Shown here piece after piece: positions 1-64,000 of a DNA stretch of 64,000 bases. The stretch covers positions 62,001-126,000 of the forward strand of contig NZ_AFBG01000015.1 of assembly GCF_000204195.1 (NCBI RefSeq). The letters are read 5' to 3'. The notes beneath the pieces are model-generated. The model searched no databases. It was not told the origin of the DNA and was given only the letters and a program-made list of their open reading frames with translations. A program made the position numbers and the translations under genes. This stretch comes from Acidovorax radicis N35 (lineage in GTDB: Bacteria > Pseudomonadota > Gammaproteobacteria > Burkholderiales > Burkholderiaceae_C). Position 1 is the first letter of the stretch. The number at the start of each line of letters is the position of its first letter.

Positions 1-310
1 CAAGACCCAGGCCCCCTGCGAAGGCACCAGCTACGAGATCGGTGGCATTGCCCTGATCAAAGGTGCGCGCAACATGGAGAACGCCAAGAAGTATTACGAC
101 TGGCTGATGAGCGCCGAAGGCCAGGCCGTGGGCGCCCAGGTGGGCAGCTACCAGGTGCCGGCCAACAAGAGCTTCAAGATGGACCCGCGCATCCCGACGC
201 TGGACAACGTCAGGCTCATCAAATACGACTTTGAAAAATACGGCAAGGCTGCCGAGCGCAGGCGCCTGATTGACCGCTGGACCAAGGAGGTGGAGGCGCT
301 GCCGCGCTGA
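1..310 (+). CDS. ABC transporter substrate-binding protein, iron type (C-terminal part)
   Basis: Only the last 102 or so residues are in the window; the reading frame is open from base 2 and stops at 308-310. The tail has the layout of the end of periplasmic iron(III)-type binding proteins (AfuA/FbpA, bacterial solute-binding family 1/8): a region around GGIALIKGA, then an amphipathic stretch with WLMSAEGQ, then a pattern of the VPANKSF kind, and a helix ending in the last residues. In that family the protein delivers ferric iron or a small organic anion to an inner-membrane ABC permease. The rest of the transporter is outside the window. The fbpB/fbpC-type pair near 34-37 kb is a separate locus. 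The family is fairly clear; the substrate is an inference. Confidence 0.75.
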   Translation, partial: KTQAPCEGTSYEIGGIALIKGARNMENAKKYYDWLMSAEGQAVGAQVGSYQVPANKSFKMDPRIPTLDNVRLIKYDFEKYGKAAERRRLIDRWTKEVEALPR

Positions 311-361
311 CAGGAGCCGCCCGCCGCAAGGGCGTTGCCGACGGCAGGCGCTCCTCACGGC
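311..361. terminator. possible bidirectional terminator between convergent genes
   Basis: This 51-base gap separates the converging ends of the binding-protein gene and degP. It holds AGGAGC near its left end and GCTCCT near its right end, with GC-rich sequence between that could extend the stem imperfectly. There is no clear T-run, so this is only a candidate. Confidence 0.3.
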
Positions 362-1882
362 TTACCCCAGGCGCACTGGCACAAAGATCTTGTTGCCATC
401 GCGCTCTATCAGCAGCGCCACCGACTTGCCCGCCTTGGCCATGGCCGTGCGGACCTGGTCGATGTTCCTGGCGGGTGCCCCGTTGATGGCCAGCAGCACA
501 TCGCCCGGCTGCACACCGGCCGCCGCAGCGGGGCCACGCGCCTGTTCAATCACCAAGCCCTCGCTCACACCCACCTCGCGGCGCTCCTCGGGGTCCAGCG
601 GGCGCAGCGACAGGCCCAGCTGGCCCTTGCCTACGGCATCGTCATTGCGCGCCTGCTTGCTGGCCTTGTCACTGGAATCACCCAGCGTAGCGGTCAGCTC
701 CAGCGGCTTGCCCTGGCGCCACACCGACAGCCTGGCCTGCTGCCCCGGCTGCGCCTGGCCCACCCAGGCGGGCAGGTCGCCCGAGGCCACGATGGGCTGG
801 CCGTCCACCTGCCGGATCACGTCACCAGCCTGCAGGCCCGCCTTGTCGGCCGGGCTGCCCTTGCTGACGCTGGCGACCAGCGCACCCTCGGGTTTGTCGA
901 GCGCGAACGATTCGGCAAACGCCTGGTTCACCTCCTGCACGGCCACGCCCAATTGCGCGTGGCGCACCTTGCCGGTGGCGACGATCTGGTCCTTGATCTT
1001 GGCGGCCAGCTCGATGGGGATGGAGAACGACACGCCCTGGTAGCCGCCCGAGCGGCTGTAGATCTGCGAGTTGATGCCCACCACCTCGCCGCGCGCATTG
1101 AACAGCGGCCCACCCGAGTTGCCGGGGTTCACGGCCACGTCGGTCTGGATGAAGGGCACCAGGCTGTCGTCGGGCAGCGAGCGGCCCTTGGCACTGACCA
1201 CACCCGCCGTCACGCTGTTCTCGAAGCCAAAGGGCGAGCCGATGGCCAGCACCCATTCGCCCACCTGCAGGTCCCGCGTGCTGCCCAGGCGCACGGTGGG
1301 CAGATCCTTGGCGTCAATCTTGAGCACGGCCACGTCGGTCTTGGGGTCGGCTCCCAGCACCTTCGCGCGGAATTCGCGCCGGTCGGTGAGTTTGACGGTG
1401 ACATCGCTCGCACCCTTTACCACGTGGGCATTGGTCAGCACCAGGCCGTCGGGGCTGACGATAAAGCCCGAGCCCTGGCCATGCGTGGGCACGTTGGGCT
1501 GGCCCTGCGCGCCCGCGCCGGGAAAGCCGAACTGGCGGAAGAACTCGTAGAACGGATCGTTCGGATCGATCTGCGGGCCCCGGCGCTGGCGCGCTGCGGG
1601 TTGCCCTTCATCGTCGTCTTCGTCGCTGGCCATCGCCGTCTTGGTGCTGCCCGTGACACTGATGTTGACGACGGCCGGGCCGTTCTGCGCGGTGATCTGG
1701 GCAAAGCTGGGCAGCGCGCCGCCGGGGGCGGCCGGGGTCTGCGCAACGATGGGCGCGGTGGGGGTCAAAGCGCGTGCCTGGTGCCCGGTGATGAGGCCCG
1801 CGCCCGTGGCGCCCACCGCCCCTGCGGCCACCAGGGCCAGGATGAGGTGGCGGGGGTTGGAGGTCAGCGTGGTCGTGTTCAT
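362..1882 (-). CDS. degP: DegP/HtrA-family periplasmic serine endoprotease (Do type)
   Basis: The 506-residue product is an envelope protease/chaperone that degrades misfolded proteins in the periplasm. A hydrophobic signal segment at about residues 13-36 is followed by a Gln/Pro/Ala linker. The trypsin-like domain shows the full triad: His about 153 (TNAHVV), Asp about 183 (TDVAVLKI) and Ser about 256 (GNSGGPL). Two PDZ domains follow, at about residues 285-375 and 400-500, as expected for DegP/DegQ/MucD. The ATG at 1882 is chosen over a TTG six codons upstream because GGAAAGG lies nine bases before it. The gene is convergent with the gene at its left and separated from the catalase-like gene upstream by 145 bases that contain an 11-bp-spaced direct repeat. 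Orthology to mucD or degQ cannot be settled from the sequence alone. Confidence 0.93.
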   Translation of the reverse strand: MNTTTLTSNPRHLILALVAAGAVGATGAGLITGHQARALTPTAPIVAQTPAAPGGALPSFAQITAQNGPAVVNISVTGSTKTAMASDEDDDEGQPAARQRRGPQIDPNDPFYEFFRQFGFPGAGAQGQPNVPTHGQGSGFIVSPDGLVLTNAHVVKGASDVTVKLTDRREFRAKVLGADPKTDVAVLKIDAKDLPTVRLGSTRDLQVGEWVLAIGSPFGFENSVTAGVVSAKGRSLPDDSLVPFIQTDVAVNPGNSGGPLFNARGEVVGINSQIYSRSGGYQGVSFSIPIELAAKIKDQIVATGKVRHAQLGVAVQEVNQAFAESFALDKPEGALVASVSKGSPADKAGLQAGDVIRQVDGQPIVASGDLPAWVGQAQPGQQARLSVWRQGKPLELTATLGDSSDKASKQARNDDAVGKGQLGLSLRPLDPEERREVGVSEGLVIEQARGPAAAAGVQPGDVLLAINGAPARNIDQVRTAMAKAGKSVALLIERDGNKIFVPVRLG

Positions 1883-1935
1883 GGTGTGGTGCCTTTCCAA
1901 TCGGAGTTGCGATGGAGGGCAGTGTGGACACCAAC

Positions 1936-1953
1936 ACTTAGACGAAACTTAGA
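1936..1953 (-). promoter_or_regulatory. tandem ACTTAGA direct repeat upstream of degP
   Basis: ACTTAGA occurs twice, at 1936-1942 and 1947-1953, one helical turn apart (TCTAAGT on the coding strand of degP), 54 to 71 bases before the degP start. Direct repeats with an 11-bp period are the usual binding pattern of OmpR-family response regulators. The assignment to a regulator of degP is an inference. Confidence 0.35.
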
Positions 1954-2027
1954 GGCACTCCGGGGCGCTCCGGTGGCACGGGGCGGACGCCGTGGACGGC
2001 GGGGCTCCCTGCAAAAAAAGCCGCAGA

Positions 2028-3017
2028 CTATGCGGCCCCGCGCCCCTTCTGGCTCTCGAAGTACACCACCTTGCGGGCGCGCATCACATCGCCCAGCGGG
2101 CGGTGCGCCGCCAGAGCCTGCCAGGGGTCGAACACGGCCGCGTCCACCTGCTCGGCCAGCGTGGGGTCGGCTGCAGGGTCTTGCCGGGGCAAGGTCAGCC
2201 GGGCCACGGTGGTGTAGGGCGTGGGCCAGTCCACGCTGGCGTCTTCGATGGGGGTGGTGGCCTCGTCCACAAAGGGCTGCAATTGCAAATCCCATTGCAG
2301 GTCCTGCTGGCGCAGACGGGCAGAAAACTCGGCGTTCCAATCGTCCTGCACCTGGGTGACCGGTGCGCCATTGGCGACATGGGGCACCAGCCGCACGCGC
2401 ACGGCATAGGGCCCACACGCGATGGGCGCAGCACTGTGCACGGCATGCGCTGCAAAGCCGCCGAAGGGCCGGCCGAAAGTCTTGACCGTCTTGGCGATCT
2501 GCTTGGCGGCCCCCAGCAGCCCGTGGCGCTGCACCAGGAACTTGATCAACGCGCCGCCGCCATGCGAGGCCGCCACCACAAAGTCCACGAACTCGCCGCT
2601 TTGGGGAAAGGCGAACTTCTCCTGGTTGATGAGCGTGAAGTCCTGGCTTTTGGCGGGCCCATTGCCCAGGGCGGAATCGCCCTGCACGCCCAACACGCTG
2701 AACGAAAAGCCCCGGATGTCAGGCTTGCGGTCGGAGGTCTTGTCCATGCCGCCATTGCTCAGCCGCACCCGCACGTCGTACTGCCCGGGCTGGGCAAACA
2801 GCCCGTGGGACGCAAATGCAGGCAGATCGCCCAGCACCTGCAGCTGGCCCCGCGCGGCGGTGAGCTGCTTGCGGTGCAAGCCCCGGCCTGTGCCGTACTT
2901 GTGCGACTTGCGCGCCTGTAGTTCGGCAAACTGGCGCGCATATCCGGCAAAGCGCTGGGCCTCGTCGGGGGCCACCACTTCTTGCCAATCGGTACTGGGG
3001 GTGTAGCTTGTGTCCAT
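2028..3017 (-). CDS. catalase-like (SrpA-type) heme-binding protein
   Basis: The product has 329 residues, in the size range of the short catalase-related proteins and well below a full catalase (about 480 or more). Recognisable pieces are an N-terminal RGLHRKQL with a candidate distal His, the VRLSNGG stretch at about residues 85-95, RGFSFSVLG, a segment of the LINQEKFAF kind, and near the C-terminus FDPWQALAAHRPLGDVMRAR followed by VYFES, which resembles the end of the catalase core. Family members bind heme and show weak peroxidase or catalase activity. No signal peptide is evident, so it is probably cytoplasmic. The ATG at 3017 is chosen because GAGG lies six bases upstream. It lies in line with galM but 76 bases away, so operon membership is uncertain. 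Confidence 0.75.
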   Translation of the reverse strand: MDTSYTPSTDWQEVVAPDEAQRFAGYARQFAELQARKSHKYGTGRGLHRKQLTAARGQLQVLGDLPAFASHGLFAQPGQYDVRVRLSNGGMDKTSDRKPDIRGFSFSVLGVQGDSALGNGPAKSQDFTLINQEKFAFPQSGEFVDFVVAASHGGGALIKFLVQRHGLLGAAKQIAKTVKTFGRPFGGFAAHAVHSAAPIACGPYAVRVRLVPHVANGAPVTQVQDDWNAEFSARLRQQDLQWDLQLQPFVDEATTPIEDASVDWPTPYTTVARLTLPRQDPAADPTLAEQVDAAVFDPWQALAAHRPLGDVMRARKVVYFESQKGRGAA

Positions 3018-3093
3018 GAACGACCTCGGTTGAAAGCCAGGGGGCATGGTAGCGCGGCATGCCGAAAAACGGGCACCCCGCTGACCACTGCGC

Positions 3094-4206
3094 TCAGAGG
3101 CTGCGAAACCGGTACACGATCGCCCCCCGCACCATCTCCCCGGGCGCCAACCAGCGCATGGGAAAGGCGGCGTGGTTGGGCGCATCAGGGTACTCCATGG
3201 GCTCCAGGCAGATGCCGTCGCCTGGCTGCCAGAGCCAGTCGCCCTGCCGCGCGCCACGGCCCAGGTCCCGCGCCGGGTCCGCCTTCAGGCCATGGCCCGC
3301 ATAGACCTGCACACCGGGCGCTGTGCTCCAGACCTCCATCGCACGGCGGCTGCCGGGCTCGCTCAGCAGCGCGGCCAGCCGCAGGCCGGCTGGGGTGATG
3401 GATGACACGGGCGGCGCATGGGATGCATCCGCTTCGTCCAGCACCAGGTAGTGGTCCAGCCCACCAGCCAGGGCCAGTTGCTCGCTGGGCGCTGCCACTG
3501 CGTCGCCCACGCGGCTGGCCTCGCGGAAGTCGAATGGCGTGCCCAACACGCCAGCCAGCGCGCCCGTGGGGCACACGTCGGCTGCCAGCGGCACATAGCG
3601 GCTGGCGGCCACCTGCAAGGTATGGCCGTGAGTGCTGCCACGGCCCGCCAGGTTGAAGAACGCATGCCCGGTGAGGTTCAGCATGGTGGAAGCGTGCAGC
3701 GCCTCCGCCGTCCAGGCCATGTGGAGTGCGTTGTCGGCCGTGACCTGCAGGTGAAGCTGCACGTGCACGTCACCGGGTACACCGTCGTCTTCGGTGCGAA
3801 AGGTATGGCTCAGGGTGAGCGCATCGGCCTGCACGTCTTCGACCGCGAACACCTGAAAGCGGCTGCCCCGTGGCCCGCCATGGTGGTGGTGTGGGCCGCT
3901 GTTGGTGGGCAATTGCAGAAGCGAACCATCCGGCCGGGTGAGCTTGCCTGCGCGCAAACGCCCGGCCCAGCGCCCGATCAATGCGCCCATGGAGAGTTGC
4001 CCGTCCAGGTAGCCCTGCAGACTGTCGTAACCCAGTGCCACATCGGCCAGGCCGCCCTGCCCGTCGGGCACCGCCACCTGCACCAGGCGGGCGCCGTAGT
4101 TGCTCACGGCCACCTGCAGGCCGCCTGCGCCGCGCAGGGTGAAAAGATCGGTGCGCTGCCCGTGCAGGTCGCGCTGAAACGCTTCGAGTGATAGGGAATA
4201 GGCCAT
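3094..4206 (-). CDS. galM: aldose 1-epimerase (mutarotase)
   Basis: The 370-residue cytoplasmic enzyme interconverts alpha and beta anomers of aldoses. The family pattern is clear: an N-terminal beta sandwich with VSNYGARL, the substrate-binding NSGPHHHHGG region at about residues 100-110, the catalytic-His segment LTGHAFFNLAG at about residues 180-190, and the catalytic-Glu segment ICLEPMEYPD near residue 335. The ATG at 4206 is used; a TTG seven codons upstream is less likely. It starts ten bases after the stop of the EamA transporter gene, so the two are probably cotranscribed. Next to the uronate operon its likely job is to supply the correct anomer of an uronate or aldose to the dehydrogenase; that link is inferred. 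Confidence 0.9.
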   Translation of the reverse strand: MAYSLSLEAFQRDLHGQRTDLFTLRGAGGLQVAVSNYGARLVQVAVPDGQGGLADVALGYDSLQGYLDGQLSMGALIGRWAGRLRAGKLTRPDGSLLQLPTNSGPHHHHGGPRGSRFQVFAVEDVQADALTLSHTFRTEDDGVPGDVHVQLHLQVTADNALHMAWTAEALHASTMLNLTGHAFFNLAGRGSTHGHTLQVAASRYVPLAADVCPTGALAGVLGTPFDFREASRVGDAVAAPSEQLALAGGLDHYLVLDEADASHAPPVSSITPAGLRLAALLSEPGSRRAMEVWSTAPGVQVYAGHGLKADPARDLGRGARQGDWLWQPGDGICLEPMEYPDAPNHAAFPMRWLAPGEMVRGAIVYRFRSL

Positions 4207-4216
4207 GGCCGCAAGT

Positions 4217-5152
4217 CTATTTGGCAACAGGTGGCTCGGGCGTATCGCGCGTGACCAGCCAGATGCCCGCGCACACCAGCACCAGGGCCAGCAGATTCTT
4301 CCACTCCAGCAGCGCCTCGCCCAGGAACAGCGCCGACAGCGCCGCGCCGAAGATCGGCACCGTGAAGTTGAACACAGTGATCTGGCTCACGCGGTTGTGC
4401 TTGAGCAAGATGCTCCACAGCGAGAACGCGGCCGACGACAGCAGCGCCAGGTACACCAGGAGCGCGGTGGAGCCCCAGGTGAAGCCGGTGAGCGAGCCGC
4501 CCAGCGCCCCGCCGATGGCCAGCAGCGCGGCGCCACCCAGCCCCAGCTGCCAGCCGGTCATGACCACCGAATCCATGCGCTGCGACACCTGCTTTCCGTA
4601 GATGCTGGCCGCGGCCAGCACCAACGCGGCGATCACCACAAAGCCCTCGCCCAGCAGCGTGAAATCCATGTCCAACGTGCCGCGACCCAGGTTGACCACC
4701 ATCACTCCGACAAAGCCCACCAGACAGCCCCACAGCTTGGCGTGGCTCAGGCGGTCGTTGTGATAGACCCAGTGCGCCAGCAGCACACTGAAGAAGGTGC
4801 CCGTGGCATTCATGATCGAACCCTTGACCCCTGTGGTGTACGCCAGCCCCACGTAGAAAAACACGTATTGCAGCGTGGTCTGCGCCAGCCCAAGCACTAT
4901 CAGCTGCCGCCCTGCTGCAAAGCCCAGACCCCAGATGGCCTTGCGCGTGGCCACGGCCCAGGCCAGCAGGATCAGCCCCGCGCCCAGAAAGCGCCAGCCG
5001 GCGAATACCAGCTGCGAGGGAATGTCGCTCCTGGCAATGCAAAACCAGGCGTAGCCGGTCTTGATGGCGGGGTACGAGCTGCCCCACAGCAGGCAACACA
5101 GCAGCGCCAGCGCCACCACGACCTTGCGGTCGGAAAATCGGGTGTGACCCAT
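4217..5152 (-). CDS. EamA/DMT-family transporter
   Basis: The 311-residue inner-membrane protein has ten predicted transmembrane segments arranged as two EamA repeats, the second starting near residue 165. Typical family patterns are visible, such as WGSSYPAIK after the first helix and ALFLGEALLEWKN near the end of the second repeat. DMT-family members export or import amino acids, sugars or other metabolites; the substrate cannot be told from sequence. The ATG at 5152 is the natural start because the reading frame upstream of it is only antisense to garD. The 83-base gap to garD contains a perfect 13-bp hairpin, so expression may be separated from the uronate operon. Confidence 0.85.
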   Translation of the reverse strand: MGHTRFSDRKVVVALALLCCLLWGSSYPAIKTGYAWFCIARSDIPSQLVFAGWRFLGAGLILLAWAVATRKAIWGLGFAAGRQLIVLGLAQTTLQYVFFYVGLAYTTGVKGSIMNATGTFFSVLLAHWVYHNDRLSHAKLWGCLVGFVGVMVVNLGRGTLDMDFTLLGEGFVVIAALVLAAASIYGKQVSQRMDSVVMTGWQLGLGGAALLAIGGALGGSLTGFTWGSTALLVYLALLSSAAFSLWSILLKHNRVSQITVFNFTVPIFGAALSALFLGEALLEWKNLLALVLVCAGIWLVTRDTPEPPVAK

Positions 5153-5172
5153 GAGAAACGGTCTTTCAAGGA

Positions 5173-5200
5173 CAACAGCCCTTGCAGGCAAGGGCTGTTG
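5173..5200 (-). terminator. perfect 13-bp hairpin between garD and the EamA gene
   Basis: Bases 5173-5185 and 5188-5200 are exact inverted repeats with a two-base AG loop. The hairpin lies 36 bases past the garD stop and about 20 bases before the EamA start. No run of T follows on the minus strand, so it may be a weak terminator, an mRNA end stabiliser or an attenuator rather than a classical terminator. Confidence 0.55.
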
Positions 5201-5235
5201 AAGAGGGAACACAAAGGGCCGGGGCCCGGCGGGGT

Positions 5236-6822
5236 TCAGGTGACGGGTGCGGGGTTGAATAGCACCAGCGCGTTGTGCAGCTTCCAGTGCTCGGCCCAGG
5301 TCTTCTTGCGGCCGCTGGCCACGTCGAGCAGCAGGCGGAACATCTCCCAGCCCAGGTCTTCGATGGTGGCCTCGCCATCGGCGATCTTGCCGGCGTTGAT
5401 GTCCATCAGGTCGTGCCAGCGGCGCGCCAGGTCGCTGCGTGTGGCCACCTTGACCACGGGGCATTCGGCCAGGCCGTAGGGCGTGCCCCGGCCGGTGGTG
5501 AACACGTGCAGGTTCATGCCAGCGGCCAGTTGCAGCGTGCCGCAGATGAAGTCGCTGGCGGGCGTGGCGGCGTACACCAGGCCGCGCTGGTCGCGGCGCA
5601 GCTTCTCGCCGGGGGCCAGCACATGCGAGACGGGCGCGGTGCCGCTCTTGATGATGGAGCCCATGGCCTTCTCGGCGATGTTGGACAAGCCACCCGCCTT
5701 GTTGCCCGGCGTGGTGTTGGCCGCGCGGTCCACGCGGCCGCGGTCCAGGTAGCGGTCGTACCAGCCCAGTTCGCGCACGATGGCTTCGGCCACTTCGGGC
5801 GTGGCGGCGCGGCTGGTGAGCTGCTCGACCGCATCGCGCACCTCGGTGTTTTCGCTGAACATCACCGTGGCGCCGGCGCGCACCAGCAGGTCGGCGCAAA
5901 AGCCCACGGCCGGGTTCGCGGTGACGCCCGAGAACGCGTCGCTGCCGCCGCACTGCACGCCCAGCACCAGCTCGCTGGCCGGGATGGTCTCGCGGCGGCG
6001 GGCATTCAGGCGCGCGAGGTGGGGCCTGGCGCTTTGCAGAATGTCGTCGAGCATCGACATGAAGCCCACGTGGTGGTCGGCTTGCAGGCACACCGTCTCG
6101 GGGCCGAGTGCGGCGTCGCGCTCGTCGGTGATGGGGAAGCTGCCCGGGGGCAGCAGGCGGTCGGGCTGCAGCTTTTCGCAGCCCAGGCTCACCACCATGA
6201 TCTCGCCGCCGAAGTTGGGGTTCAGGCTGATGTGCTTGAGCGTGCGGATGGGGATGACCGCGTCGGGCGCGTCGATGGCCACGCCGCAGCCGTAGGTGTG
6301 TTCCAGGCCGATCACGTCGTCGACGTTCGGGAACAACGGCAGCAGCTCGGTCTTGATGCGGTGCACGGCCTGCGCCACCACGCCGGCCACGCACTGCACG
6401 GTGGTGGTGATGGCCAGGATGTTGCGCGTGCCCACCGAGCCGTCCGCATTGCGGTAGCCCTCGAAGGTGTAGCCAGTGAGGGGTTCGAGCACCGGGGGCT
6501 TCACCGTGGCCATGGGCAGGCCTTCCAGCGCACGGGCTGCAGGCATCTGTAGCAGCCGCTCGTGCACCCAGCTGCCTGCGGGGATGTCCTTGAGCGCGTA
6601 GCCGATGGGCACGTTGTAGCGGCGCACCACGGCACCTTCAGGAATGTCCGCCAGTGTCACCTTGTGGCCCTGGGGCACCTTGTCGCGCAGCGCGATGCCT
6701 GCACCGGGCACGCCCGGCGGCAGCACGGTGCCGGCGGGCAGGCCACCGTCGTTGGCGACGATGGCGACGTTGTCTTCCGCATGCATGCGGATGGTGAGGG
6801 CTTCTCGCATCGGGTCTGTCAC
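5236..6822 (-). CDS. garD: galactarate dehydratase
   Basis: The 528-residue product matches the GarD/UxaA-type aldarate dehydratase family over its whole length (E. coli GarD is 523 residues). It dehydrates galactarate (meso) to 5-dehydro-4-deoxy-D-glucarate in the cytoplasm. The N-terminal SAF-like domain covers about residues 8-100 ([19 protein letters not shown]). The catalytic domain holds conserved segments such as [13 protein letters not shown], the HTYGCGVAI and CGGSDAFSG cysteine motifs and TTGRGTPYG. Cys residues in these motifs are likely iron-sulfur or metal ligands. The GTG at 6822 is preceded by AAGAAG eight bases upstream; an ATG four codons in is the alternative. It follows the TRAP genes by about 165 bases and provides the aldarate step after Udh and the lactonase. 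Confidence 0.92.
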
Positions 6823-6986
6823 TTCTTTAACTTCTTGCTGGCGCTACACAGCTTGCACAAAAAATCGCGCCATGCCGCTGCCAGGGTCATCCCAGGCGCC
6901 GCGCACATGGCACTGCCTTCACATCGTCACACCCGGTGGACAAGCCAAGGCAGGGGGCCGGCTGGTTGCGGCCAGCCCCCCGCGCT

Positions 6987-8279
6987 TCACCCACCACCCT
7001 TAAGCACGAGGTCCGGCAACCACATCGAGAACTGCGGCACGTACGTCACCAGCATCAGCGCCACGATGAGCGCGCTGTAGAACGGCCAGATGGTTCTCAT
7101 CACCTCACCCACGGAGATGCCTCCGATGGTGCAGCCAATGAACTGCGTGGTCCCCACCGGCGGCGTGTTCAGCCCCAGCGCGCAGTTGATCAGGATCACG
7201 ATGCCGAACTGCTCGGTGCTCATGCCGAACTGCTGGCAGATGGGCAGGAAGATCGGCGTACAGATCAGGATGGTGGCCGCCATGTCCAGGAACGTGCCCA
7301 GGATGAACAGGATGATGTTCACGCACAGGAAGATGACCCACGGCGACGTGCTCATGGACTTGAGTGCCTCACCGGTCAGCTCGGCCACACCGTACAGGCC
7401 GATGAGGTAGCCGAACATCGATGAGATGCCGATCAGCAGCAGCACGGTGCCCGTGGTCTTGACGGCCTTGGAGGCGGCCTTGAGAAACTGCTCGCGGGTG
7501 AGTTTCTTGTAGACGAACACCGACAGCAGCAACGCCCAGATCACCGCCACCGAGGCGGACTCCGTGGCCGTGAACGCCCCCGACAAGATGCCCGCGATGA
7601 TGATGACCACCACCGCCAGCCCGGGGACCGACGCCCGGAACGAGATCCACACGATCTCCCAGCCGGGGAACGTGCCCGATGGGTAACCGCGCTTGACGGC
7701 CACCAGGTAGGCGGCCAGCAGGTTGCACACGGTCAGCAGCAGCGCAGGCACGATGCCGGCCAGGATCAGCGCGGCAATGCTCACCTTGCCGCCGGCAGCC
7801 AGCGTGAAGATGATCAGGTTGTGCGACGTGGGCATGAGCGCGCCCACCAGCGAGGCGTGCGTGGTCACGTTCACCGCGTAGTCGGCGTGGTAGCCCTCTT
7901 TCTTCATCTGCGGGATGAGCACGGCGCCCATGGCAGACACGTCGGCCACGGGCGAGCCCGAGACGCCGCCGAACAGCGTGCAGGCCAGCACGTTGCTCAT
8001 GCCCAGCCCGCCGCGCACATGGCCGGCCACGCTCTTGGCGAACACCACAATGCGGTCGGCAATGCCGCCGTACATCATGATCTCGCCCGCGAAGATGAAG
8101 AACGGAATCGCCAGGAACGAGAACGGGTTCATGCCCGAAATCATCTGCTGGAAGCCCACCGCCAGCGGCAGGCCTTCATACAGGATGGTCGCCAGTGACG
8201 ACAAACCGATGGAAAAGGCCACGGGCACGCCCAGCAGCAGCAGGAGCGTGAAGGTCACGCACAGAATGGTCAACGCCAT
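6987..8279 (-). CDS. dctM: TRAP transporter large permease (DctM)
   Basis: The 430-residue inner-membrane protein is the sodium-driven transport subunit of a TRAP transporter. It has the usual length and about 12 to 14 hydrophobic segments, with family patterns such as PFFIFAGEIM near residue 60, LFGGVSGSPVAD near residue 95, and NLIIFTLAAGG. The C-terminal region around LNTPPVG corresponds to the second sodium/substrate site of the family. It lies downstream of dctQ with a 216-base gap that holds a repeat-like element. In the context of udh, lactonase and garD the substrate is probably a hexuronate or aldarate; this is inference from neighbours. Confidence 0.93.
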   Translation of the reverse strand: MALTILCVTFTLLLLLGVPVAFSIGLSSLATILYEGLPLAVGFQQMISGMNPFSFLAIPFFIFAGEIMMYGGIADRIVVFAKSVAGHVRGGLGMSNVLACTLFGGVSGSPVADVSAMGAVLIPQMKKEGYHADYAVNVTTHASLVGALMPTSHNLIIFTLAAGGKVSIAALILAGIVPALLLTVCNLLAAYLVAVKRGYPSGTFPGWEIVWISFRASVPGLAVVVIIIAGILSGAFTATESASVAVIWALLLSVFVYKKLTREQFLKAASKAVKTTGTVLLLIGISSMFGYLIGLYGVAELTGEALKSMSTSPWVIFLCVNIILFILGTFLDMAATILICTPIFLPICQQFGMSTEQFGIVILINCALGLNTPPVGTTQFIGCTIGGISVGEVMRTIWPFYSALIVALMLVTYVPQFSMWLPDLVLKGGG

Positions 8280-8495
8280 GATGGTGGAATCTTTACTGGA
8301 ACATTAGGGTGCGGAGGGACGCATGCAGGGACCGCTTCGGTCATCTCCGCACAGCGCATGAAGCGGGCGTGACCCCTGCCAGGGCAGCCGAGCAAGGGCC
8401 GCCCCGCAGCGAGGGCTGCGTCCCTCTGCCCGCGTGGCGCAGCCATGCGAGAGCGGGGGGAAGCGCCGCAGGCGCTCAGGGGGGTGTCGTTCATC
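8280..8495. repeat. GC-rich repeat-like intergenic element between dctQ and dctM
   Basis: This 216-base gap inside an operon is noncoding on both strands. It contains a perfect hairpin, AGCGCC (8462-8467), GCA loop, GGCGCT (8471-8476), flanked by runs of six G on either side (8455-8460 and 8479-8484). From general familiarity this looks like the dispersed intergenic repeats common in Comamonadaceae; I could not verify copy number. It may change the relative amounts of the two permease messages. Confidence 0.5.
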
Positions 8496-8993
8496 TCAAT
8501 GCCAGGCGGGCTCGACCTCTGTGCCGCGGACCAGGGCGATGATGTGCTCGAGCGAGAACATCGCCACCAGCACACCAGCGAGCGCGGGGGGAACGTACTT
8601 GAACGCTTCGGAGATGCCGAGCGTGGGAATCTTGTAGGGCGCCACGGACTCGGCCAGCACGCCGCAGTTCCAGGCCATGACCACGCCGAAGATCAACACC
8701 AGCACGTGGATCACGATTTCCAGCTTGTGGCGCAGCCAGTCGGGCGCGAGCACCAGGAACGATTCGAGGCCGATGTGTCCGGCATCACGCACCCCCACGG
8801 CCATGCCCAGCATGGTCACGTACAGCACCAGCAGCACGGCGCTGCTTTCGGCCCAGGTGGGTGTGTTGTTGAAGATGTAGCGGCCAACGACCTGATAGAG
8901 CACGGCGCACACCAGCAGCACCAGCCCCCCGACACCTAGCTGAAGGCAGGTGCGCGCGATGAAAGCGCAGAGACGCGTATACATAAGAGACAT
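8496..8993 (-). CDS. dctQ: TRAP transporter small permease (DctQ)
   Basis: The 165-residue inner-membrane subunit has four hydrophobic segments, at about residues 15-37, 50-68, 85-110 and 130-150, as expected for DctQ. The family features include an early QVVGRYIFNN stretch and the following TWAESSAVLL segment, near residues 30-55. It starts with ATG at 8993, 59 bases after dctP, and partners with DctM to form the membrane domain. It has no transport role by itself. Confidence 0.9.
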   Translation of the reverse strand: MSLMYTRLCAFIARTCLQLGVGGLVLLVCAVLYQVVGRYIFNNTPTWAESSAVLLVLYVTMLGMAVGVRDAGHIGLESFLVLAPDWLRHKLEIVIHVLVLIFGVVMAWNCGVLAESVAPYKIPTLGISEAFKYVPPALAGVLVAMFSLEHIIALVRGTEVEPAWH

Positions 8994-9052
8994 TCAGAAG
9001 ACAAAAATGGGATGGGCCCCAGCGCACCGCAGTTCGCCGGGGCTCGTGCAAA

Positions 9053-10030
9053 TTACTGCACCGCGTCGATGCGCTTGACCATGTCCTGGAGCTTGGGGTC
9101 CTTCAGGAACTTGTCGTAGACGGGCTTCATGGCTGTCTTGAAGGCTGCCTTGTCGATCTCGACGATCTGCGCGCCGCCGGCCTTCACCGTGGCCAGGGAC
9201 TTTTCTTCACGCTCGTCCCAGATCTTGCGCATGAAACCCACCGATTCCTTGGCTGCAGCGCGGATGGCCTTTTGCTCATCGGCGCTCAGGGTGTCCCACA
9301 CGCGCTTGCTGAACAGCAGGATCTCCGGCGCCATCGAGTGCTCGGTCTTGTTGAAGTACTTGGCCACTTCGAAGTGGCGCGAGCTTTCGTAGCTGGGGTA
9401 GTTGTTCTCGGCAGCGTCCACCAGCCCGGTCTTGAGCGCGGTGTAGACCTCGCCGAACGGCATGGGGGTGGCGTTGGCGCCCATGGCTTCGAGCAGCGAC
9501 ACCCAAAGATCGCTCTGCTGCACACGCACCTTCAGGCCCTTGACGTCGGCCAGGGTCTTGACCGGTTTCTTGACGGTGTAGATCGAGCGGGCGCCGGAGT
9601 CATAGAACGCGAGGCCGACGAAGCCTTGCGATTCGCAGTCCTTCAGGATCTCGTCGCCGATGGCGCCATCGAGCACCTTGCGCATGTGTTCCTTGTCGCG
9701 GAACAGGAAAGGCATGGTGGGCACCATGGTCGCAGGGCAGATGTTGTTCATCGGCGCGACGTTCACACGCGTCATGGCAATCGCACCCAGCTTGGTCTGC
9801 TCGATGGTGTCCTTCTCGATGCCCAGGGAGCCCTTGGCATACACCTTGATGCTGTGCTTGCCGCCCGTGGCCTTGGACAGCGTCTCGCCCATGTGGCGCA
9901 CGGCCAGCACGGTGGGGTAGTCCTCTGGGTGGATGTCCGACGAGCGGAACTCCGTGGCCTGCGCAGCCAGGCCGCCGAACAGGACGCTGGCAGCCAATGC
10001 GACGCGGCCAAACAGATGGGGGATTTTCAT
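9053..10030 (-). CDS. dctP: TRAP transporter solute-binding protein (DctP)
   Basis: The 325-residue periplasmic protein captures the substrate for the DctQM permease. A signal peptide spans residues 1-25 with cleavage after AQA. The two Arg residues that commonly clamp the carboxylate of the ligand in this family appear at about 148 (SGARSIY) and 169 (LKVRVQQSD), and a conserved AAENNYPSY segment follows. It is the first transport gene after the lactonase, 57 bases downstream. Given the adjacent uronate dehydrogenase and galactarate dehydratase, a uronate or aldarate is the likely ligand. Confidence 0.92.
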
Positions 10031-10087
10031 GGTTGTCTCCTGGGTTGAAGTGTTGTGAATTGGGGAGAGTTCCGGGGCCTGTTGTCC

Positions 10088-10996
10088 TCAGGCGCTCCGA
10101 TAGGGTGTTTCCGGCAACCCCGCCACACCGGGCCGGGTGGCAAAGAGGGCGCCGCCGAGCGCCACGTCGTCGCCCTGCGGCTGCCCGGGGCGGATGGAGG
10201 TGATGAACAGCACATCCAGCCCCGGGCCGCCGAAGCTGCACATCGAGGGCTTGCTGGTGGGCACTGTGATGGAACGGTCCAGGCGGCCGTCGGGCGTGAA
10301 GCGGTGCACCACGCCTGCGTCGTTGCCGCAGATCCAGTAGCAGCCGTCGGCATCCACCGCGCCGCCGTCGGGCCGGCCGGGCAGATCACGCATGTCCACA
10401 AACAGCGAGCGCTCACCCAGAGACCCATCGTCGTGCAATGGCAGCTGCCAGATCTGCTGCACGCTCGGGTGGCTGTCGCTCAGGTACATGGTCTTGCCGT
10501 CGGGGCTGAAGCCCAGGCCGTTTTGCGTGATCAGGCCTTGCACCTGCGGTGCCGACAGGCCGCGCTGTGCGTCCATGCGGTACAGGCTGCCTGCAGGCTG
10601 AGCCAGCGACATGTCGCGCACCATGGTGCCCGCCCAGAAGCGGCCCCGGCGGTCGCAGCGGCCGTCGTTGAAGCGCATGCCGGGCTGGGGGTGGTCCACG
10701 CCTGCCAGCAGCGTGGCGGCCAGCGCGCCCGAGGCATCGGGCCGCAGGTGGAACACGCCCGTGTCCATGCCGGCGATCAAGCCACCGGCCGAATGCAGCG
10801 CGATGCAGGCGGGCCGTTCGCTGGTCTCCCAGCTTTGCACGTGCTGGTCCGCATAGGTCCAGCGGTGCAGCTTGCGGCCTTCGATGTCCACCCAGTAAAG
10901 CGCCTGCTCGGCAGGGCTCCACACCGGACTTTCGCCCACCTGGTCGCGGTGGTCGGGCAGCAGCAGGTCCACGGAAGGCGTCATCGGGGCGCTCAT
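10088..10996 (-). CDS. SMP-30/gluconolactonase-family lactonase
   Basis: The 302-residue six-bladed propeller enzyme probably hydrolyses the aldarolactone made by the adjacent uronate dehydrogenase. The metal site of the family is visible: Glu in GESPVW near residue 21, Asn in TQNGLGFSPD near residue 155, and Asp in RPDGGAVD near residue 210. The ATG at 10996 overlaps the TGA of udh by four bases (ATGA), which argues for translational coupling and fixes the start; the longer open frame upstream is antisense shadow of udh. An ATG four codons later is possible. Confidence 0.9.
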   Translation of the reverse strand: MSAPMTPSVDLLLPDHRDQVGESPVWSPAEQALYWVDIEGRKLHRWTYADQHVQSWETSERPACIALHSAGGLIAGMDTGVFHLRPDASGALAATLLAGVDHPQPGMRFNDGRCDRRGRFWAGTMVRDMSLAQPAGSLYRMDAQRGLSAPQVQGLITQNGLGFSPDGKTMYLSDSHPSVQQIWQLPLHDDGSLGERSLFVDMRDLPGRPDGGAVDADGCYWICGNDAGVVHRFTPDGRLDRSITVPTSKPSMCSFGGPGLDVLFITSIRPGQPQGDDVALGGALFATRPGVAGLPETPYRSA

Positions 10997-11811
10997 TCGA
11001 AAGGGCCGGTGCGCACGAAGGGACCGCCCTGGTAGATCACGGCGGGGTCGGTCAGGTCGGGGTGGGGGTCGGCGGCCTCGACCTTGGCGCGGAAGGGCTC
11101 GGAGCTGTCCTGCGGGCGGTAGCCGATGTGGCGCGCCAGGGTGTTGTCCCACCAGGTGGTGGTGTTGTCGCCCATGCCGTAGATGGTGCTGTGGCCCACG
11201 ACCGGCGCGGTCAGGCTGGCGACGACCAGGCGCTCCAGGTCGTCGTAGCTCATCCAGGTGGCCAGCATGCGGCGGTTGCGCGGCTCTGGGAACGAGGAGC
11301 CTATGCGCAGGCACACGGTCTCGATGCCGTAGCGGTCGAAATAGAAACGCGAGAGGTCTTCGCCAAACGCTTTGGACAGGCCGTACAGGCCGTCGGGGCG
11401 GGCAGGGTCGTCCAGAGCAACCACTTCGTCCTGGCGATAGAAGCCGGTGACGTGGTTGGAGCTGGCGAACACCACGCGCTTGACGCCCTGCTTGCGGGCG
11501 GCCTCGTACAGGTTGTATGCGCCGACGATGTTGGCCTGCAGGATCAGGTCCCAGGGCTGCTCGGTGGACACGCCGCCCAGGTGGATCACGGCATCCACGC
11601 CGTCCAGCAGGCTGAGCACGGCGCCTGCATCTTCCAGCCGCGCGGGGCGCACTTCCTCGCCCTCCGCCTCAACACCCAGGTCTGCGATGTCCGACAGGCG
11701 CAGCGTGGTGCAGTAGGCCTTCAGGCGCGAGCGCAACTCCTGGCCCAACCCTCCGGCAGCCCCGGTCAATAGCAGGCGTTGGAAACGGATGGGCGTCGGA
11801 TGGCAAGGCAT
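10993..11811 (-). CDS. udh: uronate dehydrogenase (NAD-dependent)
   Basis: The 272-residue short-chain dehydrogenase resembles the characterised Agrobacterium Udh along its length (265 residues). It oxidises D-galacturonate and D-glucuronate to the aldarolactone with NAD+. The Rossmann GAAGGLG motif lies at about residues 17-23, VIHLGGVS near 75-82, FASSNH near 115-120, and the YxxxK pair is Tyr143 and Lys147 (DGLYGLSK). It is the first gene of the minus-strand operon and faces the GntR regulator across 126 bases. The ATG at 11811 has only a weak ribosome site upstream. Confidence 0.92.
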   Translation of the reverse strand: MPCHPTPIRFQRLLLTGAAGGLGQELRSRLKAYCTTLRLSDIADLGVEAEGEEVRPARLEDAGAVLSLLDGVDAVIHLGGVSTEQPWDLILQANIVGAYNLYEAARKQGVKRVVFASSNHVTGFYRQDEVVALDDPARPDGLYGLSKAFGEDLSRFYFDRYGIETVCLRIGSSFPEPRNRRMLATWMSYDDLERLVVASLTAPVVGHSTIYGMGDNTTTWWDNTLARHIGYRPQDSSEPFRAKVEAADPHPDLTDPAVIYQGGPFVRTGPFE

Positions 11812-11871
11812 GGCAGTTACAAAGGCTGAGGTTCTTGGTACAGTGGCGACAGATTCTGTTGAACGTCATCA

Positions 11872-11884
11872 GTTGTCGTACAAC
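11872..11884. promoter_or_regulatory. palindromic GntR/FadR-type operator in the udh-gntR gap
   Basis: GTTGT (11872-11876), CGT, ACAAC (11880-11884) is a perfect 13-base palindrome, matching the TTGTnnnACAA type of site used by FadR-subfamily GntR regulators. It lies between the divergent udh and gntR genes. A related pair of half sites precedes the aldehyde dehydrogenase at 12776-12795. Confidence 0.6.
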
Positions 11885-11938
11885 GAAGAGCAATGTACCG
11901 CTTCTGCCCCCGGCGCCCCATAGGGATAACACCAAGAA

Positions 11939-12667
11939 ATGACCACCGATACCCTGCTTCGCCGCAAGCCCCGCACCCTGGCCCTGGAGCTTGTCGAATC
12001 CCTGGGAGACCGCATCCGCGACGGCCGCCTGGCACTGGGCGACAAGCTGCCCACCGAGGCGGCCATCATGGCCGAGTTCAGCGTGAGCCGCACCGTGGTG
12101 CGCGAGGCGATTTCCAAGCTGCAGGCCTCTGGCCTGGTGGAAACGCGCCACGGCATCGGCACCTTTGTCCTGGGGCTGGGCCAGGCGCCCGGCTTCAAGA
12201 TCACCCCCGACCAGTTCAGCACACTGCGCGACGTGATTGCCGTGCTGGAGCTGCGCATCGGCGTCGAAACCGAGGCGGCGGCACTGGCCTCCCAGCGCCG
12301 TACCGAAGCCAACCTGAAAGCCATGCGCGAGGCGCTGGACGCCGTGGCTGCCGCCGTGGATGCGGGCCGCGACGCTGTGGCGGCGGACTTCCAGTTCCAC
12401 CTGGAAATCGCACGCGCCACGCAGAACAGCCATTTCGCCGAACTGATGGGCACGCTGGGCAGCATGATCATTCCGCGCGCTCGCCTGGCCGCCATGGATT
12501 CGGTCAACGACGAGCGACGCCAGTACCTGCGCCGGGTCAACGGCGAGCATGAAAGCATCTATGACGCCATCGTGGGCCAGGACCCCGACGGCGCCCGGGC
12601 CGCCATGCGCACACACCTGGCCAACAGCCGCGAACGCCGGCGGCGTGCGCAGGCCGAAGCGAGCTGA
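11939..12667 (+). CDS. GntR-family (FadR subfamily, FCD domain) transcription regulator
   Basis: The 242-residue protein has an N-terminal winged helix at about residues 12-78 (DKLPTEAAIMAEFSVSRTVVREAI, GIGTFV) and an all-helical FCD ligand-binding domain at about residues 98-230. In the FCD domain the metal-ligand pattern is suggested by Glu/Asp near 103, His in DFQFHLEIA near 148 and His in NGEHESIYDAI near 213. FCD regulators of uronate and sugar-acid operons are usually repressors released by a pathway intermediate. Position and paired operators suggest it controls the udh operon and the downstream KGSADH gene. The ligand is unknown. Confidence 0.9.
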   Translation: MTTDTLLRRKPRTLALELVESLGDRIRDGRLALGDKLPTEAAIMAEFSVSRTVVREAISKLQASGLVETRHGIGTFVLGLGQAPGFKITPDQFSTLRDVIAVLELRIGVETEAAALASQRRTEANLKAMREALDAVAAAVDAGRDAVAADFQFHLEIARATQNSHFAELMGTLGSMIIPRARLAAMDSVNDERRQYLRRVNGEHESIYDAIVGQDPDGARAAMRTHLANSRERRRRAQAEAS

Positions 12668-12988
12668 ATCGCCCTACACGCTCGCCGCTCCTTGATGAAC
12701 TGGGTGAATCCGAAGGAAGGCGAGGTGCCCGTTTGTTCCATCAGTAGTTACCCGAAATCCAAGGGATCTCCTTATGTTGTACGATGACATACAACGCAAT
12801 TTGACACGGCACGGCACGCTCGCGGGCTGCGGCACCTTCCAAGGCACCAGGATGTGCCGGTAGCGAGGCATCGCAGCGCACATTGAAAGACTTTCTGGGT
12901 GCCAGAGCCTGCTTGCGCTGCGCAACATGCGCGCTCGGCATGCGACCGCCCTTTTTCTCAACCCCCTCCTCCTAACCACCACACCACC
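12668..12988. promoter_or_regulatory. 321-base regulatory gap before the KGSADH gene
   Basis: No convincing coding sequence is present; a 30-codon ATG frame at 12695 lacks a ribosome site. The gap holds the operator-like inverted repeat at 12776-12795 and a TTGACA at 12801-12806, but no good -10 hexamer at 16 to 18 bases from it, so the promoter position is uncertain. The 180 bases between the operator and the start codon could carry a long 5' leader; I see no riboswitch in it. Confidence 0.5.
12776..12795. promoter_or_regulatory. second GTTGTA/TACAAC operator, upstream of KGSADH
   Basis: GTTGTA (12776-12781) and TACAAC (12790-12795) form an inverted repeat with an eight-base spacer. The half sites are the same as in the palindrome between udh and gntR, although the spacing differs. 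It is a plausible second site for the same GntR regulator. Confidence 0.5.
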
Positions 12989-14428
12989 ATGCATGCAAAC
13001 CTGATTGGCGGCGCCTGGACCGACGGCGTCCGCACTTACCAAAACACCAACCCCTCCGACACGCGCGACGTGATCGGCGACTACGCCGTGGCCAGCCGCG
13101 AGCAAACCCTGGAAGCCGTGTCAGCGGCGCATGCGGCTTTCCCCGCGTGGAGCCTGTCCACGCCCCAGCAGCGTTTTGACATCCTGGACGCAGTGGGCAA
13201 CGAGATCATTGCGCGCAAGGCCGAGCTGGGCGACCTGCTCGCCCGCGAAGAAGGCAAGACCCTGCCCGAAGCCATCGGCGAAGTGGGCCGCGCGGCCGCC
13301 ATCTTCAAGTTCTTTGCGGGCGAGGCGCTGCGCCCCGGCGGCGAGTTGATCCCGTCGGTGCGCCCGGGTGTGGGCATCGAGATCACGCGCGAGCCACTGG
13401 GCGTGATCGGCATCATCACGCCGTGGAACTTCCCCATTGCCATCCCAGCCTGGAAGATCGCGCCCGCGCTTGCCTACGGCAACTGCGTGGTGTTCAAGCC
13501 CGCCGAAGTGGTGCCGGGCTCCGCCTGGGCGCTGGCCGACATCCTGCACCGCGCGGGCCTCCCAGCCGGCGTGTTCAACCTGGTGATGGGCCGCGGCGCT
13601 GAAGTGGGCCAGGTGCTGCTGGAAGACGAGCGCATTGCCGGCGTGAGCTTCACCGGATCGGTGGGCACGGGCCAGCGCGTGGCCGCGGCCTGCGTGCCGC
13701 GCGGCGCCAAGGTGCAATTGGAGATGGGCGGCAAGAACCCCTTCGTGGTGCTCGATGACGCCGACCTGGCCGTGGCCGTGGGCGCTGCCGTCAACAGCGG
13801 TTTCTTCTCGACCGGCCAGCGCTGCACCGCCAGCAGCCGCGTGATCGTGACCGAAGGCATCCACGACCGCTTCGTGGCCGCCGTGATCGAGAAGATGAAA
13901 ACCCTGAAGGTCGACGACGCCCGCAAGGCCGGCACCGACATCGGGCCCGTGGTGGACGACCGCCAGCTGGCGCAAGACCTGGAATACATCGGCATCGGCC
14001 AGCAGGAAGGCGCCAAGCTCGCCTTCGGCGGCGAAGCCCTGGAGAAGAACGCCGATGGCGCGCCCGGCTACTACATGCGCCCCGCCCTGTTCACCGAAAC
14101 CACGCCTGGCATGCGCATCAACCGCGAAGAGATCTTTGGCCCCGTGGTGAGCGTGCAGCGCGTGAAGAACTACGACGAAGCGCTGGCCCTGGCCAACGAC
14201 ACGCAGTTTGGCCTCGCCAGCGGCATCGCCACCACCAGCCTCAAGCACGCCACCCACTTCAAGCGCCACGCGCAAGCCGGCATGGTGATGGTGAACCTGC
14301 CCACGGCCGGCGTGGACTACCACGTGCCGTTTGGCGGCCGCAAGAGCAGCAGCTACGGCCCGCGCGAGCAGGGACGTTACGCCGCCGAGTTCTACACGAC
14401 GGTGAAGACGGCGTACACGCAGGCATAA
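12989..14428 (+). CDS. 2-oxoglutarate semialdehyde (2,5-dioxovalerate) dehydrogenase, first copy
   Basis: The 479-residue NAD(P)-dependent aldehyde dehydrogenase matches the sugar-acid KGSADH type that turns 2-oxoglutarate semialdehyde into 2-oxoglutarate. The catalytic pair is Glu245 (QLEMGGKN) and Cys279 (STGQRCTASS), with NAD-binding PWNFP at about residues 145-149 and FTGSVGTG near 221. The ATG at 12989 aligns with the second copy at 22736; the in-frame extension to 12899 has no ribosome site or homology. It is the last step of the uronate/aldarate route encoded on the other side of the GntR gene. A second, closely similar copy serves the pentonate operon. Confidence 0.88.
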   Translation: MHANLIGGAWTDGVRTYQNTNPSDTRDVIGDYAVASREQTLEAVSAAHAAFPAWSLSTPQQRFDILDAVGNEIIARKAELGDLLAREEGKTLPEAIGEVGRAAAIFKFFAGEALRPGGELIPSVRPGVGIEITREPLGVIGIITPWNFPIAIPAWKIAPALAYGNCVVFKPAEVVPGSAWALADILHRAGLPAGVFNLVMGRGAEVGQVLLEDERIAGVSFTGSVGTGQRVAAACVPRGAKVQLEMGGKNPFVVLDDADLAVAVGAAVNSGFFSTGQRCTASSRVIVTEGIHDRFVAAVIEKMKTLKVDDARKAGTDIGPVVDDRQLAQDLEYIGIGQQEGAKLAFGGEALEKNADGAPGYYMRPALFTETTPGMRINREEIFGPVVSVQRVKNYDEALALANDTQFGLASGIATTSLKHATHFKRHAQAGMVMVNLPTAGVDYHVPFGGRKSSSYGPREQGRYAAEFYTTVKTAYTQA

Positions 14429-14489
14429 AGCCAGCGCAAGCGCCCGGACCGGGCGGCGCACCACTGGTGCGCGGTGAAAATGTGGTCAA

Positions 14490-14552
14490 AATGGCTGCTA
14501 GCGCTTATCTATAAAGCGCTAGCAGCTATTTTTTTGATAGCAATATTCATTT
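14490..14552. repeat. dispersed palindrome, copy 1 (13-bp perfect stem)
   Basis: GCTGCTAGCGCTT (14494-14506) is repeated in inverse at 14514-14526 with a seven-base loop, followed by a run of seven T and the tail GATAGCAATATTCAT. It lies between the convergent KGSADH and LysR genes and can serve as a terminator for the former. Related copies are at 37.05, 41.91, 59.70 and 62.02 kb. Confidence 0.75.
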
Positions 14553-14612
14553 CTCTACAAATGGGGTTTTAGGCAAGGCGCCAGCGGCCCCTGGCCATCC
14601 AGCGATGGGCTC

Positions 14613-15551
14613 TTACCCCTCTTGGGAGGGGGCGTGCAGAAGCTCAAGAAACCGGGCAGCGGCCTTGCCCACGGGCCGGTCGCTGCGCACGATGCTCCCA
14701 TAGGCAGCCAACCGGTGGCTGATGGTGTAGGGCAGTATTTTGAGCAGCCCGTGGGCCTGATAACGGCTGGCGCTGGACTCGGGAATCACCGCGATCATCT
14801 GTGTCTTGAAGATGAGGTTGGTGGTGGTCAGGATGGACGAGGTCTCGATCAGCCCACTGTGAAAGCCAGCGTGGTGGTCCCGGAACTCCTGGTCAAGCAC
14901 TTCGCGCATCGGGCTGCCGTGCGGCTGCAGGATCCACGGAAACTGCAGCATGTCCTCAAACAGCACTCGCTTGCGCCCCACCAGCGGGTGGTCGGTGGCC
15001 ACGACGATGGACAGAGGCTCCTCGCCGATCGGCCGAAAAAGCAGGTTGTCACGCACCGGGCCCAGCATGCGCCCGATGACCAGGTCCAGTGCGCCTTCGC
15101 GCATCTGGTCGACCAGCCGGTCGCTGGTGTCCACTGAAATTTCAATGGACAGCAGCGGGTAGTCCTCTTTCAGCCGAATCAGCGTGTCCGTGAGCTGCTC
15201 GGGCGAAGCCGCCATGATGGAGCCGATGCACAGCTTGCCAGCGCCTCCCAGGCGCAGGGCCTGGAGCTCCCGGTTCAGCGCCTCCATGGTGCCGCGCATG
15301 CCGCGAAACGTGCCCATCACCGCCTGCCCTGCCGCATTGAGCTGCAGGCCACGCCCCACCCGATCAAACAGCCGCTGGCCCAGCGCGTCCTCCAGTTCGT
15401 GAAGCATCTTGGTCGCCGCAGGCTGGGTCATGCCCATGCGCTGGGAGGCGGCATGCAGGGTGCGGTGCTCGTCAATCGCCAACAGCAACGCCACCTGCCG
15501 CATTCGCAAGCGATTGAGCAATTGGGAAGTGGTGTCGGTGGTCTGCTCCAT
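14613..15551 (-). CDS. LysR-family transcription regulator (GbpR-like)
   Basis: The 312-residue protein has an N-terminal helix-turn-helix at about residues 16-74 (ALLLAIDEHRTLHAAS, MTQPAATKMLHELED) and a two-lobed periplasmic-binding-like effector domain from about residue 100. Divergent LysR genes of the GbpR type control sugar transport and sugar-acid operons in Azospirillum and Agrobacterium; this one faces such an operon. The ATG at 15551 is used, with GGGG seven bases upstream; a TTG four codons earlier is the alternative. The gap to the operon contains a LysR-like inverted repeat. The inducer is unknown but should be the sugar or acid of the operon. Confidence 0.9.
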   Translation of the reverse strand: MEQTTDTTSQLLNRLRMRQVALLLAIDEHRTLHAASQRMGMTQPAATKMLHELEDALGQRLFDRVGRGLQLNAAGQAVMGTFRGMRGTMEALNRELQALRLGGAGKLCIGSIMAASPEQLTDTLIRLKEDYPLLSIEISVDTSDRLVDQMREGALDLVIGRMLGPVRDNLLFRPIGEEPLSIVVATDHPLVGRKRVLFEDMLQFPWILQPHGSPMREVLDQEFRDHHAGFHSGLIETSSILTTTNLIFKTQMIAVIPESSASRYQAHGLLKILPYTISHRLAAYGSIVRSDRPVGKAAARFLELLHAPSQEG

Positions 15552-15594
15552 TGATAACCCCAAGGAATCATTTAATCAAATAGTTTCAATATAC

Positions 15595-15613
15595 AGGAAT
15601 CAGTCACATTCCT
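15595..15613. promoter_or_regulatory. inverted repeat AGGAAT-N7-ATTCCT, candidate LysR site
   Basis: AGGAAT (15595-15600) and ATTCCT (15608-15613) are exact inverse copies around a seven-base spacer, in the gap between the LysR gene and the ABC operon. A further GGAATCA lies at 15564-15570, 32 bases away, giving the two-site arrangement common for LysR regulators. Assignment is an inference. Confidence 0.5.
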
Positions 15614-15646
15614 AAGATCGGCCGCATACCAATAAAGGAGACAGAC

Positions 15647-15769
15647 ATGAGCAAGCTCTCATGGCAGCGAAAGGCGGACGCAGCCACAGGCGCAACGGCC
15701 TGTACTGGCAAGCCCTCGCCGGCCCCGGTCGAACGCCGATCCACACGCCTGGCAAAGGAACTGTCGTGA
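15647..15769 (+). CDS. 40-residue small ORF coupled to the sugar ABC ATPase
   Basis: A short frame starts with ATG at 15647, eight bases or so after a strong AAAGGAG ribosome site, and ends with TGA at 15767-15769. Its stop overlaps the GTG start of the ABC ATPase by four bases (GTGA). The product begins MSKLSWQRKADAA, has a Cys, several Pro and a basic C-terminal half ending in RLAKELS. There is no signal peptide or membrane segment. I do not recognise it. The good ribosome site and the overlap suggest it is translated, either as a leader that couples translation to the ATPase, as a small protein, or as the remnant of a longer gene. Confidence 0.5.
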   Translation: MSKLSWQRKADAATGATACTGKPSPAPVERRSTRLAKELS

Positions 15770-17286
15770 GCCCACCCATGCTCTCCATCAGCCACCTGAG
15801 CAAGCGCTTTGGCGGTACCCAGGCCGTGGACGACGTCTCGCTGGACCTGCATGCCGGTGAGATTCTTGCCCTGCTGGGCGAGAACGGCGCTGGAAAATCC
15901 ACGCTCATCAAAATCCTCGCCGGGGTCTACAGCCAGGACAGTGGCAGCATCACCCTGCAGGGGCGCCCCGAAAGCGCCTGGCGTGGCCAGACACACGACC
16001 GGCATGCCATGGCGTTCATCCACCAGGACCTGGGTCTCGTGGAATGGATGACGGTGGCAGAGAACGTGGCCATCGGCATGGGGTTTCCCCGCCGCCACGG
16101 GCTGTTCATCGACTGGAAGCAGGCGCAGGCCAATGCGCGCCGCGTGCTGTCGCATGTGGGCTGCGACATCGACCCCATGCGCCGCGTCTTCACGCTGACC
16201 CGCACTGAAAAGTCCCTGCTCGCCATCGGCCGGGCGCTCGACACCAATGCCCGTGTGCTGGTGCTGGATGAACCCACGGCCAGTCTCCCCATGGCCGACG
16301 TACAGCGCATGTTCCAGTTGCTGCGCCAACTGCGCGCCAAAGGGGTGGCGATGGTCTACGTGTCGCACCGGCTCGACGAGGTCATGGACATTTCCGACCG
16401 CGCCGCCGTCATGCGCGACGGCAAGCTGGTGGGAGTGCGCCACACGGCCGAGACCAACGAACACGCGCTGGTCGAACTCATCGTGGGCCGCAAGTTCGAA
16501 GTGCCCACCCGCAAGGCCAGCAGCGCCACGCAGCAAGTGGTCCTCCAACTACAGGACGTGTACACCGCCAACGCCGGCCCGGTCACGCTGACCGCCCATC
16601 GTGGAGAGGTGCTGGGCCTCATCGGCCTGCGCGATGCCGGGCACGAGGCGATCAGCCGCGCACTGTTTGGCCTGTCAGACCTGGCGGGCGGGCAGATCGC
16701 GCTCAACGGCCAGCGCATCGCGCCACGCAACCCGGCGCAGGCCATTGCACTGGGCGTGGCGTTGGTCGCGGCAGACCGGATCGAAGAAAACCTGGCACCC
16801 ACCTTGTCGGTGCAGGAAAACCTGTTTCCCAACCCGGGGCTGGTGCTGGGCCGGCTGCTGGCACGGCTGACGCGACGCACCGAACACACCCAGGCGCAAG
16901 GCCTGATCCAGCGGTTTGACGTGAACCCACCCGCGCCCCACGCGGACATCCAGAACCTCAGCGGCGGCAACCAGCAAAAGGTGGTGCTGGCGCGCTGGAT
17001 GCATCTGAACAAACCGCTCCTCATCCTGGAAGAGCCCACCGCCGGTGTCGATGTCGGCGCCAAGCAGCAGATCTACGCCATCTTGCACGCCCAGGCTTGC
17101 GCCGGTGCCTGTGTGCTGGTGGTCTCTACCGACTTTGAAGAGGTGGCCAACGTCTGCAACCGCGCACTGGTGTTTCGCGACGGCCGCGTCGCCACCGAGC
17201 TGTCAGGCGATGCCCTCACGGTGGCGGGCCTGCTGGTGGCTGCGTCAGGTCAACCTTCCCCACTTTCCACAGAGGCCACAGCATGA
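15766..17286 (+). CDS. sugar ABC transporter ATP-binding protein (MglA/RbsA type)
   Basis: The 506-residue protein has two ABC domains, as in ribose/galactose/arabinose importers. Domain 1 has Walker A GENGAGKST (about residues 41-49) and Walker B VLVLDEPTAS; domain 2 has the usual degenerate Walker A (GLRDAGHEA), the signature LSGGNQQK and Walker B LILEEPTAG. The signature of domain 1 is atypical (TLTRTEKSLLAIG instead of LSxGQxQ), and the second Walker B has Glu where Asp is usual. The GTG at 15766 is chosen because AAAGGA precedes it by six bases and it overlaps the stop of the small ORF; the frame is open upstream to 15661 but without support. It provides ATP hydrolysis at the inner membrane for sugar uptake. 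Confidence 0.9.
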   Translation: MSPPMLSISHLSKRFGGTQAVDDVSLDLHAGEILALLGENGAGKSTLIKILAGVYSQDSGSITLQGRPESAWRGQTHDRHAMAFIHQDLGLVEWMTVAENVAIGMGFPRRHGLFIDWKQAQANARRVLSHVGCDIDPMRRVFTLTRTEKSLLAIGRALDTNARVLVLDEPTASLPMADVQRMFQLLRQLRAKGVAMVYVSHRLDEVMDISDRAAVMRDGKLVGVRHTAETNEHALVELIVGRKFEVPTRKASSATQQVVLQLQDVYTANAGPVTLTAHRGEVLGLIGLRDAGHEAISRALFGLSDLAGGQIALNGQRIAPRNPAQAIALGVALVAADRIEENLAPTLSVQENLFPNPGLVLGRLLARLTRRTEHTQAQGLIQRFDVNPPAPHADIQNLSGGNQQKVVLARWMHLNKPLLILEEPTAGVDVGAKQQIYAILHAQACAGACVLVVSTDFEEVANVCNRALVFRDGRVATELSGDALTVAGLLVAASGQPSPLSTEATA

Positions 17287-18392
17287 GCTCATCCATCAAA
17301 CCCACCGCGCTGGAGCCGGACCCCTCATTCGACCGAAAGACCACGAGCCTGCTGGGCAGGGTCAGCCGGCATGTCCCGGTGTATGGCCTGCCCGCCCTCA
17401 CTGTGGCACTGATCGCGCTGTTTTCGGTGCTGCTGCCTGACAGCTTTCCTACGCTGTTCAACCTGCGCTCCATCCTGGCGGACAAGGCCGTCATTGCGTT
17501 GCTGGCGCTGGCCGCAACCATCCCGATGATGACGGGGAAGATCGACCTCACGGTGGGTTACGGCATCGTGTTGTGGCACATCCTGGCGATCAGTCTGCAG
17601 ACGAAGTTTGGCATCTCGTGGCCCGTGGCGGTGCTCATCGTGCTGGCCTGTGGTGCGCTCTTCGGTCTGCTCAACGGAATCCTGGTGGAGCAGGCGCAAA
17701 TTGACTCGTTCATTGCCACGCTGGGCACCGGCACCGTGCTGTACGCGGTGGCGCTGTGGCACAGCGGCGGGCGCCAGGTGCTGGGCGAGCTGCCGGATGG
17801 ATTCCTGGCGCTGGCTGGCGGCGACCTGCTGGGCTTGCCCATCACAGCGTTCTACGTGCTGGGCATCGCGGTGATCCTGTGGCTGGTCAGCGAGCACACG
17901 CCCATTGGCCGCGCCCTGTACGTGATCGGCTCCAACCCCAAAGCCGCAGTGCTCAACGGCATTCCATTGCAGCGCTGCGTGATGGGGGCGTTCGTCGCAT
18001 CCGGCGCCCTGTCGGCGGTTGCCGGGGTGGTGCTCGCATCGCGCCTGCAGATCGGGCAGGCGGGTGTGGGGCTGGAATTCCTTTTGCCCGCACTGGTCGG
18101 CGCATTTCTGGGCTCCACCACGATCCGGCCAGGCCGGGTCAACGTCTGGGGCACGCTGGTCGGCGTCGCCATTCTTGCCGTAGGCATCTCGGGCATCCAG
18201 CAGTTTGGCGGCGCCTTCTATGTCGAGCCGCTGTTCAACGGATTGACCCTCCTGGTTTCCATCGGAATCGCCGGCTACGCACAGCGCAAGCGTGGTCAGT
18301 CGATCAAGCGACGCATTGCACAGCAGCAGCTGGCTACCGAGCCCACACCCGCGCCATCCGGCGCACCCACCGCGAAAACTGCCTCGGTCTGA
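17283..18392 (+). CDS. sugar ABC transporter permease (RbsC-like)
   Basis: The 369-residue inner-membrane protein belongs to the BPD_transp_2 permeases of pentose/hexose importers. It has an N-terminal cytoplasmic stretch of about 40 residues, then eight to ten hydrophobic segments up to about residue 335. The conserved coupling stretch near residues 205-225 (THTPIGRALYVIGSNPKAA type) fits the family. The ATG overlaps the ATPase stop by four bases (ATGA). The C-terminal 35 residues are hydrophilic and rich in Pro and Ala. Confidence 0.92.
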   Translation: MSSSIKPTALEPDPSFDRKTTSLLGRVSRHVPVYGLPALTVALIALFSVLLPDSFPTLFNLRSILADKAVIALLALAATIPMMTGKIDLTVGYGIVLWHILAISLQTKFGISWPVAVLIVLACGALFGLLNGILVEQAQIDSFIATLGTGTVLYAVALWHSGGRQVLGELPDGFLALAGGDLLGLPITAFYVLGIAVILWLVSEHTPIGRALYVIGSNPKAAVLNGIPLQRCVMGAFVASGALSAVAGVVLASRLQIGQAGVGLEFLLPALVGAFLGSTTIRPGRVNVWGTLVGVAILAVGISGIQQFGGAFYVEPLFNGLTLLVSIGIAGYAQRKRGQSIKRRIAQQQLATEPTPAPSGAPTAKTASV

Positions 18393-18418
18393 GGCCTATA
18401 AAAAAGGAGACATGCACC

Positions 18419-19519
18419 ATGAAAACATCCACCACCCTTCGCCACACCCTGCTGGCGGCCGCTCTGTGCGCCGGGCTCAACGGCATGGCCGGTGCCCAGG
18501 ACTTCCTGGCCACGGCCAAGGCCAAGGTGGCTGCTGCCACCAGCGCCAAGACGAAATGGGATGGGCCCACCACGGGCCCCAAGGCGGCAGCCGATAAAAC
18601 CATCGTCTACGTGGCCTCCGACATGCGCAACGGCGGCGTGCTTGGCGTGTCCAAGGGCGCTGAGGAAGCCGCCAAGGCCATCGGCTGGAAGATTCGTGTG
18701 CTGGACGGTCAAGGCACGGTGCAAGGCCGAACGGCCGCTTTCAATCAGGCCATCGCGCTCAAACCCGCGGGCATCCTGCTGGGCGGTTTCGACGCCAAGG
18801 AACAGGCTGCAGGCGTCAAAACCGCCACCGGCAGCAAGATCCCCGTGGTGGGCTGGCACGCGGCCAAGGAAGCAGGCGCAGTGGACGGCATGTTCTTCAA
18901 TGTGACGACCAACGCCCAGGACGTCGCCGAGATCGCCGCGCTGCATGCGGTAGCCACCTCCGACGGCAAGGCCGGCGTGGTGGTGTTCACGGACTCCGCC
19001 TACGCAGTGGCCATTGCCAAGTCCAATGCCATGGCAGACGTGATCAAGAAGTGCACCGGCTGCACGCTGCTGGGGGTGGAGGACACGCCGCTGGCAGACA
19101 CCTCCAACCGCATGCCGCAACTGACCACCTCGCTGATTCAGCGCCATGGCGCCAAGTGGACGCACTCGCTGGGCATCAACGATCTGTACTTCGACTTCAT
19201 GGGGCCCACGCTGCAATCGGCGGGTGGTGCGGCGAAGGATCTGAAGAACCTGTCGGGCGGCGACGGTTCCGAATCGGCCTACCAGCGCATCCGCACCGGC
19301 CGCTTCCAGGCAGGCACCGTGCCCGAGCCGCTGAACCTGCACGGCTGGCAGATGGTGGACGAGATCAACCGCGCCCTCGCTGGCGAGAAAGCCAGCGGCT
19401 ATTCCACGCCCGTGCACCTGGTCACGGCAGACAACATCAAGGGCGACGGCGGTCCCAAAAACAGTTTCGACCCCGACAACGGCTACCGCGACGCCTACAA
19501 AAAAATCTGGGCGAAGTAA
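18419..19519 (+). CDS. sugar ABC transporter substrate-binding protein
   Basis: The 366-residue periplasmic protein has a signal peptide ending after GAQ (about residue 27) and a type I periplasmic-binding fold of the ribose/galactose class (VYVASDMRNGGVLGVSKG at about residues 61-78, VVGWHAAKEAG near 142). Two Cys residues in KKCTGCTLL may form a disulfide. The ATG at 18419 has AAAAAGGAGA eight bases upstream, which decides the start; the frame is open far upstream only because it lies within the permease gene in another frame. It binds the sugar or sugar acid degraded by the enzymes that follow. The exact ligand is not known. Confidence 0.9.
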   Translation: MKTSTTLRHTLLAAALCAGLNGMAGAQDFLATAKAKVAAATSAKTKWDGPTTGPKAAADKTIVYVASDMRNGGVLGVSKGAEEAAKAIGWKIRVLDGQGTVQGRTAAFNQAIALKPAGILLGGFDAKEQAAGVKTATGSKIPVVGWHAAKEAGAVDGMFFNVTTNAQDVAEIAALHAVATSDGKAGVVVFTDSAYAVAIAKSNAMADVIKKCTGCTLLGVEDTPLADTSNRMPQLTTSLIQRHGAKWTHSLGINDLYFDFMGPTLQSAGGAAKDLKNLSGGDGSESAYQRIRTGRFQAGTVPEPLNLHGWQMVDEINRALAGEKASGYSTPVHLVTADNIKGDGGPKNSFDPDNGYRDAYKKIWAK

Positions 19520-19551
19520 GCCCGCCATTTCACTACCAAGAGAGTTCACGC

Positions 19552-20583
19552 ATGTCTTCTTCTCCCCAACCTGTGGTCGCCCTGACCCTTGGTGACCCCG
19601 CCGGCATCGGCCCCGAACTGATCGCCCGATTGATGGCGCAGGAAGAGCTGATGCGCCTGGCCAATGTGGTGCTGGTCGGCGACCGCTGGTTGTGGGAGGA
19701 AGGACAGCGCATCGCGGGCAAAACGGTCCCCACCGTCGGCGTGGAAAGCCTCGCGGCCGTGCGCCATCGCAGCGACTTTTCGCAGCCCGCGTTTTTGGAG
19801 GTGCAGACCGTGGCACCCGAACAGGTGACACGCGGCATGGCCCAGGCTCCGGGGGGCAAGTCGGTGCTCAAGGTTTTGGACCAGTGCATGGACGCCGCCC
19901 TGGCGCGGCAGGTGGACGCTATCTGCTTTGCTCCCCTCAACAAATTTGCCATGAAGCAAGGTGGCCTGCAGCACGAGGACGAGCTGCACCACTTTGCCCA
20001 GCACCTGGGCGTGACCGGTTACTTCTGCGAATTCAACACGCTGGGCACGCTGTGGACATCGCGCATTTCTTCGCACGTGCCTCTGCTGGACGTGGGCCGC
20101 TACCTGACGCCCGAGCGGATCATTGCAGCCACCCAGTTGATCTACCGTTCGCTGCAGGCGGCGGGCGTGGCACAGCCTCGCGTGGCCGTGGCCGCCCTCA
20201 ACCCCCATGGCGGTGACGGCGGCACCTGTGGCCGCGAAGAAATCGACACGATCATTCCGGCCGTCAAGACACTCAACGAACAGGGCCTGCCGATTGCGGG
20301 CCCGTTCCCGGCGGACACCATCTTTCTGAAGGCACGCGACGGCGAGTTCGACGCCATCGTCACCATGTACCACGACCAGGGCCAGATCGCCATCAAGCTG
20401 CTGGGCTTCAGCCGGGGCGTCACGGTCCAGGGAGGGCTTCCGGTGCCCATCACGACCCCCGCCCACGGCACGGCCTACGACATTGCCGGCAAAGGCACCG
20501 CCAGCGTCGACGCCACAGCCAATGCCTTCCGTATCGCGTGCCGCATGGGCCAGTCCTACCGCGACGGCATCGCATTCCATTGA
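19552..20583 (+). CDS. PdxA-family dehydrogenase (PdxA2/TphB-like)
   Basis: The 343-residue protein is a member of the PdxA (4-phosphohydroxy-L-threonine dehydrogenase) family. The N-terminal [13 protein letters not shown] signature and three metal-ligand His segments are intact: [14 protein letters not shown] and [10 protein letters not shown]. True pyridoxine PdxA is usually next to ksgA; PdxA2 enzymes act with a DUF1537 kinase on phosphorylated tetronates, and TphB of Comamonas acts on a non-phosphorylated diol. Here no kinase is encoded anywhere in the window and all neighbours serve a sugar-acid pathway, so oxidation of a sugar-acid hydroxyl is more likely than vitamin B6 synthesis. The ATG at 19552 has AAGAGAG upstream. 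Confidence 0.8.
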
Positions 20584-20615
20584 CCCAGATACCCCACACA
20601 TCAGGAGGAAGCCTC

Positions 20616-21788
20616 ATGAAAATCAAATCCGTCCGCGCCCGTGTCTTTGAATGGAAGGGCCCCACCGTTCCACCCCAGGGCAACTTCTGCTCCAACGCCA
20701 TGGACCTCGTCTATTCGAAGACCGAGACCATGAGCACCTTCCGCTTCCACTCATGGACCGTGGTGGAAATCGAGACAGACGACGGCATCGTGGGCTTGGG
20801 CAACGTGGCCCTGGCGCCCAAGATCGCCAAGGCCATCATCGACGAGTACCTGGCGCCCCTGGTCATTGGCCAGGACCCCTGGGACTACGAATACCTGTGG
20901 CAGCGCATGTACCGCGCCACCCACGCCTGGGGCCGCAAGGGCGTGACGATGGGCGCCATCTCGGCGGTGGACCTAGCCATCTGGGACATCCTGGGCAAGA
21001 GCGTGAACAAGCCGGTGTTCAAGCTGTTGGGCGGACGCACCAAGGAAAAAATTCCCTGCTACTACAGCAAGCTCTACCGCACGGATCTCGATGAAATGCA
21101 AAAGGAGGCCCAGACCTTCAAGGACCAGGGCTTCACCGCCTTCAAGATGCGGTTTGGCTACGGCCCGGCCCACCTGCAACAGGGCGTGGCAGAGAACCTC
21201 AAGTCGGTGGCCGCAGTGCGTGAAGTCATCGGCTACGACGCCGACCTGATGCTCGAGTGCTACATGGGCTGGAACGTCGAATACGCAAAGCGTATCTTGC
21301 CCAAGCTCGAGAAGTACGAGCCCCGCTGGCTGGAAGAGCCGGTCATCGCCGACGACGTGGATGGCTATGCCGAACTGAACCAGCTGACCAGCATCCCGAT
21401 CTCAGGCGGCGAGCATGAATTCAGCCTCTACGGTTTCAAGCAGCTGCTCGACCGCAAGGCCGTGAGCGTGGTGCAGTACGACACCAACCGCGTGGGCGGC
21501 ATCACGGCGGCCCACAAGATCAACGCGCTGTGCGAGGCCTACAGCGTGCCTGTCATTCCCCACGCCGGGCAGATGCACAACTACCACCTGACCATGAGCA
21601 CTCTCGCCTCGCCCATGGCCGAGTATTTCCCCATGTTCGACGTGGAGGTCGGCAATGAGCTGTTCTATTACATCTTTGCGGGCGAACCGGTGGCAGACAA
21701 CGGCTTTGTGCAACTGGACGACCACACCCCCGGCCTGGGCCTCACGCTCAAGACGGAGTTCCTCGACCAGTTCGTCATCACCGAATAA
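20616..21788 (+). CDS. enolase-superfamily sugar-acid dehydratase (RhmD/mandelate-racemase type)
   Basis: The 390-residue protein has the capping domain and barrel of the mandelate racemase/muconate-lactonizing family and resembles L-rhamnonate and L-lyxonate dehydratases. Metal ligands correspond to Glu in MLECYMGW, Glu in RWLEEPV and Glu in SGGEHEF; the catalytic His/Asp dyad fits PHAGQMHN and QYDTNRVGG. The first ligand is usually Asp, so Glu here is notable. It should remove water from a pentonate or 6-deoxyhexonate to give a 2-keto-3-deoxy acid. The ATG at 20616 follows AGGAGGAA by six bases; upstream in-frame starts are rejected. It sits between the PdxA-like gene and araD, taking the place of the IlvD/Edd L-arabonate dehydratase of the known pathway. 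Confidence 0.85.
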
Positions 21789-21797
21789 GGCGCAGCC

Positions 21798-22727
21798 ATG
21801 GCATCCGCCCAAGCCCCCCGCTACCGGGGCATCTTCCCCGTCGTTCCGACGACATTCGCCGAGTCGGGTGCACTCGACCTTGAAAGCCAGAAACGCTGCC
21901 TCGACTTCATGATCGACGTCGGTGTGGATGGCCTCTGCATCCTGGCCAACTTCTCCGAGCAGTTCTCGCTGTCCGACGCCGAGCGCGAGACGCTGACCCG
22001 CGTCTCCCTGGAACATGTGGCCGGCCGCGTGCCGGTCATCGTCACCACCACCCACTACGGCACCCGGGTCTGCGCCGAGCGCAGCCGCGCCGCACAGGAC
22101 ATGGGCGCCGCTATGGTGATGGTGATGCCGCCCTACCACGGTGCCACCTTTCGCGTGCCCGAAGCGCAGATCTATGAGTTCTACGCCCGTGTGTCCGATG
22201 CGATCAGCATCCCGATCATGGTGCAGGACGCCCCCGCCAGCGGCACCGTGCTGTCGGCCCCCTTCCTCGCCCGCATGGCGCGGGAGATCGAGAACCTGGC
22301 TTACTTCAAGATCGAAGTGCCGGGTGCGGCCAGCAAGCTGCGCGAGCTGATCCGCCTGGGCGGCGCGGCCATCGAAGGCCCGTGGGACGGCGAAGAGGCC
22401 ATCACCCTGCTGGCCGACCTGGATGCGGGTGCCACCGGCGCCATGACAGGCGGCGCCTTCCCCGATGGCATTCGCCCCATCATTGAGGCGCACCGCCAGG
22501 GTGACATGGACCAGGCCTTTGCGCTCTACCAGCGCTGGCTGCCGCTCATCAACCACGAAAACCGCCAGGGCGGCATCCTGACGGCCAAGGCCTTGATGAA
22601 GGAAGGCGGCGTGATCGCCTGCGAAGCGGGCCGCCACCCCTTCCCGGCCATGCACCCTGAAGTGCGCCGCGGCCTCATCGACATCGCGCGCCGGCTGGAC
22701 CCGCTGGTGCTGCGCTGGGCGCGTTGA
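21798..22727 (+). CDS. araD: 2-keto-3-deoxy-L-arabonate dehydratase (DapA family)
   Basis: The 309-residue enzyme matches Azospirillum L-KDA dehydratase (also 309 residues) along its length from memory of that sequence. It turns 2-keto-3-deoxy-L-arabonate (L-2-keto-3-deoxypentonate) into 2-oxoglutarate semialdehyde. The Schiff-base Lys is about residue 171 (AYFKIEVPG) in the DapA fold; ANFSEQFSLS and QDAPASGT replace the canonical GTTGE and YNVPGR segments as in the AraD subgroup. The symbol follows the Azospirillum usage and is unrelated to E. coli ribulose-phosphate epimerase araD. It starts nine bases after the dehydratase stop. Confidence 0.9.
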   Translation: MASAQAPRYRGIFPVVPTTFAESGALDLESQKRCLDFMIDVGVDGLCILANFSEQFSLSDAERETLTRVSLEHVAGRVPVIVTTTHYGTRVCAERSRAAQDMGAAMVMVMPPYHGATFRVPEAQIYEFYARVSDAISIPIMVQDAPASGTVLSAPFLARMAREIENLAYFKIEVPGAASKLRELIRLGGAAIEGPWDGEEAITLLADLDAGATGAMTGGAFPDGIRPIIEAHRQGDMDQAFALYQRWLPLINHENRQGGILTAKALMKEGGVIACEAGRHPFPAMHPEVRRGLIDIARRLDPLVLRWAR

Positions 22728-22735
22728 AAGCAAGC

Positions 22736-24181
22736 ATGAAAACCCATCCCAACTTCATCAACGGCGAGTGGCGCGAAGGCGACTCACTGAGCCCCAACAT
22801 CAATCCCAGCAACCTGGCGGACGTCATCGGCGAATACGCCATGGCGTCGACCAGCGACGTCAACGATGCCGTCGCCGCGGCTCGCAGCGCACTGCCCAGC
22901 TGGAGCACGGGTTCGGTGCAGGCACGCAGCGACGCGCTGGACCGCATTGGCACCGAAATTCTGGCGCGCCGCGAAGAGCTGGGTGCACTGCTGTCCCGCG
23001 AGGAAGGCAAGACCCTGCCGGAAGGCATTGGCGAAGTGACGCGGGCCGGCCATATCTTCAAGTTCTTTGCCGGGGAGTCTTTGCGTCTGAGCGGAGAACT
23101 TTTACCTTCGGTGCGGCCGGGCGTTGGGGTCGAAATCACGCGCGAACCCGTGGGCGTGGTCGGGCTGATCACGCCCTGGAATTTCCCCATCGCCATTCCG
23201 GCCTGGAAAATTGCGCCAGCACTTGCCTGGGGCAACTGTGTCGTCTTCAAGCCAGCAGACCTGGTGCCAGCCAGTGCCTGGGCGCTGGCGGACATCATCG
23301 CGCGCAGTGGGATTCCCGAAGGCGTGTTCAACCTGGTCATGGGCAAAGGCAGCGTGGTCGGTGAAGCGCTGGTGGAACACCCCGGGGTGGACGCAGTGAG
23401 CTTCACCGGCTCGGTGGGAGTGGGCCGCAGGATTGCAGAGGCCTGCGCGCGCAATCTCAAGAAGGTGCAGCTGGAAATGGGCGGCAAGAACCCCCAGGTC
23501 ATTCTTGACGATGCTGACCTGAAGCAGGCAGTCGAGCTCTCCGCGCAATCGGCGTTTTATTCGACCGGGCAGCGATGCACCGCCTCCAGCCGACTAATCG
23601 TGACGCAAGGTATTCACGACCGCTTCGTTGTGGCGCTTAAGGAGCGCATGGCCAGCTTGCGCGTGGGGGACGCGCTCTCGCAAGGCACGGACATTGGGCC
23701 GGTGGTATCGGCAAGCCAGCTCGAGCAGGACCAGTTCTACATCGGCATCGCGCGCAGCGAAGGCAGCACGGTGACCGGCGGCCACCGCGTGCCTTGCCAC
23801 ACCGGCAGTGCCCAAGAAGGTTACTTCCTGGCGCCGGCACTGGTGACGAACACCACCAACGCCATGCGCATCAACCTGGAAGAAGTTTTTGGCCCGGTGG
23901 CCAGTGTGGTCTGCGTCAAGAACTACGAAGAGGCGCTGGCCACCGCCAACGACACGATTTTTGGGCTGTCCGCCGGCATTGCCACCACCAGCCTGAAACA
24001 CGCTGCGCACTTCAAGCGCCACATCCAGGCGGGGATGTGCATGGTGAATTTGCCTACGGCGGGGGTCGACTACCACGTGCCTTTTGGCGGGCGCAAGGGC
24101 AGCAGCTACGGGCCCAAAGAGCAAGGCAGCTACGCCCGCGACTTCTACACCAGCATCAAGACTGCTTACACCTTGGCATGA
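22736..24181 (+). CDS. 2-oxoglutarate semialdehyde dehydrogenase, second copy
   Basis: The 481-residue aldehyde dehydrogenase is a close paralogue of the one at 12989. Glu247 (QLEMGGKN) and Cys281 (STGQRCTASS) are the catalytic pair, and the PWNFP and FTGSVGVG coenzyme segments are intact. It converts the product of AraD to 2-oxoglutarate and closes the pathway. The ATG at 22736 is used; a TTG four codons upstream overlaps the araD stop. Its last codons overlap the start of the lactonase gene (ATGA). Confidence 0.92.
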   Translation: MKTHPNFINGEWREGDSLSPNINPSNLADVIGEYAMASTSDVNDAVAAARSALPSWSTGSVQARSDALDRIGTEILARREELGALLSREEGKTLPEGIGEVTRAGHIFKFFAGESLRLSGELLPSVRPGVGVEITREPVGVVGLITPWNFPIAIPAWKIAPALAWGNCVVFKPADLVPASAWALADIIARSGIPEGVFNLVMGKGSVVGEALVEHPGVDAVSFTGSVGVGRRIAEACARNLKKVQLEMGGKNPQVILDDADLKQAVELSAQSAFYSTGQRCTASSRLIVTQGIHDRFVVALKERMASLRVGDALSQGTDIGPVVSASQLEQDQFYIGIARSEGSTVTGGHRVPCHTGSAQEGYFLAPALVTNTTNAMRINLEEVFGPVASVVCVKNYEEALATANDTIFGLSAGIATTSLKHAAHFKRHIQAGMCMVNLPTAGVDYHVPFGGRKGSSYGPKEQGSYARDFYTSIKTAYTLA

Positions 24182-25125
24182 CCATGACCACGACGACTGA
24201 CGCACTGTTGCCGCCGCAAATTCTCGACACACGAGCCTCCCACGTGCTGCGCGGCGCGCGCCTGGAGCACCTGTGCACGGGGGCCCTCTGGAGCGAAGGG
24301 CCCGTGTGGCTGTCGCAGGATGATTGTGTGTTGTGGAGCGACATTCCCAACAACCGCATCCTGCGCTGGTCGGCCCTTGACGGAATGACGGTGTGGCGCA
24401 GCAACGTGGAGTTCACCAACGGCCACACCCTGGACCTCGAGGGCCATCTGCTGCACTGCTCCCACGGCCTGCGCGCCATCGTTCGCACCCCGCTGGTCAA
24501 TGGCCAAATCCATGCAGACACTCCAGACGCGGTGATCGTGGATCGCTATCTTGGCAAACGCCTGAACTCACCCAACGACATCGTCGTGCGCAGCGACGGA
24601 ACCATCTGGTTCACCGACCCGCCCTACGGCATCCTCAGTGACTACGAAGGCCACAAGGCATCCAGCGAGCTGGCAGGCAATTACGTCTTCTGCTACGACC
24701 CTGCAAACCACACGCTGGAGATCGCCAGCGACTTCATCGAAGAGCCCAACGGCATCGCGTTCTCGCCCAACGAGCGCCTGCTGTACGTCAGCGACACCTC
24801 TGCCGCGCTGCGGCAGGACGGCTCCGGAAACCACCACATCGTGGCCTTTGAGGTCGAGGGAAAACAACTGCACAGGCCCCGCGTGCTGGCTGTCATAGAA
24901 CCCGGGCTGGCAGACGGCTTTCGGGTCGACCGCCAAGGCTGGGTCTACACCAGCAGCGCAGACAGCGTGCAGGTCATCCACCCCGACGGAACGCTGCTCG
25001 CACGCGTCCCGGTCCCGGAGAAGGTCGGCAACCTGACCTTCGGCGGTAGGGACGGCCAGTCGCTCTTCATCGCCGCAAGTACCTCGCTGTACCGCGTTTC
25101 GCTCAACACCTCTGGAGATCAATGA
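24178..25125 (+). CDS. SMP-30/gluconolactonase-family lactonase, second copy
   Basis: The 315-residue propeller protein contains WSEGPVW near residue 41 (metal-binding Glu), NSPNDIVV near residue 132, EEPNGIAFSPN near residue 192 and LADGFRVD near residue 240, the usual ligands of this lactonase family. It likely opens the aldonolactone produced from the pentose. Start and stop both overlap neighbours by four bases (ATGA at 24178 and 25122), so it is tightly coupled in the operon. Its relation to the lactonase at 10088 is distant, consistent with a different lactone. Confidence 0.87.
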   Translation: MTMTTTTDALLPPQILDTRASHVLRGARLEHLCTGALWSEGPVWLSQDDCVLWSDIPNNRILRWSALDGMTVWRSNVEFTNGHTLDLEGHLLHCSHGLRAIVRTPLVNGQIHADTPDAVIVDRYLGKRLNSPNDIVVRSDGTIWFTDPPYGILSDYEGHKASSELAGNYVFCYDPANHTLEIASDFIEEPNGIAFSPNERLLYVSDTSAALRQDGSGNHHIVAFEVEGKQLHRPRVLAVIEPGLADGFRVDRQGWVYTSSADSVQVIHPDGTLLARVPVPEKVGNLTFGGRDGQSLFIAASTSLYRVSLNTSGDQ

Positions 25126-26057
25126 CCATGACCCGTGATGTACTGCTGCTTGTCGAAAAATGCAGCCACTGCTTTAGCTATTACGACCTGGAGAGTGGTG
25201 AGCGCACGGCGAGCATTGCACTGCCCGAATTTCCGCACGAGTTTGTGGTCGATTCCCGGCAGGACTTTGCCTACATCGGCCACTATGGCGTGGAAACCTC
25301 GGGCCATCTGGGCCAGGGCGGCACCAGCATCTTCCAGATCAACATCAGAGAGCGCCGCCTCGAACGCACCATCAACATTGCGCCATTCAACCGCCTGCAC
25401 GGGCTGCAGATCGATAACCTTGACCGGCTCTACGCACTGAGCGAAGACCGTGCCCAACTGGTGGTGCTGGACCACCCGGCCACAGATGTCGCCCCCCGCC
25501 GCGCGGTCCCCACCGGAGGCATCAAAAGCCATCTCTTCGCGCTGACGCGCGATGGCCAGACGGCGTACTCCATGAACCTGCTGTCCCACACGGTCACGAA
25601 GGTTCGGCCCTACGACGCCACCTTCTCGCCCGTGGCCTGCAGCCCGGGGGAAAAGCCGGAAGGCTATGCGCTAAGCGAAGACGAAAAGACCTTGTATGTC
25701 ACCTGCCGTTGGAGCAACACGCTGTGCGCCATCGACACGGACACGATGCAAGTCAAGCGCAGCGCACCTTCGCGCGATGACGCCACACGGCTGTACCTCA
25801 GCCGAGACGGCCGGCTCATCGTCACGAACTACGGCGAGCGAAGCCTGTCCATTGTGGACCCCGAGACGCTGCAAGAGATCGCTCACATTCCAATGCAGGC
25901 GCGCGCCATTGCGCTGAGCCTGCACCCCACCAAGCCACTGGCCTTGGTGAGCCAGGACAACGACCAGTTGGGGTACTTCAACCTCACCACCCTTTGCTTT
26001 GATCGCTGGATGTCCACGCAACGTGAGCCCGACGTATCGCGTGTCGTCAGGCTCTAA
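25122..26057 (+). CDS. cytoplasmic beta-propeller protein (YncE-like)
   Basis: The 311-residue protein is built of repeated blades ending in SxD or VxDP-type turns, and resembles YncE/lactonase-like propellers. No signal peptide is present, unlike most YncE proteins. It has two Cys in an EKCSHC motif near residue 13 of the N-terminus. No catalytic pattern can be claimed. It is the last gene of the operon and overlaps the lactonase by four bases, which suggests a role in sugar-acid metabolism, perhaps as another lactonase or a chaperone of the pathway. Confidence 0.6.
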   Translation: MTMTRDVLLLVEKCSHCFSYYDLESGERTASIALPEFPHEFVVDSRQDFAYIGHYGVETSGHLGQGGTSIFQINIRERRLERTINIAPFNRLHGLQIDNLDRLYALSEDRAQLVVLDHPATDVAPRRAVPTGGIKSHLFALTRDGQTAYSMNLLSHTVTKVRPYDATFSPVACSPGEKPEGYALSEDEKTLYVTCRWSNTLCAIDTDTMQVKRSAPSRDDATRLYLSRDGRLIVTNYGERSLSIVDPETLQEIAHIPMQARAIALSLHPTKPLALVSQDNDQLGYFNLTTLCFDRWMSTQREPDVSRVVRL

Positions 26058-26202
26058 AGCAATCCACCACTAATTAACTTCGGTTCGTGCACGTGCCCCC
26101 CGTGGGCGCGCGGGCCGAGCTACGCCCAAATTCCACCGATTGCGTGCCTCCGTGGTCCTTCCATCCTCCAACAACGTGGCCCCCCTCTGCGAGAACTAGA
26201 CC

Positions 26203-26970
26203 GTGACTGATTGGCTTCACTGGCTTATGACCCCCATCAGCGGGGCACCGACCCACAGCATTGCGCCGTGGGCCTACTGGCATGCGCGGCTCATGGTGTT
26301 GGCATGGGCCTTTGTGCTGCCCCTGGGCGTGATGGCCGCGCGGTTTTTCAAGGTCACGCCGGGGCAGGACTGGCCGCAGGTCAAGGACAACAAGGCCTGG
26401 TGGCGCGCGCACCGGTGCCTGCAATACACGGGCGTCATCGCCATGCTTTTCGGCCTCTACCTCGCCTGGGGACAGGGCTCGGGCCGCACCGCAGCGGCGC
26501 TCTGGCATGCCAGGTTGGGGTGGACGGTGGTCGCGCTGGGCGTGCTGCAGATTGGCGTGGCATGGGGTCGGGGCAGCAAGGGTGGCCCCACCGACCCGCG
26601 GATGGCCGGAGACCACTACGACATGACGCCATGGCGCACCACATTCGAATGGACGCACAAGGCGGGAGGCTACCTGGCGCTGCTGATTGCGGTCGCTGCG
26701 GTATTCACCGGACTCACCGCGGCAGACGCTCCCCGCTGGATGTGGCTGGCCATCGGGCTGTGGTGGATCAGCCTGGTGGTGGTCTTCGTCGTGATGCAAC
26801 GGCAAGGGCGGTGCATGGACACCTACCAAGCCATCTGGGGGCCAGACACCGGCACCCAAGCCAGTCGCAAGCGCCCCACGGGCTGGGGTGTTCGGCGGTA
26901 CGCGGCATCCGAATGGACAACGAAGTTTGGACCGGCCCGCCAGGGCCCCCAGCGACCCACAAAGCAATAG
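26203..26970 (+). CDS. cytochrome b561-like membrane protein
   Basis: The 255-residue protein has five or six hydrophobic helices, with His residues in WYxWHARL near residue 27, WWRAHRCLQ near 69, LWHARLGW near 101 and WTHKAGGYL near 150. These are spaced like the heme-b ligands of eukaryotic-type b561/DOMON-associated proteins. It is likely an inner-membrane electron carrier. A GTG at 26203 is the start; the ribosome site is weak. The 15-base gap to the ABC ATPase suggests cotranscription, although no functional link with sugar import is obvious. Confidence 0.65.
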   Translation: MTDWLHWLMTPISGAPTHSIAPWAYWHARLMVLAWAFVLPLGVMAARFFKVTPGQDWPQVKDNKAWWRAHRCLQYTGVIAMLFGLYLAWGQGSGRTAAALWHARLGWTVVALGVLQIGVAWGRGSKGGPTDPRMAGDHYDMTPWRTTFEWTHKAGGYLALLIAVAAVFTGLTAADAPRWMWLAIGLWWISLVVVFVVMQRQGRCMDTYQAIWGPDTGTQASRKRPTGWGVRRYAASEWTTKFGPARQGPQRPTKQ

Positions 26971-26985
26971 ACACCAGGAGAACCC

Positions 26986-28092
26986 ATGTCAGGACTTGAA
27001 CTAAATAACGTGGTCAAACGCTTCGGCGATGTGACGGTCGTGCAACAGATGGACCTCACGATCCACGAGGGGGAATTTGTTGTACTGCTGGGTGAATCCG
27101 GTTGCGGAAAAAGCACCACCCTTCGGATGATTGCCGGCCTGGAAGAGGCCTCGGAGGGAAAGATCTTCATCGCAGGACGCGACGTCACGAACATGGCGCC
27201 GATGGAGCGCGATATCGCGATGGTGTTTCAGAACTACGCCTTGTACCCGCACATGGACGTGGCAGAGAACATGTCGTTTGCGCTGCGGCTCCTGGGGCGC
27301 CCTAAAGCCGAGATCGCCGAAAAAGTCGGTACCGCCGCGAAGATCCTGAGCATTGAGCATCTGCTGAACCGAAAGCCCAAGGAGCTGTCGGGTGGGCAAC
27401 GCCAGCGTGTGGCCATCGGGCGCGCCATCGTGCGCGAACCCAAGGTGTTCCTGTTTGACGAACCCCTGTCCAACCTGGACGCCAAGCTGCGCGGGCACAT
27501 GCGGGCCGAACTCGCCATCCTGCACGAGCGTCTGGGCAAAACCACGGTCTACGTGACGCATGACCAGATCGAAGCGATGACGCTGGCGTCTCGCATCGTG
27601 ATCTTCGACAAAGGCCGCATTCAGCAGATCGGGACGCCGTCGGAAGTGTTCACACGGCCCGCCAGCATTTTTGTGGCGGGTTTCATCGGAACCCCAACGA
27701 TGAACTTCTTCAAAGCCCGCTATACGCAGGAACACGGCGTGGGGCTTTTACGGGGCGAAGGCTTTGCGTGGCCAGCTCCCGACTGGCTCATTGGGCAATC
27801 GCCCCGGCCTGACCAGGCGCTGACGCTGGGCATACGGCCACAGGCGTTTCGCCCCAGTACCAGCACCGGCACTAACGAGAGGCCGCTGCTGAAGCTGCAG
27901 GTGGATGTCGTGGAGTACCTGGGCACCGAAAGCCAGGTGGTCGGGCACATGAACACCCCCGGCGGCCAGCGGGTGGCGGCCATGCTGCCGGGCAATGCCC
28001 AGGCGTCGCTGCACCAGAACATCCACCTCGATTTCGATCCCCAGGACATGCACGTGTTCGAGACCGATTCAGGCCGCTCGTTGCGCACATGA
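26986..28092 (+). CDS. ABC transporter ATPase (UgpC/MalK type)
   Basis: The 368-residue protein is a single-domain sugar-type ATPase with a regulatory C-terminus (TOBE-like) from about residue 240. Walker A GESGCGKST is at about residues 36-44, the signature LSGGQRQR near residue 132, and Walker B VFLFDEPLSN near 152. The ATG at 26986 follows CAGGAG by a few bases. It energises the permease pair encoded downstream. The substrate, by family, is a glycerophosphodiester, polyol or oligosaccharide; which one is not shown. Confidence 0.92.
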   Translation: MSGLELNNVVKRFGDVTVVQQMDLTIHEGEFVVLLGESGCGKSTTLRMIAGLEEASEGKIFIAGRDVTNMAPMERDIAMVFQNYALYPHMDVAENMSFALRLLGRPKAEIAEKVGTAAKILSIEHLLNRKPKELSGGQRQRVAIGRAIVREPKVFLFDEPLSNLDAKLRGHMRAELAILHERLGKTTVYVTHDQIEAMTLASRIVIFDKGRIQQIGTPSEVFTRPASIFVAGFIGTPTMNFFKARYTQEHGVGLLRGEGFAWPAPDWLIGQSPRPDQALTLGIRPQAFRPSTSTGTNERPLLKLQVDVVEYLGTESQVVGHMNTPGGQRVAAMLPGNAQASLHQNIHLDFDPQDMHVFETDSGRSLRT

Positions 28093-28121
28093 ACCACAGT
28101 TTTTACCCAGGAGACAACACC

Positions 28122-29453
28122 ATGAAAAGACGCGATTTCGTCAAAAGTGCGGGCACTACGGTCTTTGGCGCGGGGCTTCCGCTCAGCGGCGCGCGGGCAC
28201 AAAACCGCTACGCCAAGTACGCAGGCCAGACCGTGACCTTCAGCATCCCGGCCCATCCACACTACGACGCGATGGTGAAGATCTTGCCGGAGTTCACCAA
28301 GGAAACCGGCATCAAGATCGAGACGGATCGCCTGGCCATGGGGCGCATGAAAGAAAAGCAGTTGCTCGAAATGGCCAAGCCCCAGGGCGACTACGACCTG
28401 GGGAGCTATGTCGTGATGTGGAAGGGTGAGTACGTTTCCAAGAACCTTATCCAGCCACTGGAACCTTTCCTGAAAAACCCGGCGCTTGCAGACCCCGCCT
28501 ACGACCTCAAGGACATCATCCCGGTCTACCTAGAAAACCTGGGCATGGTAGGCGGTCCCAAGGGCTACCTTGCCGGCCCCGGCGCCAAACTCTATGGCCT
28601 GCCTTACGGCGCAGAAACATCGGTGCTGGCGTACCGCAATGACATTTTTGCAAAGCACAACCTGAAGGCGCCAGAGAACTACACCGAGTTCCGCAAGCTG
28701 CTGCGCGTGATCAAGGACAAGGAGGGCATCGGCGCACTGGCATCGCGCGGTCAAGCTGGCCACCAGGCCGTACACGCCTGGCTGCTGCACCTGAACCCCT
28801 TGGGCGGCAGCGTGTTCGATGACCAATGGCGCGCCCGCTTCAATGACAAGATCGGCGTGGAAGCACTCCAGTTTCTGCAGGAAGTGGTCGCCACGGGCCC
28901 CGCGGGCATCGCGGGGTATGGCCAGGGTGAAAGCAACACCGCCTTTCTGCAGGGCCAGGCAGCCATGTACCTCGATTCCACCTCGTTGGCCGGCCTGGTG
29001 AACGATCCGACCAAGTCCAAGGTGGCAGGCAAGGTGAGCTGGGCACTGCACCCGGCCGGTACGCGCAGGGCGTCGCAGTCTGGCGGCCTGGGGCTTGCCA
29101 TCGCCAAGAATGCGAAGAACGCGGACGCGGGCTTTCTGCTGATGCAATGGCTCACGTCCAAAGAGCAGGACAGGGCCGTCACCAAGGTGGGCGGAGCACC
29201 CACGCGCAACTCCACGCTTTCTGATGCAGACCTCGTGCGCCAGTACCCCGAGTTCATTACCTTCAAGGAAGCCCTCAAATATTCGAACCCCGACTGGCGC
29301 CCGATCATCCCCGTGTGGGACAAGATCAACGTCCAGGCGCTGGGCATTGGAATCTCCGAGGCGCTCACCGGCAAAAAGACCGCAGAAGCTGCGTTGAACG
29401 ATCTGGTCGCGCCCGTCACACAGATGATGCGCGAAGCAGGCTACAAGGTCTGA
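28122..29453 (+). CDS. extracellular solute-binding protein family 1, Tat-exported (copy 1)
   Basis: The 443-residue protein starts with MKRRDFVKSAG, a Tat-type twin-arginine signal, with likely cleavage after ARA near residue 25. The rest is a family 1 binding protein (VTFSIPAHPHYDAM, MWKGEYV, GLPYGAETSVLAYR, WRPIIPVWDKIN). The ATG at 28122 is preferred to the in-frame ATG at 28089, which overlaps the ATPase stop, because AGGAGA precedes it and it begins exactly at the Tat signal. It feeds the MalF/MalG-like permeases. A second copy, similar along its whole length, lies beyond the chemoreceptor at 32802. Confidence 0.9.
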   Translation: MKRRDFVKSAGTTVFGAGLPLSGARAQNRYAKYAGQTVTFSIPAHPHYDAMVKILPEFTKETGIKIETDRLAMGRMKEKQLLEMAKPQGDYDLGSYVVMWKGEYVSKNLIQPLEPFLKNPALADPAYDLKDIIPVYLENLGMVGGPKGYLAGPGAKLYGLPYGAETSVLAYRNDIFAKHNLKAPENYTEFRKLLRVIKDKEGIGALASRGQAGHQAVHAWLLHLNPLGGSVFDDQWRARFNDKIGVEALQFLQEVVATGPAGIAGYGQGESNTAFLQGQAAMYLDSTSLAGLVNDPTKSKVAGKVSWALHPAGTRRASQSGGLGLAIAKNAKNADAGFLLMQWLTSKEQDRAVTKVGGAPTRNSTLSDADLVRQYPEFITFKEALKYSNPDWRPIIPVWDKINVQALGIGISEALTGKKTAEAALNDLVAPVTQMMREAGYKV

Positions 29454-29465
29454 GGCCAGGGCACC

Positions 29466-30341
29466 ATGCGCACTCCCTCGTGGGTTCCGGCCCTCTACCT
29501 TGGGCCCGCCGTTGTCATCATGGCTGCGGCGTGCCTCTATCCCGTCTTTTCTGCGATCCAGCTCGGTCTGTATGACTGGAGCATGGGCACGCCCTGGAGC
29601 GATGCCCGTTGGGTGGGTCTGGACGCCTTCGTCTCGGCCTTCAGCAACGCCAGGGTCTGGTCGTCACTGTGGACCACCCTGGTATTTGCGGCGGTCTGTG
29701 TTACCGCAGAGATGGTGCTGGGAATTTCCCTCGCACTGGCTCTGGAGCGCCCGGTGCGTGGCACTGCGTTTTTTCGCACCCTGTTCATCCTTCCGATGAT
29801 GATCGCGCCGATTGCCGTGGGCCTGGCGTGGCGCTACATGTTCGATGCACAGTTCGGCATCATCAATGCGGTGCTGGGTCTGCTGCACATTGCACCGCTG
29901 ACCTGGCTGGCCGACCCGACGCTGGCCTTTGCGGCCATCGTGATCGCGGACATCTGGCAGTGGACGCCCTTTGTTTTCATCATGATGGTGGCCGCGCTCG
30001 CCAACGTGGACGGTGCGGTGATCGAGGCCTCGCGCATCGATGGCGCCAACTGGTGGCAGATGACGCTGCTGGTGAAGCTGCCCATGATTGCGCATGTCAT
30101 CGCCATCACGCTGATGATGCGCTTGGTGGATGCCTTCCGGGTGCTGGAGGTGATCTATGTGCTCACCTTTGGCGGCCCCGGAGACTCCACCGAAATCCTT
30201 GCACTGCACATCTACAAGACAGCTTTTGTGGGACAGCAGCTGGGCGTTGCTGCGGCCATCTCGGTGCTGCTGCTGGTCGTCGTCGCGGGGCTGTCGTGGG
30301 TCGCGCTGCGAATCTCCAACCCACTCGACAACCGCAGATAA
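29466..30341 (+). CDS. ABC transporter permease (MalF/UgpA type)
   Basis: The 291-residue inner-membrane protein has six hydrophobic segments and the EAA motif for ATPase contact (EASRIDGANWWQMTLLVKLPM region near residue 183). It starts 12 bases after the binding protein gene. It pairs with the next permease. Confidence 0.9.
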   Translation: MRTPSWVPALYLGPAVVIMAAACLYPVFSAIQLGLYDWSMGTPWSDARWVGLDAFVSAFSNARVWSSLWTTLVFAAVCVTAEMVLGISLALALERPVRGTAFFRTLFILPMMIAPIAVGLAWRYMFDAQFGIINAVLGLLHIAPLTWLADPTLAFAAIVIADIWQWTPFVFIMMVAALANVDGAVIEASRIDGANWWQMTLLVKLPMIAHVIAITLMMRLVDAFRVLEVIYVLTFGGPGDSTEILALHIYKTAFVGQQLGVAAAISVLLLVVVAGLSWVALRISNPLDNRR

Positions 30342-30356
30342 CCCGGGTTCCCCTCC

Positions 30357-31181
30357 ATGAAACGCTCGCCTTTTATTAGCATGTCCCACTACGCCATGCT
30401 GATCACCCTGGCGGTGATCTGCATGGCCCCGATCGTGGTCATTTTTGCGACCAGCTTGCGCCAGCAGGTGGACATTTTTGCCGATCCCCTGAACTTCATT
30501 TTTGCGCCCACGCTGGAGAACTACCGCGCGGTGCTGCAGGAAGACAAGTTCGACCGCTACCTCTACAACAGCCTGTTCGTGGGCGTTGTCTCCACCGCCA
30601 TCACGCTGGTGCTTGGATGCATGGCGGCCTACGGGCTCGCCCGGTTTCAGTTTCCCGGGCGACGCACGTTGGCCTACACCACGCTGCTGCTGCGCACGGT
30701 CCCACTGGCAGTGTTGGCCATTCCGGTGTTCCTCATCTGGAACGAGTGGCATCTGGTCAACAGCCTTTGGGGCCTGGTGTTGCTGTACGTGGCGGTGAAC
30801 CTGCCCTTCACGATCTGGTTGCTGTACGGCTTTGTGCTGCAGGTGCCTATCGAGCTCGAAGAGGCCGCCGCCATCGACGGATGCGGTCCCTTGCGCGTGT
30901 TCACCAAAGTGTTGCTGCCACTGATGGCACCGGGTCTCGCCGCGGCATCGATCTTCACTTTCCGCATCGCCTGGAACGAGTTCATTTTGGCCCTGGTGCT
31001 CACCGATCGGCACACCCGCACGCTGCCCGTGGCTGCATCGCTTTTCATCACCGACATGGGTGTGGATTGGGGCCGTGTGATGGCAATGGCAAGCCTCATT
31101 GCCATTCCTCCCCTGATCTTCACCTTCGTTGCGGCGCGCCAGATCATCACCGGCCTTACTGCCGGAGCTGTCAAAGGCTGA
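30357..31181 (+). CDS. ABC transporter permease (MalG/UgpE type)
   Basis: The 274-residue permease has six membrane segments and an EAA loop (EAAAIDGCGPLRVFTKVLLP near residue 166). It completes the importer whose ATPase and binding protein are upstream. The start ATG lies 15 bases after the previous stop. Confidence 0.9.
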   Translation: MKRSPFISMSHYAMLITLAVICMAPIVVIFATSLRQQVDIFADPLNFIFAPTLENYRAVLQEDKFDRYLYNSLFVGVVSTAITLVLGCMAAYGLARFQFPGRRTLAYTTLLLRTVPLAVLAIPVFLIWNEWHLVNSLWGLVLLYVAVNLPFTIWLLYGFVLQVPIELEEAAAIDGCGPLRVFTKVLLPLMAPGLAAASIFTFRIAWNEFILALVLTDRHTRTLPVAASLFITDMGVDWGRVMAMASLIAIPPLIFTFVAARQIITGLTAGAVKG

Positions 31182-31236
31182 TCTGTCCATCTGAGCGCAA
31201 AACGACGCCTCTGCCACCTTGACCGCCGCAAGCCCT

Positions 31237-32778
31237 ATGAAACTCCTTTCAAAGAACATCGGTATTGGTGGCCAGATGCTGCTGCTGACACTGGCCGTGC
31301 TCACGCTGCTTTTTGCGGGCGCGTGGCATGTCCATGCGCAGCTGAATAGGCTGAAATTTCCAGCGTCGGAATCTGCGACCGGGGTCCCAGGAGCGGCGGC
31401 GTATGCATCCTCCGCGCTGTGGATTACCGTGGCCTTGGTTGCAGCCTGCTTGCTGGGCATCGCGGCCTGGGTGACGCGCCGGATTTCCGAACGGGTATCG
31501 GTGGCGCAGCGGTTTGCCGACGATGTGAAAGGCGGCAACCTGACGAGCCTCATTTTCGACCCCGGGCAAGACGAGTTCTCAGCGCTGGTCTCGGCACTGC
31601 GTGACATGCAAGCGTCTCTGACCCGGGTGGTGTTCAAGGTCCGCAGCGGCGCCCAGGAGGTGGACACCGCCAGCGACGAGATATCGCATGCCAACACCGA
31701 CCTGTCCGCGCGCACTGAACAACAAGCGATTGCACTGCAACACACCACCACCGCAGTCGAAGCCTTCAGCGCCCATGTGCACCGCGTCGCTGATGCGGCG
31801 GATGCGGGGCACACGATGGCGGAACATGCTTCAGCCTCCGGCCAACGGGGAAGTGATGCCTTCAAAGAAGTGCAAAAGACCATGGAGGCGATCGCAGCAG
31901 AGTCAGGCAAGGCCTACGAAATCATTGCCCTGATTGATGGCATCGCCTTTCAAACCAACATTCTTGCGTTGAATGCGGCCATTGAAGCAGCGCGCGCCGG
32001 AGCGCACGGCCGGGGATTTGCCGTCGTCGCCGACGAAGTGCGTTCGCTGGCACAGCGCAGCGCCGAAGCCGCCCGCGAGATCAAGCAGATCATCGCTGGC
32101 AGTGCCACCCGCATTGGCGAAGGTGTGCAACAGGTAGGGCAGGCCACGGGAAGGTTGTCGGACATCGGCAAGGCGCTCTCGTCCATGCGGGATGTCATGG
32201 CAGAGATCACGCAGGCTAGCCAGTTGCAGCGACAGGAAATCGAGGCGCTGGCGCACTCGGTGACCGTGATCGATGAATCCACGCAGCAGAACGCCGCCCT
32301 GGTGGAGCAAACCGCCGGCGCATCCCAACAATTGCGCGCACAGGTCGGCAGGCTGGTGGAGTCCGTCAATGCCTTCACGCTCAATGGCTCGCCCGCCGAA
32401 GCGCAGGCCCAGGTGCAAAGGGCTGTCGACCTGATTGAGCGCCTGGGTGCCGAGCGCGCCTACCTGGAGTTCACGCACGGCAGCGCGTTCAAGGACCGTG
32501 ATCTCTACATCACCGTCTACAGCATTGACGGCGTGAGCTTGGCGCACGGAGCAAACCCCGGCAACGTCGGCAAGAACCTCATCGACATGAGGGACGCCAA
32601 CGGAACCGCCATCGTGAAGAACTCACGGGATCTGGCCTTGCAACAGGGCTCGGGCTGGTCCGCTCCGTACCATATTTTCAATCCGGTCACCCAGAAAATC
32701 ATGGTGAAAAAGGCGTTTGTCCAGCGGGTTGAAAACACCTTTGTCTCATCCGGCATCTACCTTGTAGATACCCACTGA
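31237..32778 (+). CDS. chemoreceptor with C-terminal Cache domain
   Basis: The 513-residue methyl-accepting chemotaxis protein has two membrane segments (about residues 12-33 and 61-79) with only about 25 residues between them, so there is no periplasmic sensor of useful size. HAMP follows, then a signalling domain whose hairpin tip ([23 protein letters not shown]) is near residues 228-255. After it comes a Cache domain (about residues 394-510; [41 protein letters not shown]) that must be in the cytoplasm if the topology is right. The ATG at 31237 is used; a TTG six codons earlier is the alternative. It lies between the ABC permease and a second binding-protein gene. Confidence 0.85.
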
Positions 32779-32801
32779 CCACCACCCTGGAGATACACGC
32801 G

Positions 32802-34148
32802 ATGCAACGCCGCCACCTGTTGGGACACCTGGGATCATGGACTGCCGCCGCATGGCTGCACCCTACAACGAGCCACGCACAGGAACGCTACGCGCCCTAC
32901 CGCGGCCAGACGGTGCGCATGAGCATTCCGACACACCCCCACTACGACGCCATGCGCAAGCTGCTGCCCGCGTTCACCCGGGAAACGGGAATACGCGTCG
33001 ATACCGACCCACAGCCTTTGCCTGAAATGAAACGCCTGCAGCTGGCGGAGATGCAAAAGGACAGTTGCGATTTCGATCTGGTCTGCTACGTGGCGATGTG
33101 GAAGGGTGAATACGTCAAGAGAGGCCTGATCCGGCCTCTGGCGCCATACCTGGAGAACGCCGCGTTCACGCCCACCGACTTTGACCTCAAGGACATCGTT
33201 CCGGGCTATCTGGAAAACATTGGCCTCGTCGGCGGCTGGAAAGGCTACCTGGCAGGCGGCTCTGCGCAGTTGTATGGCCTGCCCTACGGTGCAGAAACCT
33301 CCATCCTTGCCTACCGCAAGGACCTGTTTGACGCCCACCAGATCGCCCCACCCAGCACTTACTTTGAGCTGGAGCGGATGTTGCCCAGGCTGCGCGAAAA
33401 GACTGGGCTTGGCGCCCTCACCTCACGTGGCAAGGCCGGGCACCAATGTGTACACGCATGGTTGCTGCACCTGAACCCGATCGGAGGGAAGATTTTTGAG
33501 AACAACTGGACACCCCGCTTCAACGATGCCTCGGGCGTGCGGGCCCTGAACCTGCTGCGCCAGGTGATGGAAACCGGCCCCGCCGGGGCGCTCGACTTTG
33601 ACCAGAGCGCCATGATGAATGCGTTCCTTCAGGGACAGGCAACGATGTACCTGGACTCCACCATCGTCTTTGGCGCGGTGCGTGACGCCACGAAGTCACG
33701 CGTGGACGGCAAGGTGGCCTACGCGCGGCACCCCAAAGGAAGTCGCCACTCCGCACAATCGGGTGGTCTGGGGCTGGCGATTCCTCAGAAAGCGCGCAAC
33801 CCTGATGCCGCGTTCCTTCTCCTGCAGTGGCTCACGGCCAAAGCGCAGGACAAGGCAGTCGCTGAACTGGGCGGCGCACCCCAACGCCAATCCACGTTGG
33901 CTGATGCGGCCTTGCTGGCCCGGTTCCCGGAGTTTTCCGTTTTGCGGCACAGCATCAACGACGCCGACCCGAACTGGCGCCCCATCATCCCGCCTTGGGA
34001 TGAGATCAACACGGAGGTGCTGGGCGCGGCGGTCCACCAGGTTCTGCAAGGCAAAAGCGCGGCGCAGCCGGCGCTGGACAAGGCGGCCATGGCAGTCGCC
34101 GCGATCATGCGAAGAGAAGGCTACTTGGTGGGTGCTGCACACCACTGA
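32802..34148 (+). CDS. extracellular solute-binding protein family 1, Tat-exported (copy 2)
   Basis: The 448-residue protein is a paralogue of the one at 28122. Its signal, QRRHLLGHLG with a twin arginine, is also Tat-like, with cleavage near SHA at about residue 26. It keeps the same landmarks, MSIPTHPHYDAM, MWKGEYV, GLPYGAETSILAYR and NWRPIIPPWDEIN. The ribosome site (GGAGA) is a few bases upstream. It has no permeases of its own. Being just after a chemoreceptor, it may either supply the same transporter with a second ligand or feed ligand to the receptor. Confidence 0.9.
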   Translation: MQRRHLLGHLGSWTAAAWLHPTTSHAQERYAPYRGQTVRMSIPTHPHYDAMRKLLPAFTRETGIRVDTDPQPLPEMKRLQLAEMQKDSCDFDLVCYVAMWKGEYVKRGLIRPLAPYLENAAFTPTDFDLKDIVPGYLENIGLVGGWKGYLAGGSAQLYGLPYGAETSILAYRKDLFDAHQIAPPSTYFELERMLPRLREKTGLGALTSRGKAGHQCVHAWLLHLNPIGGKIFENNWTPRFNDASGVRALNLLRQVMETGPAGALDFDQSAMMNAFLQGQATMYLDSTIVFGAVRDATKSRVDGKVAYARHPKGSRHSAQSGGLGLAIPQKARNPDAAFLLLQWLTAKAQDKAVAELGGAPQRQSTLADAALLARFPEFSVLRHSINDADPNWRPIIPPWDEINTEVLGAAVHQVLQGKSAAQPALDKAAMAVAAIMRREGYLVGAAHH

Positions 34149-34208
34149 GACCACCGCCGGGGAGTCCTGCCCGAGCGGCGAGCAACCCCGAGCAGATAGA
34201 AGCGGTGA

Positions 34209-35879
34209 TCACACTCTGCTGCGCAACGCCCGGCTCAGCAAAATCACCGGCACCAGCCCCACCGCCACCAGCGCCAGTGACGGCAAGGCGGCTTCGCCCA
34301 GGCGCTCGTCGCGCGCCAACTGGTAGGCCACCACAGCCAGCGTATCGCTGTTGAAGGGGCGCAGCACCATGGTGGCGGGCAGTTCCTTCATCACATCCAC
34401 AAACACCAGCAGCGCCGCGGCGGCCGTGGAGCGCTTGAGCAGCGGCCAGTGGACGCGCGCCAACAGGCCGGGGCTACCGATGCCCAGCATGCGGGCGGAG
34501 TCATCCAGGCTGAGCGGAATGCGCGCGTAGCCGCTTTGCAGGGACTGCAAGGCCACGGCACAAAACCGCACCAGATAGGCCCAAACGATGCCAAACGCCG
34601 TGGCGGTGACCAGCGCACCCACGCCCCACTGCGGCATGGCCGCCTGCAGCCAGCCCACGGGCAGCAGCAGGCCCACCACGATGACGGCACCCGGCACGGC
34701 ATAGCCCACGCTGGCCAGCTGCACCACGCCGCGCGTCACGGCGTCGGGCTGGCGGCGCACCGCAAACGCCAGGGCCAGCGCGATCACCACCGCCAGCGCG
34801 GCGGTGATGCCCCCCAGGCGCACGCTGTGCCAGGCCCATTCCATGAAACGCTCCCAGGGCAGCACCGACCAGTCGGACGCCAGAGGGCGCAGCATGAAGG
34901 CCACGGGGGCCACAAAACCCATGACCACCGGCACGGTGCAGACCGCCCAGGCCGCCCAGCGGCGCGCACCGCGCAGCGCCAGCGGCTGCGCCTCGGCCGA
35001 CCCTGCACGCCCGCCGCCCGTAGCAAAACGCATGCGTTTTTGCGCGCGGTGTTCCAGGTGCAGCAGCGCCATCACCACCACCAGCAACATGGTGGCCAGC
35101 TGCGCGGCGGCCAGCCGGTTGTCCATGGACAGCCAGGCCTTGTAGATGCCCGTGGTGAAGGTCTGGATGCCGAAGTAGCTGGCCACGCCAAAGTCGGCCA
35201 GCGTTTCCATCAGCACCAGCGCCACGCCCGCCGCCACTGCGGGGCGCGCCAGGGGCAGGGCCACGGCACGGATGCGGCGCGGCAGCGGCGCGCCCAAAAG
35301 ACGCGCGGCTTCCATGAGGTGTGCCGCGCGCTCACCGAGCGCCGTGCGCGCGAGCAGGTACACGTAGGGGTAGAGCGAGAAGATGAACACCCACACCGCA
35401 CCGCCCAGGCTGCGCACCTCGGGCAGCAGGCGGCCTTCGAGGCCAAAGGTGTTGCGCAGGCCCACCTGCAGCGGGCCGCTGAATTGCAGGAAGTCGGTGT
35501 ACGCATACGCCGTGACATAGGCGGGCATGGCCAGGGGCAACAGCAGCAGCCATTCAAACGTGCGGCGGCCCGGAAAGTCGAACAGCGTGACGGCCGCCGC
35601 CGTGCCCGTGCCCACAATGGCCGCACCCAGGGCCACCAGCACGCTCAGCCACAGCGTGGTCCACACATAACCGGGCAACACGGTGGCCGCCATCTCCCGC
35701 AGGATGGCGCCCGCCTGCGCATCGCCCTGCCCGGCGGACGAAAACGGCAGCCACGACGCCAGCACCGCCAGCACGGGCAGCGCCAGAAAACCTGCGAACA
35801 GGATCAGGGGAACGGTGCGAAGGGCAAAAGAAGGCGTGCGGCGCAAGGCAAGGGCTCGGCAGAGGGAAGAAGCGCACAC
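34209..35879 (-). CDS. fbpB: ferric-iron-type ABC transporter permease (two-domain)
   Basis: The 556-residue inner-membrane protein has about twelve hydrophobic segments and two BPD_transp_1 halves, as in FbpB/SfuB permeases that move ferric iron or similar ligands. EAA-type motifs are visible (for example SARMLGIGSPGLLARVHWPLLK). The frame begins with GTG at 35879. It is convergent with the binding protein at 32802 and divergent from the ATPase. No binding protein is encoded next to it. Confidence 0.85.
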   Translation of the reverse strand: MCASSLCRALALRRTPSFALRTVPLILFAGFLALPVLAVLASWLPFSSAGQGDAQAGAILREMAATVLPGYVWTTLWLSVLVALGAAIVGTGTAAAVTLFDFPGRRTFEWLLLLPLAMPAYVTAYAYTDFLQFSGPLQVGLRNTFGLEGRLLPEVRSLGGAVWVFIFSLYPYVYLLARTALGERAAHLMEAARLLGAPLPRRIRAVALPLARPAVAAGVALVLMETLADFGVASYFGIQTFTTGIYKAWLSMDNRLAAAQLATMLLVVVMALLHLEHRAQKRMRFATGGGRAGSAEAQPLALRGARRWAAWAVCTVPVVMGFVAPVAFMLRPLASDWSVLPWERFMEWAWHSVRLGGITAALAVVIALALAFAVRRQPDAVTRGVVQLASVGYAVPGAVIVVGLLLPVGWLQAAMPQWGVGALVTATAFGIVWAYLVRFCAVALQSLQSGYARIPLSLDDSARMLGIGSPGLLARVHWPLLKRSTAAAALLVFVDVMKELPATMVLRPFNSDTLAVVAYQLARDERLGEAALPSLALVAVGLVPVILLSRALRSRV

Positions 35880-35915
35880 CCGTGGCCGGGCTCAGGCCGG
35901 GCGACGTTCTGGAAT

Positions 35916-35940
35916 GCAAATGCGAATTTTAAGCATTCGC
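35916..35940. promoter_or_regulatory. AT-rich inverted repeat between fbpB and fbpC, possible Fur site
   Basis: GCGAAT (35922-35927) and ATTCGC (35935-35940) form a 6-bp inverted repeat, preceded by GCAAAT. The block resembles a degenerate Fur box of the GCAAATGAGAATnATT kind seen in betaproteobacteria. It is the only AT-rich part of the 84-base divergent gap and could control both genes. Confidence 0.4.
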
Positions 35941-35963
35941 CCCTGCCCACCTAGAATCACGGC

Positions 35964-37028
35964 ATGTTTCTAGAGGTCTCCCAACTCCAAGTGCACTACA
36001 CAGGCCGCCCCCATGCAGCGGTAGAAGGTGTCACGCTGGGCCTGCACGCAGGCGATATCGGTGTACTGATTGGCCCCTCGGGCTGCGGCAAGACGACCTT
36101 GCTGCGCGCTGTGGCGGGGCTGGAGCCCGTGACGGGCGGCGAGATCCGCCTGACCAAAAGTGTGGTCAGCAGCGCCACGCTGAGCGTGCCGCCCGAGCTG
36201 CGGCGCATTGGGATGGTGTTCCAGGACTACGCGCTGTTTCCGCACCTGTCCGTGGGCCGCAATGTGGCCTTTGGCATCCACCAGTTGCCCCGGGCCGAAC
36301 AGGCCGCGCGCGTGACCGAAGTGCTGCAGCTGGTGGGGCTGGAAGGCAGCGAGAACCGCTTTCCGCACGAGCTTTCCGGCGGGCAGCAGCAGCGCGTGGC
36401 ACTGGCGCGGGCCCTGGCACCGCGCCCCCAGCTCATGCTTCTGGACGAGCCTTTCTCCAACCTGGATGTGGACCTGCGCGAGCGCCTGGCGCACGAGGTG
36501 CGCGGCATTCTGAAAGCGGCAGGTGCCACGGCCCTGTTTGTGACGCACGACCAGTTCGAGGCGTTTGCCATTGGTGACGTGATTGGTGTGATGAACGAAG
36601 GCCACCTGCACCAGTGGGACGATGCGTACACGCTGTACCACCGCCCCGCCACGCGGTTTGTGGCCGACTTCATCGGCCACGGTGTGTTCGCCCCGGCTAC
36701 GCTGGTGCAGCGCGGCAACAACGTGGTGGCACAAACGCCGCTGGGCGAGCTGACCGACCTGGAAGAATGCCCCCTGCCCGGCAGCTACCCCGGTGGCGAA
36801 TGTGATGTGCTGCTGCGCGCCGATGACATCGTGCACGACGACCATGCCCCCGTGCAGGCGCAGATCGTGCGCAAGTCGTTCCGGGGTTCGGAGTTTCTGT
36901 ACACGCTGCGCCTGGCCAGTGGCCACACCGTGCTGGCCCACGTGCCCAGCCACCACGACCATGCCCTGGGCGAGTGGATCGGCATCCGCGCAGAGGTAGA
37001 CCATGTGGTGACCTTCCCCCGGGGATGA
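35964..37028 (+). CDS. fbpC: ferric-iron-type ABC transporter ATPase
   Basis: The 354-residue ATPase has Walker A GPSGCGKTT at about residues 36-44, LSGGQQQR near residue 137, Walker B LMLLDEPFSN near residue 158, and a C-terminal regulatory domain. The symbol is by analogy with FbpC; iron is not proven. It is divergent from the matching permease with the possible Fur site between. A repeat copy lies just after it. Confidence 0.85.
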   Translation: MFLEVSQLQVHYTGRPHAAVEGVTLGLHAGDIGVLIGPSGCGKTTLLRAVAGLEPVTGGEIRLTKSVVSSATLSVPPELRRIGMVFQDYALFPHLSVGRNVAFGIHQLPRAEQAARVTEVLQLVGLEGSENRFPHELSGGQQQRVALARALAPRPQLMLLDEPFSNLDVDLRERLAHEVRGILKAAGATALFVTHDQFEAFAIGDVIGVMNEGHLHQWDDAYTLYHRPATRFVADFIGHGVFAPATLVQRGNNVVAQTPLGELTDLEECPLPGSYPGGECDVLLRADDIVHDDHAPVQAQIVRKSFRGSEFLYTLRLASGHTVLAHVPSHHDHALGEWIGIRAEVDHVVTFPRG

Positions 37029-37046
37029 CGGTTCGAGAATTCGAAT

Positions 37047-37098
37047 AAAAATGGGCTCTAGCGCTTATCTACAAAGCGCGACAAGCTATCATTTTTGA
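37047..37098. repeat. dispersed palindrome, copy 2
   Basis: AAAATGGGCTCTAGCGCTT, a short loop and AAGCGC (37074-37079), then AGCTATCATTTTTGACA, correspond to copy 1 at 14.5 kb with a few mismatches in the outer stem. It separates convergent fbpC and the DCC gene. Confidence 0.65.
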
Positions 37099-37146
37099 CA
37101 ATCATCACCCCGTAGCCCATCGCAGCCACGCTGCCCTGGCACGCCA

Positions 37147-37536
37147 TCAATCCAGGAAACGCGCCGCGGTCTCTGGCGACGGCACCATGCAGGTGTCTGA
37201 CCGACCCCAGATCCGGTAGCGGTTGCGCGCCGCCCAGCGGTACAGCGCGTCGCGCACCGGTGCGGGCATCAGCCAGCCCACCCACGCAAGCCGCCAGGGC
37301 CAGTCCAGGGTGTGCAACACCTGTAGGATGGCGGCGGTGTGCTGCCAGCTGCGGTCGCCGTCAATGACCAGCAGGGTCTGCAAGCCATCCACCTTCAGCC
37401 CCGCCCGCGCCAGCAGTTGTTGCCCTGCCGCGCTCTGGATGGATGCAAACCGGATGCGCTGCGCAGGGTCGTGCCGCAGCAGAAACTGCACCCAACCGTT
37501 GCAGAGCAGGCACTGCCCATCAAACACCACAATCAT
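37147..37536 (-). CDS. DCC-family (DUF393) thiol-disulfide oxidoreductase-like protein
   Basis: The 129-residue protein begins with VVFDGQCLLCNGWVQFL, the DCC signature that includes CxxC, and has the thioredoxin-like length of the family. The start ATG at 37536 overlaps the stop of the DUF4166 gene by four bases (ATGA). Function is not known beyond the family; DCC and DUF4166 genes form a unit here. Confidence 0.85.
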   Translation of the reverse strand: MIVVFDGQCLLCNGWVQFLLRHDPAQRIRFASIQSAAGQQLLARAGLKVDGLQTLLVIDGDRSWQHTAAILQVLHTLDWPWRLAWVGWLMPAPVRDALYRWAARNRYRIWGRSDTCMVPSPETAARFLD

Positions 37537-38093
37537 GCAGAAGCCCCCGCCGATACAGCATCCGGTGGCACCATCAGGTGCCCCTGGTAGCGGACCACAC
37601 GCCCCACCCCCGGCACGGTGGCCTGCACATGAAAGTGGAGCGCATCGCCCACCCCGGTCTCCTCCGCCACCACCTGGGGGCGCAGCCACGCCGGGCAGGG
37701 TATGCCGCAAAAATGCAGCTGCTGCAGTTGCATCACCAGGCGCCCTTCGGTCTCGTGCAGCACAAATGTCAACCGCGCTGCCCCCAGATGCTCCACCACC
37801 CGGCCTGCCGCCCCGCGCAAGGTGGACTGCATGGTCTGCGCGGGAAAGTGGCGGGTCCACACCTCAGCATCCGGGCGCGCATCCAGCTCGAAGGAGATCG
37901 GCCCTTGCGCAGCACGCTGGGGCGCGCCCAGTGCGAGGGCCAGGACACGCGCCAGCCAGTTGGCGGGGGCATCCACCAGCACATGGCCCGACAAACGCTG
38001 TGGTCCCGACAACGCGTGAAACCGCGCCAATGCCGGCGTCAGACGCAGGTATGCGGGGCCCATGGCGCGCTGGTACAAGGACAAAGGGTGCAT
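37533..38093 (-). CDS. DUF4166 domain protein
   Basis: The 186-residue protein fits the DUF4166 family: it opens with PLSLYQRAMGPAYLRL, has SGPQRLSGHVLVDAP near residue 50 and WTRHFPAQTMQSTL near residue 90, and ends in a lipocalin-like beta-rich region. No function is known. The ATG at 38093 is chosen on length; a TTG at 38165 would add 24 residues. It is coupled to the DCC gene. Confidence 0.7.
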   Translation of the reverse strand: MHPLSLYQRAMGPAYLRLTPALARFHALSGPQRLSGHVLVDAPANWLARVLALALGAPQRAAQGPISFELDARPDAEVWTRHFPAQTMQSTLRGAAGRVVEHLGAARLTFVLHETEGRLVMQLQQLHFCGIPCPAWLRPQVVAEETGVGDALHFHVQATVPGVGRVVRYQGHLMVPPDAVSAGASA

Positions 38094-38165
38094 GTGATGG
38101 GGGCTGGGGAAGATCGCCTCAATGCAGTCTATCGCCTGCCACGCCAGCCACCCGACCGCCTGCAA

Positions 38166-38193
38166 GAAAGAAAAAGGCCGACATCAGTCGGCC
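38166..38193 (-). terminator. rho-independent terminator on the minus strand
   Basis: GGCCGAC (38176-38182) and GTCGGCC (38187-38193) form a 7-bp stem with a four-base loop. Read on the minus strand it is followed by TTTTTCTTTC. It lies about 200 bases downstream of the Yip1-like gene and just before the DUF4166 gene, so it ends the Yip1 message. Confidence 0.7.
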
Positions 38194-38221
38194 TGTCGGG
38201 TTGAACAGGGAGCCCCGCGCA

Positions 38222-38394
38222 CTCAGAGGCTGAGAGTTTTTTTAGCCGAGCCCGAAAGGCGCGCCAAAACGCCTCGGATCCAGGCGCAAAGCACAGCCAT
38301 AGCTCGGGCTATGGCGAGCATTTGCAACGACGATCCGGGGCTTTTTGACGTGCAGGGCGGGCATGGATATGGATAAAAGACTCTCAGCCTCTCA
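38222..38394. repeat. 170-bp nested inverted repeat, MITE-like
   Basis: Four nested inverse pairs share a centre near 38,306: ends CTxAGAGGCTGAGAGT (38222-38238, inverse at 38379-38394), AAAA/TTTT, CGGATC (38275-38280)/GATCCG (38332-38337), GCAAA/TTTGC, and GCCATAG (38296-38302)/CTATGGC (38309-38315). No coding sequence. The right end includes the stop codon of the Yip1-like gene. It looks like a miniature inverted-repeat element or a REP pair. Whether there are other copies cannot be seen from this window. Confidence 0.6.
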
Positions 38395-39624
38395 GGACTT
38401 GCCCTTGCGCTGCAAGCCTTCCAGGGCATTGAGGTCTACCTGCGACATGAAGCCCTGCAGCTCCTTGGCGCCCATGTTGTCACCCTCGATGCTGACCACC
38501 AGGCCGTTCTTCAGGATGGTCTTGAACTCGGCATGGCTGCCATCCTTTTCGTAGCGCTGGTGCAGGGTGCGGCCGCCTTCCTGCCAGGTCTTCTCGGCGC
38601 TGGTCTTGTCTTCCTTTTCGCCCTGGGCCATGCCCATGGCCATCACCGCCACCTGCCCCAGGCCCCCGATGTCTACGATCTCCAGGCGCACCTGCCGGGT
38701 ATCGTTGCCGTATTGCGCACTGGCCTGGCTGGTGGGCAGGCCCAGGGCCGCGCCGTCCTGCACATCAAAGCCCGTGCGCGGCAGGCCTGCCAGCTTTTCT
38801 GGCAGCGCCCCCTTGAGCGATTGCGCGGCAATGGCCTGGCCTCCACCGAACGCTCCTGCAGCCGCCTTGGCCGCATTGCCAGCGGCGGCGGCGATGGCGG
38901 CGGGGTCCTGGCTCTTTTGGGCTTCTTCCATCTTGCGGGCGGCCTCTTCCATCTTCTTGCCCGCGGCCTCCAGGCCGGCGGTGTCGATGGAGACCTTGCC
39001 ACCCGGCGTGTTCATGGTGATGGAAGGTGCATCGGCCCCGCCAAACATCGCACCGCCACGGGGCAGGAAAAGCGCACTGACGGCACCGATGATCACCCCC
39101 ATCACGATGGCCGCGATGATGACCACCACGGTGTAGACCACCGACTTCTCGGGGATGTTCTTCATGAGCACCGGCAGGCCGGTGTAGAGCAGGTAGATGG
39201 AGTACAGCGCCGCCAGCAGGCCCAGCATGGCCAGCGCGGGCAGCAGGCTGAACACCCCACCCAGCATCGCGGCCGTGCTGGCGTACACCGCCACCTTCAG
39301 CGCCTGGATGGGACTCTTCTGGCCGCCAAACGTGGGGGCCAGCGCGTCGATGATGAGCCCGAGCACAAACACCCCCACCAGGCTCAGCACATACGACACC
39401 ACCATGTTCACCAACCCGGCGACGAAGGGCGTGCGGATGGTGACGCCAAAGCCCCCAAAACCAATCAGCGACATGCCGATGAATCCACAGACCGCCGGAA
39501 TGGCAGCCAGGACCATGGCGTAGCGGGTGAACAGGGTTGCGACATCGGTGCTTTCCGTGTCGATGGTGGCCCAGGTCTCCTTGGGTTGCAAAAGAATGCT
39601 CTTGGCGCGCTCAATCAGGTTCAT
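38392..39624 (-). CDS. Yip1-family membrane protein with long C-terminal domain
   Basis: The 410-residue protein opens with MNLIERAKSILLQPKETW, the start typical of bacterial Yip1 proteins, then has five hydrophobic segments up to about residue 185. An Ala/Lys/Glu-rich helical stretch (about 210-260) leads to a soluble C-terminal domain of about 140 residues. The ATG at 39624 has GGGAGG six bases upstream. Role unknown. Its stop falls inside the inverted repeat element. Confidence 0.75.
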   Translation of the reverse strand: MNLIERAKSILLQPKETWATIDTESTDVATLFTRYAMVLAAIPAVCGFIGMSLIGFGGFGVTIRTPFVAGLVNMVVSYVLSLVGVFVLGLIIDALAPTFGGQKSPIQALKVAVYASTAAMLGGVFSLLPALAMLGLLAALYSIYLLYTGLPVLMKNIPEKSVVYTVVVIIAAIVMGVIIGAVSALFLPRGGAMFGGADAPSITMNTPGGKVSIDTAGLEAAGKKMEEAARKMEEAQKSQDPAAIAAAAGNAAKAAAGAFGGGQAIAAQSLKGALPEKLAGLPRTGFDVQDGAALGLPTSQASAQYGNDTRQVRLEIVDIGGLGQVAVMAMGMAQGEKEDKTSAEKTWQEGGRTLHQRYEKDGSHAEFKTILKNGLVVSIEGDNMGAKELQGFMSQVDLNALEGLQRKGKS

Positions 39625-39831
39625 GGTGCCCTCCCGGCAGTGTTGGCGGGCCTGCAAGCGCTTTTGCGTGCGCTGGCAGGCCGAAAGACGCGGACGATAC
39701 GGGAAATTGCGTGGCATTGAGACCGGATGTGCAACCCACGCGGCTGCAAACGTGGAATATGCACGCTTTTGCCCACCAAGGCCACCTTGGCGGGCACCAC
39801 CGGCCAACCCGGGATGCACCCAGCCGGCGAC
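39625..39831. promoter_or_regulatory. 207-base gap between plsC and the Yip1-like gene
   Basis: Noncoding. Near its left side is the hairpin CCAAGG, CCA, CCTTGG at about 39777-39791, which may end the plsC message on the minus strand although it lacks a T-run. The promoter of the Yip1-like gene should lie here; no clear hexamers were found. Confidence 0.4.
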
Positions 39832-40569
39832 TCAGGCGTTCCGCAACCGATCGACGGTATCGTGCAGGTGCTGCGTCCAGGTGCGGCGGTCACGCTCGCC
39901 CGCGCGCTCGGGTGGGCCGTAATGCACCACGGCCTCGATGGGGGGCGCGCACAGCGTGCGCCAGATCGAGCCCACCAGGGTTTCGTCGCCGATGTAGCTG
40001 GGTGCAAAACTGGTGGCGCCCGTCGCCTTGTCGGCAAAACGCAGGCCCACGGGCTGCACCGGCGCCTGCGCCACCACGGCGGCCTGCAGCAGGTTGGCAT
40101 GGAAGGGCAGCATCTCGCGGCCGTCGCCCGTGGTGCCTTCGGGGAACACGGCCAGCACCTCGCCACGCTCCAGCGCCTCCTGCATGGACCGCACCATGCG
40201 CAGTGCGTCGCGGCGCGAGCTGCGCTCGATATAGAGCGTGCCCGCAGCCGTGGCCAGGGTACCAATCAGCGGCCAGCCCTGCACGTCCGATTTGGACACA
40301 AAGCGGCAATGCCGCGCCGCGTGCATCACGGGGATGTCGAGCCACGAGATGTGGTTGGCCACCAGCATCACCGGCCCGGTGAGCGGCGGCTGACCCTGAA
40401 TGCGCAGGCTGATGCCGAGGTGCGCCAATAGCTGCAGCGACCACACCTGCACCCGGGCATGCTGCTGGTCCGGCGTGAGCGCCGGGAAACGCAGCGCCAC
40501 GATGGCCAGACCCTTGGCAATGTGGCCCAGCAGGCGCAGCAGGCGCCAGCTGGCGCGCAAAGACTTCAC
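39832..40569 (-). CDS. plsC: 1-acyl-sn-glycerol-3-phosphate acyltransferase
   Basis: The 245-residue membrane-associated enzyme adds the second acyl chain in phosphatidic acid synthesis. The H(x4)D motif is His73-Asp78 (NHISWLD), the PEGT motif is FPEGTTGDG near residue 141, with an N-terminal membrane helix. The start is GTG at 40569, with GAGAGG seven bases upstream. It follows pyrC' by 27 bases. Confidence 0.9.
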   Translation of the reverse strand: MKSLRASWRLLRLLGHIAKGLAIVALRFPALTPDQQHARVQVWSLQLLAHLGISLRIQGQPPLTGPVMLVANHISWLDIPVMHAARHCRFVSKSDVQGWPLIGTLATAAGTLYIERSSRRDALRMVRSMQEALERGEVLAVFPEGTTGDGREMLPFHANLLQAAVVAQAPVQPVGLRFADKATGATSFAPSYIGDETLVGSIWRTLCAPPIEAVVHYGPPERAGERDRRTWTQHLHDTVDRLRNA

Positions 40570-40596
40570 CGCAGTGCCTCTCCGCGCCGCACGTGC

Positions 40597-41892
40597 TTAG
40601 GCGCGGTCAAAGGCCACTTGGCCGCCCACCAGCGTCATGCGCACGCGGCCGGGCAGTTCATAGCCTGAGAATGGCGTGTGTTTGCCCTGGCTGCACAGCG
40701 CGTCGTCCTGCACGATCCAAGAGACTTGTGGGTCGAGGATGCACAGGTCACCCACGCCGCCTTCCACGATCTGGCCCACGCTGGCCTGCAAGGTGCCCAG
40801 GGCGTTGCCCAGCACGCGCGCAGGTTCGGACGTAACCGTAGCCAGCGCGCGCTGCAGCGGCACGCCGCTGTCCTGCGACCACTTGAGGGCCAGGCTCAGC
40901 AGCAGCTCCAGCCCCGTGGCACCGGGCTCGGCCTCGGCAAAGGGCAGCGTCTTGGCGTCTTCATCAACAGGAGTGTGGTCGGACACCAGCGCATCGACGG
41001 TGCCATCCAGCAGCGCCGCGCTCAGGGCATCGCGGTCGCGCTGCTGGCGCAGTGGGGGCGTCAGGCGCGCGCGGCTGTCGAAGAAGCCAATGTCGTTTTC
41101 GGTCAGGTGCAGCGTGTTGATGCTGATGTCGCAGGTCACCTGGAGGCCCTCGGCCTTGGCCCGGCGCACCAGCTCGACACCGGCCGCGCTGCTGAGGCGG
41201 CACAGGTGCACACGCGCACCGGTGGTCTTGAGCAGCTCGAAGATGGTATGCAGCGCAATGGTCTCGGCTGCCACGGGCACGCCCGACAAGCCCAGGCGCG
41301 TGGCCAGCGCACCGCTGGCCGCCACGCCTTTGCCCAGGTGCATCTCCTGCGGACGCAGCCACACGGTGTAGCCAAAGGTGGCGGCGTACTGCAGCGCACG
41401 CTGCAGCACCTGGGTGCTGGCCAGGGGCACCTCGGCCTGGCCGAAGCCCACGCAGCCCGATTCGGTCAACTCGGCCATCTCGGTCAGCACCTCGCCGGCG
41501 AGGCCACGCGTGAGCGCACCCAGCGGGAACAGGCGCGACTGGTGCAGCTTCTCGGCACGGAACTTGAGCATCTCCACCAAGCCCGGCTCGTCGAGCACGG
41601 GGTCGGTGTCGGGCGGGCACACCAGGCTGGTCACGCCCCCGGCCACTGCGGCGGCCATCTCGGATTCGAGCATGCCTTCGTGCTCATGGCCGGGCTCACG
41701 CAGGCGCGCGGCCAGGTCCACCAGGCCGGGCAGCACGATGCAGCCCGTGGCGTCCACCACGCGCTTGGGCGCAAAGTCGGGCGGCACGCGGTTGACGCCG
41801 ACGATGCGGCCCGCCGCGATGGCGATGTCGCAGGTCTGGTCGAGGCCCGAAGCGGGGTCGATCACACGGCCGTTCTGGATCAGTATCTTCAT
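40597..41892 (-). CDS. pyrC: dihydroorotase-like protein without metal ligands (PyrC')
   Basis: The 431-residue protein has the length and fold pattern of class I dihydroorotase but the expected HxH after the first strand is replaced by DLAARLREPG at residues 59-68. The later metal positions also lack His: CDISINTLHLTEND instead of a THH-type segment and SDHTPVDEDAK instead of DHAPH. In Pseudomonas an inactive PyrC' is the structural partner of PyrB in the ATCase dodecamer. The position downstream of pyrB fits the same role, and an active DHOase should be encoded elsewhere. A repeat copy is in the gap to pyrB. Confidence 0.85.
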   Translation of the reverse strand: MKILIQNGRVIDPASGLDQTCDIAIAAGRIVGVNRVPPDFAPKRVVDATGCIVLPGLVDLAARLREPGHEHEGMLESEMAAAVAGGVTSLVCPPDTDPVLDEPGLVEMLKFRAEKLHQSRLFPLGALTRGLAGEVLTEMAELTESGCVGFGQAEVPLASTQVLQRALQYAATFGYTVWLRPQEMHLGKGVAASGALATRLGLSGVPVAAETIALHTIFELLKTTGARVHLCRLSSAAGVELVRRAKAEGLQVTCDISINTLHLTENDIGFFDSRARLTPPLRQQRDRDALSAALLDGTVDALVSDHTPVDEDAKTLPFAEAEPGATGLELLLSLALKWSQDSGVPLQRALATVTSEPARVLGNALGTLQASVGQIVEGGVGDLCILDPQVSWIVQDDALCSQGKHTPFSGYELPGRVRMTLVGGQVAFDRA

Positions 41893-41901
41893 GATTTCAA
41901 G

Positions 41902-41960
41902 CCAAATTGGCTGTTAGCGCTTATTGAATAAGCGCTAACAGCTATGAAAACAGGAGTATT
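41902..41960. repeat. dispersed palindrome, copy 3 (16-bp perfect stem)
   Basis: GCTGTTAGCGCTTATT (41910-41925) and its exact inverse (41927-41942) are separated by one base, followed by GAAAACAGGAGTATTCAT. It lies between pyrB and pyrC' on the transcribed strand and could cause partial termination. Confidence 0.75.
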
Positions 41961-41971
41961 CATTCCGGGCT

Positions 41972-42934
41972 TCATGCCTCATTGCCGGCAACGATGGACA
42001 TGACGGCCATGCGCACGGCAATGCCAAACGTGACCTGCGGCAAGATCACGCTCTGCTTGCCATCGACCACAGCGGAGTCAATCTCGACCCCCCGGTTGAT
42101 GGGGCCGGGGTGCATGACGATGGCGTCGGGCTTGGCCAGCTGCAGCTTTTCCTGCGTGAGGCCAAAGCTCTTGAAATACTCCTGGCTCGACGGCAGCAGT
42201 GCACCGCTCATGCGCTCGTTCTGCAGGCGCAGCGTGATGATCACGTCCGCGTCCTTGATGCCTTCTTCGAGCGTGTGGCACACACGCACGCCCATCTGCG
42301 CCATGTCCGACGGCACCAGGGTGCGTGGGCCCACCACACGCACTTCGGCGCAGCCCAGCGTGGTCAGGCCGTGGATGTCGGAGCGCGCCACGCGCGAGTG
42401 CAGCACATCGCCCACGATGGCCACCGTGAGGTTGCTGAAGTCCTTCTTGTAGTGGCGGATGGTGTACATGTCCAGCAGCCCCTGCGTGGGGTGGGCATGG
42501 CGGCCATCGCCCGCGTTGATCACGTGCACATGGGGCGCCACATGCTGGGCGATGAGGTAGGGTGCGCCCGATTCGCTGTGCCGCACCACGAAGATGTCGG
42601 CCGCCATGGCCGACAGGTTGGCGATGGTGTCCAGCAGCGACTCGCCCTTGCTGGCCGAGCTGCGCGCGATGTCGAGGTTGATCACGTCGGCCGACAGGCG
42701 CTTGGCGGCGATCTCGAACGTGGTGCGCGTGCGCGTGCTGTTCTCGAAGAACAGGTTGAACACGCTCTTGCCGCGCAGGAGCGGCACCTTCTTGACCTCG
42801 CGGTCGTTGACGCTGACGAAGTTTGCAGCCGTGTCGAGGATGTGCGTGACGATGTCGCGCGGCAGGCCCTCGATGGACAGCAGATGGATGAGTTCGCCGT
42901 TGCCGTTGAGTTGGGGGTTGCGCTTCTTCAGCAC
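41972..42934 (-). CDS. pyrB: aspartate carbamoyltransferase catalytic subunit
   Basis: The 320-residue cytoplasmic enzyme joins carbamoyl phosphate and aspartate in pyrimidine synthesis. The carbamoyl-phosphate site STRTRT is at residues 66-71, with HPTQGLLD near residue 146 and the aspartate-side segment LRLQNERM. The start is GTG at 42934, two bases after the pyrR stop. It should assemble with the inactive PyrC'. Confidence 0.93.
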
Positions 42935-42936
42935 GG

Positions 42937-43458
42937 TCAGGCCTCTTTGACTTGGAAGTGGAAGGTACCGCTGTCGTCGCGCGCCAGCGCCAGCGACTGG
43001 GTGGCAGGCAAGGCCACACGTGCAGCCGCAAAGTCGGCCTGCACGGGCAGCTCGCGCCCGCCCCGGTCCACCAGCACGGCCAGGCGCACGCTGGCGGGGC
43101 GGCCATAGTCGAACAGCTCGTTGAGCACGGCGCGGATGGTGCGGCCGGTGTAGAGCACGTCGTCAAGCACCAGCACATCGGCACCGTTCACGTCGAACGG
43201 TAGCGCGGTCTGCGCGCTGGCCGACAGGCCACGCTGGGCAAAGTCGTCACGGTGCATCACTGACGACAGCACGCCAGCGGGCCCTTCCAGGCCCAGGTCT
43301 TTTTGCAAGCGCTCCGCCAGCCAGGCGCCGCCCGAGGCAATGCCCGCCAGGCGCGTGGTGGGTGTGAGCATGCTGCGCACGCCGCGCAACAGTTCGCGGT
43401 ACAGCGCTTCGGCATCGAGCACGAGGCTGCCAGAAGCTGCAGGAGAGGGGTTGCTCAT
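42937..43458 (-). CDS. pyrR: pyrimidine operon regulator / uracil phosphoribosyltransferase
   Basis: The 173-residue protein has the PRPP-binding motif [13 protein letters not shown] at residues 95-107, and family features around [10 protein letters not shown] and SSVMHRDDF. Family members bind UMP and regulate pyr genes or act as UPRTase; in betaproteobacteria regulation by attenuation is not certain. It overlaps ruvX by four bases (ATGA). Confidence 0.92.
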
Positions 43459-43874
43459 GGAAGATTCCTCAAAAACTGTTCCAGGATGATGCAGGCCGAC
43501 GCAGCGTCGGCATCCTTGGCACCACCCGCGATGGCCTCGGTGGTGCTATAGCGCTCGTCCACCTCGAACACCTGCAAACCAAACCGCCCACGCAACTGGC
43601 GGCCGAACTTGAGCGCGCGCTCGGTGTTCTCGTGGCTCGCGCCGTCCGGGTGGTAGGGCACGCCGATCACCAGTGCGTCGGGTTGCCATTCCTTGATGCG
43701 CTGCGCCACCTGCACAAAACGGGCATCGCCCTCGGCCTTGATGGTGGCCTGCGGCGTGGCGCTGCGCAGCATGCGGTTGCCCGTGGCCACGCCCGTGCGC
43801 TTGAGGCCAAAATCGAAAGCAAGAAAGGTCTGGAAATGCGCAGGAACGGCTGGCTGAGCGGGCAAGCCGGTCAT
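43455..43874 (-). CDS. ruvX: RuvX/YqgF-type Holliday junction resolvase-like nuclease
   Basis: The 139-residue protein of RNase H fold has the first acidic motif in LAFDFGLKRTGVA (residues 16-28), VIGVPYHPDG near residue 72 and DERYSTTEA near 104. Family members process the 5' end of pre-16S rRNA. It overlaps yqgE and pyrR at ATGA junctions. Confidence 0.92.
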   Translation of the reverse strand: MTGLPAQPAVPAHFQTFLAFDFGLKRTGVATGNRMLRSATPQATIKAEGDARFVQVAQRIKEWQPDALVIGVPYHPDGASHENTERALKFGRQLRGRFGLQVFEVDERYSTTEAIAGGAKDADAASACIILEQFLRNLP

Positions 43875-44470
43875 GCGTGCCCCGCCTCGGGCGACAGCAT
43901 CCAGGCCTTGAGGCCCAGCAGCGCCAGGGCGCGGTCGTAGCGCTCGGGCACAGGGGTGTCGAAGATCACCGAGAGGTCAGCCGCCACGGTGAGCCAGGCG
44001 TTTTCGGCCAGTTCGGATTCGAGCTGCCCCTCGCCCCACGACGAATAGCCCAGCGTGATGAGCACGCGGCGGGGGCCTGCGCCCGTGGACAGCGCTTCGA
44101 GTACGTCCTTGGAAGTGGTCATCTCCAGCCCGCCGGGGATGGTCATGGTGGAGGCATAGACCGATTCATCGGTTTCGACCCTGTCAACGAGCATGGGCTC
44201 GTGCAGCACAAAGCCGCGCTCGATCTGCACCGGGCCGCCTTGGAACACGGGCTCCTTGGTGAGGTCTTCACGCCGCAAGGACAGGTCCACCTTGTCAAAA
44301 AGGCCTTTGAGGGTGATGTCCGAAGGCTTGTTGATGATGAGGCCGAGTGCACCGCGTTCGCTGTGCTCGCACAGGTAAACGACGCTGCGCGAGAAAGACT
44401 CATCTTCCAGACCGGGCATCGCGATCAGGAAGTGATGCGTCAGGTTGATGGGCGCAGAATCGAAAGACAT
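43871..44470 (-). CDS. yqgE: YqgE/AlgH-family protein
   Basis: The 199-residue protein is of the DUF179 family: opening FLIAMPGLEDESFSRSVVYL, GALGLIINKP, VFQGGPV and LGYSSWGEGQLESELAENAW. The molecular role is not known. It is first in the unit yqgE-ruvX-pyrR-pyrB-pyrC'-plsC and divergent from the photolyase with only 21 bases between starts. Confidence 0.9.
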   Translation of the reverse strand: MSFDSAPINLTHHFLIAMPGLEDESFSRSVVYLCEHSERGALGLIINKPSDITLKGLFDKVDLSLRREDLTKEPVFQGGPVQIERGFVLHEPMLVDRVETDESVYASTMTIPGGLEMTTSKDVLEALSTGAGPRRVLITLGYSSWGEGQLESELAENAWLTVAADLSVIFDTPVPERYDRALALLGLKAWMLSPEAGHA

Positions 44471-44491
44471 CCGGCAATTTTAACGGTGAAC

Positions 44492-45976
44492 ATGGCCCCC
44501 TCCTCCGAGCCCTCTTACCCCAGCGGTCTTGTCTGGTTCCGCCGCGACCTGCGCGCGAACGATCAGGCCGCCCTGTACCGCGCACTCACGCAGTGCCAGC
44601 AGGTGCATTGCGCCTTTGTTTTTGACCGCGAGATCCTGAATGCCCTGCCCCGGACTGACCGGCGGGTGGAGTTCATCCGCGAGTCGCTGGTGGAACTGGA
44701 TGAAACGCTGCGCATGCTCTCTGGGCATGCACAGGGTGGCCTTATCGTGCTGCACGCGGTGGCCAGCGATGCGATTCCGGCACTGGCCAACGCGCTGGGC
44801 GTGCAAGCTGTATTTGCCAACCACGATGACGAGCCCCAGGCCCTGGAACGCGACAGCCAGGTGCGCACACAGCTGGCCACTGCCGGAAGGGCCTTTCACA
44901 CCTTCAAGGACCACACCATTCTGGAACGCAGCGAGGTGCTCACGCAAACCGGCAACCCGTACAGCGTGTTCACCCCTTACAAGAACGCCTGGCTCAAGAA
45001 GGTGGATGCCTTTCAGCTCACAAGCTACCCTGTGGAACGCCATGCACACCGCCTGGCCCCCCGCCCACAGGAACACCGCCAAGCGGTGCCGACCCTGGCG
45101 TCGCTGGGTTTCGAGGCCACGGCCCTGTCGCAGCTCAAGCTGCCGACCGGTGCCAGCGGCGCACAGCAGTTGTTCGATGATTTTCTCGGCCGCATTGAGC
45201 GGTATGAGGACACGCGCAACTTTCCGGCGGTCAAAGGGCCGAGCTACCTCAGCGTGCACCTGCGTTTTGGCACCATCTCGCCGCGCCTGCTCGCGCGCAC
45301 CGCGCACGGGCTGATGCTGCAAGGCAACCCGGGCGCTACGACCTGGCTCAGCGAACTGATCTGGCGGGACTTCTACTTTCAGATCCTGCACCACCACCCC
45401 CATGTGGTGGGCCACAGTTTCAAGCCCGCGTATGACGCGATCCAGTGGGAGTCCGGCCCCGAGGCCGACGCCCTGTTTGCCGCCTGGTGCGAGGGGCGCA
45501 CGGGTTATCCGCTGGTAGATGCCGCCATGGCGCAGATCAACCAGACGGGCTATATGCACAACCGCCTGCGCATGGTGGTGGCGAGCTTTCTGGTCAAAGA
45601 CTTGGGTATTGACTGGCGCTGGGGCGAGGCTTACTTTGCCACGCACCTCAATGACTTCGACCTGGCCGCCAACAACGGTGGCTGGCAATGGGCCAGCTCC
45701 AGCGGGTGCGATGCACAGCCTTATTTCCGCATCTTCAATCCGGTCAGCCAGAGCGAGAAGTTTGACCCGGAGGGCAAGTTCATCCGCCGCTGCCTGCCGC
45801 AGCTGGCCGGGCTACCCACCAAGGCATTGCACGCGCCCTGGCTGGCACGCCCCATGGAACTACAAGGTGCAGGAGTGCGGCTGGGGGATACCTACCCGCT
45901 ACCGGTGGTGGAGCACGACACGGCGCGGCACCGCACCCTGGAACGGTATGCAGTAGTGAAGTCAGCCGCAGCCTGA
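44492..45976 (+). CDS. phrB: deoxyribodipyrimidine photolyase
   Basis: The 494-residue light-driven DNA repair enzyme has the N-terminal antenna domain (VWFRRDLRANDQ at about residues 14-25) and the C-terminal FAD domain (WRDFYFQIL, GYPLVDAAMAQINQTGYMHN, RMVVASFLVKDL, NNGGWQWASSSGCDAQPYFR). All these are intact, so it is a CPD photolyase of class I. The ATG at 44492 is used. Only 21 bases separate it from the divergent yqgE. Confidence 0.95.
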   Translation: MAPSSEPSYPSGLVWFRRDLRANDQAALYRALTQCQQVHCAFVFDREILNALPRTDRRVEFIRESLVELDETLRMLSGHAQGGLIVLHAVASDAIPALANALGVQAVFANHDDEPQALERDSQVRTQLATAGRAFHTFKDHTILERSEVLTQTGNPYSVFTPYKNAWLKKVDAFQLTSYPVERHAHRLAPRPQEHRQAVPTLASLGFEATALSQLKLPTGASGAQQLFDDFLGRIERYEDTRNFPAVKGPSYLSVHLRFGTISPRLLARTAHGLMLQGNPGATTWLSELIWRDFYFQILHHHPHVVGHSFKPAYDAIQWESGPEADALFAAWCEGRTGYPLVDAAMAQINQTGYMHNRLRMVVASFLVKDLGIDWRWGEAYFATHLNDFDLAANNGGWQWASSSGCDAQPYFRIFNPVSQSEKFDPEGKFIRRCLPQLAGLPTKALHAPWLARPMELQGAGVRLGDTYPLPVVEHDTARHRTLERYAVVKSAAA

Positions 45977-45985
45977 GCCCCACAC

Positions 45986-47164
45986 TCAACGGCGCGCGGT
46001 AGGCGGTGGAACGCTATCTGGCCCGGCAGGCTCGTCGGGACTCATCTGCATGCCCTCGCTCCCCAGCGAAGCACCGGCCGCCAGCCGAAGTCGTAACCGC
46101 ACATCGGTGCGGTTGTCGGCGTTGGCAATCGCTTCTTCGGGAGATATGGCGCCGGACTCGACCATGGCCAGCAAGGATTGGTCGAAGCTCCACATACCCT
46201 GCTCGCCGCTGCGGGTGATAGCAGTCTTGAGCTCATCAATCTGGCCCTTCTGGATCAGCTCCGCCACGTAGGGCGTGAGCAACATGATCTCGGTGGCAGG
46301 CACGAGGCCGCCCGCCCGCCCCGCCACCAGGCGCTGCGCCACGACTGCGCGCAGGTTGAGGGAGAGGTCCATAAGCAGCTGGCGGTGGGCCTCTTCAGGA
46401 AAGAAGTTCAGGATGCGCTGCACCGCCTGGTTCGCATTGTTGGCATGCAACGTGGAGACGCACAGATGGCCGGACTCGGCATAGTGCAGCGCGTGCTGCA
46501 TGGTGGCCCGGTCGCGGATCTCGCCGATCATGATGACGTTCGGGGCCTCGCGCATCGCGCGGCGCAGGGCCTCGTCGTAGGACAGCGTATCGAGCCCCAC
46601 CTCGCGCTGTGTCACGAGTGACTTTTTGTGGGTGTGCAAGTACTCAATGGGGTCTTCCACCGTCAGGATATGCCCGCCAGTGTGCGCATTGCGGTGGTCC
46701 AGCAACGCCGCCAATGTGGTGGTCTTGCCCGAGCCTGCCGACCCCACCGTGAGCACCAGCCCCCCTTTGAGAAATGCCAGTTGCTGGAGTACGGGCGGAA
46801 GACCAAGCGCCTCCAGGCTAGGGATGTGGGCACTGACATGACGGATCACCATGCCCACTTGGCCACGCTGCCGGTGCACATTCACACGAAACCGCTCACC
46901 CTCCGGGGTCTGCAGGGAGAGGTCGCACTCCATGGTGGCATCGAACTCCTGCCGCTGCGTTTCGCGGAGGATGGAGTACGCCATCTGCCTGACATCGTCT
47001 GCCGAAAGCAGTTGCTGCCCCAGTGCCACGAACACCCCTTGGCGCTTGAGCGTTGGCGGCGCGCCCGCCATGATGAAAAGATCAGAGGCCTTTTCCCGCA
47101 CCACCACGGCCAGACAAGCCAGGAGACGGGGGTCGGGAGAGGAAGCAGTTGCCGGCGATTCCAT
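45986..47164 (-). CDS. pilU: type IV pilus retraction ATPase PilU
   Basis: The 392-residue hexameric ATPase of the GspE/PilT family has Walker A GSAGSGKTT near residue 145, Walker B VIMIGEIRD near residue 210, and the His box STLHANNANQAV. The C-terminus, with WSFDQSLLAMVESG and NADNRTDVRL, is of PilU rather than PilT type. The ATG at 47164 has AGAGG eight bases upstream. It lies directly after chpA on the same strand; pilT is not in the window. Confidence 0.88.
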   Translation of the reverse strand: MESPATASSPDPRLLACLAVVVREKASDLFIMAGAPPTLKRQGVFVALGQQLLSADDVRQMAYSILRETQRQEFDATMECDLSLQTPEGERFRVNVHRQRGQVGMVIRHVSAHIPSLEALGLPPVLQQLAFLKGGLVLTVGSAGSGKTTTLAALLDHRNAHTGGHILTVEDPIEYLHTHKKSLVTQREVGLDTLSYDEALRRAMREAPNVIMIGEIRDRATMQHALHYAESGHLCVSTLHANNANQAVQRILNFFPEEAHRQLLMDLSLNLRAVVAQRLVAGRAGGLVPATEIMLLTPYVAELIQKGQIDELKTAITRSGEQGMWSFDQSLLAMVESGAISPEEAIANADNRTDVRLRLRLAAGASLGSEGMQMSPDEPAGPDSVPPPTARR

Positions 47165-47276
47165 CAGGACAACCTCTGGAACGGAACTGACAAAGCAGCT
47201 GCCGGAATCAATGCGTGCATTTGCTGGCCACAAGCCCGCCGGTTCAAGGCAGGCCTGTGGTGCATCTGCATGCTGG

Positions 47277-50200
47277 CTAGGCCTCTGCGGTCGCCGCGAT
47301 GCGGGCGTAGTGCTGAATGAGGCTCAGCAGTTCTTCGTCGGAGTACGGTTTGCCCAGGTAATGGTTGACGCCCAGCTCCATGGCATGCTCGCGGTGCTTT
47401 TCAGCAATGCGCGAGGTGATCATGATGATGGGCAGGTCGCGCAAGGCACCGTCTGCACGAATATTCCGCGCCAGGTCGAAACCATCCATGCGGGGCATTT
47501 CGATGTCAGACAACACGACGGTCGGACGCTCTTCCTGTAGGCGCTCCAGCGCTTGCAAGCCATCGGCAGCGAGCGCAACACGGTAGCCTTCGCGCTGCAG
47601 CAACCGCTGCGTGACCCGGCGCACCGTGATTGAATCGTCCACCACCAAAACCAATGGCACCTGGCTGGGGCCAGCAAGCTGGGGAGAAACGACCGACTTG
47701 CCAGCACCTGATGAGCCATCAGCCTCCAGGACTGAAGGCAGACCTGCGCTGGCGGCACGCACCTGATCTCCGTACACCGTGGCCAACGCCACAGGGTTGT
47801 AGATCAGAACCACGGCACCCGACGCCAACACCGACATGCCGGCCAAGCCGGGCAAACGGGACAACTGAGGGCCGAGGTTCTTCACCACGACTTCCTGGTT
47901 GCCCAGAACTTCGTCCACATGCATGGCGATGCGCTGCGATGCGCTGCGGAAAATCACCACAGGTCGCGTCTTGCCAGCCGGCTCGTTGCTGCGCGCAGAA
48001 GCCTGCAGCAGCGCCCCGGACCAGAAGAACTGCAGCTGCTCCGTGCCATCGTCGAAATGGCCGGTGCGGTATGCAACTTCAAGGTCTGCCGCCGAGGTGC
48101 GCCGCACGATCTCGACCACGTTGGCGGGCACACCGATCGCCAGATCACCGGCACGCAGCATCACCACCTGCGTCACCGCCGTGGTCAAGGGCAGCACCAT
48201 GCGGAAGGCGGCTCCCCTGCCAGCTTCTGTCGATGTTTCGATCCGACCGCCCAAAGCGTTGATTTCGGCACGCACCACGTCCATGCCAATGCCCCGCCCT
48301 GCCAAGCCGGTCACCTCGGAGGCCGTGGAGAACCCGGGCATGAAAATGAGGTTGGCAGCCTCGGTATCGCTCAGCTCGGTATCAGGCGCCACGATGCCTT
48401 GCGCCAGCGCCTTTTCACGGATGCGGGGCAGATTCAGCCCGGCCCCGTCGTCCCGGAACTCCACCGACACGTCGTTGCCTTCATGGTGCAACTCCACGGT
48501 GATCGTGCCCGAAGCAGGCTTGCCCGCTGCCGTGCGCACCTGGGGATCTTCGATACCGTGTGCCACGCAGTTACGCAACAAATGCTCGAACGCGGGGGTC
48601 ATACGATCCAGCACGCCACGGTCCATTTCGATGGAGCCGCCGGTAATATCAAGCTTGATCTGCTTGCCGGTTTCCTTGGAGGCCTGCCGCACCACGGCAT
48701 ACAGGCGCTCTGCGATGCCTTCGAACTCCACCATGCGGGTGCGCAACAAGTCGCGCTGCAGTTCCCGCGCCTGGCGGCCCTGGGCAATCAGGTCATCTTC
48801 CGCACCTTCCATGGCGCGCTGCAGGTTGCGCTGCACGGTGGCCACGTCGTTCACCGACTCGGCCATCATGCGCGTGAGTTCCTGGACGCGGGTGAAGCGG
48901 TCAAACTCCAGCGGATCGAAGCCGGCAGCGGAATCCTTCGACAGGGCCAGGCGCGACTGCATCTGCGATTCAGCTTGCAATTCGATGTCCCGCAACTGCT
49001 GGCGCAGGCGGTCCAAGTTCCCCGACAAATCGGTCAGCGAACTGCGGAACTGCCCCAATCGCACGTCCAGCCGCGAACGGCTGATCATCACTTCACCCGC
49101 CTGATTGACCAGGCGGTCCAGCAACTGGGCGCGCACGCGCACCGACTGATTGGCGGCCACGCGCAAAGGCGCAAGCTGCGACGGACCAGGCATGCGTACC
49201 GCTGGGGCGGCAGGCGTCACCGATGCGTGGACAGCGGCAGATGCTGGAGCCACCTGTGCCTCGGAGGCTTCGGGACGGGTGCGCGGTGTTTCCACCGGCA
49301 AAGAGACCACCGTATCAGCGGGCCCCTGGCCAATGGCGCGCAGTGCGTCGAAGTTCGCCTGAAGACCGTCAAAACTCCCTTGCAAAGGCTCGATCTGGTC
49401 CGCTGTCACCGTTTCAGCGTCTAGCTGCTCGATAGCGGACTCCAGCCGGTGGGCCATTTCACCCAGGCGCATGGCACCGGCCAAGCGCGAACTGCCTTTG
49501 AGGGTGTGGAGCGCACGCAGCACTTCACTGCGGGCACCCAGGTTGTCGGGGCGCGAGGCCCATTGACGCAACGCGCCACCGAGCTGAGGCAACAGCTCTG
49601 CAGCCTCTTCCTCGAAGATCGGGAACAGATCCGGATCAATAACGTCGATCGCGTCAATGTCGTCATCCACATCCGAACCGAGTGCCACAGCGTGGGCAAT
49701 CGCGTCATCAACGTATTGGTCGTGGTCGTGGTCGTGGACCACGGCAGACAAAGCGGGAGCCACATGCCCCCTGGGCACCACGACCGGCGTGGGCTCCGAC
49801 ATGGCTGCCACGTCGGGTTCAGGTTCTACTGGGGGCAACGGCTGCGCTGCTTCTGCCTCCACTGGAGTGATTGGCTCTTGCTCCAACAGGTACTCGCCTG
49901 CAGCCTCTTCTTCGGGTGGAGACAAGGTGTTGTCCACCTCGGTTTGCAAGATCTGACGCAGTTGCTCCAGCACCTCCTGGCTGGGTTCCTTGAGGAAACC
50001 CGCTGCGAACTGGTGCAGCAAACGCCGGATATCCTCGGCTGCCGCCATGAAGGCCTCGGCCTGCTCCTGTGTGCCGCCAGACTGCAACTGCACGTGCTGC
50101 AGCGCATGTTCAAGCACCCTGGCCATCTCCGACAGGGCATTGAACCCCACCGTGGCCGAACTGCCCGCCAGCGAGTGCGCGAGCGCCACCGCCATGTCCG

Positions 50201-53200
50201 GCAGAGGTTCATGCAGTTCCAGCGACCATTCCTGCAAGCAGGTCACCAGTCGGCGCGACCACTCATCGGCTTCGTTCAAATAAACGTTGTAGAGCGGGAT
50301 GCCAATGCGCAGCGTGTCAATGACCTTGACCGCTTCATCACCTGCACTGTCCTCCAGTTCCTGCGCCAGCGCATCGGCTACCTGTGGTTCTTCAGGAGCC
50401 GCTCCCGCAGCCACATCTTCTGCGACTTCTGCAGGCACTTCCTCCTGGGCCACAGATTCCAGCTCATCAGTGCTTGGCAGCATCGGCTCCGGCTCTGCCA
50501 GGTTCTGCACCTCCAGCGGCTCGGCTGCGTCCATCAATTCGACAGGCAGCGCAAAAGCACCATCCGCCACCGGCTCATCAGGCAACACGGTGACCTGCGG
50601 CGGAGCGCCCACCTCAGGACCCGCTGTGGCTGGCTCCAAGTCCGGCAGTTCGAGATCCAGTACGAAATCGATGCTGGAGGGATCGAGAACCCCAGGGACG
50701 GCAGGCGCTTCGTTGAGCGCGGCAGCAAACACGGAGAAATCGATCTCCTCGGCTACTTCGGGGGCCGAAGTAGCCAAGTCTGCCGGCGGTTCTGGCGCAT
50801 GGTCGAAAATCTCGGTAGCTTCAAAGTCTGGTACCACCAGCTCTTCTTCCACAGCCAGGGGCACCTCTGCAATCGCCTCTTCAGGCGGCTCAAGGGGCAG
50901 ATCCTCCAGCGCTGCGACCTCGGGCTCAGGCGCAATGACGGCCAGAACAGGGCTCTCTGCCCCGGCGGAGGGCACCACAAGCGGCAACAGGGTTCCGTCC
51001 AGGCGCATGGCATCCGCCGACTGGCGGAATGCGTCCTGCTGCCAGCCAGAGGCACGGCCCGCTGCGATGTCGTCAGCCCAACGGCTAAAGGCACGCAACG
51101 CATCGGAAGACAGATCCAACAAACTTGGTTGCATCGGTTTTTGCTCGGCCAACCAGGCGTTGAGCAATTGCTCCATCGACCACGCGGCCTCGCCAAAATC
51201 GTTCAGCCCCACCATCCGCGAGCTGCCCTTGAGGGTATGGAAGGCACGGCGCAGCGTGGTCTGTTCGCTGAGATTGCCCGGCTCATCCCTGAGAACGTCG
51301 ATCGCGGCCAAGCCATTGACCACCACCTCACGGGCTTCTTCCAGGAAAACCTCGAGCAATTCATCTTCGATTTCAGGCACCGATACAGGGGCAGACGCAG
51401 GCGTTGCCGCAGCCTGCGGCAGCGGTGTCTCGCCACTTTCTGCCACGGCGGGCAGATCGAACGAAATATCGGGGGCGAGTGAATCAGGATCGACCGAAGC
51501 AAGGGGCGCGTTGGCTGCAACGCCGGGAATGTCCGGCAAGGAAGGCAACGAACCAAAATCGGTGGGCTCGCTGAGGGGTTCCTGCACAGGAAAACGCGGC
51601 ACCACATCGGGCATGGGAATAGCCGACCGCTCCTCCAGCTTGGCAGGGGCCTCTTCCACGGCGTCTGAAGCGCGCGGCCGGGTTTTGCCCATGAGGATGC
51701 GCAATTCGCCCAGTTCTTCGTCATACACGAACAGCTTGCGCGCCATCGTGCGCTGGTAGCTCAGCATGTCGATCAGGAACCCCAAGGCGCCCAGGCTGTT
51801 GCCCAGCTTCTCGAACACTCCTTGACGATCTGCCTCTGGGACTTCGTTGATGAGCAAGCGCTCCACCATGTCGCGCATGCGGACCACTGCGAGCGAAGCC
51901 TGATCAAGGCCCAGCACCGACAACACACCGCGCATTTGAGCGAGGTGTCCCGGAACAGTTGCCAGGACAGCGGTGTCCTGAGGACTGCGGAAGAATTGGT
52001 CAAGCGCCTTCTCTGCTTCGCCGAGCGTAGAGCGCAGTTCGTCGACCACACTGCCCATGGTCTGGTTGTCGCTGACCCTGCGGTACAGCTCTTCCATCCA
52101 TTGTTCAAGGGGCTCTGGCTCCGCGCCAGCGCCCACCGCATCCAGGCGCTCTGCCAGCCGGGCGGCGCGGATTTCCATCTGATCGTCGTCCGCATCCAAC
52201 TCTTCAAAAGCTGCTTGCAGATACAGGACTGAGGTTGCCACCTCCATGGCCAACGCGGCCGAAGGAGGCTCACCGGAACGCGTGGTGGACTCCAGCACGC
52301 GGGTCAGCGCCTGGGCGAGGCTTTCACTGCCAGGATGCAACTTGCGCAGCGAGTCGCAGACTAGGCTGAATTGATCTGCCGCGGGCTTGAGCTTGTTACG
52401 ATCCCCCCCCGCCAGCGCGGACCAGGTTTCCGTGGCAGCGGCAATCCGCTTGCGTGCCTGGGCCAGCATGGCAGGGTCAAACCGGCCAAAACGCGCAGCC
52501 TCGTAGTCCACGGGCTTGAACCGGTCCAGCGCAAAAGCCTGACGCACCGCCTGCAGAGACGGCGCTGCGATACCCGCCGAATCGGCTGGCTTGGCCTGTG
52601 AGCAGAAAAACAGCAAATCCTGAACCAGGCGGTCCGCAATCGTTGTATCACCCTTGGCGAGCGTGGCGTACTGCATCAGAACGCGGGATGCCACGCGTTT
52701 GACATAGACGTCAGCAGGCAAAAGGCCTGAACCGAAGGCTTCAAAAAAGCCTGCACATATTTTCCAGAATGCGCGGGACTGGCGATCATGCTGTGCCGCC
52801 ACGAATCCCAGGCAGGTATCCCGCAGACTCAATGAGGCACGAAGATCCCCGGATTTCACGATTCTCAGAACCGCAGCATCCAGCCGGGCACGCGCTTCGG
52901 GCCCATAGGGCAGCGGCGTGACAGAAACAGCACCCTCGGGCTCGCGAAACCGGCGCTCCACCGGCCACAGATCGGCAGGATGGACACGGTCCGCGCCCGC
53001 CAATGCCTGGGCATCGCGGTACTGAGGGAACAGCGCAACAGGCGAAGCCGCTTTGCCAGCCAGAACGGTTTCCAGGTACTCAATCAGCGCAAAGCTCGCA
53101 CGCTCGATCACCGCTGCAGCATCGTCGCTGCAGGTTTCCGGACGTTGCACGAACTTCTGGACCGCCGACTCCATGGCCCGCAGGACCAGCGCCGGAGGGC

Positions 53201-53453
53201 CCATGCCCACCATTTCCAGCGCGCCGCACGCTTGGTGCAGCTGCTGGCGGGCGATGCGCAGTGGGCCTGCGTCCAATGCCGCAAGATCTGATTCGCGGGC
53301 AGCTTCTGCATCGCGCACAAAGCGCCGCATCGCCTTGACAGCTCCATCAAGGGATTTGCGCAGTTCGTCAAGCACCCAAGCCAAAGGACCCAGGTCCTGA
53401 TCCCCCTGGGTCCCATCCGCGGCCGGTGCATTGTTGACATCAATAGATGACAT
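47277..53453 (-). CDS. chpA: hybrid chemosensory histidine kinase ChpA/PilL
   Basis: The 2058-residue CheA-type kinase is the core of the type IV pilus (Chp) chemosensory system. Several histidine phosphotransfer (Hpt) modules can be seen: full ones with HTLKGSSR near residues 738 and 1315, one with HSLAGSSA near 1092, and degenerate ones near 72 (LHQACGALEMVG) and 503 (GHLAQMRGVLSVLG). Between are long acidic and Pro-rich linkers. Then come the dimerisation domain (about 1450-1530), an ATPase domain with the DDGAGLNL and GRGIGMDVV boxes (about 1660-1760), a CheW-like domain, and a receiver with the phospho-Asp near 1981 (VVLSDIEMPRMDG). The ATG at 53453 has GGGGA upstream. It controls motility by PilG/PilH and works with PilI/PilJ. 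Confidence 0.93.
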   Translation of the reverse strand: MSSIDVNNAPAADGTQGDQDLGPLAWVLDELRKSLDGAVKAMRRFVRDAEAARESDLAALDAGPLRIARQQLHQACGALEMVGMGPPALVLRAMESAVQKFVQRPETCSDDAAAVIERASFALIEYLETVLAGKAASPVALFPQYRDAQALAGADRVHPADLWPVERRFREPEGAVSVTPLPYGPEARARLDAAVLRIVKSGDLRASLSLRDTCLGFVAAQHDRQSRAFWKICAGFFEAFGSGLLPADVYVKRVASRVLMQYATLAKGDTTIADRLVQDLLFFCSQAKPADSAGIAAPSLQAVRQAFALDRFKPVDYEAARFGRFDPAMLAQARKRIAAATETWSALAGGDRNKLKPAADQFSLVCDSLRKLHPGSESLAQALTRVLESTTRSGEPPSAALAMEVATSVLYLQAAFEELDADDDQMEIRAARLAERLDAVGAGAEPEPLEQWMEELYRRVSDNQTMGSVVDELRSTLGEAEKALDQFFRSPQDTAVLATVPGHLAQMRGVLSVLGLDQASLAVVRMRDMVERLLINEVPEADRQGVFEKLGNSLGALGFLIDMLSYQRTMARKLFVYDEELGELRILMGKTRPRASDAVEEAPAKLEERSAIPMPDVVPRFPVQEPLSEPTDFGSLPSLPDIPGVAANAPLASVDPDSLAPDISFDLPAVAESGETPLPQAAATPASAPVSVPEIEDELLEVFLEEAREVVVNGLAAIDVLRDEPGNLSEQTTLRRAFHTLKGSSRMVGLNDFGEAAWSMEQLLNAWLAEQKPMQPSLLDLSSDALRAFSRWADDIAAGRASGWQQDAFRQSADAMRLDGTLLPLVVPSAGAESPVLAVIAPEPEVAALEDLPLEPPEEAIAEVPLAVEEELVVPDFEATEIFDHAPEPPADLATSAPEVAEEIDFSVFAAALNEAPAVPGVLDPSSIDFVLDLELPDLEPATAGPEVGAPPQVTVLPDEPVADGAFALPVELMDAAEPLEVQNLAEPEPMLPSTDELESVAQEEVPAEVAEDVAAGAAPEEPQVADALAQELEDSAGDEAVKVIDTLRIGIPLYNVYLNEADEWSRRLVTCLQEWSLELHEPLPDMAVALAHSLAGSSATVGFNALSEMARVLEHALQHVQLQSGGTQEQAEAFMAAAEDIRRLLHQFAAGFLKEPSQEVLEQLRQILQTEVDNTLSPPEEEAAGEYLLEQEPITPVEAEAAQPLPPVEPEPDVAAMSEPTPVVVPRGHVAPALSAVVHDHDHDQYVDDAIAHAVALGSDVDDDIDAIDVIDPDLFPIFEEEAAELLPQLGGALRQWASRPDNLGARSEVLRALHTLKGSSRLAGAMRLGEMAHRLESAIEQLDAETVTADQIEPLQGSFDGLQANFDALRAIGQGPADTVVSLPVETPRTRPEASEAQVAPASAAVHASVTPAAPAVRMPGPSQLAPLRVAANQSVRVRAQLLDRLVNQAGEVMISRSRLDVRLGQFRSSLTDLSGNLDRLRQQLRDIELQAESQMQSRLALSKDSAAGFDPLEFDRFTRVQELTRMMAESVNDVATVQRNLQRAMEGAEDDLIAQGRQARELQRDLLRTRMVEFEGIAERLYAVVRQASKETGKQIKLDITGGSIEMDRGVLDRMTPAFEHLLRNCVAHGIEDPQVRTAAGKPASGTITVELHHEGNDVSVEFRDDGAGLNLPRIREKALAQGIVAPDTELSDTEAANLIFMPGFSTASEVTGLAGRGIGMDVVRAEINALGGRIETSTEAGRGAAFRMVLPLTTAVTQVVMLRAGDLAIGVPANVVEIVRRTSAADLEVAYRTGHFDDGTEQLQFFWSGALLQASARSNEPAGKTRPVVIFRSASQRIAMHVDEVLGNQEVVVKNLGPQLSRLPGLAGMSVLASGAVVLIYNPVALATVYGDQVRAASAGLPSVLEADGSSGAGKSVVSPQLAGPSQVPLVLVVDDSITVRRVTQRLLQREGYRVALAADGLQALERLQEERPTVVLSDIEMPRMDGFDLARNIRADGALRDLPIIMITSRIAEKHREHAMELGVNHYLGKPYSDEELLSLIQHYARIAATAEA

Positions 53454-53499
53454 GGATTCGTCCCCGGCTGCTATGAGCCAGCTGGTTGATGACTAAGCG

Positions 53500-55788
53500 T
53501 CAGGCGATCTTGAACCGTGCCACCGATTGGCGCAGTTCCTCAGCCATGTGCGAGAGCTCGCGCACCTGCTGCGCTGTGGTGCGGGTGCCCTCACCCGTCT
53601 GCTCGGTCACCGCAAAAATGTGCTGGATGTTGTCGGCCACTTCGTTGGCCAGAACAGCTTCCCGCGATGTTGACGACGAAATCTGCTCAATCAGCTCGGC
53701 AAGGCGACGTGACACACGGTCAATCTCGGTCAGTGCAGTACCTGCGCTGTCAGACAGACGAGCCCCTTCCACCACACCCTGCGTGGAGCGTTCCATAGCG
53801 GCCACGGCATCCTGGGTGTCGGTCTGAATCGCCTTCACCAGCGCAGAGATCTGGCGCGTTGCATCTGCAGAACGTTCAGCCAGTCGCTGCACTTCTTCGG
53901 CCACCACTGAGAAGCCTCGGCCGGCCTCACCGGCGGACGCAGCCTGAATGGCGGCATTCAGGGCCAGCACGTTCGTCTGTTCGGTAATGTCGGAAATCAG
54001 CTCGGTGATTTCACCGATCTCCTGCGACGATTCGCCCAGGCGCTTGATCCGCTTGGAGGTGTCCTGGATCTGGTCGCGGATGGAGTTCATACCGCCGATG
54101 GCGTTCTGCACGGCCTGGAGACCCGAGTCAGCAGCTTGCAGCGACTGGCGGGCCACTGTGGCCGACTCTTGGGCCTGTGTAGACACTTCATTGATTCGGG
54201 TCGCCATGTCCAGAACGGAGCGGCCGGTTTCGCGAATTTCGCGCAGTTGCTCGGTCGAAGCGGCCAGCAGTTCCGTGGATGTGTTGTCCACCTGGGCGGT
54301 CGTCTGGGCCACGCGGGTGGCCGTGTTCTGCACGCTGCCCACCAGTTGGCGCAACTCTTCCACCGTGTAGTTCACCGAGTCGGCGATGGCGCCCGTGATG
54401 TCTTCCGTCACGGTGGCTTCCTGGGTCAAGTCACCTTCAGCGACCGATTGCAGTTCGTTCATCAAACGCAAAATGGCGGCCTGGTTGGCGTCATTGACAC
54501 GCTTGGCTTCCTGCTCCTGGCGCTTGGCGTCTTTTTGCTGCATTTCAGCTGCAGCCTGGCGTCCCCGGCTGTCCAGCAGTTGGACGCGGGAAATTCCCAC
54601 ACCGCAAAAGATCACAAACAAACCGGCGAGCGCGAGAGCTGCCAGCTGACCACCACCCACACCCGTCTGGGCCGACAGCTTGGTTTGCAGGCCTTCGAGC
54701 TGGCGACGCAGCGGCTCACTGTCGGCAATGATGGCGGATTGTGCTTCCCGGGCAGACACCAAGCCTTGCAGATTGCCCAGAATGGCACTGGCTTGGGTGC
54801 GGGTCTGCTCATAGAGCTTCACCAAGGCTTCCAGCTGTTCGCGGGTCTGGGCATCCTTCGTCGCAGCCAAGCGCAGTTCAGGGCTTCCATCCAGCAGGCC
54901 CTGGGCGATTTCCTTGAACGAGTTCAAGTCCTTGCCCAGCAGGAACACGGCCTCAGGGCTCACGCCTTCCATGGTCTGGAATTCATTGGCGGATTTGCCG
55001 ATACGCTGGGTCAACATCACGAGCTGACCAGCGGCGGAAATCTCAGCAGCAGGAGCGTTCTGCTGCAGCTTCAGGGACGACACGGTTTCTGCGATTTCAA
55101 GCAGATCCGAGGACTGGCGATTGATGGTGCGCAGAGCATCGCCCACCTGCGTCAGGATCTTCTGCTGGCCCATCACGACACTGGCATTGCGTTCGGCACG
55201 CTCCATGAGCGGATTCACAGCGTCCAGGTCAGGCTTATAGGGCTCACCCAGGGATTCGACGCCCAGCTCTCCATCGCCCGCATTGAGGGCGCGCACATTG
55301 CGCGCCAACACGCCGGAGCTTTCCACCACGTCCGGGAAGGCCTGCGGGCTGCCCACCAGTGCCTGCGATACCGACTTGGCCAGCCGCTGCGACTGCATCA
55401 GGGATTGACCGGTAGCTGCAAGTTGCTGCGCAGAGCGGTCGGCTTGGCGCAACACCCAGGCGGCGATCAACGCCAGGACGATCACACCAATAGCCAAAAG
55501 CCCGAGCAGTCGCCGCTGGTGGGCCGCAGCCGTGGAACGACCAAGCAGCGGCAGGGCAATGAGATCCTCCTCCGCATCGGGGGCCGTCAATTCCGGCACA
55601 TAACCATCTGGATCGCCTTGAACGCTGTTCATCGCTTCAGCCTGGTAGGTGTCGCGCAGCTGCCCGCCGTCCAGCGAGCCCGCAGCAAGGAGATCCTGCC
55701 CGTCATCGGCGGTGCCGGCAGTCGCGCCGGTATCCGGCGTGGCAGGTTTCCGGTTGAACAGTTTTCCAAATTGATTGACGACGGACAT
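53500..55788 (-). CDS. pilJ: type IV pilus chemoreceptor PilJ
   Basis: The 762-residue receptor has a soluble N-terminal stretch of about 90 residues, membrane helix 1 at about 93-112, a periplasmic domain, helix 2 at about 380-400, HAMP and the signalling domain, whose tip is EITEQTNVLALNAAIQAASAGEAG. The N-terminal stretch is acidic and longer than in Pseudomonas PilJ (682 residues). ATG at 55788 has AAGG seven bases upstream. It works with PilI and ChpA. Confidence 0.92.
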   Translation of the reverse strand: MSVVNQFGKLFNRKPATPDTGATAGTADDGQDLLAAGSLDGGQLRDTYQAEAMNSVQGDPDGYVPELTAPDAEEDLIALPLLGRSTAAAHQRRLLGLLAIGVIVLALIAAWVLRQADRSAQQLAATGQSLMQSQRLAKSVSQALVGSPQAFPDVVESSGVLARNVRALNAGDGELGVESLGEPYKPDLDAVNPLMERAERNASVVMGQQKILTQVGDALRTINRQSSDLLEIAETVSSLKLQQNAPAAEISAAGQLVMLTQRIGKSANEFQTMEGVSPEAVFLLGKDLNSFKEIAQGLLDGSPELRLAATKDAQTREQLEALVKLYEQTRTQASAILGNLQGLVSAREAQSAIIADSEPLRRQLEGLQTKLSAQTGVGGGQLAALALAGLFVIFCGVGISRVQLLDSRGRQAAAEMQQKDAKRQEQEAKRVNDANQAAILRLMNELQSVAEGDLTQEATVTEDITGAIADSVNYTVEELRQLVGSVQNTATRVAQTTAQVDNTSTELLAASTEQLREIRETGRSVLDMATRINEVSTQAQESATVARQSLQAADSGLQAVQNAIGGMNSIRDQIQDTSKRIKRLGESSQEIGEITELISDITEQTNVLALNAAIQAASAGEAGRGFSVVAEEVQRLAERSADATRQISALVKAIQTDTQDAVAAMERSTQGVVEGARLSDSAGTALTEIDRVSRRLAELIEQISSSTSREAVLANEVADNIQHIFAVTEQTGEGTRTTAQQVRELSHMAEELRQSVARFKIA

Positions 55789-55809
55789 GGTGCAGCCTTA
55801 CAGAAAAAC

Positions 55810-56337
55810 TCAAGCACTGATGCTCAGGAAAGCGGGATGTTGGGACAGGATCTGCAAGTTCAGCTCCTGCCAGCGTGTGCCGCTGGAATCGATATAGGTG
55901 GTGCCAAAGAACGCGGGCGAATCTTCGGCGGGGGGCTCGGACGACACAAATGCATCGGTTCCACGCAGTCCCGCAAGGCGATCCACCAACAGCGCGGCGT
56001 TCACCTCCAGGGCAGCGTTGAAGGCCAGCAGGCTGGTTTCCGACAGTGCTTGCTCTGTGCGGGGCGCTGCAGAACCCAAAAGGCCGGCCAAATCCACCAC
56101 ACCAACCAAGCCACCGCGCAGGTTGGCAACCCCCAGAAACCAGTTCTGGGTATAGGGCACCGCCTGAATCGAGACCCAGGGAAAGATTTCCCCCGACTGT
56201 CCCAGTGGCAGCAAGTAAAAACTCCCAGCGGACTCGACAGCCAGCCAGGATGAAACAGAGGCCCCTTCAGTTCTTGCAGCCTGAAGGCGGCTGGCAAGTC
56301 GGGTCTGGAGCTCTCGCAGGGCTTCGCGGTTGGCCAT
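55810..56337 (-). CDS. pilI: CheW-like adaptor PilI
   Basis: The 175-residue protein is a single CheW domain (FPWVSIQAVPYTQNWFLGVANLRGGLVGVVDLAGLLG). It links the PilJ receptor to the ChpA kinase. The order pilG-pilH-pilI-pilJ-chpA supports the name. Confidence 0.9.
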   Translation of the reverse strand: MANREALRELQTRLASRLQAARTEGASVSSWLAVESAGSFYLLPLGQSGEIFPWVSIQAVPYTQNWFLGVANLRGGLVGVVDLAGLLGSAAPRTEQALSETSLLAFNAALEVNAALLVDRLAGLRGTDAFVSSEPPAEDSPAFFGTTYIDSSGTRWQELNLQILSQHPAFLSISA

Positions 56338-56352
56338 GAACGCGCCGCTGCC

Positions 56353-56718
56353 TTAGTTCAGAGCGTCGATTTTGGCCTGCAGTTCAGCGGGATCCACGGG
56401 CTTGGTGATGTAGCCCCGTGCACCCTGCCGCATCCCCCAGACGCGATCCGTTTCCTGGTTCTTGCTCGTGCACATGATGATGGGCACATCGGCATACAGC
56501 GGGTCGCGGGTGATGGCGCGTGTAAGCTGGAAGCCGTTCTGCCCGGGCATCACGACGTCCATGAGGATCAGGTCGGGCTTTTCTTCCGCCAGACGGCGGA
56601 AAGCCTCGTCGGCATTTTCTGCGGTGCGGACCTGCATGCCTTTTTTCTGAAGCAGGTCCGTCAAAAACATCAACTCGGTCTTCGAGTCGTCGACGACCAA
56701 TACTTTCTGGATGGGCAT
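56353..56718 (-). CDS. pilH: response regulator PilH
   Basis: The 121-residue single receiver domain has the acidic pair in VVDDSKTE, the phospho-Asp in LILMDVVMPG (about residue 53) and the Lys in GYITKPVDP (about 104). It overlaps the pilG stop by one base. By family it opposes PilG in pilus control. Confidence 0.9.
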   Translation of the reverse strand: MPIQKVLVVDDSKTELMFLTDLLQKKGMQVRTAENADEAFRRLAEEKPDLILMDVVMPGQNGFQLTRAITRDPLYADVPIIMCTSKNQETDRVWGMRQGARGYITKPVDPAELQAKIDALN

Positions 56719-57116
56719 TACATCGCTCCTTGTTGGGAATTGCCAAACTGCTGCACTGCCTGCAACAGCTGGTCTTTGGTAAACGGTTTGGTGAGATATT
56801 CCTGGCAGCCGACCATGCGCCCGCGCGCTTTGTCGAATACGCCATCCTTGGAGGACAGCATCACCACCGGAGTATCTGCAAAACGGGCATTGCGCTTGAT
56901 GATGGCGCAGGTCTGGTACCCGTCGAGCTTGGGCATGAGGATGTCGCAGAAAATCAGCTGAGGCTGGTAATCATTGACTTTGGCCAAAGCATCAAAGCCG
57001 TCGTCGGCCAACAAGACTTCGTGCCCCCCCTGCTTGAGAAAAATCTCGGCGCTTCGACGGATGGTGTTGCTGTCATCCACCACGAGCACTTTGAAAGATG
57101 CGCCTGTTGTAGTCAA
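56718..57116 (-). CDS. pilG: response regulator PilG
   Basis: The 132-residue receiver has VVDDSNTIRRSAE, phospho-Asp in LIFCDILMPKLDG (about 58) and Lys in YLTKPFTK (about 109). It is the first Chp gene after rubredoxin. Confidence 0.9.
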   Translation of the reverse strand: MTTTGASFKVLVVDDSNTIRRSAEIFLKQGGHEVLLADDGFDALAKVNDYQPQLIFCDILMPKLDGYQTCAIIKRNARFADTPVVMLSSKDGVFDKARGRMVGCQEYLTKPFTKDQLLQAVQQFGNSQQGAM

Positions 57117-57174
57117 TTGTTACTGCTCCTGATGGAGAAAAAAACAACGCAGCAGCACATGATGCTGGTGCGCC

Positions 57175-57348
57175 TCAAATCTGAACCATCTCGAAGTCTT
57201 CCTTGCGGGCCCCACACTCGGGGCAGGTCCAGTTCATCGGAACCTGATCCCAGGGTGTATTGGGTGCAATGCCGTGCTCAGGTGAACCCTCTGCTTCGTC
57301 ATAAATCCAACCGCAAATCAAACACATCCAAGTTTTAGAGTCGATCAC
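57175..57348 (-). CDS. rubredoxin
   Basis: The 57-residue iron protein has two CxxC knuckles, WMCLICGWIYDE and TCPECGARKEDF, spaced as in rubredoxin, which carries one electron. The start is GTG at 57348, by similarity to the usual N-terminus; an ATG at 57327 would make 50 residues. It is upstream of pilG by 58 bases and lies between it and thiD. The gene is too short to be found by length. Confidence 0.88.
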   Translation of the reverse strand: MIDSKTWMCLICGWIYDEAEGSPEHGIAPNTPWDQVPMNWTCPECGARKEDFEMVQI

Positions 57349-57414
57349 AGCTTAAAGGGCCTTCACATAGAATGCAACGATTGTATCTAGTCATCTCCGT
57401 GGGCTGCGGCTTCG

Positions 57415-58401
57415 GTGCCACCCCTCAAGCAGGATCTGGTCCATGACCACCAAAGCATCCCCTCCCCCCCCGAAAGCATAGACATTGAAGATGACGGTTC
57501 CGAGGACGCAAGCCCTGCGTGTGTGCTCGTCTTCAATGCCAGCGACCCCAGCGGTGCCGGTGGGCTGACAGCCGACATCACCACCATTGCCTCCGTGGGC
57601 GGGCATCCGATTGCCGTGGTCACAGGCGCCTATGCCCGCGACACCGCAGAGATTTTTGACCACTTCAGCTTTGACGACGAGGCTGTGGCCGAGCAGGCCC
57701 GGGCCGTGCTGGAGGACCTGCCGGTACAGGCCATCAAGGTCGGTTTCGTGGGCAGCCCGGAGAACATCAGCACCATTGCCGAGATCACGACCGACTACGA
57801 CGAAGTCCCCGTGATCGCCTACATGCCCAACCTGTCCTGGTGGCGCGACGAGCTGATCGACGAGTACCTGGATGCCTTCCGCGAATTGTTGTTACCGCAG
57901 ACTTCGGTGTTGGTTGGAAACCACAGCACCTTGTGGCGCTGGCTGCTGCCCGACTGGACCAGCGACCGCAGTCCCACTGCCCGCGACATTGCCCGGGCCG
58001 CCTCCGAGATGGGCGTGCCTTACACCCTGGTCACCGGCATTCCGCTGCCCGAGCAGTTTGTCGAGAACGTGCTCGCATCCCCCCAGACCGTGCTGGGCAG
58101 TGGCAAGTTCGAACTGTTCGACGCCACCTTCTCCGGCGCGGGCGACACCTTGTCCGCCGCCCTCACGGCCCTGGTGGCCAGCGGCAACGACCTGGGCGAA
58201 GCCACCAGTGAAGCCCTGGGCTACCTCGACCGCTGCCTGGACGCCGGCTTTCGCCCCGGAATGGGGCACATCGTGCCCGATCGCATGTTCTGGGCCCAGC
58301 CCGACGATGACGAGGCCGACGGCGACGAAGAAGAACCCCTGATTGACGAAGCGCAAGCCCTCGAAGGCTTTGTGATGCCCCCCCATGACACCAAGCACTG
58401 A
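57415..58401 (+). CDS. thiD: hydroxymethylpyrimidine (phosphate) kinase
   Basis: The 328-residue frame contains a ThiD/PdxK-type ribokinase fold enzyme for thiamine synthesis: [17 protein letters not shown] near the N-terminus and [18 protein letters not shown] with the catalytic Asp near residue 245. The start is uncertain. The GTG at 57415 has a poor ribosome site. An ATG at 57443 has AGGA eight bases upstream but ends after 12 codons because a run of eight C at 57464-57471 puts it out of frame; one more C would join it to the main frame. The 3' end overlaps hemL by 17 bases. Confidence 0.8.
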
Positions 58402-59695
58402 TCTCAACATCCCCCTGTTCGAACGCGCCAAGGCGCTGATCCCCGGCGGCGTGAACTCGCCCGTGCGGGCCTTCAAGGCCGTCGGCGGCACGCCCCGTTT
58501 CGTGAAACGTGCCAAGGGCGCCTACTTCTGGGACGCCAACGACCAGCGTTTCATCGACTACATCGGCTCCTGGGGCCCGATGATCCTGGGCCACGGCCAC
58601 CCCGCCGTGCTCGAAGCTGTGCAGAGCGCCGCGCTTGAAGGCTTCAGCTTTGGTGCGCCGACCGAGCGCGAGGTGGAGCTGGCCGAGGAAATCCTGAGCC
58701 TCGCCCCCTCGATGGAGATGATCCGCCTGGTCAGCTCGGGCACCGAAGCCGGCATGAGCGCTATCCGCCTGGCGCGCGGTGCCACGGGCCGCAGCAAATT
58801 CATCAAGTTTGAGGGCTGCTACCACGGCCATGCCGATTCGCTGCTGGTCAAGGCCGGCTCGGGCCTGGCCACGTTTGGCAATGCCACCAGCGCGGGCGTA
58901 CCGCCCGAAGTGGTGCAGCACACTCTGGTGCTGGAATACAACAACGTCGCCCAGCTCGAAGAAGCCTTCGCCCTGCATGGCAAGGAACTGGCCTGCGTGA
59001 TGATCGAGCCCATCGCGGGCAACATGAACCTGGTGCGCGCCAGCGTGCCGTTCATGAAGCGCTGCCGCGAGCTGTGCACCGAACACGGCGCGCTGCTGGT
59101 GCTCGACGAGGTGATGACCGGCTTTCGCGTGGCCCTGGGCAGCGCGCAGAGCGTGTACGCCAAGAGCATCCCCGGCTTCAAGCCCGACATCACGGTGCTC
59201 GGCAAGGTGATCGGTGGCGGTATGCCGCTGGCCGCCTTTGGGGGCCCGCGCGCCATCATGGAACACCTGGCCCCGCTGGGTGCCGTGTACCAGGCGGGCA
59301 CGCTGTCGGGCAACCCGGTGGCCACGGCCTGCGGGCTGGCCACGCTGCGCGAGATCAAAAAACCTGGCTTCTTCGACGCCCTCTCGGCCACCACACGCTC
59401 GCTGGTCGATGGGCTGGCCGCTGCGGCGGCGGCCGAGGGCGTGCCCTTCAGCACCGACAGCGAAGGCGGCATGTTCGGCTTCTTCCTGATGCCCGAGCTG
59501 CCCCAGAACTACGCCCAGGTGCTCAAGACCGACAGCGCGCGTTTCAACCAGTTTTTCCACGGCCTGCTGGACCGCGGTATCTACATTGCGCCGGCGCTGT
59601 ACGAGGCGGGTTTCGTGAGCTCGGCCCATACGGCCGACGACATTGCCGCCACCGTGGCAGCCGCCCACGAAGTGTTCAAAGAACTATCAAAATAA
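58385..59695 (+). CDS. hemL: glutamate-1-semialdehyde 2,1-aminomutase
   Basis: The 436-residue PLP enzyme makes 5-aminolevulinate for heme. The start is [11 protein letters not shown], the cofactor Lys is about residue 274 ([17 protein letters not shown]) and the pyridine-ring Asp is in [12 protein letters not shown]. Its last codons (ELSK, stop) fall inside the tail of repeat copy 4. It overlaps thiD. Confidence 0.95.
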
Positions 59696-59742
59696 TAGCT
59701 ACTGGCGCTTTACCATCAAGCGCCAGAGGCCATTTTTACTGA
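59682..59742. repeat. dispersed palindrome, copy 4 (reverse orientation)
   Basis: CTGGCGCTT (59702-59710) and AAGCGCCAG (59718-59726) form a 9-bp stem. Read on the minus strand the unit gives AAAATGGCCTCTGGCGCTT, loop, AAGCGCCAGTAGCTATTATTTTGATAG, matching copy 1. It separates convergent hemL and the IclR gene and overlaps the hemL 3' end. Confidence 0.7.
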
Positions 59743-59771
59743 TATTCCTGCTTACCTACCCGCTTTAGCTT

Positions 59772-62001
<2,230 letters not shown>

Positions 62002-62017
62002 CGATATTGATCGCAGC

Positions 62018-62040
62018 CAGCGCTTGCTTGGCAAGCGCTG
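62018..62040. repeat. dispersed palindrome, copy 5
   Basis: CAGCGCTTGC (62018-62027) and GCAAGCGCTG (62031-62040) form a 10-bp stem with a TTG loop, after pobA and before the convergent DUF5076 gene. It is the most diverged copy and lacks the T-rich tail. Confidence 0.55.
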
Positions 62041-62072
62041 TCAGGTCAAAACACTTAAATTTTGAGCATGGG

Positions 62073-62384
62073 TCAATGGTCTTTTGGTATCTCGCCTTCG
62101 ACACTGACATTCGGCTCTCTCGTTCTGCGAAGAAAGTCCTCAAGGATGAGGACACGGCATTCAGCGACGGTTTGCTCATCGCGTTGGGCATATAGACGTG
62201 CGGCGTGCTCGTACAGATCGGCCAACAGCTCCCCGAAATCTTCCGCCCCACCTTGCAAGCCACTGTTGATCATCACGTGCAATTGGCCACCACCAGCCCA
62301 CAGTCGCATGATTTCAAAGGCGCCTGGGTCGTTCAGAGCTTCCTGTGGAATTGGTAGTTCAGGCGAGTCGTCTTCCAGCGTCAT
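62073..62384 (-). CDS. DUF5076 domain protein
   Basis: The 103-residue acidic protein has EIMRLWAGGGQLHVMINSG near residues 24-42 and DFGELLADLYEHAARLYA near 49-66, which fits DUF5076. Function is not known. It lies downstream of purH on the same strand, 44 bases away. Confidence 0.7.
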   Translation of the reverse strand: MTLEDDSPELPIPQEALNDPGAFEIMRLWAGGGQLHVMINSGLQGGAEDFGELLADLYEHAARLYAQRDEQTVAECRVLILEDFLRRTREPNVSVEGEIPKDH

Positions 62385-62428
62385 CGCTTCTCCTGCGTAA
62401 GTCTCACAGTTGGGCTGCTCGCTGAGGG

Positions 62429-64000
62429 TCAGTGGCGGAAATGGCGAACGCCGCTGAACACCATCGCCACACCGCGCTCGTTGGCAGCGTCGATGACTTC
62501 GTTGTCGCGCATGGAACCACCGGGCTGGATCACGCAGGTGGCGCCTGCATCGACCACCACATCGAGGCCGTCGCGGAAGGGGAAGAAGGCGTCGCTGGCC
62601 ACCACGGTGCCCTGCAGCGACAGGTTGGCGTGCCCGGCCTTGATGCTGGCGATGCGGGCCGAGTCCAGGCGGCTCATCTGGCCGGCGCCCACACCCATGG
62701 TCATGCCGCCCTTGCAGAACACGATGGCGTTGCTCTTGACGTACTTGGCCACCTTCCAGGCGAACAGCAGATCTTCCATCTGTTCCAGCGTGGGCTGCTT
62801 CTGGGTCACAACCTTGAGGTCGATGAGCGAGAGCTCGTGGTTGTCGGCCGTCTGCAGTAGCAGGCCCGAGCCGATGCGCTTGGCGTCCATGGCATTGCGG
62901 CCGCGCGCCCAGTCGGTCTTGCCACCGTGTGCGGGCAGTGCGATCTTGAGCAGGCGCACATTGGCCTTGGCCTTGAACACTTCCAGCGCTTCGGCCGTGA
63001 AGTCGGGGGCCATCAGCACTTCGACAAACTGCTTGGAGATCTGCTGCGCGGCGTTGCCGTCCACCGTGCGGTTGAAGGCGATGATGCCGCCGAAGGCGCT
63101 GGTCGGATCGGTCTGGAAGGCCTTGCTGTAGCTGTCCAGCGCATCCAGGCCCACGGCCACGCCGCAGGGGTTGGCGTGCTTGACGATCACGCAGGCCGGG
63201 GCCTCAAAGCTCTTCACACATTCCCAGGCAGCGTCGGCATCGGCGATGTTGTTGTAGCTCAGCTCCTTGCCCTGCAGCTGCACGCCCGTGACGAGCGCGC
63301 CGGGCGCGGGATGCAGGTCGCGGTACAGCGCGGCCTGCTGGTGGCTGTTTTCACCGTAGCGCAGGTCCTGCACCTTGGTGAAGATGCCGTTGCTCTGGCC
63401 GGAGAACTGGGCGCGTGTGGGCACATAGGTTTCCGACAGCTTTTCTTCTTCAAACGTGACGGACGAGAGGTAGTCGCTGATGGCGCCGTCGTACTGGGCG
63501 ATGCGGTTGAACGCGGCCACCGACAGCGCGAAGCGCAGCTTGTTGGAGAGCTTGCCGCCCGCTTTCAGCTCGGCCAACACGGCGTCGTACTGGTCGGCCG
63601 AGGTGATCACGCCCACGTCGTTCCAGTTCTTGGCGGCGCTGCGCACCATGGCGGGGCCGCCGATGTCGATGTTCTCGATGGCGTCGGCCAGCGTGCAACC
63701 GGCCTTGGCCACGGTGGCTTCAAAGGGGTAGAGGTTGACCACCAGCAGGTCGATGGTGTCGATGCCGTGTTCCTTCAAAGCCGCCATGTGTTCGGGCAGC
63801 TCGCGGCGCGCCAGCAGGCCGCCGTGCACCTTGGGGTGCAGCGTCTTCACGCGGCCGTCCAGCATTTCAGGAAACTGCGTGACCTCGGCCACTTCGGTCA
63901 CGGGCAGGCCCTTGTCGGCGAGCAGCTTGGCGGTGCCGCCGGTGGACAGCAGCTTGATGCCCAGTGCATGCAGGGCTTGCGCGAATTCGACGATGCCGGT
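62429..64000 (-). CDS. purH: bifunctional AICAR formyltransferase / IMP cyclohydrolase (5' end outside)
   Basis: The last 523 or so codons of the purine enzyme PurH are in the window; the frame is open at base 64000. The N-terminal MGS-like domain ([20 protein letters not shown]) makes IMP; the C-terminal domain ([21 protein letters not shown], the [10 protein letters not shown] region) transfers the formyl group. The C-terminus ends with FSGVRHFRH. Only the first residues are missing. Confidence 0.95.

Follow-up and report, generated by a model that had tools for sequence, protein, structure and literature searches.

The L-ascorbate pathway that Stack et al. 2020 reportedly described in Cupriavidus necator H16 combines a cytochrome b561, a gluconolactonase-family protein, a WD40-like propeller and a PdxA-family enzyme with the L-lyxonate route. 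The PdxA enzyme is said to be the decarboxylase that produces L-lyxonate, and a 2-carboxy-L-lyxonolactonase of the amidohydrolase superfamily reportedly belongs to the pathway as well. A pathway for the degradation of L-lyxonate in Pseudomonas aeruginosa PAO1 is reportedly due to Ghasempur et al. 2014, also said to be the source of the signature residues of L-lyxonate dehydratase. The oxidative L-arabinose route of Azospirillum uses an IlvD/Edd acid dehydratase, an AraD-type dehydratase and an alpha-ketoglutarate semialdehyde dehydrogenase (KGSADH). The PAO1 region includes genes for an MFS transporter, for a tripartite tricarboxylate transporter and for a member of the fumarylacetoacetate hydrolase family (PMC3557286). 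The conversion of diketogulonate to 2-carboxy-L-lyxonolactone and then to L-lyxonate is given as chemistry in another source (PMC11066805).

The window analysed here is a stretch of 64,000 nucleotides from Acidovorax radicis N35. Between 15.77 and 26.06 kb it carries an operon, all on the forward strand, whose genes encode, in this order, the ATPase, permease and binding protein of a sugar ABC importer, a PdxA-like protein, a dehydratase of the enolase superfamily, AraD, KGSADH, an SMP-30 lactonase and a propeller protein. A sequence-only reading of the same DNA had listed these genes on one strand with several four-base overlaps, and family scans and a count of the gaps confirmed it. The ATPase/permease, AraD/KGSADH, KGSADH/SMP-30 and SMP-30/propeller junctions all measure -4 bases, while the gaps are 11 bases between binding protein and PdxA, 32 between PdxA and dehydratase, and 9 between dehydratase and AraD. 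Permease and binding protein are separated by 29 bases counted from 18422, or by 26 with the ATG at 18419. With the TTG at 22724 as the start of KGSADH there are four four-base overlaps, of which three remain with the ATG at 22736. The extent given earlier, 15647..26057, fell one gene short, since the next gene, at 26203-26970, codes for a cytochrome b561. I propose that the operon encodes a bacterial pathway for the catabolism of L-ascorbate (vitamin C) by way of L-lyxonate, with a probability of about 0.84. Gene content and order, family membership, conserved residues and co-occurrence are direct observations; every substrate, and all the chemistry upstream of L-lyxonate, I infer from correspondence with the pathway attributed to Stack et al. 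2020.

A LysR-type regulator (14613..15563, reverse strand; Pfam HTH_1 and LysR_substrate) is divergent from the operon. Ahead of the ATPase lies a 40-codon open frame (15647..15770, forward strand) preceded by a GGAG-type site and overlapping the likely GTG start of the ATPase (15767) by four bases; a conserved counterpart was not found in the loci searched. On the left flank of the operon, none of six forward-strand frames had a match in the family scan, and the genes in that part lie on the other strand. The neighbourhood of the dehydratase was compared in 80 related loci fetched with this enzyme, several of which end at contig ends. A PdxA homologue was found in 75 of the 80 and an AraD homologue in 71, while a LysR homologue of at least 49% identity was present in 66; LysR (at any identity), PdxA, dehydratase and AraD occurred all together in 63. 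The grouping is therefore not due to chance, and the frequency of PdxA indicates that it belongs with the dehydratase. Among the NCBIfam matches listed, no operon protein reached an equivalog cut-off.

The dehydratase (20616..21788, forward strand) is predicted to be an L-lyxonate dehydratase of the MR subgroup of the enolase superfamily. Its best matches among PDB chains, all over the full length of the protein, were 3SSZ (634 bits), 3STP (630 bits, residues 1-390) and 3SQS (621 bits). The next chain, 2OZ3, scored 209 bits, and no chain with the name rhamnonate dehydratase scored higher than the 197 bits of 3FXG, so that the enzyme groups by sequence with 3STP and not with RhmD, as the earlier label 'RhmD-type' had it. 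3STP is reported to be the L-lyxonate dehydratase of Labrenzia, and the defining marks of that enzyme are reportedly the KxR motif, the His-Asp dyad and the residues Arg179 and His316. All 92 aligned homologues kept K177-x-R179, D289 and H316, and Arg179 occurred in none of six paralogues from the same genome. Among the L-pentonates, these residues point to L-lyxonate. The sequence-only reading had argued from the enolase-superfamily dehydratase for an L-pentonate other than L-arabonate, naming L-lyxonate as one of three options; the match to the 3STP group and the residues bear out the general claim and favour that option. An 84% identical protein carries the name 'L-lyxonate dehydratase' in a JGI source. 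'L-rhamnonate dehydratase' is the usual automatic name in many public records, which is not that of the nearest characterised group. Identity as an L-rhamnonate dehydratase was rejected, because the corresponding NCBIfam model, although the best, scored 237.8 bits against a cut-off of 393.

The two genes downstream encode the enzymes expected to complete the conversion. AraD, an L-2-keto-3-deoxypentonate dehydratase of the DHDPS family (21798..22727, forward strand), in which Lys171 was located, matched the L-2-keto-3-deoxyarabonate dehydratase structures 3FKK and 7C0C with 548 and 547 bits. All four L-pentonates yield one and the same keto-deoxy acid, and this match is thus compatible with L-lyxonate. 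KGSADH (22724..24181, forward strand; Pfam Aldedh) has AlphKGSA_gudD as its best NCBIfam model, at 499 bits below the cut-off of 770, and its Cys and Glu motifs were located. The AraD type (3FKK/7C0C) and KGSADH are common to this locus and the Azospirillum L-arabinose route; here, however, the enolase-superfamily dehydratase replaces the IlvD/Edd enzyme, and PdxA, the propeller and cytochrome b561 are additional. With PAO1 the locus shares a dehydratase with KxR, Arg179 and His316, a keto-deoxy-lyxonate dehydratase step and KGSADH; it differs, going by the PAO1 source, in the AraD-type DHDPS-family dehydratase and the ABC importers.

The PdxA-family protein (19531..20583, forward strand; Pfam PdxA, 284 bits) is proposed to be a 2-carboxy-L-lyxonate decarboxylase. 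It scored 258.2 bits with the biosynthetic model TIGR00557, under the cut-off of 290.35. Like the biosynthetic PdxA and the D-threonate 4-phosphate dehydrogenase PdxA2 (6E85), it belongs to the family with three histidines, which were kept in 84 of 84 aligned PdxA-like sequences. Unlike in those enzymes, the loop GHTE was absent from all 84, and the following Asn and Arg were replaced throughout, by T298 and by I or V at 307. MAFFT and the ungapped HMMER alignments placed the loop differently, with GHTE missing in both. A biosynthetic role was rejected given the score below the TIGR00557 cut-off and the missing loop; another PdxA, elsewhere in the genome (at C12), has the GHTE loop. In contrast to the PdxA2 system, no kinase family was found among the operon proteins scanned. 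The product of the PdxA-family enzyme is most likely L-lyxonate.

The SMP-30/gluconolactonase-family lactonase (24178..25125, forward strand; Pfam SGL, 210 bits to the gluconolactonase 3DR2) kept E40, N133 and D206, which I take to be its metal ligands, in 20 of 20 sequences. The propeller (25122..26057, forward strand), for which a benzilic-acid-type rearrangement of 2,3-diketogulonate is proposed, was modelled with seven blades and 28 strands. Its invariant residues include H16, H39, E40, R91, H93, K135, H137 and E180. Its relatives differ in their neighbours, a split that is new here: clade-A propellers lie directly behind an SMP-30 gene in 16 of 17 cases and next to an amidohydrolase in none of the 17, whereas most clade-B propellers (22/30) lie ahead of an amidohydrolase. 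When 300 genomes of the order were surveyed at E 1e-50, the propeller turned up in 4, this genome included, too few for statistics. No amidohydrolase was found in the window. With the propeller-adjacent enzyme of the relative L017 as query, assumed to be the same as the reported 2-carboxy-L-lyxonolactonase, no close homologue was found in the genome, the sole match having 34% identity and 71 bits; nine Amidohydro_2 matches, eight of them above the cut-off, occur in the whole genome. One usual ring-opening enzyme is thus apparently missing from the route, which leaves the opening of 2-carboxy-L-lyxonolactone without an assigned enzyme. The SMP-30 enzyme may perform both lactone steps.

The cytochrome b561 (26203..26970, forward strand; Pfam Cytochrom_B561, 30.4 bits, cut-off 23), a candidate for ascorbate oxidation at the membrane, is encoded 145 bases behind the propeller and has six histidines invariant in 15 of 15 sequences. 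It occurs in 12 of 17 clade-A propeller loci, being absent from the other 5, and accompanies the same pathway genes in Variovorax, Sphingomonas and Paraburkholderia. The sugar importer consists of a two-domain ATPase of the AraG/RbsA type (15767..17286; Pfam ABC_tran in two stretches; 419 bits with NCBIfam AraG, under the cut-off of 689), a permease (17283..18392; Pfam BPD_transp_2) with a 69% identical partner next to the same pathway genes in Phaeobacter, and a periplasmic binding protein (18419..19519; Pfam Peripla_BP_4) with a signal-peptide-like N-terminus, all on the forward strand. A second ABC importer, of the UgpC/MalE type, follows on that strand (26986..31181; ATPase, binding protein and two permeases, the latter recognized by Pfam). 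Its homologues keep the same order in L012, L019, L049, L078 and L108, and it is possibly an extra transporter of the same regulon.

All the families of the reported C. necator pathway except the amidohydrolase are present here and adjacent (b561, gluconolactonase-family lactonase, propeller, PdxA family and the enzymes from L-lyxonate to alpha-ketoglutarate), matched at the level of families. The locus differs from that pathway, as reported, in the lack of an amidohydrolase in the window or of a close homologue in the genome, and in the two ABC importers that adjoin the operon. Neither of two Cupriavidus records shows a cluster like the one reported for C. necator: in EM10 (dehydratase 67% and PdxA 52% identical) a propeller was not found within 12 kb, and in P-10, which has a propeller and an SMP-30-like protein, both with Tat-like N-termini, a dehydratase was not found within 15 kb. 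L-ascorbate or dehydroascorbate is the most likely substrate of the pathway. Cytochrome b561 would take electrons from ascorbate, the sugar-type importer would take up ascorbate or the neutral lactone dehydroascorbate, and SMP-30 would convert dehydroascorbate to 2,3-diketo-L-gulonate. The propeller would rearrange this compound, in a reaction of the benzilic acid type, to 2-carboxy-L-lyxonolactone, which a lactonase would then open, and the PdxA-family enzyme would split off one carboxylate, yielding L-lyxonate. From this the enolase-superfamily enzyme would form L-2-keto-3-deoxypentonate, AraD alpha-ketoglutarate semialdehyde and KGSADH, finally, alpha-ketoglutarate.

The operon could instead serve exogenous L-lyxonate or its lactone only, imported by the ABC system, opened by SMP-30 and degraded by the dehydratase, AraD and KGSADH, with PdxA and the propeller unrelated. 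The lower half of the pathway is indeed complete here, and PA2214 of P. aeruginosa is termed a putative L-lyxonate transporter in PMC10413270. I nevertheless consider this improbable, given the PdxA gene in nearly all dehydratase loci, the four-base overlap of propeller and SMP-30 and their adjacency among clade-A propellers; it also leaves cytochrome b561 without a role. Still less probable is a pathway for L-xylonate, L-ribonate or the corresponding pentose with PdxA as first dehydrogenase. By general chemistry AraD would take the product of any L-pentonate, and the importer is of the sugar type, but the dehydratase bears the reported L-lyxonate dehydratase signature, far from the other solved groups, and no aldose dehydrogenase family was found among the operon proteins scanned. 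Moreover, PdxA enzymes use hydroxy acids and are not known to use an aldose. The sequence-only reading had also allowed for a PdxA-type step as the first. Its start from a pentose or pentonate is not supported: SMP-30, propeller, PdxA and b561 jointly correspond to the part of the reported L-ascorbate pathway that lies upstream of L-lyxonate. A pathway for a 6-deoxyhexonate, L-rhamnonate, would follow from the automatic name of the dehydratase, used by many public records, and from the top NCBIfam model (238 bits). That score is far below its cut-off, the 3STP-group chains reach 620-634 bits against 197 for the best rhamnonate dehydratase chain, and AraD and KGSADH are the partners of C5 acids, which makes this the most remote of the readings.

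Within the L-ascorbate reading, a tentative hypothesis is that two interchangeable vitamin C modules, A and B, exist with different entry points, some genomes having both. Module A, as here, might comprise cytochrome b561, the sugar-type importer, SMP-30 and a clade-A propeller, with ascorbate or neutral dehydroascorbate as its conceivable entry; SMP-30 or the propeller itself could perhaps also open the rearranged lactone, making the amidohydrolase dispensable. Module B might comprise an MFS, TRAP or TctC transporter, a clade-B propeller and the amidohydrolase, with SMP-30 and cytochrome b561 lacking in most cases, and its entry is speculatively the anion 2,3-diketogulonate, formed from vitamin C outside the cell. 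The locus otherwise looks like mostly known biology, a modest variant of the described L-lyxonate route with its own importer. The analysis singles out one enzyme step, the lactone opening without an assigned enzyme, and provides ascorbate or dehydroascorbate as candidate ligands for the sugar-type importer. The propeller, with its short list of invariant residues, lends itself to study as an enzyme that possibly catalyses a benzilic acid rearrangement. An annotation as 'rhamnonate dehydratase / PdxA' would thus become a specific prediction, that vitamin C, one of the major metabolites of plants, is consumed by bacteria carrying these genes.

The gene set described in the sequence-only reading was borne out, with all the listed genes on the + strand at about 15767-26057 of the window (contig C16, 62001-126000, of a 5.5 Mb host genome). 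The operon begins with an AraG/RbsA-type ATPase (start at about 15767), its permease and a periplasmic sugar-binding protein, which are followed by a PdxA-family enzyme, an enolase-superfamily dehydratase, a DHDPS-family enzyme of AraD type, an aldehyde dehydrogenase (KGSADH), an SMP-30/gluconolactonase protein and a beta-propeller that ends at 26057. Four junctions are 4-base overlaps, or three if the alternative ATG start of the aldehyde dehydrogenase, 22736, is used. A LysR regulator (14613-15563) runs in the opposite direction, and a cytochrome b561 gene (26203-26970, + strand; Pfam PF03188, 30.4 bits, cut-off 23) precedes a second ABC importer, a chemoreceptor and a further binding protein. 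A 40-codon open frame (15647-15770) behind a GGAG-type ribosome site has a 4-base overlap with the GTG at which the ABC ATPase probably starts; no conserved counterpart of it was found in the loci searched.

The L-pentonates all have one C4 configuration and yield identical L-2-keto-3-deoxypentonate. The AraD-type enzyme, which has a lysine at position 171 and matches L-2-keto-3-deoxyarabonate dehydratase (3FKK, 548 bits; 7C0C, 547 bits), therefore cannot discriminate between them, and substrate discrimination rests with the dehydratase. KGSADH would then catalyze the last step, to alpha-ketoglutarate. At the place of this AraD, Sphingomonas parapaucimobilis (locus L107, 13184-14167) has a gene annotated araD1, and the corresponding region of P. 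aeruginosa contains a fumarylacetoacetate hydrolase-family gene.

The closest solved structures to the dehydratase, 3SSZ, 3STP and 3SQS (634, 630 and 621 bits), span residues 1 or 2 to 390, as against 209 bits for the next-best chain. 3STP is reportedly the L-lyxonate dehydratase from Labrenzia that Ghasempur et al. described in 2014, an enzyme for which a KxR motif and a His-Asp dyad were reportedly named along with His316 and Arg179. K177-x-R179, D289 and H316 are invariant in 92/92 aligned dehydratases (the window's and 91 homologues of at least 60% identity with unbroken frames), while position 179 is Lys (4), Asn (1) or Gln (1) in the host's six other MR/MLE-family proteins. One 84% identical protein is named L-lyxonate dehydratase by its JGI source; the other named relatives listed are mostly called L-rhamnonate dehydratase, an identity for which the window's enzyme, at 238 bits, falls far short of the model cut-off of 393. 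Of the options left by the sequence-only reading, namely a pathway for an L-pentonate other than L-arabonate (L-lyxonate, L-xylonate or L-ribonate) or one that starts by a PdxA-type step, the dehydratase residues uphold L-lyxonate. The best 80 relatives in named genomes come mainly from Comamonadaceae and other Burkholderiales. Among 80 loci fetched via the dehydratase, PdxA is present in 75, AraD in 71 and LysR (at least 49% identity) in 66, and all four core genes, with LysR at any identity, occur together in 63. L-lyxonate-dehydratase-type genes also lie near sulfatase genes on plasmids of Marinovum algicola (L109, 6282-16869) and Polaromonas sp. P1-6 (L104, 14220-15851), so that some relatives may feed the route from sulfated sugars.

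L-lyxonate is also reached in the L-ascorbate catabolism of Cupriavidus necator that Stack et al. are said to have described in 2020 (JACS 142:1657). There, 2,3-diketo-L-gulonate is reportedly produced via a cytochrome b561 and a gluconolactonase and converted by a WD40-like protein, in a benzilic acid rearrangement, to 2-carboxy-L-lyxonolactone, which an amidohydrolase is said to open; a PdxA-family enzyme reportedly decarboxylates the resulting 2-carboxy-L-lyxonate to L-lyxonate, which enters its known route. All gene families of this pathway, as reported, are in or beside the operon, except the amidohydrolase. One paper describes a COG4948 enzyme as required for an ascorbate degradation pathway, citing Stack 2020 and Ghasempur 2014 (PMC10444878), and another the chemical conversion of diketogulonate through 2-carboxy-L-lyxonolactone to L-lyxonate (PMC11066805); both support the link to the ascorbate pathway.

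All 84 PdxA-family enzymes compared (the window's and 83 homologues) keep three histidines, lack the GHTE loop of biosynthetic PdxA, and carry Thr298 in place of its Asn and Ile (82) or Val (2) at position 307 in place of its Arg; GHTE, Asn and Arg are present in the host's other PdxA (contig C12). The histidines presumably bind metal, and the GHTE, Asn and Arg residues a phosphorylated substrate. The operon proteins scanned included no kinase. Together with the residue changes, this fits a non-phosphorylated substrate. The sugar-type importer and the lactonase would suit uptake of a neutral lactone, for example dehydroascorbate. The same importer stands alongside pathway genes in L065, L076, L111, L117 and Phaeobacter, where a 69% identical permease adjoins propeller, PdxA, dehydratase, AraD, aldehyde dehydrogenase and SMP-30 genes; TctC, TRAP or MFS genes take its place in L017, L043 and L048. 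The second ABC importer has two binding proteins (28089-29453 and 32802-34148; 54% identical to each other), as does Variovorax (L108). The chemoreceptor inside its operon (31219-32778), with an unusual domain order in which a Cache-type match lies C-terminal to the MCP signalling domain, may mediate chemotaxis towards the same substrate.

Gene context was compared for 47 propeller genes from dehydratase loci, annotated plasmid stretches and further genome stretches, some of them picked for the propeller; L013, which is truncated at a contig end, and L104 (50% identical, interrupted frame, behind SMP-30 and cytochrome b561) were left out of the counts. Clade A comprises the 17 genes at least 60% identical to the window's (25122-26057). 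SMP-30 lies directly upstream of 16 of these, with gaps of at most 13 bases (L051 is the exception), and no amidohydrolase was found within 1.5 kb of any of the 17. The 30 clade-B rows represent 29 genes, as L029 and L110 overlap and share one, and include L116, L118 and L119 from other contexts; an amidohydrolase follows within 1.5 kb in 22 rows, and an SMP-30 gene lies that close in one (L116, Tat-like). Cytochrome b561 is present in 12/17 clade-A loci versus 3/30 clade-B loci, all three from genomes that also have clade A. A neat division between the clades is opposed by Ruegeria (L106) and Phaeobacter (L120), whose propellers are just 42-44% identical, with SMP-30 some kilobases off and no amidohydrolase found within the locus; by SMP-30 genes anywhere in six clade-B loci (these two, L110, L111, L116 and L117); and by amidohydrolase homologues in six loci with no detected propeller (L011, L018, L021, L026, L027, L038), because of which the amidohydrolase is not tied to the propeller.

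Twenty-five genomes were also searched, the host and 24 selected from the loci after their gene content was seen. Thirteen of them carry a clade-A propeller (G001-G011, G016 and the host). SMP-30 at 60% identity or more occurs in 12 of these 13 (it is missing in G006) and in none of the other 12. By their titles, G001, G006, G008 and G009 are metagenome bins, which may be incomplete. Amidohydrolase at 50% identity or more occurs in two of the 13 (G005, G016; G007 has one at 37%) and in all of the other 12, which were picked largely for it and include the source of the query; one of them, G015, has no propeller match. Both clades occur together in G016, G228 and the Paraburkholderia graminis plasmid pPHS1_P. 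They share K13, H16, H39, E40, D44, R91, H93, D98, R102, E108, K135, H137, E180, R196, D205, D220, R223, E302 and D304, which suggests that both catalyze one kind of reaction. Propeller relatives in L116 (12691-15939, where an SMP-30 relative has such a signal too) and L118 (7887-8912) carry Tat-like export signals, do not lie near the dehydratase, and are possibly a periplasmic version.

To the left of the operon, a divergent cluster (5239-14428) encodes, on the - strand, a GarD-type dehydratase, a TRAP transporter, an SMP-30 protein and an epimerase-family dehydrogenase; it also has a GntR regulator and, at 12989, a second dehydrogenase of KGSADH type, 66% identical to the operon's. It looks like an oxidative uronate-to-aldarate route likewise ending at alpha-ketoglutarate, which would account for the second dehydrogenase without the operon. 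For the operon itself, the sequence-only reading needs revision as to the substrate, which is most likely vitamin C. Most of this biology is already known.
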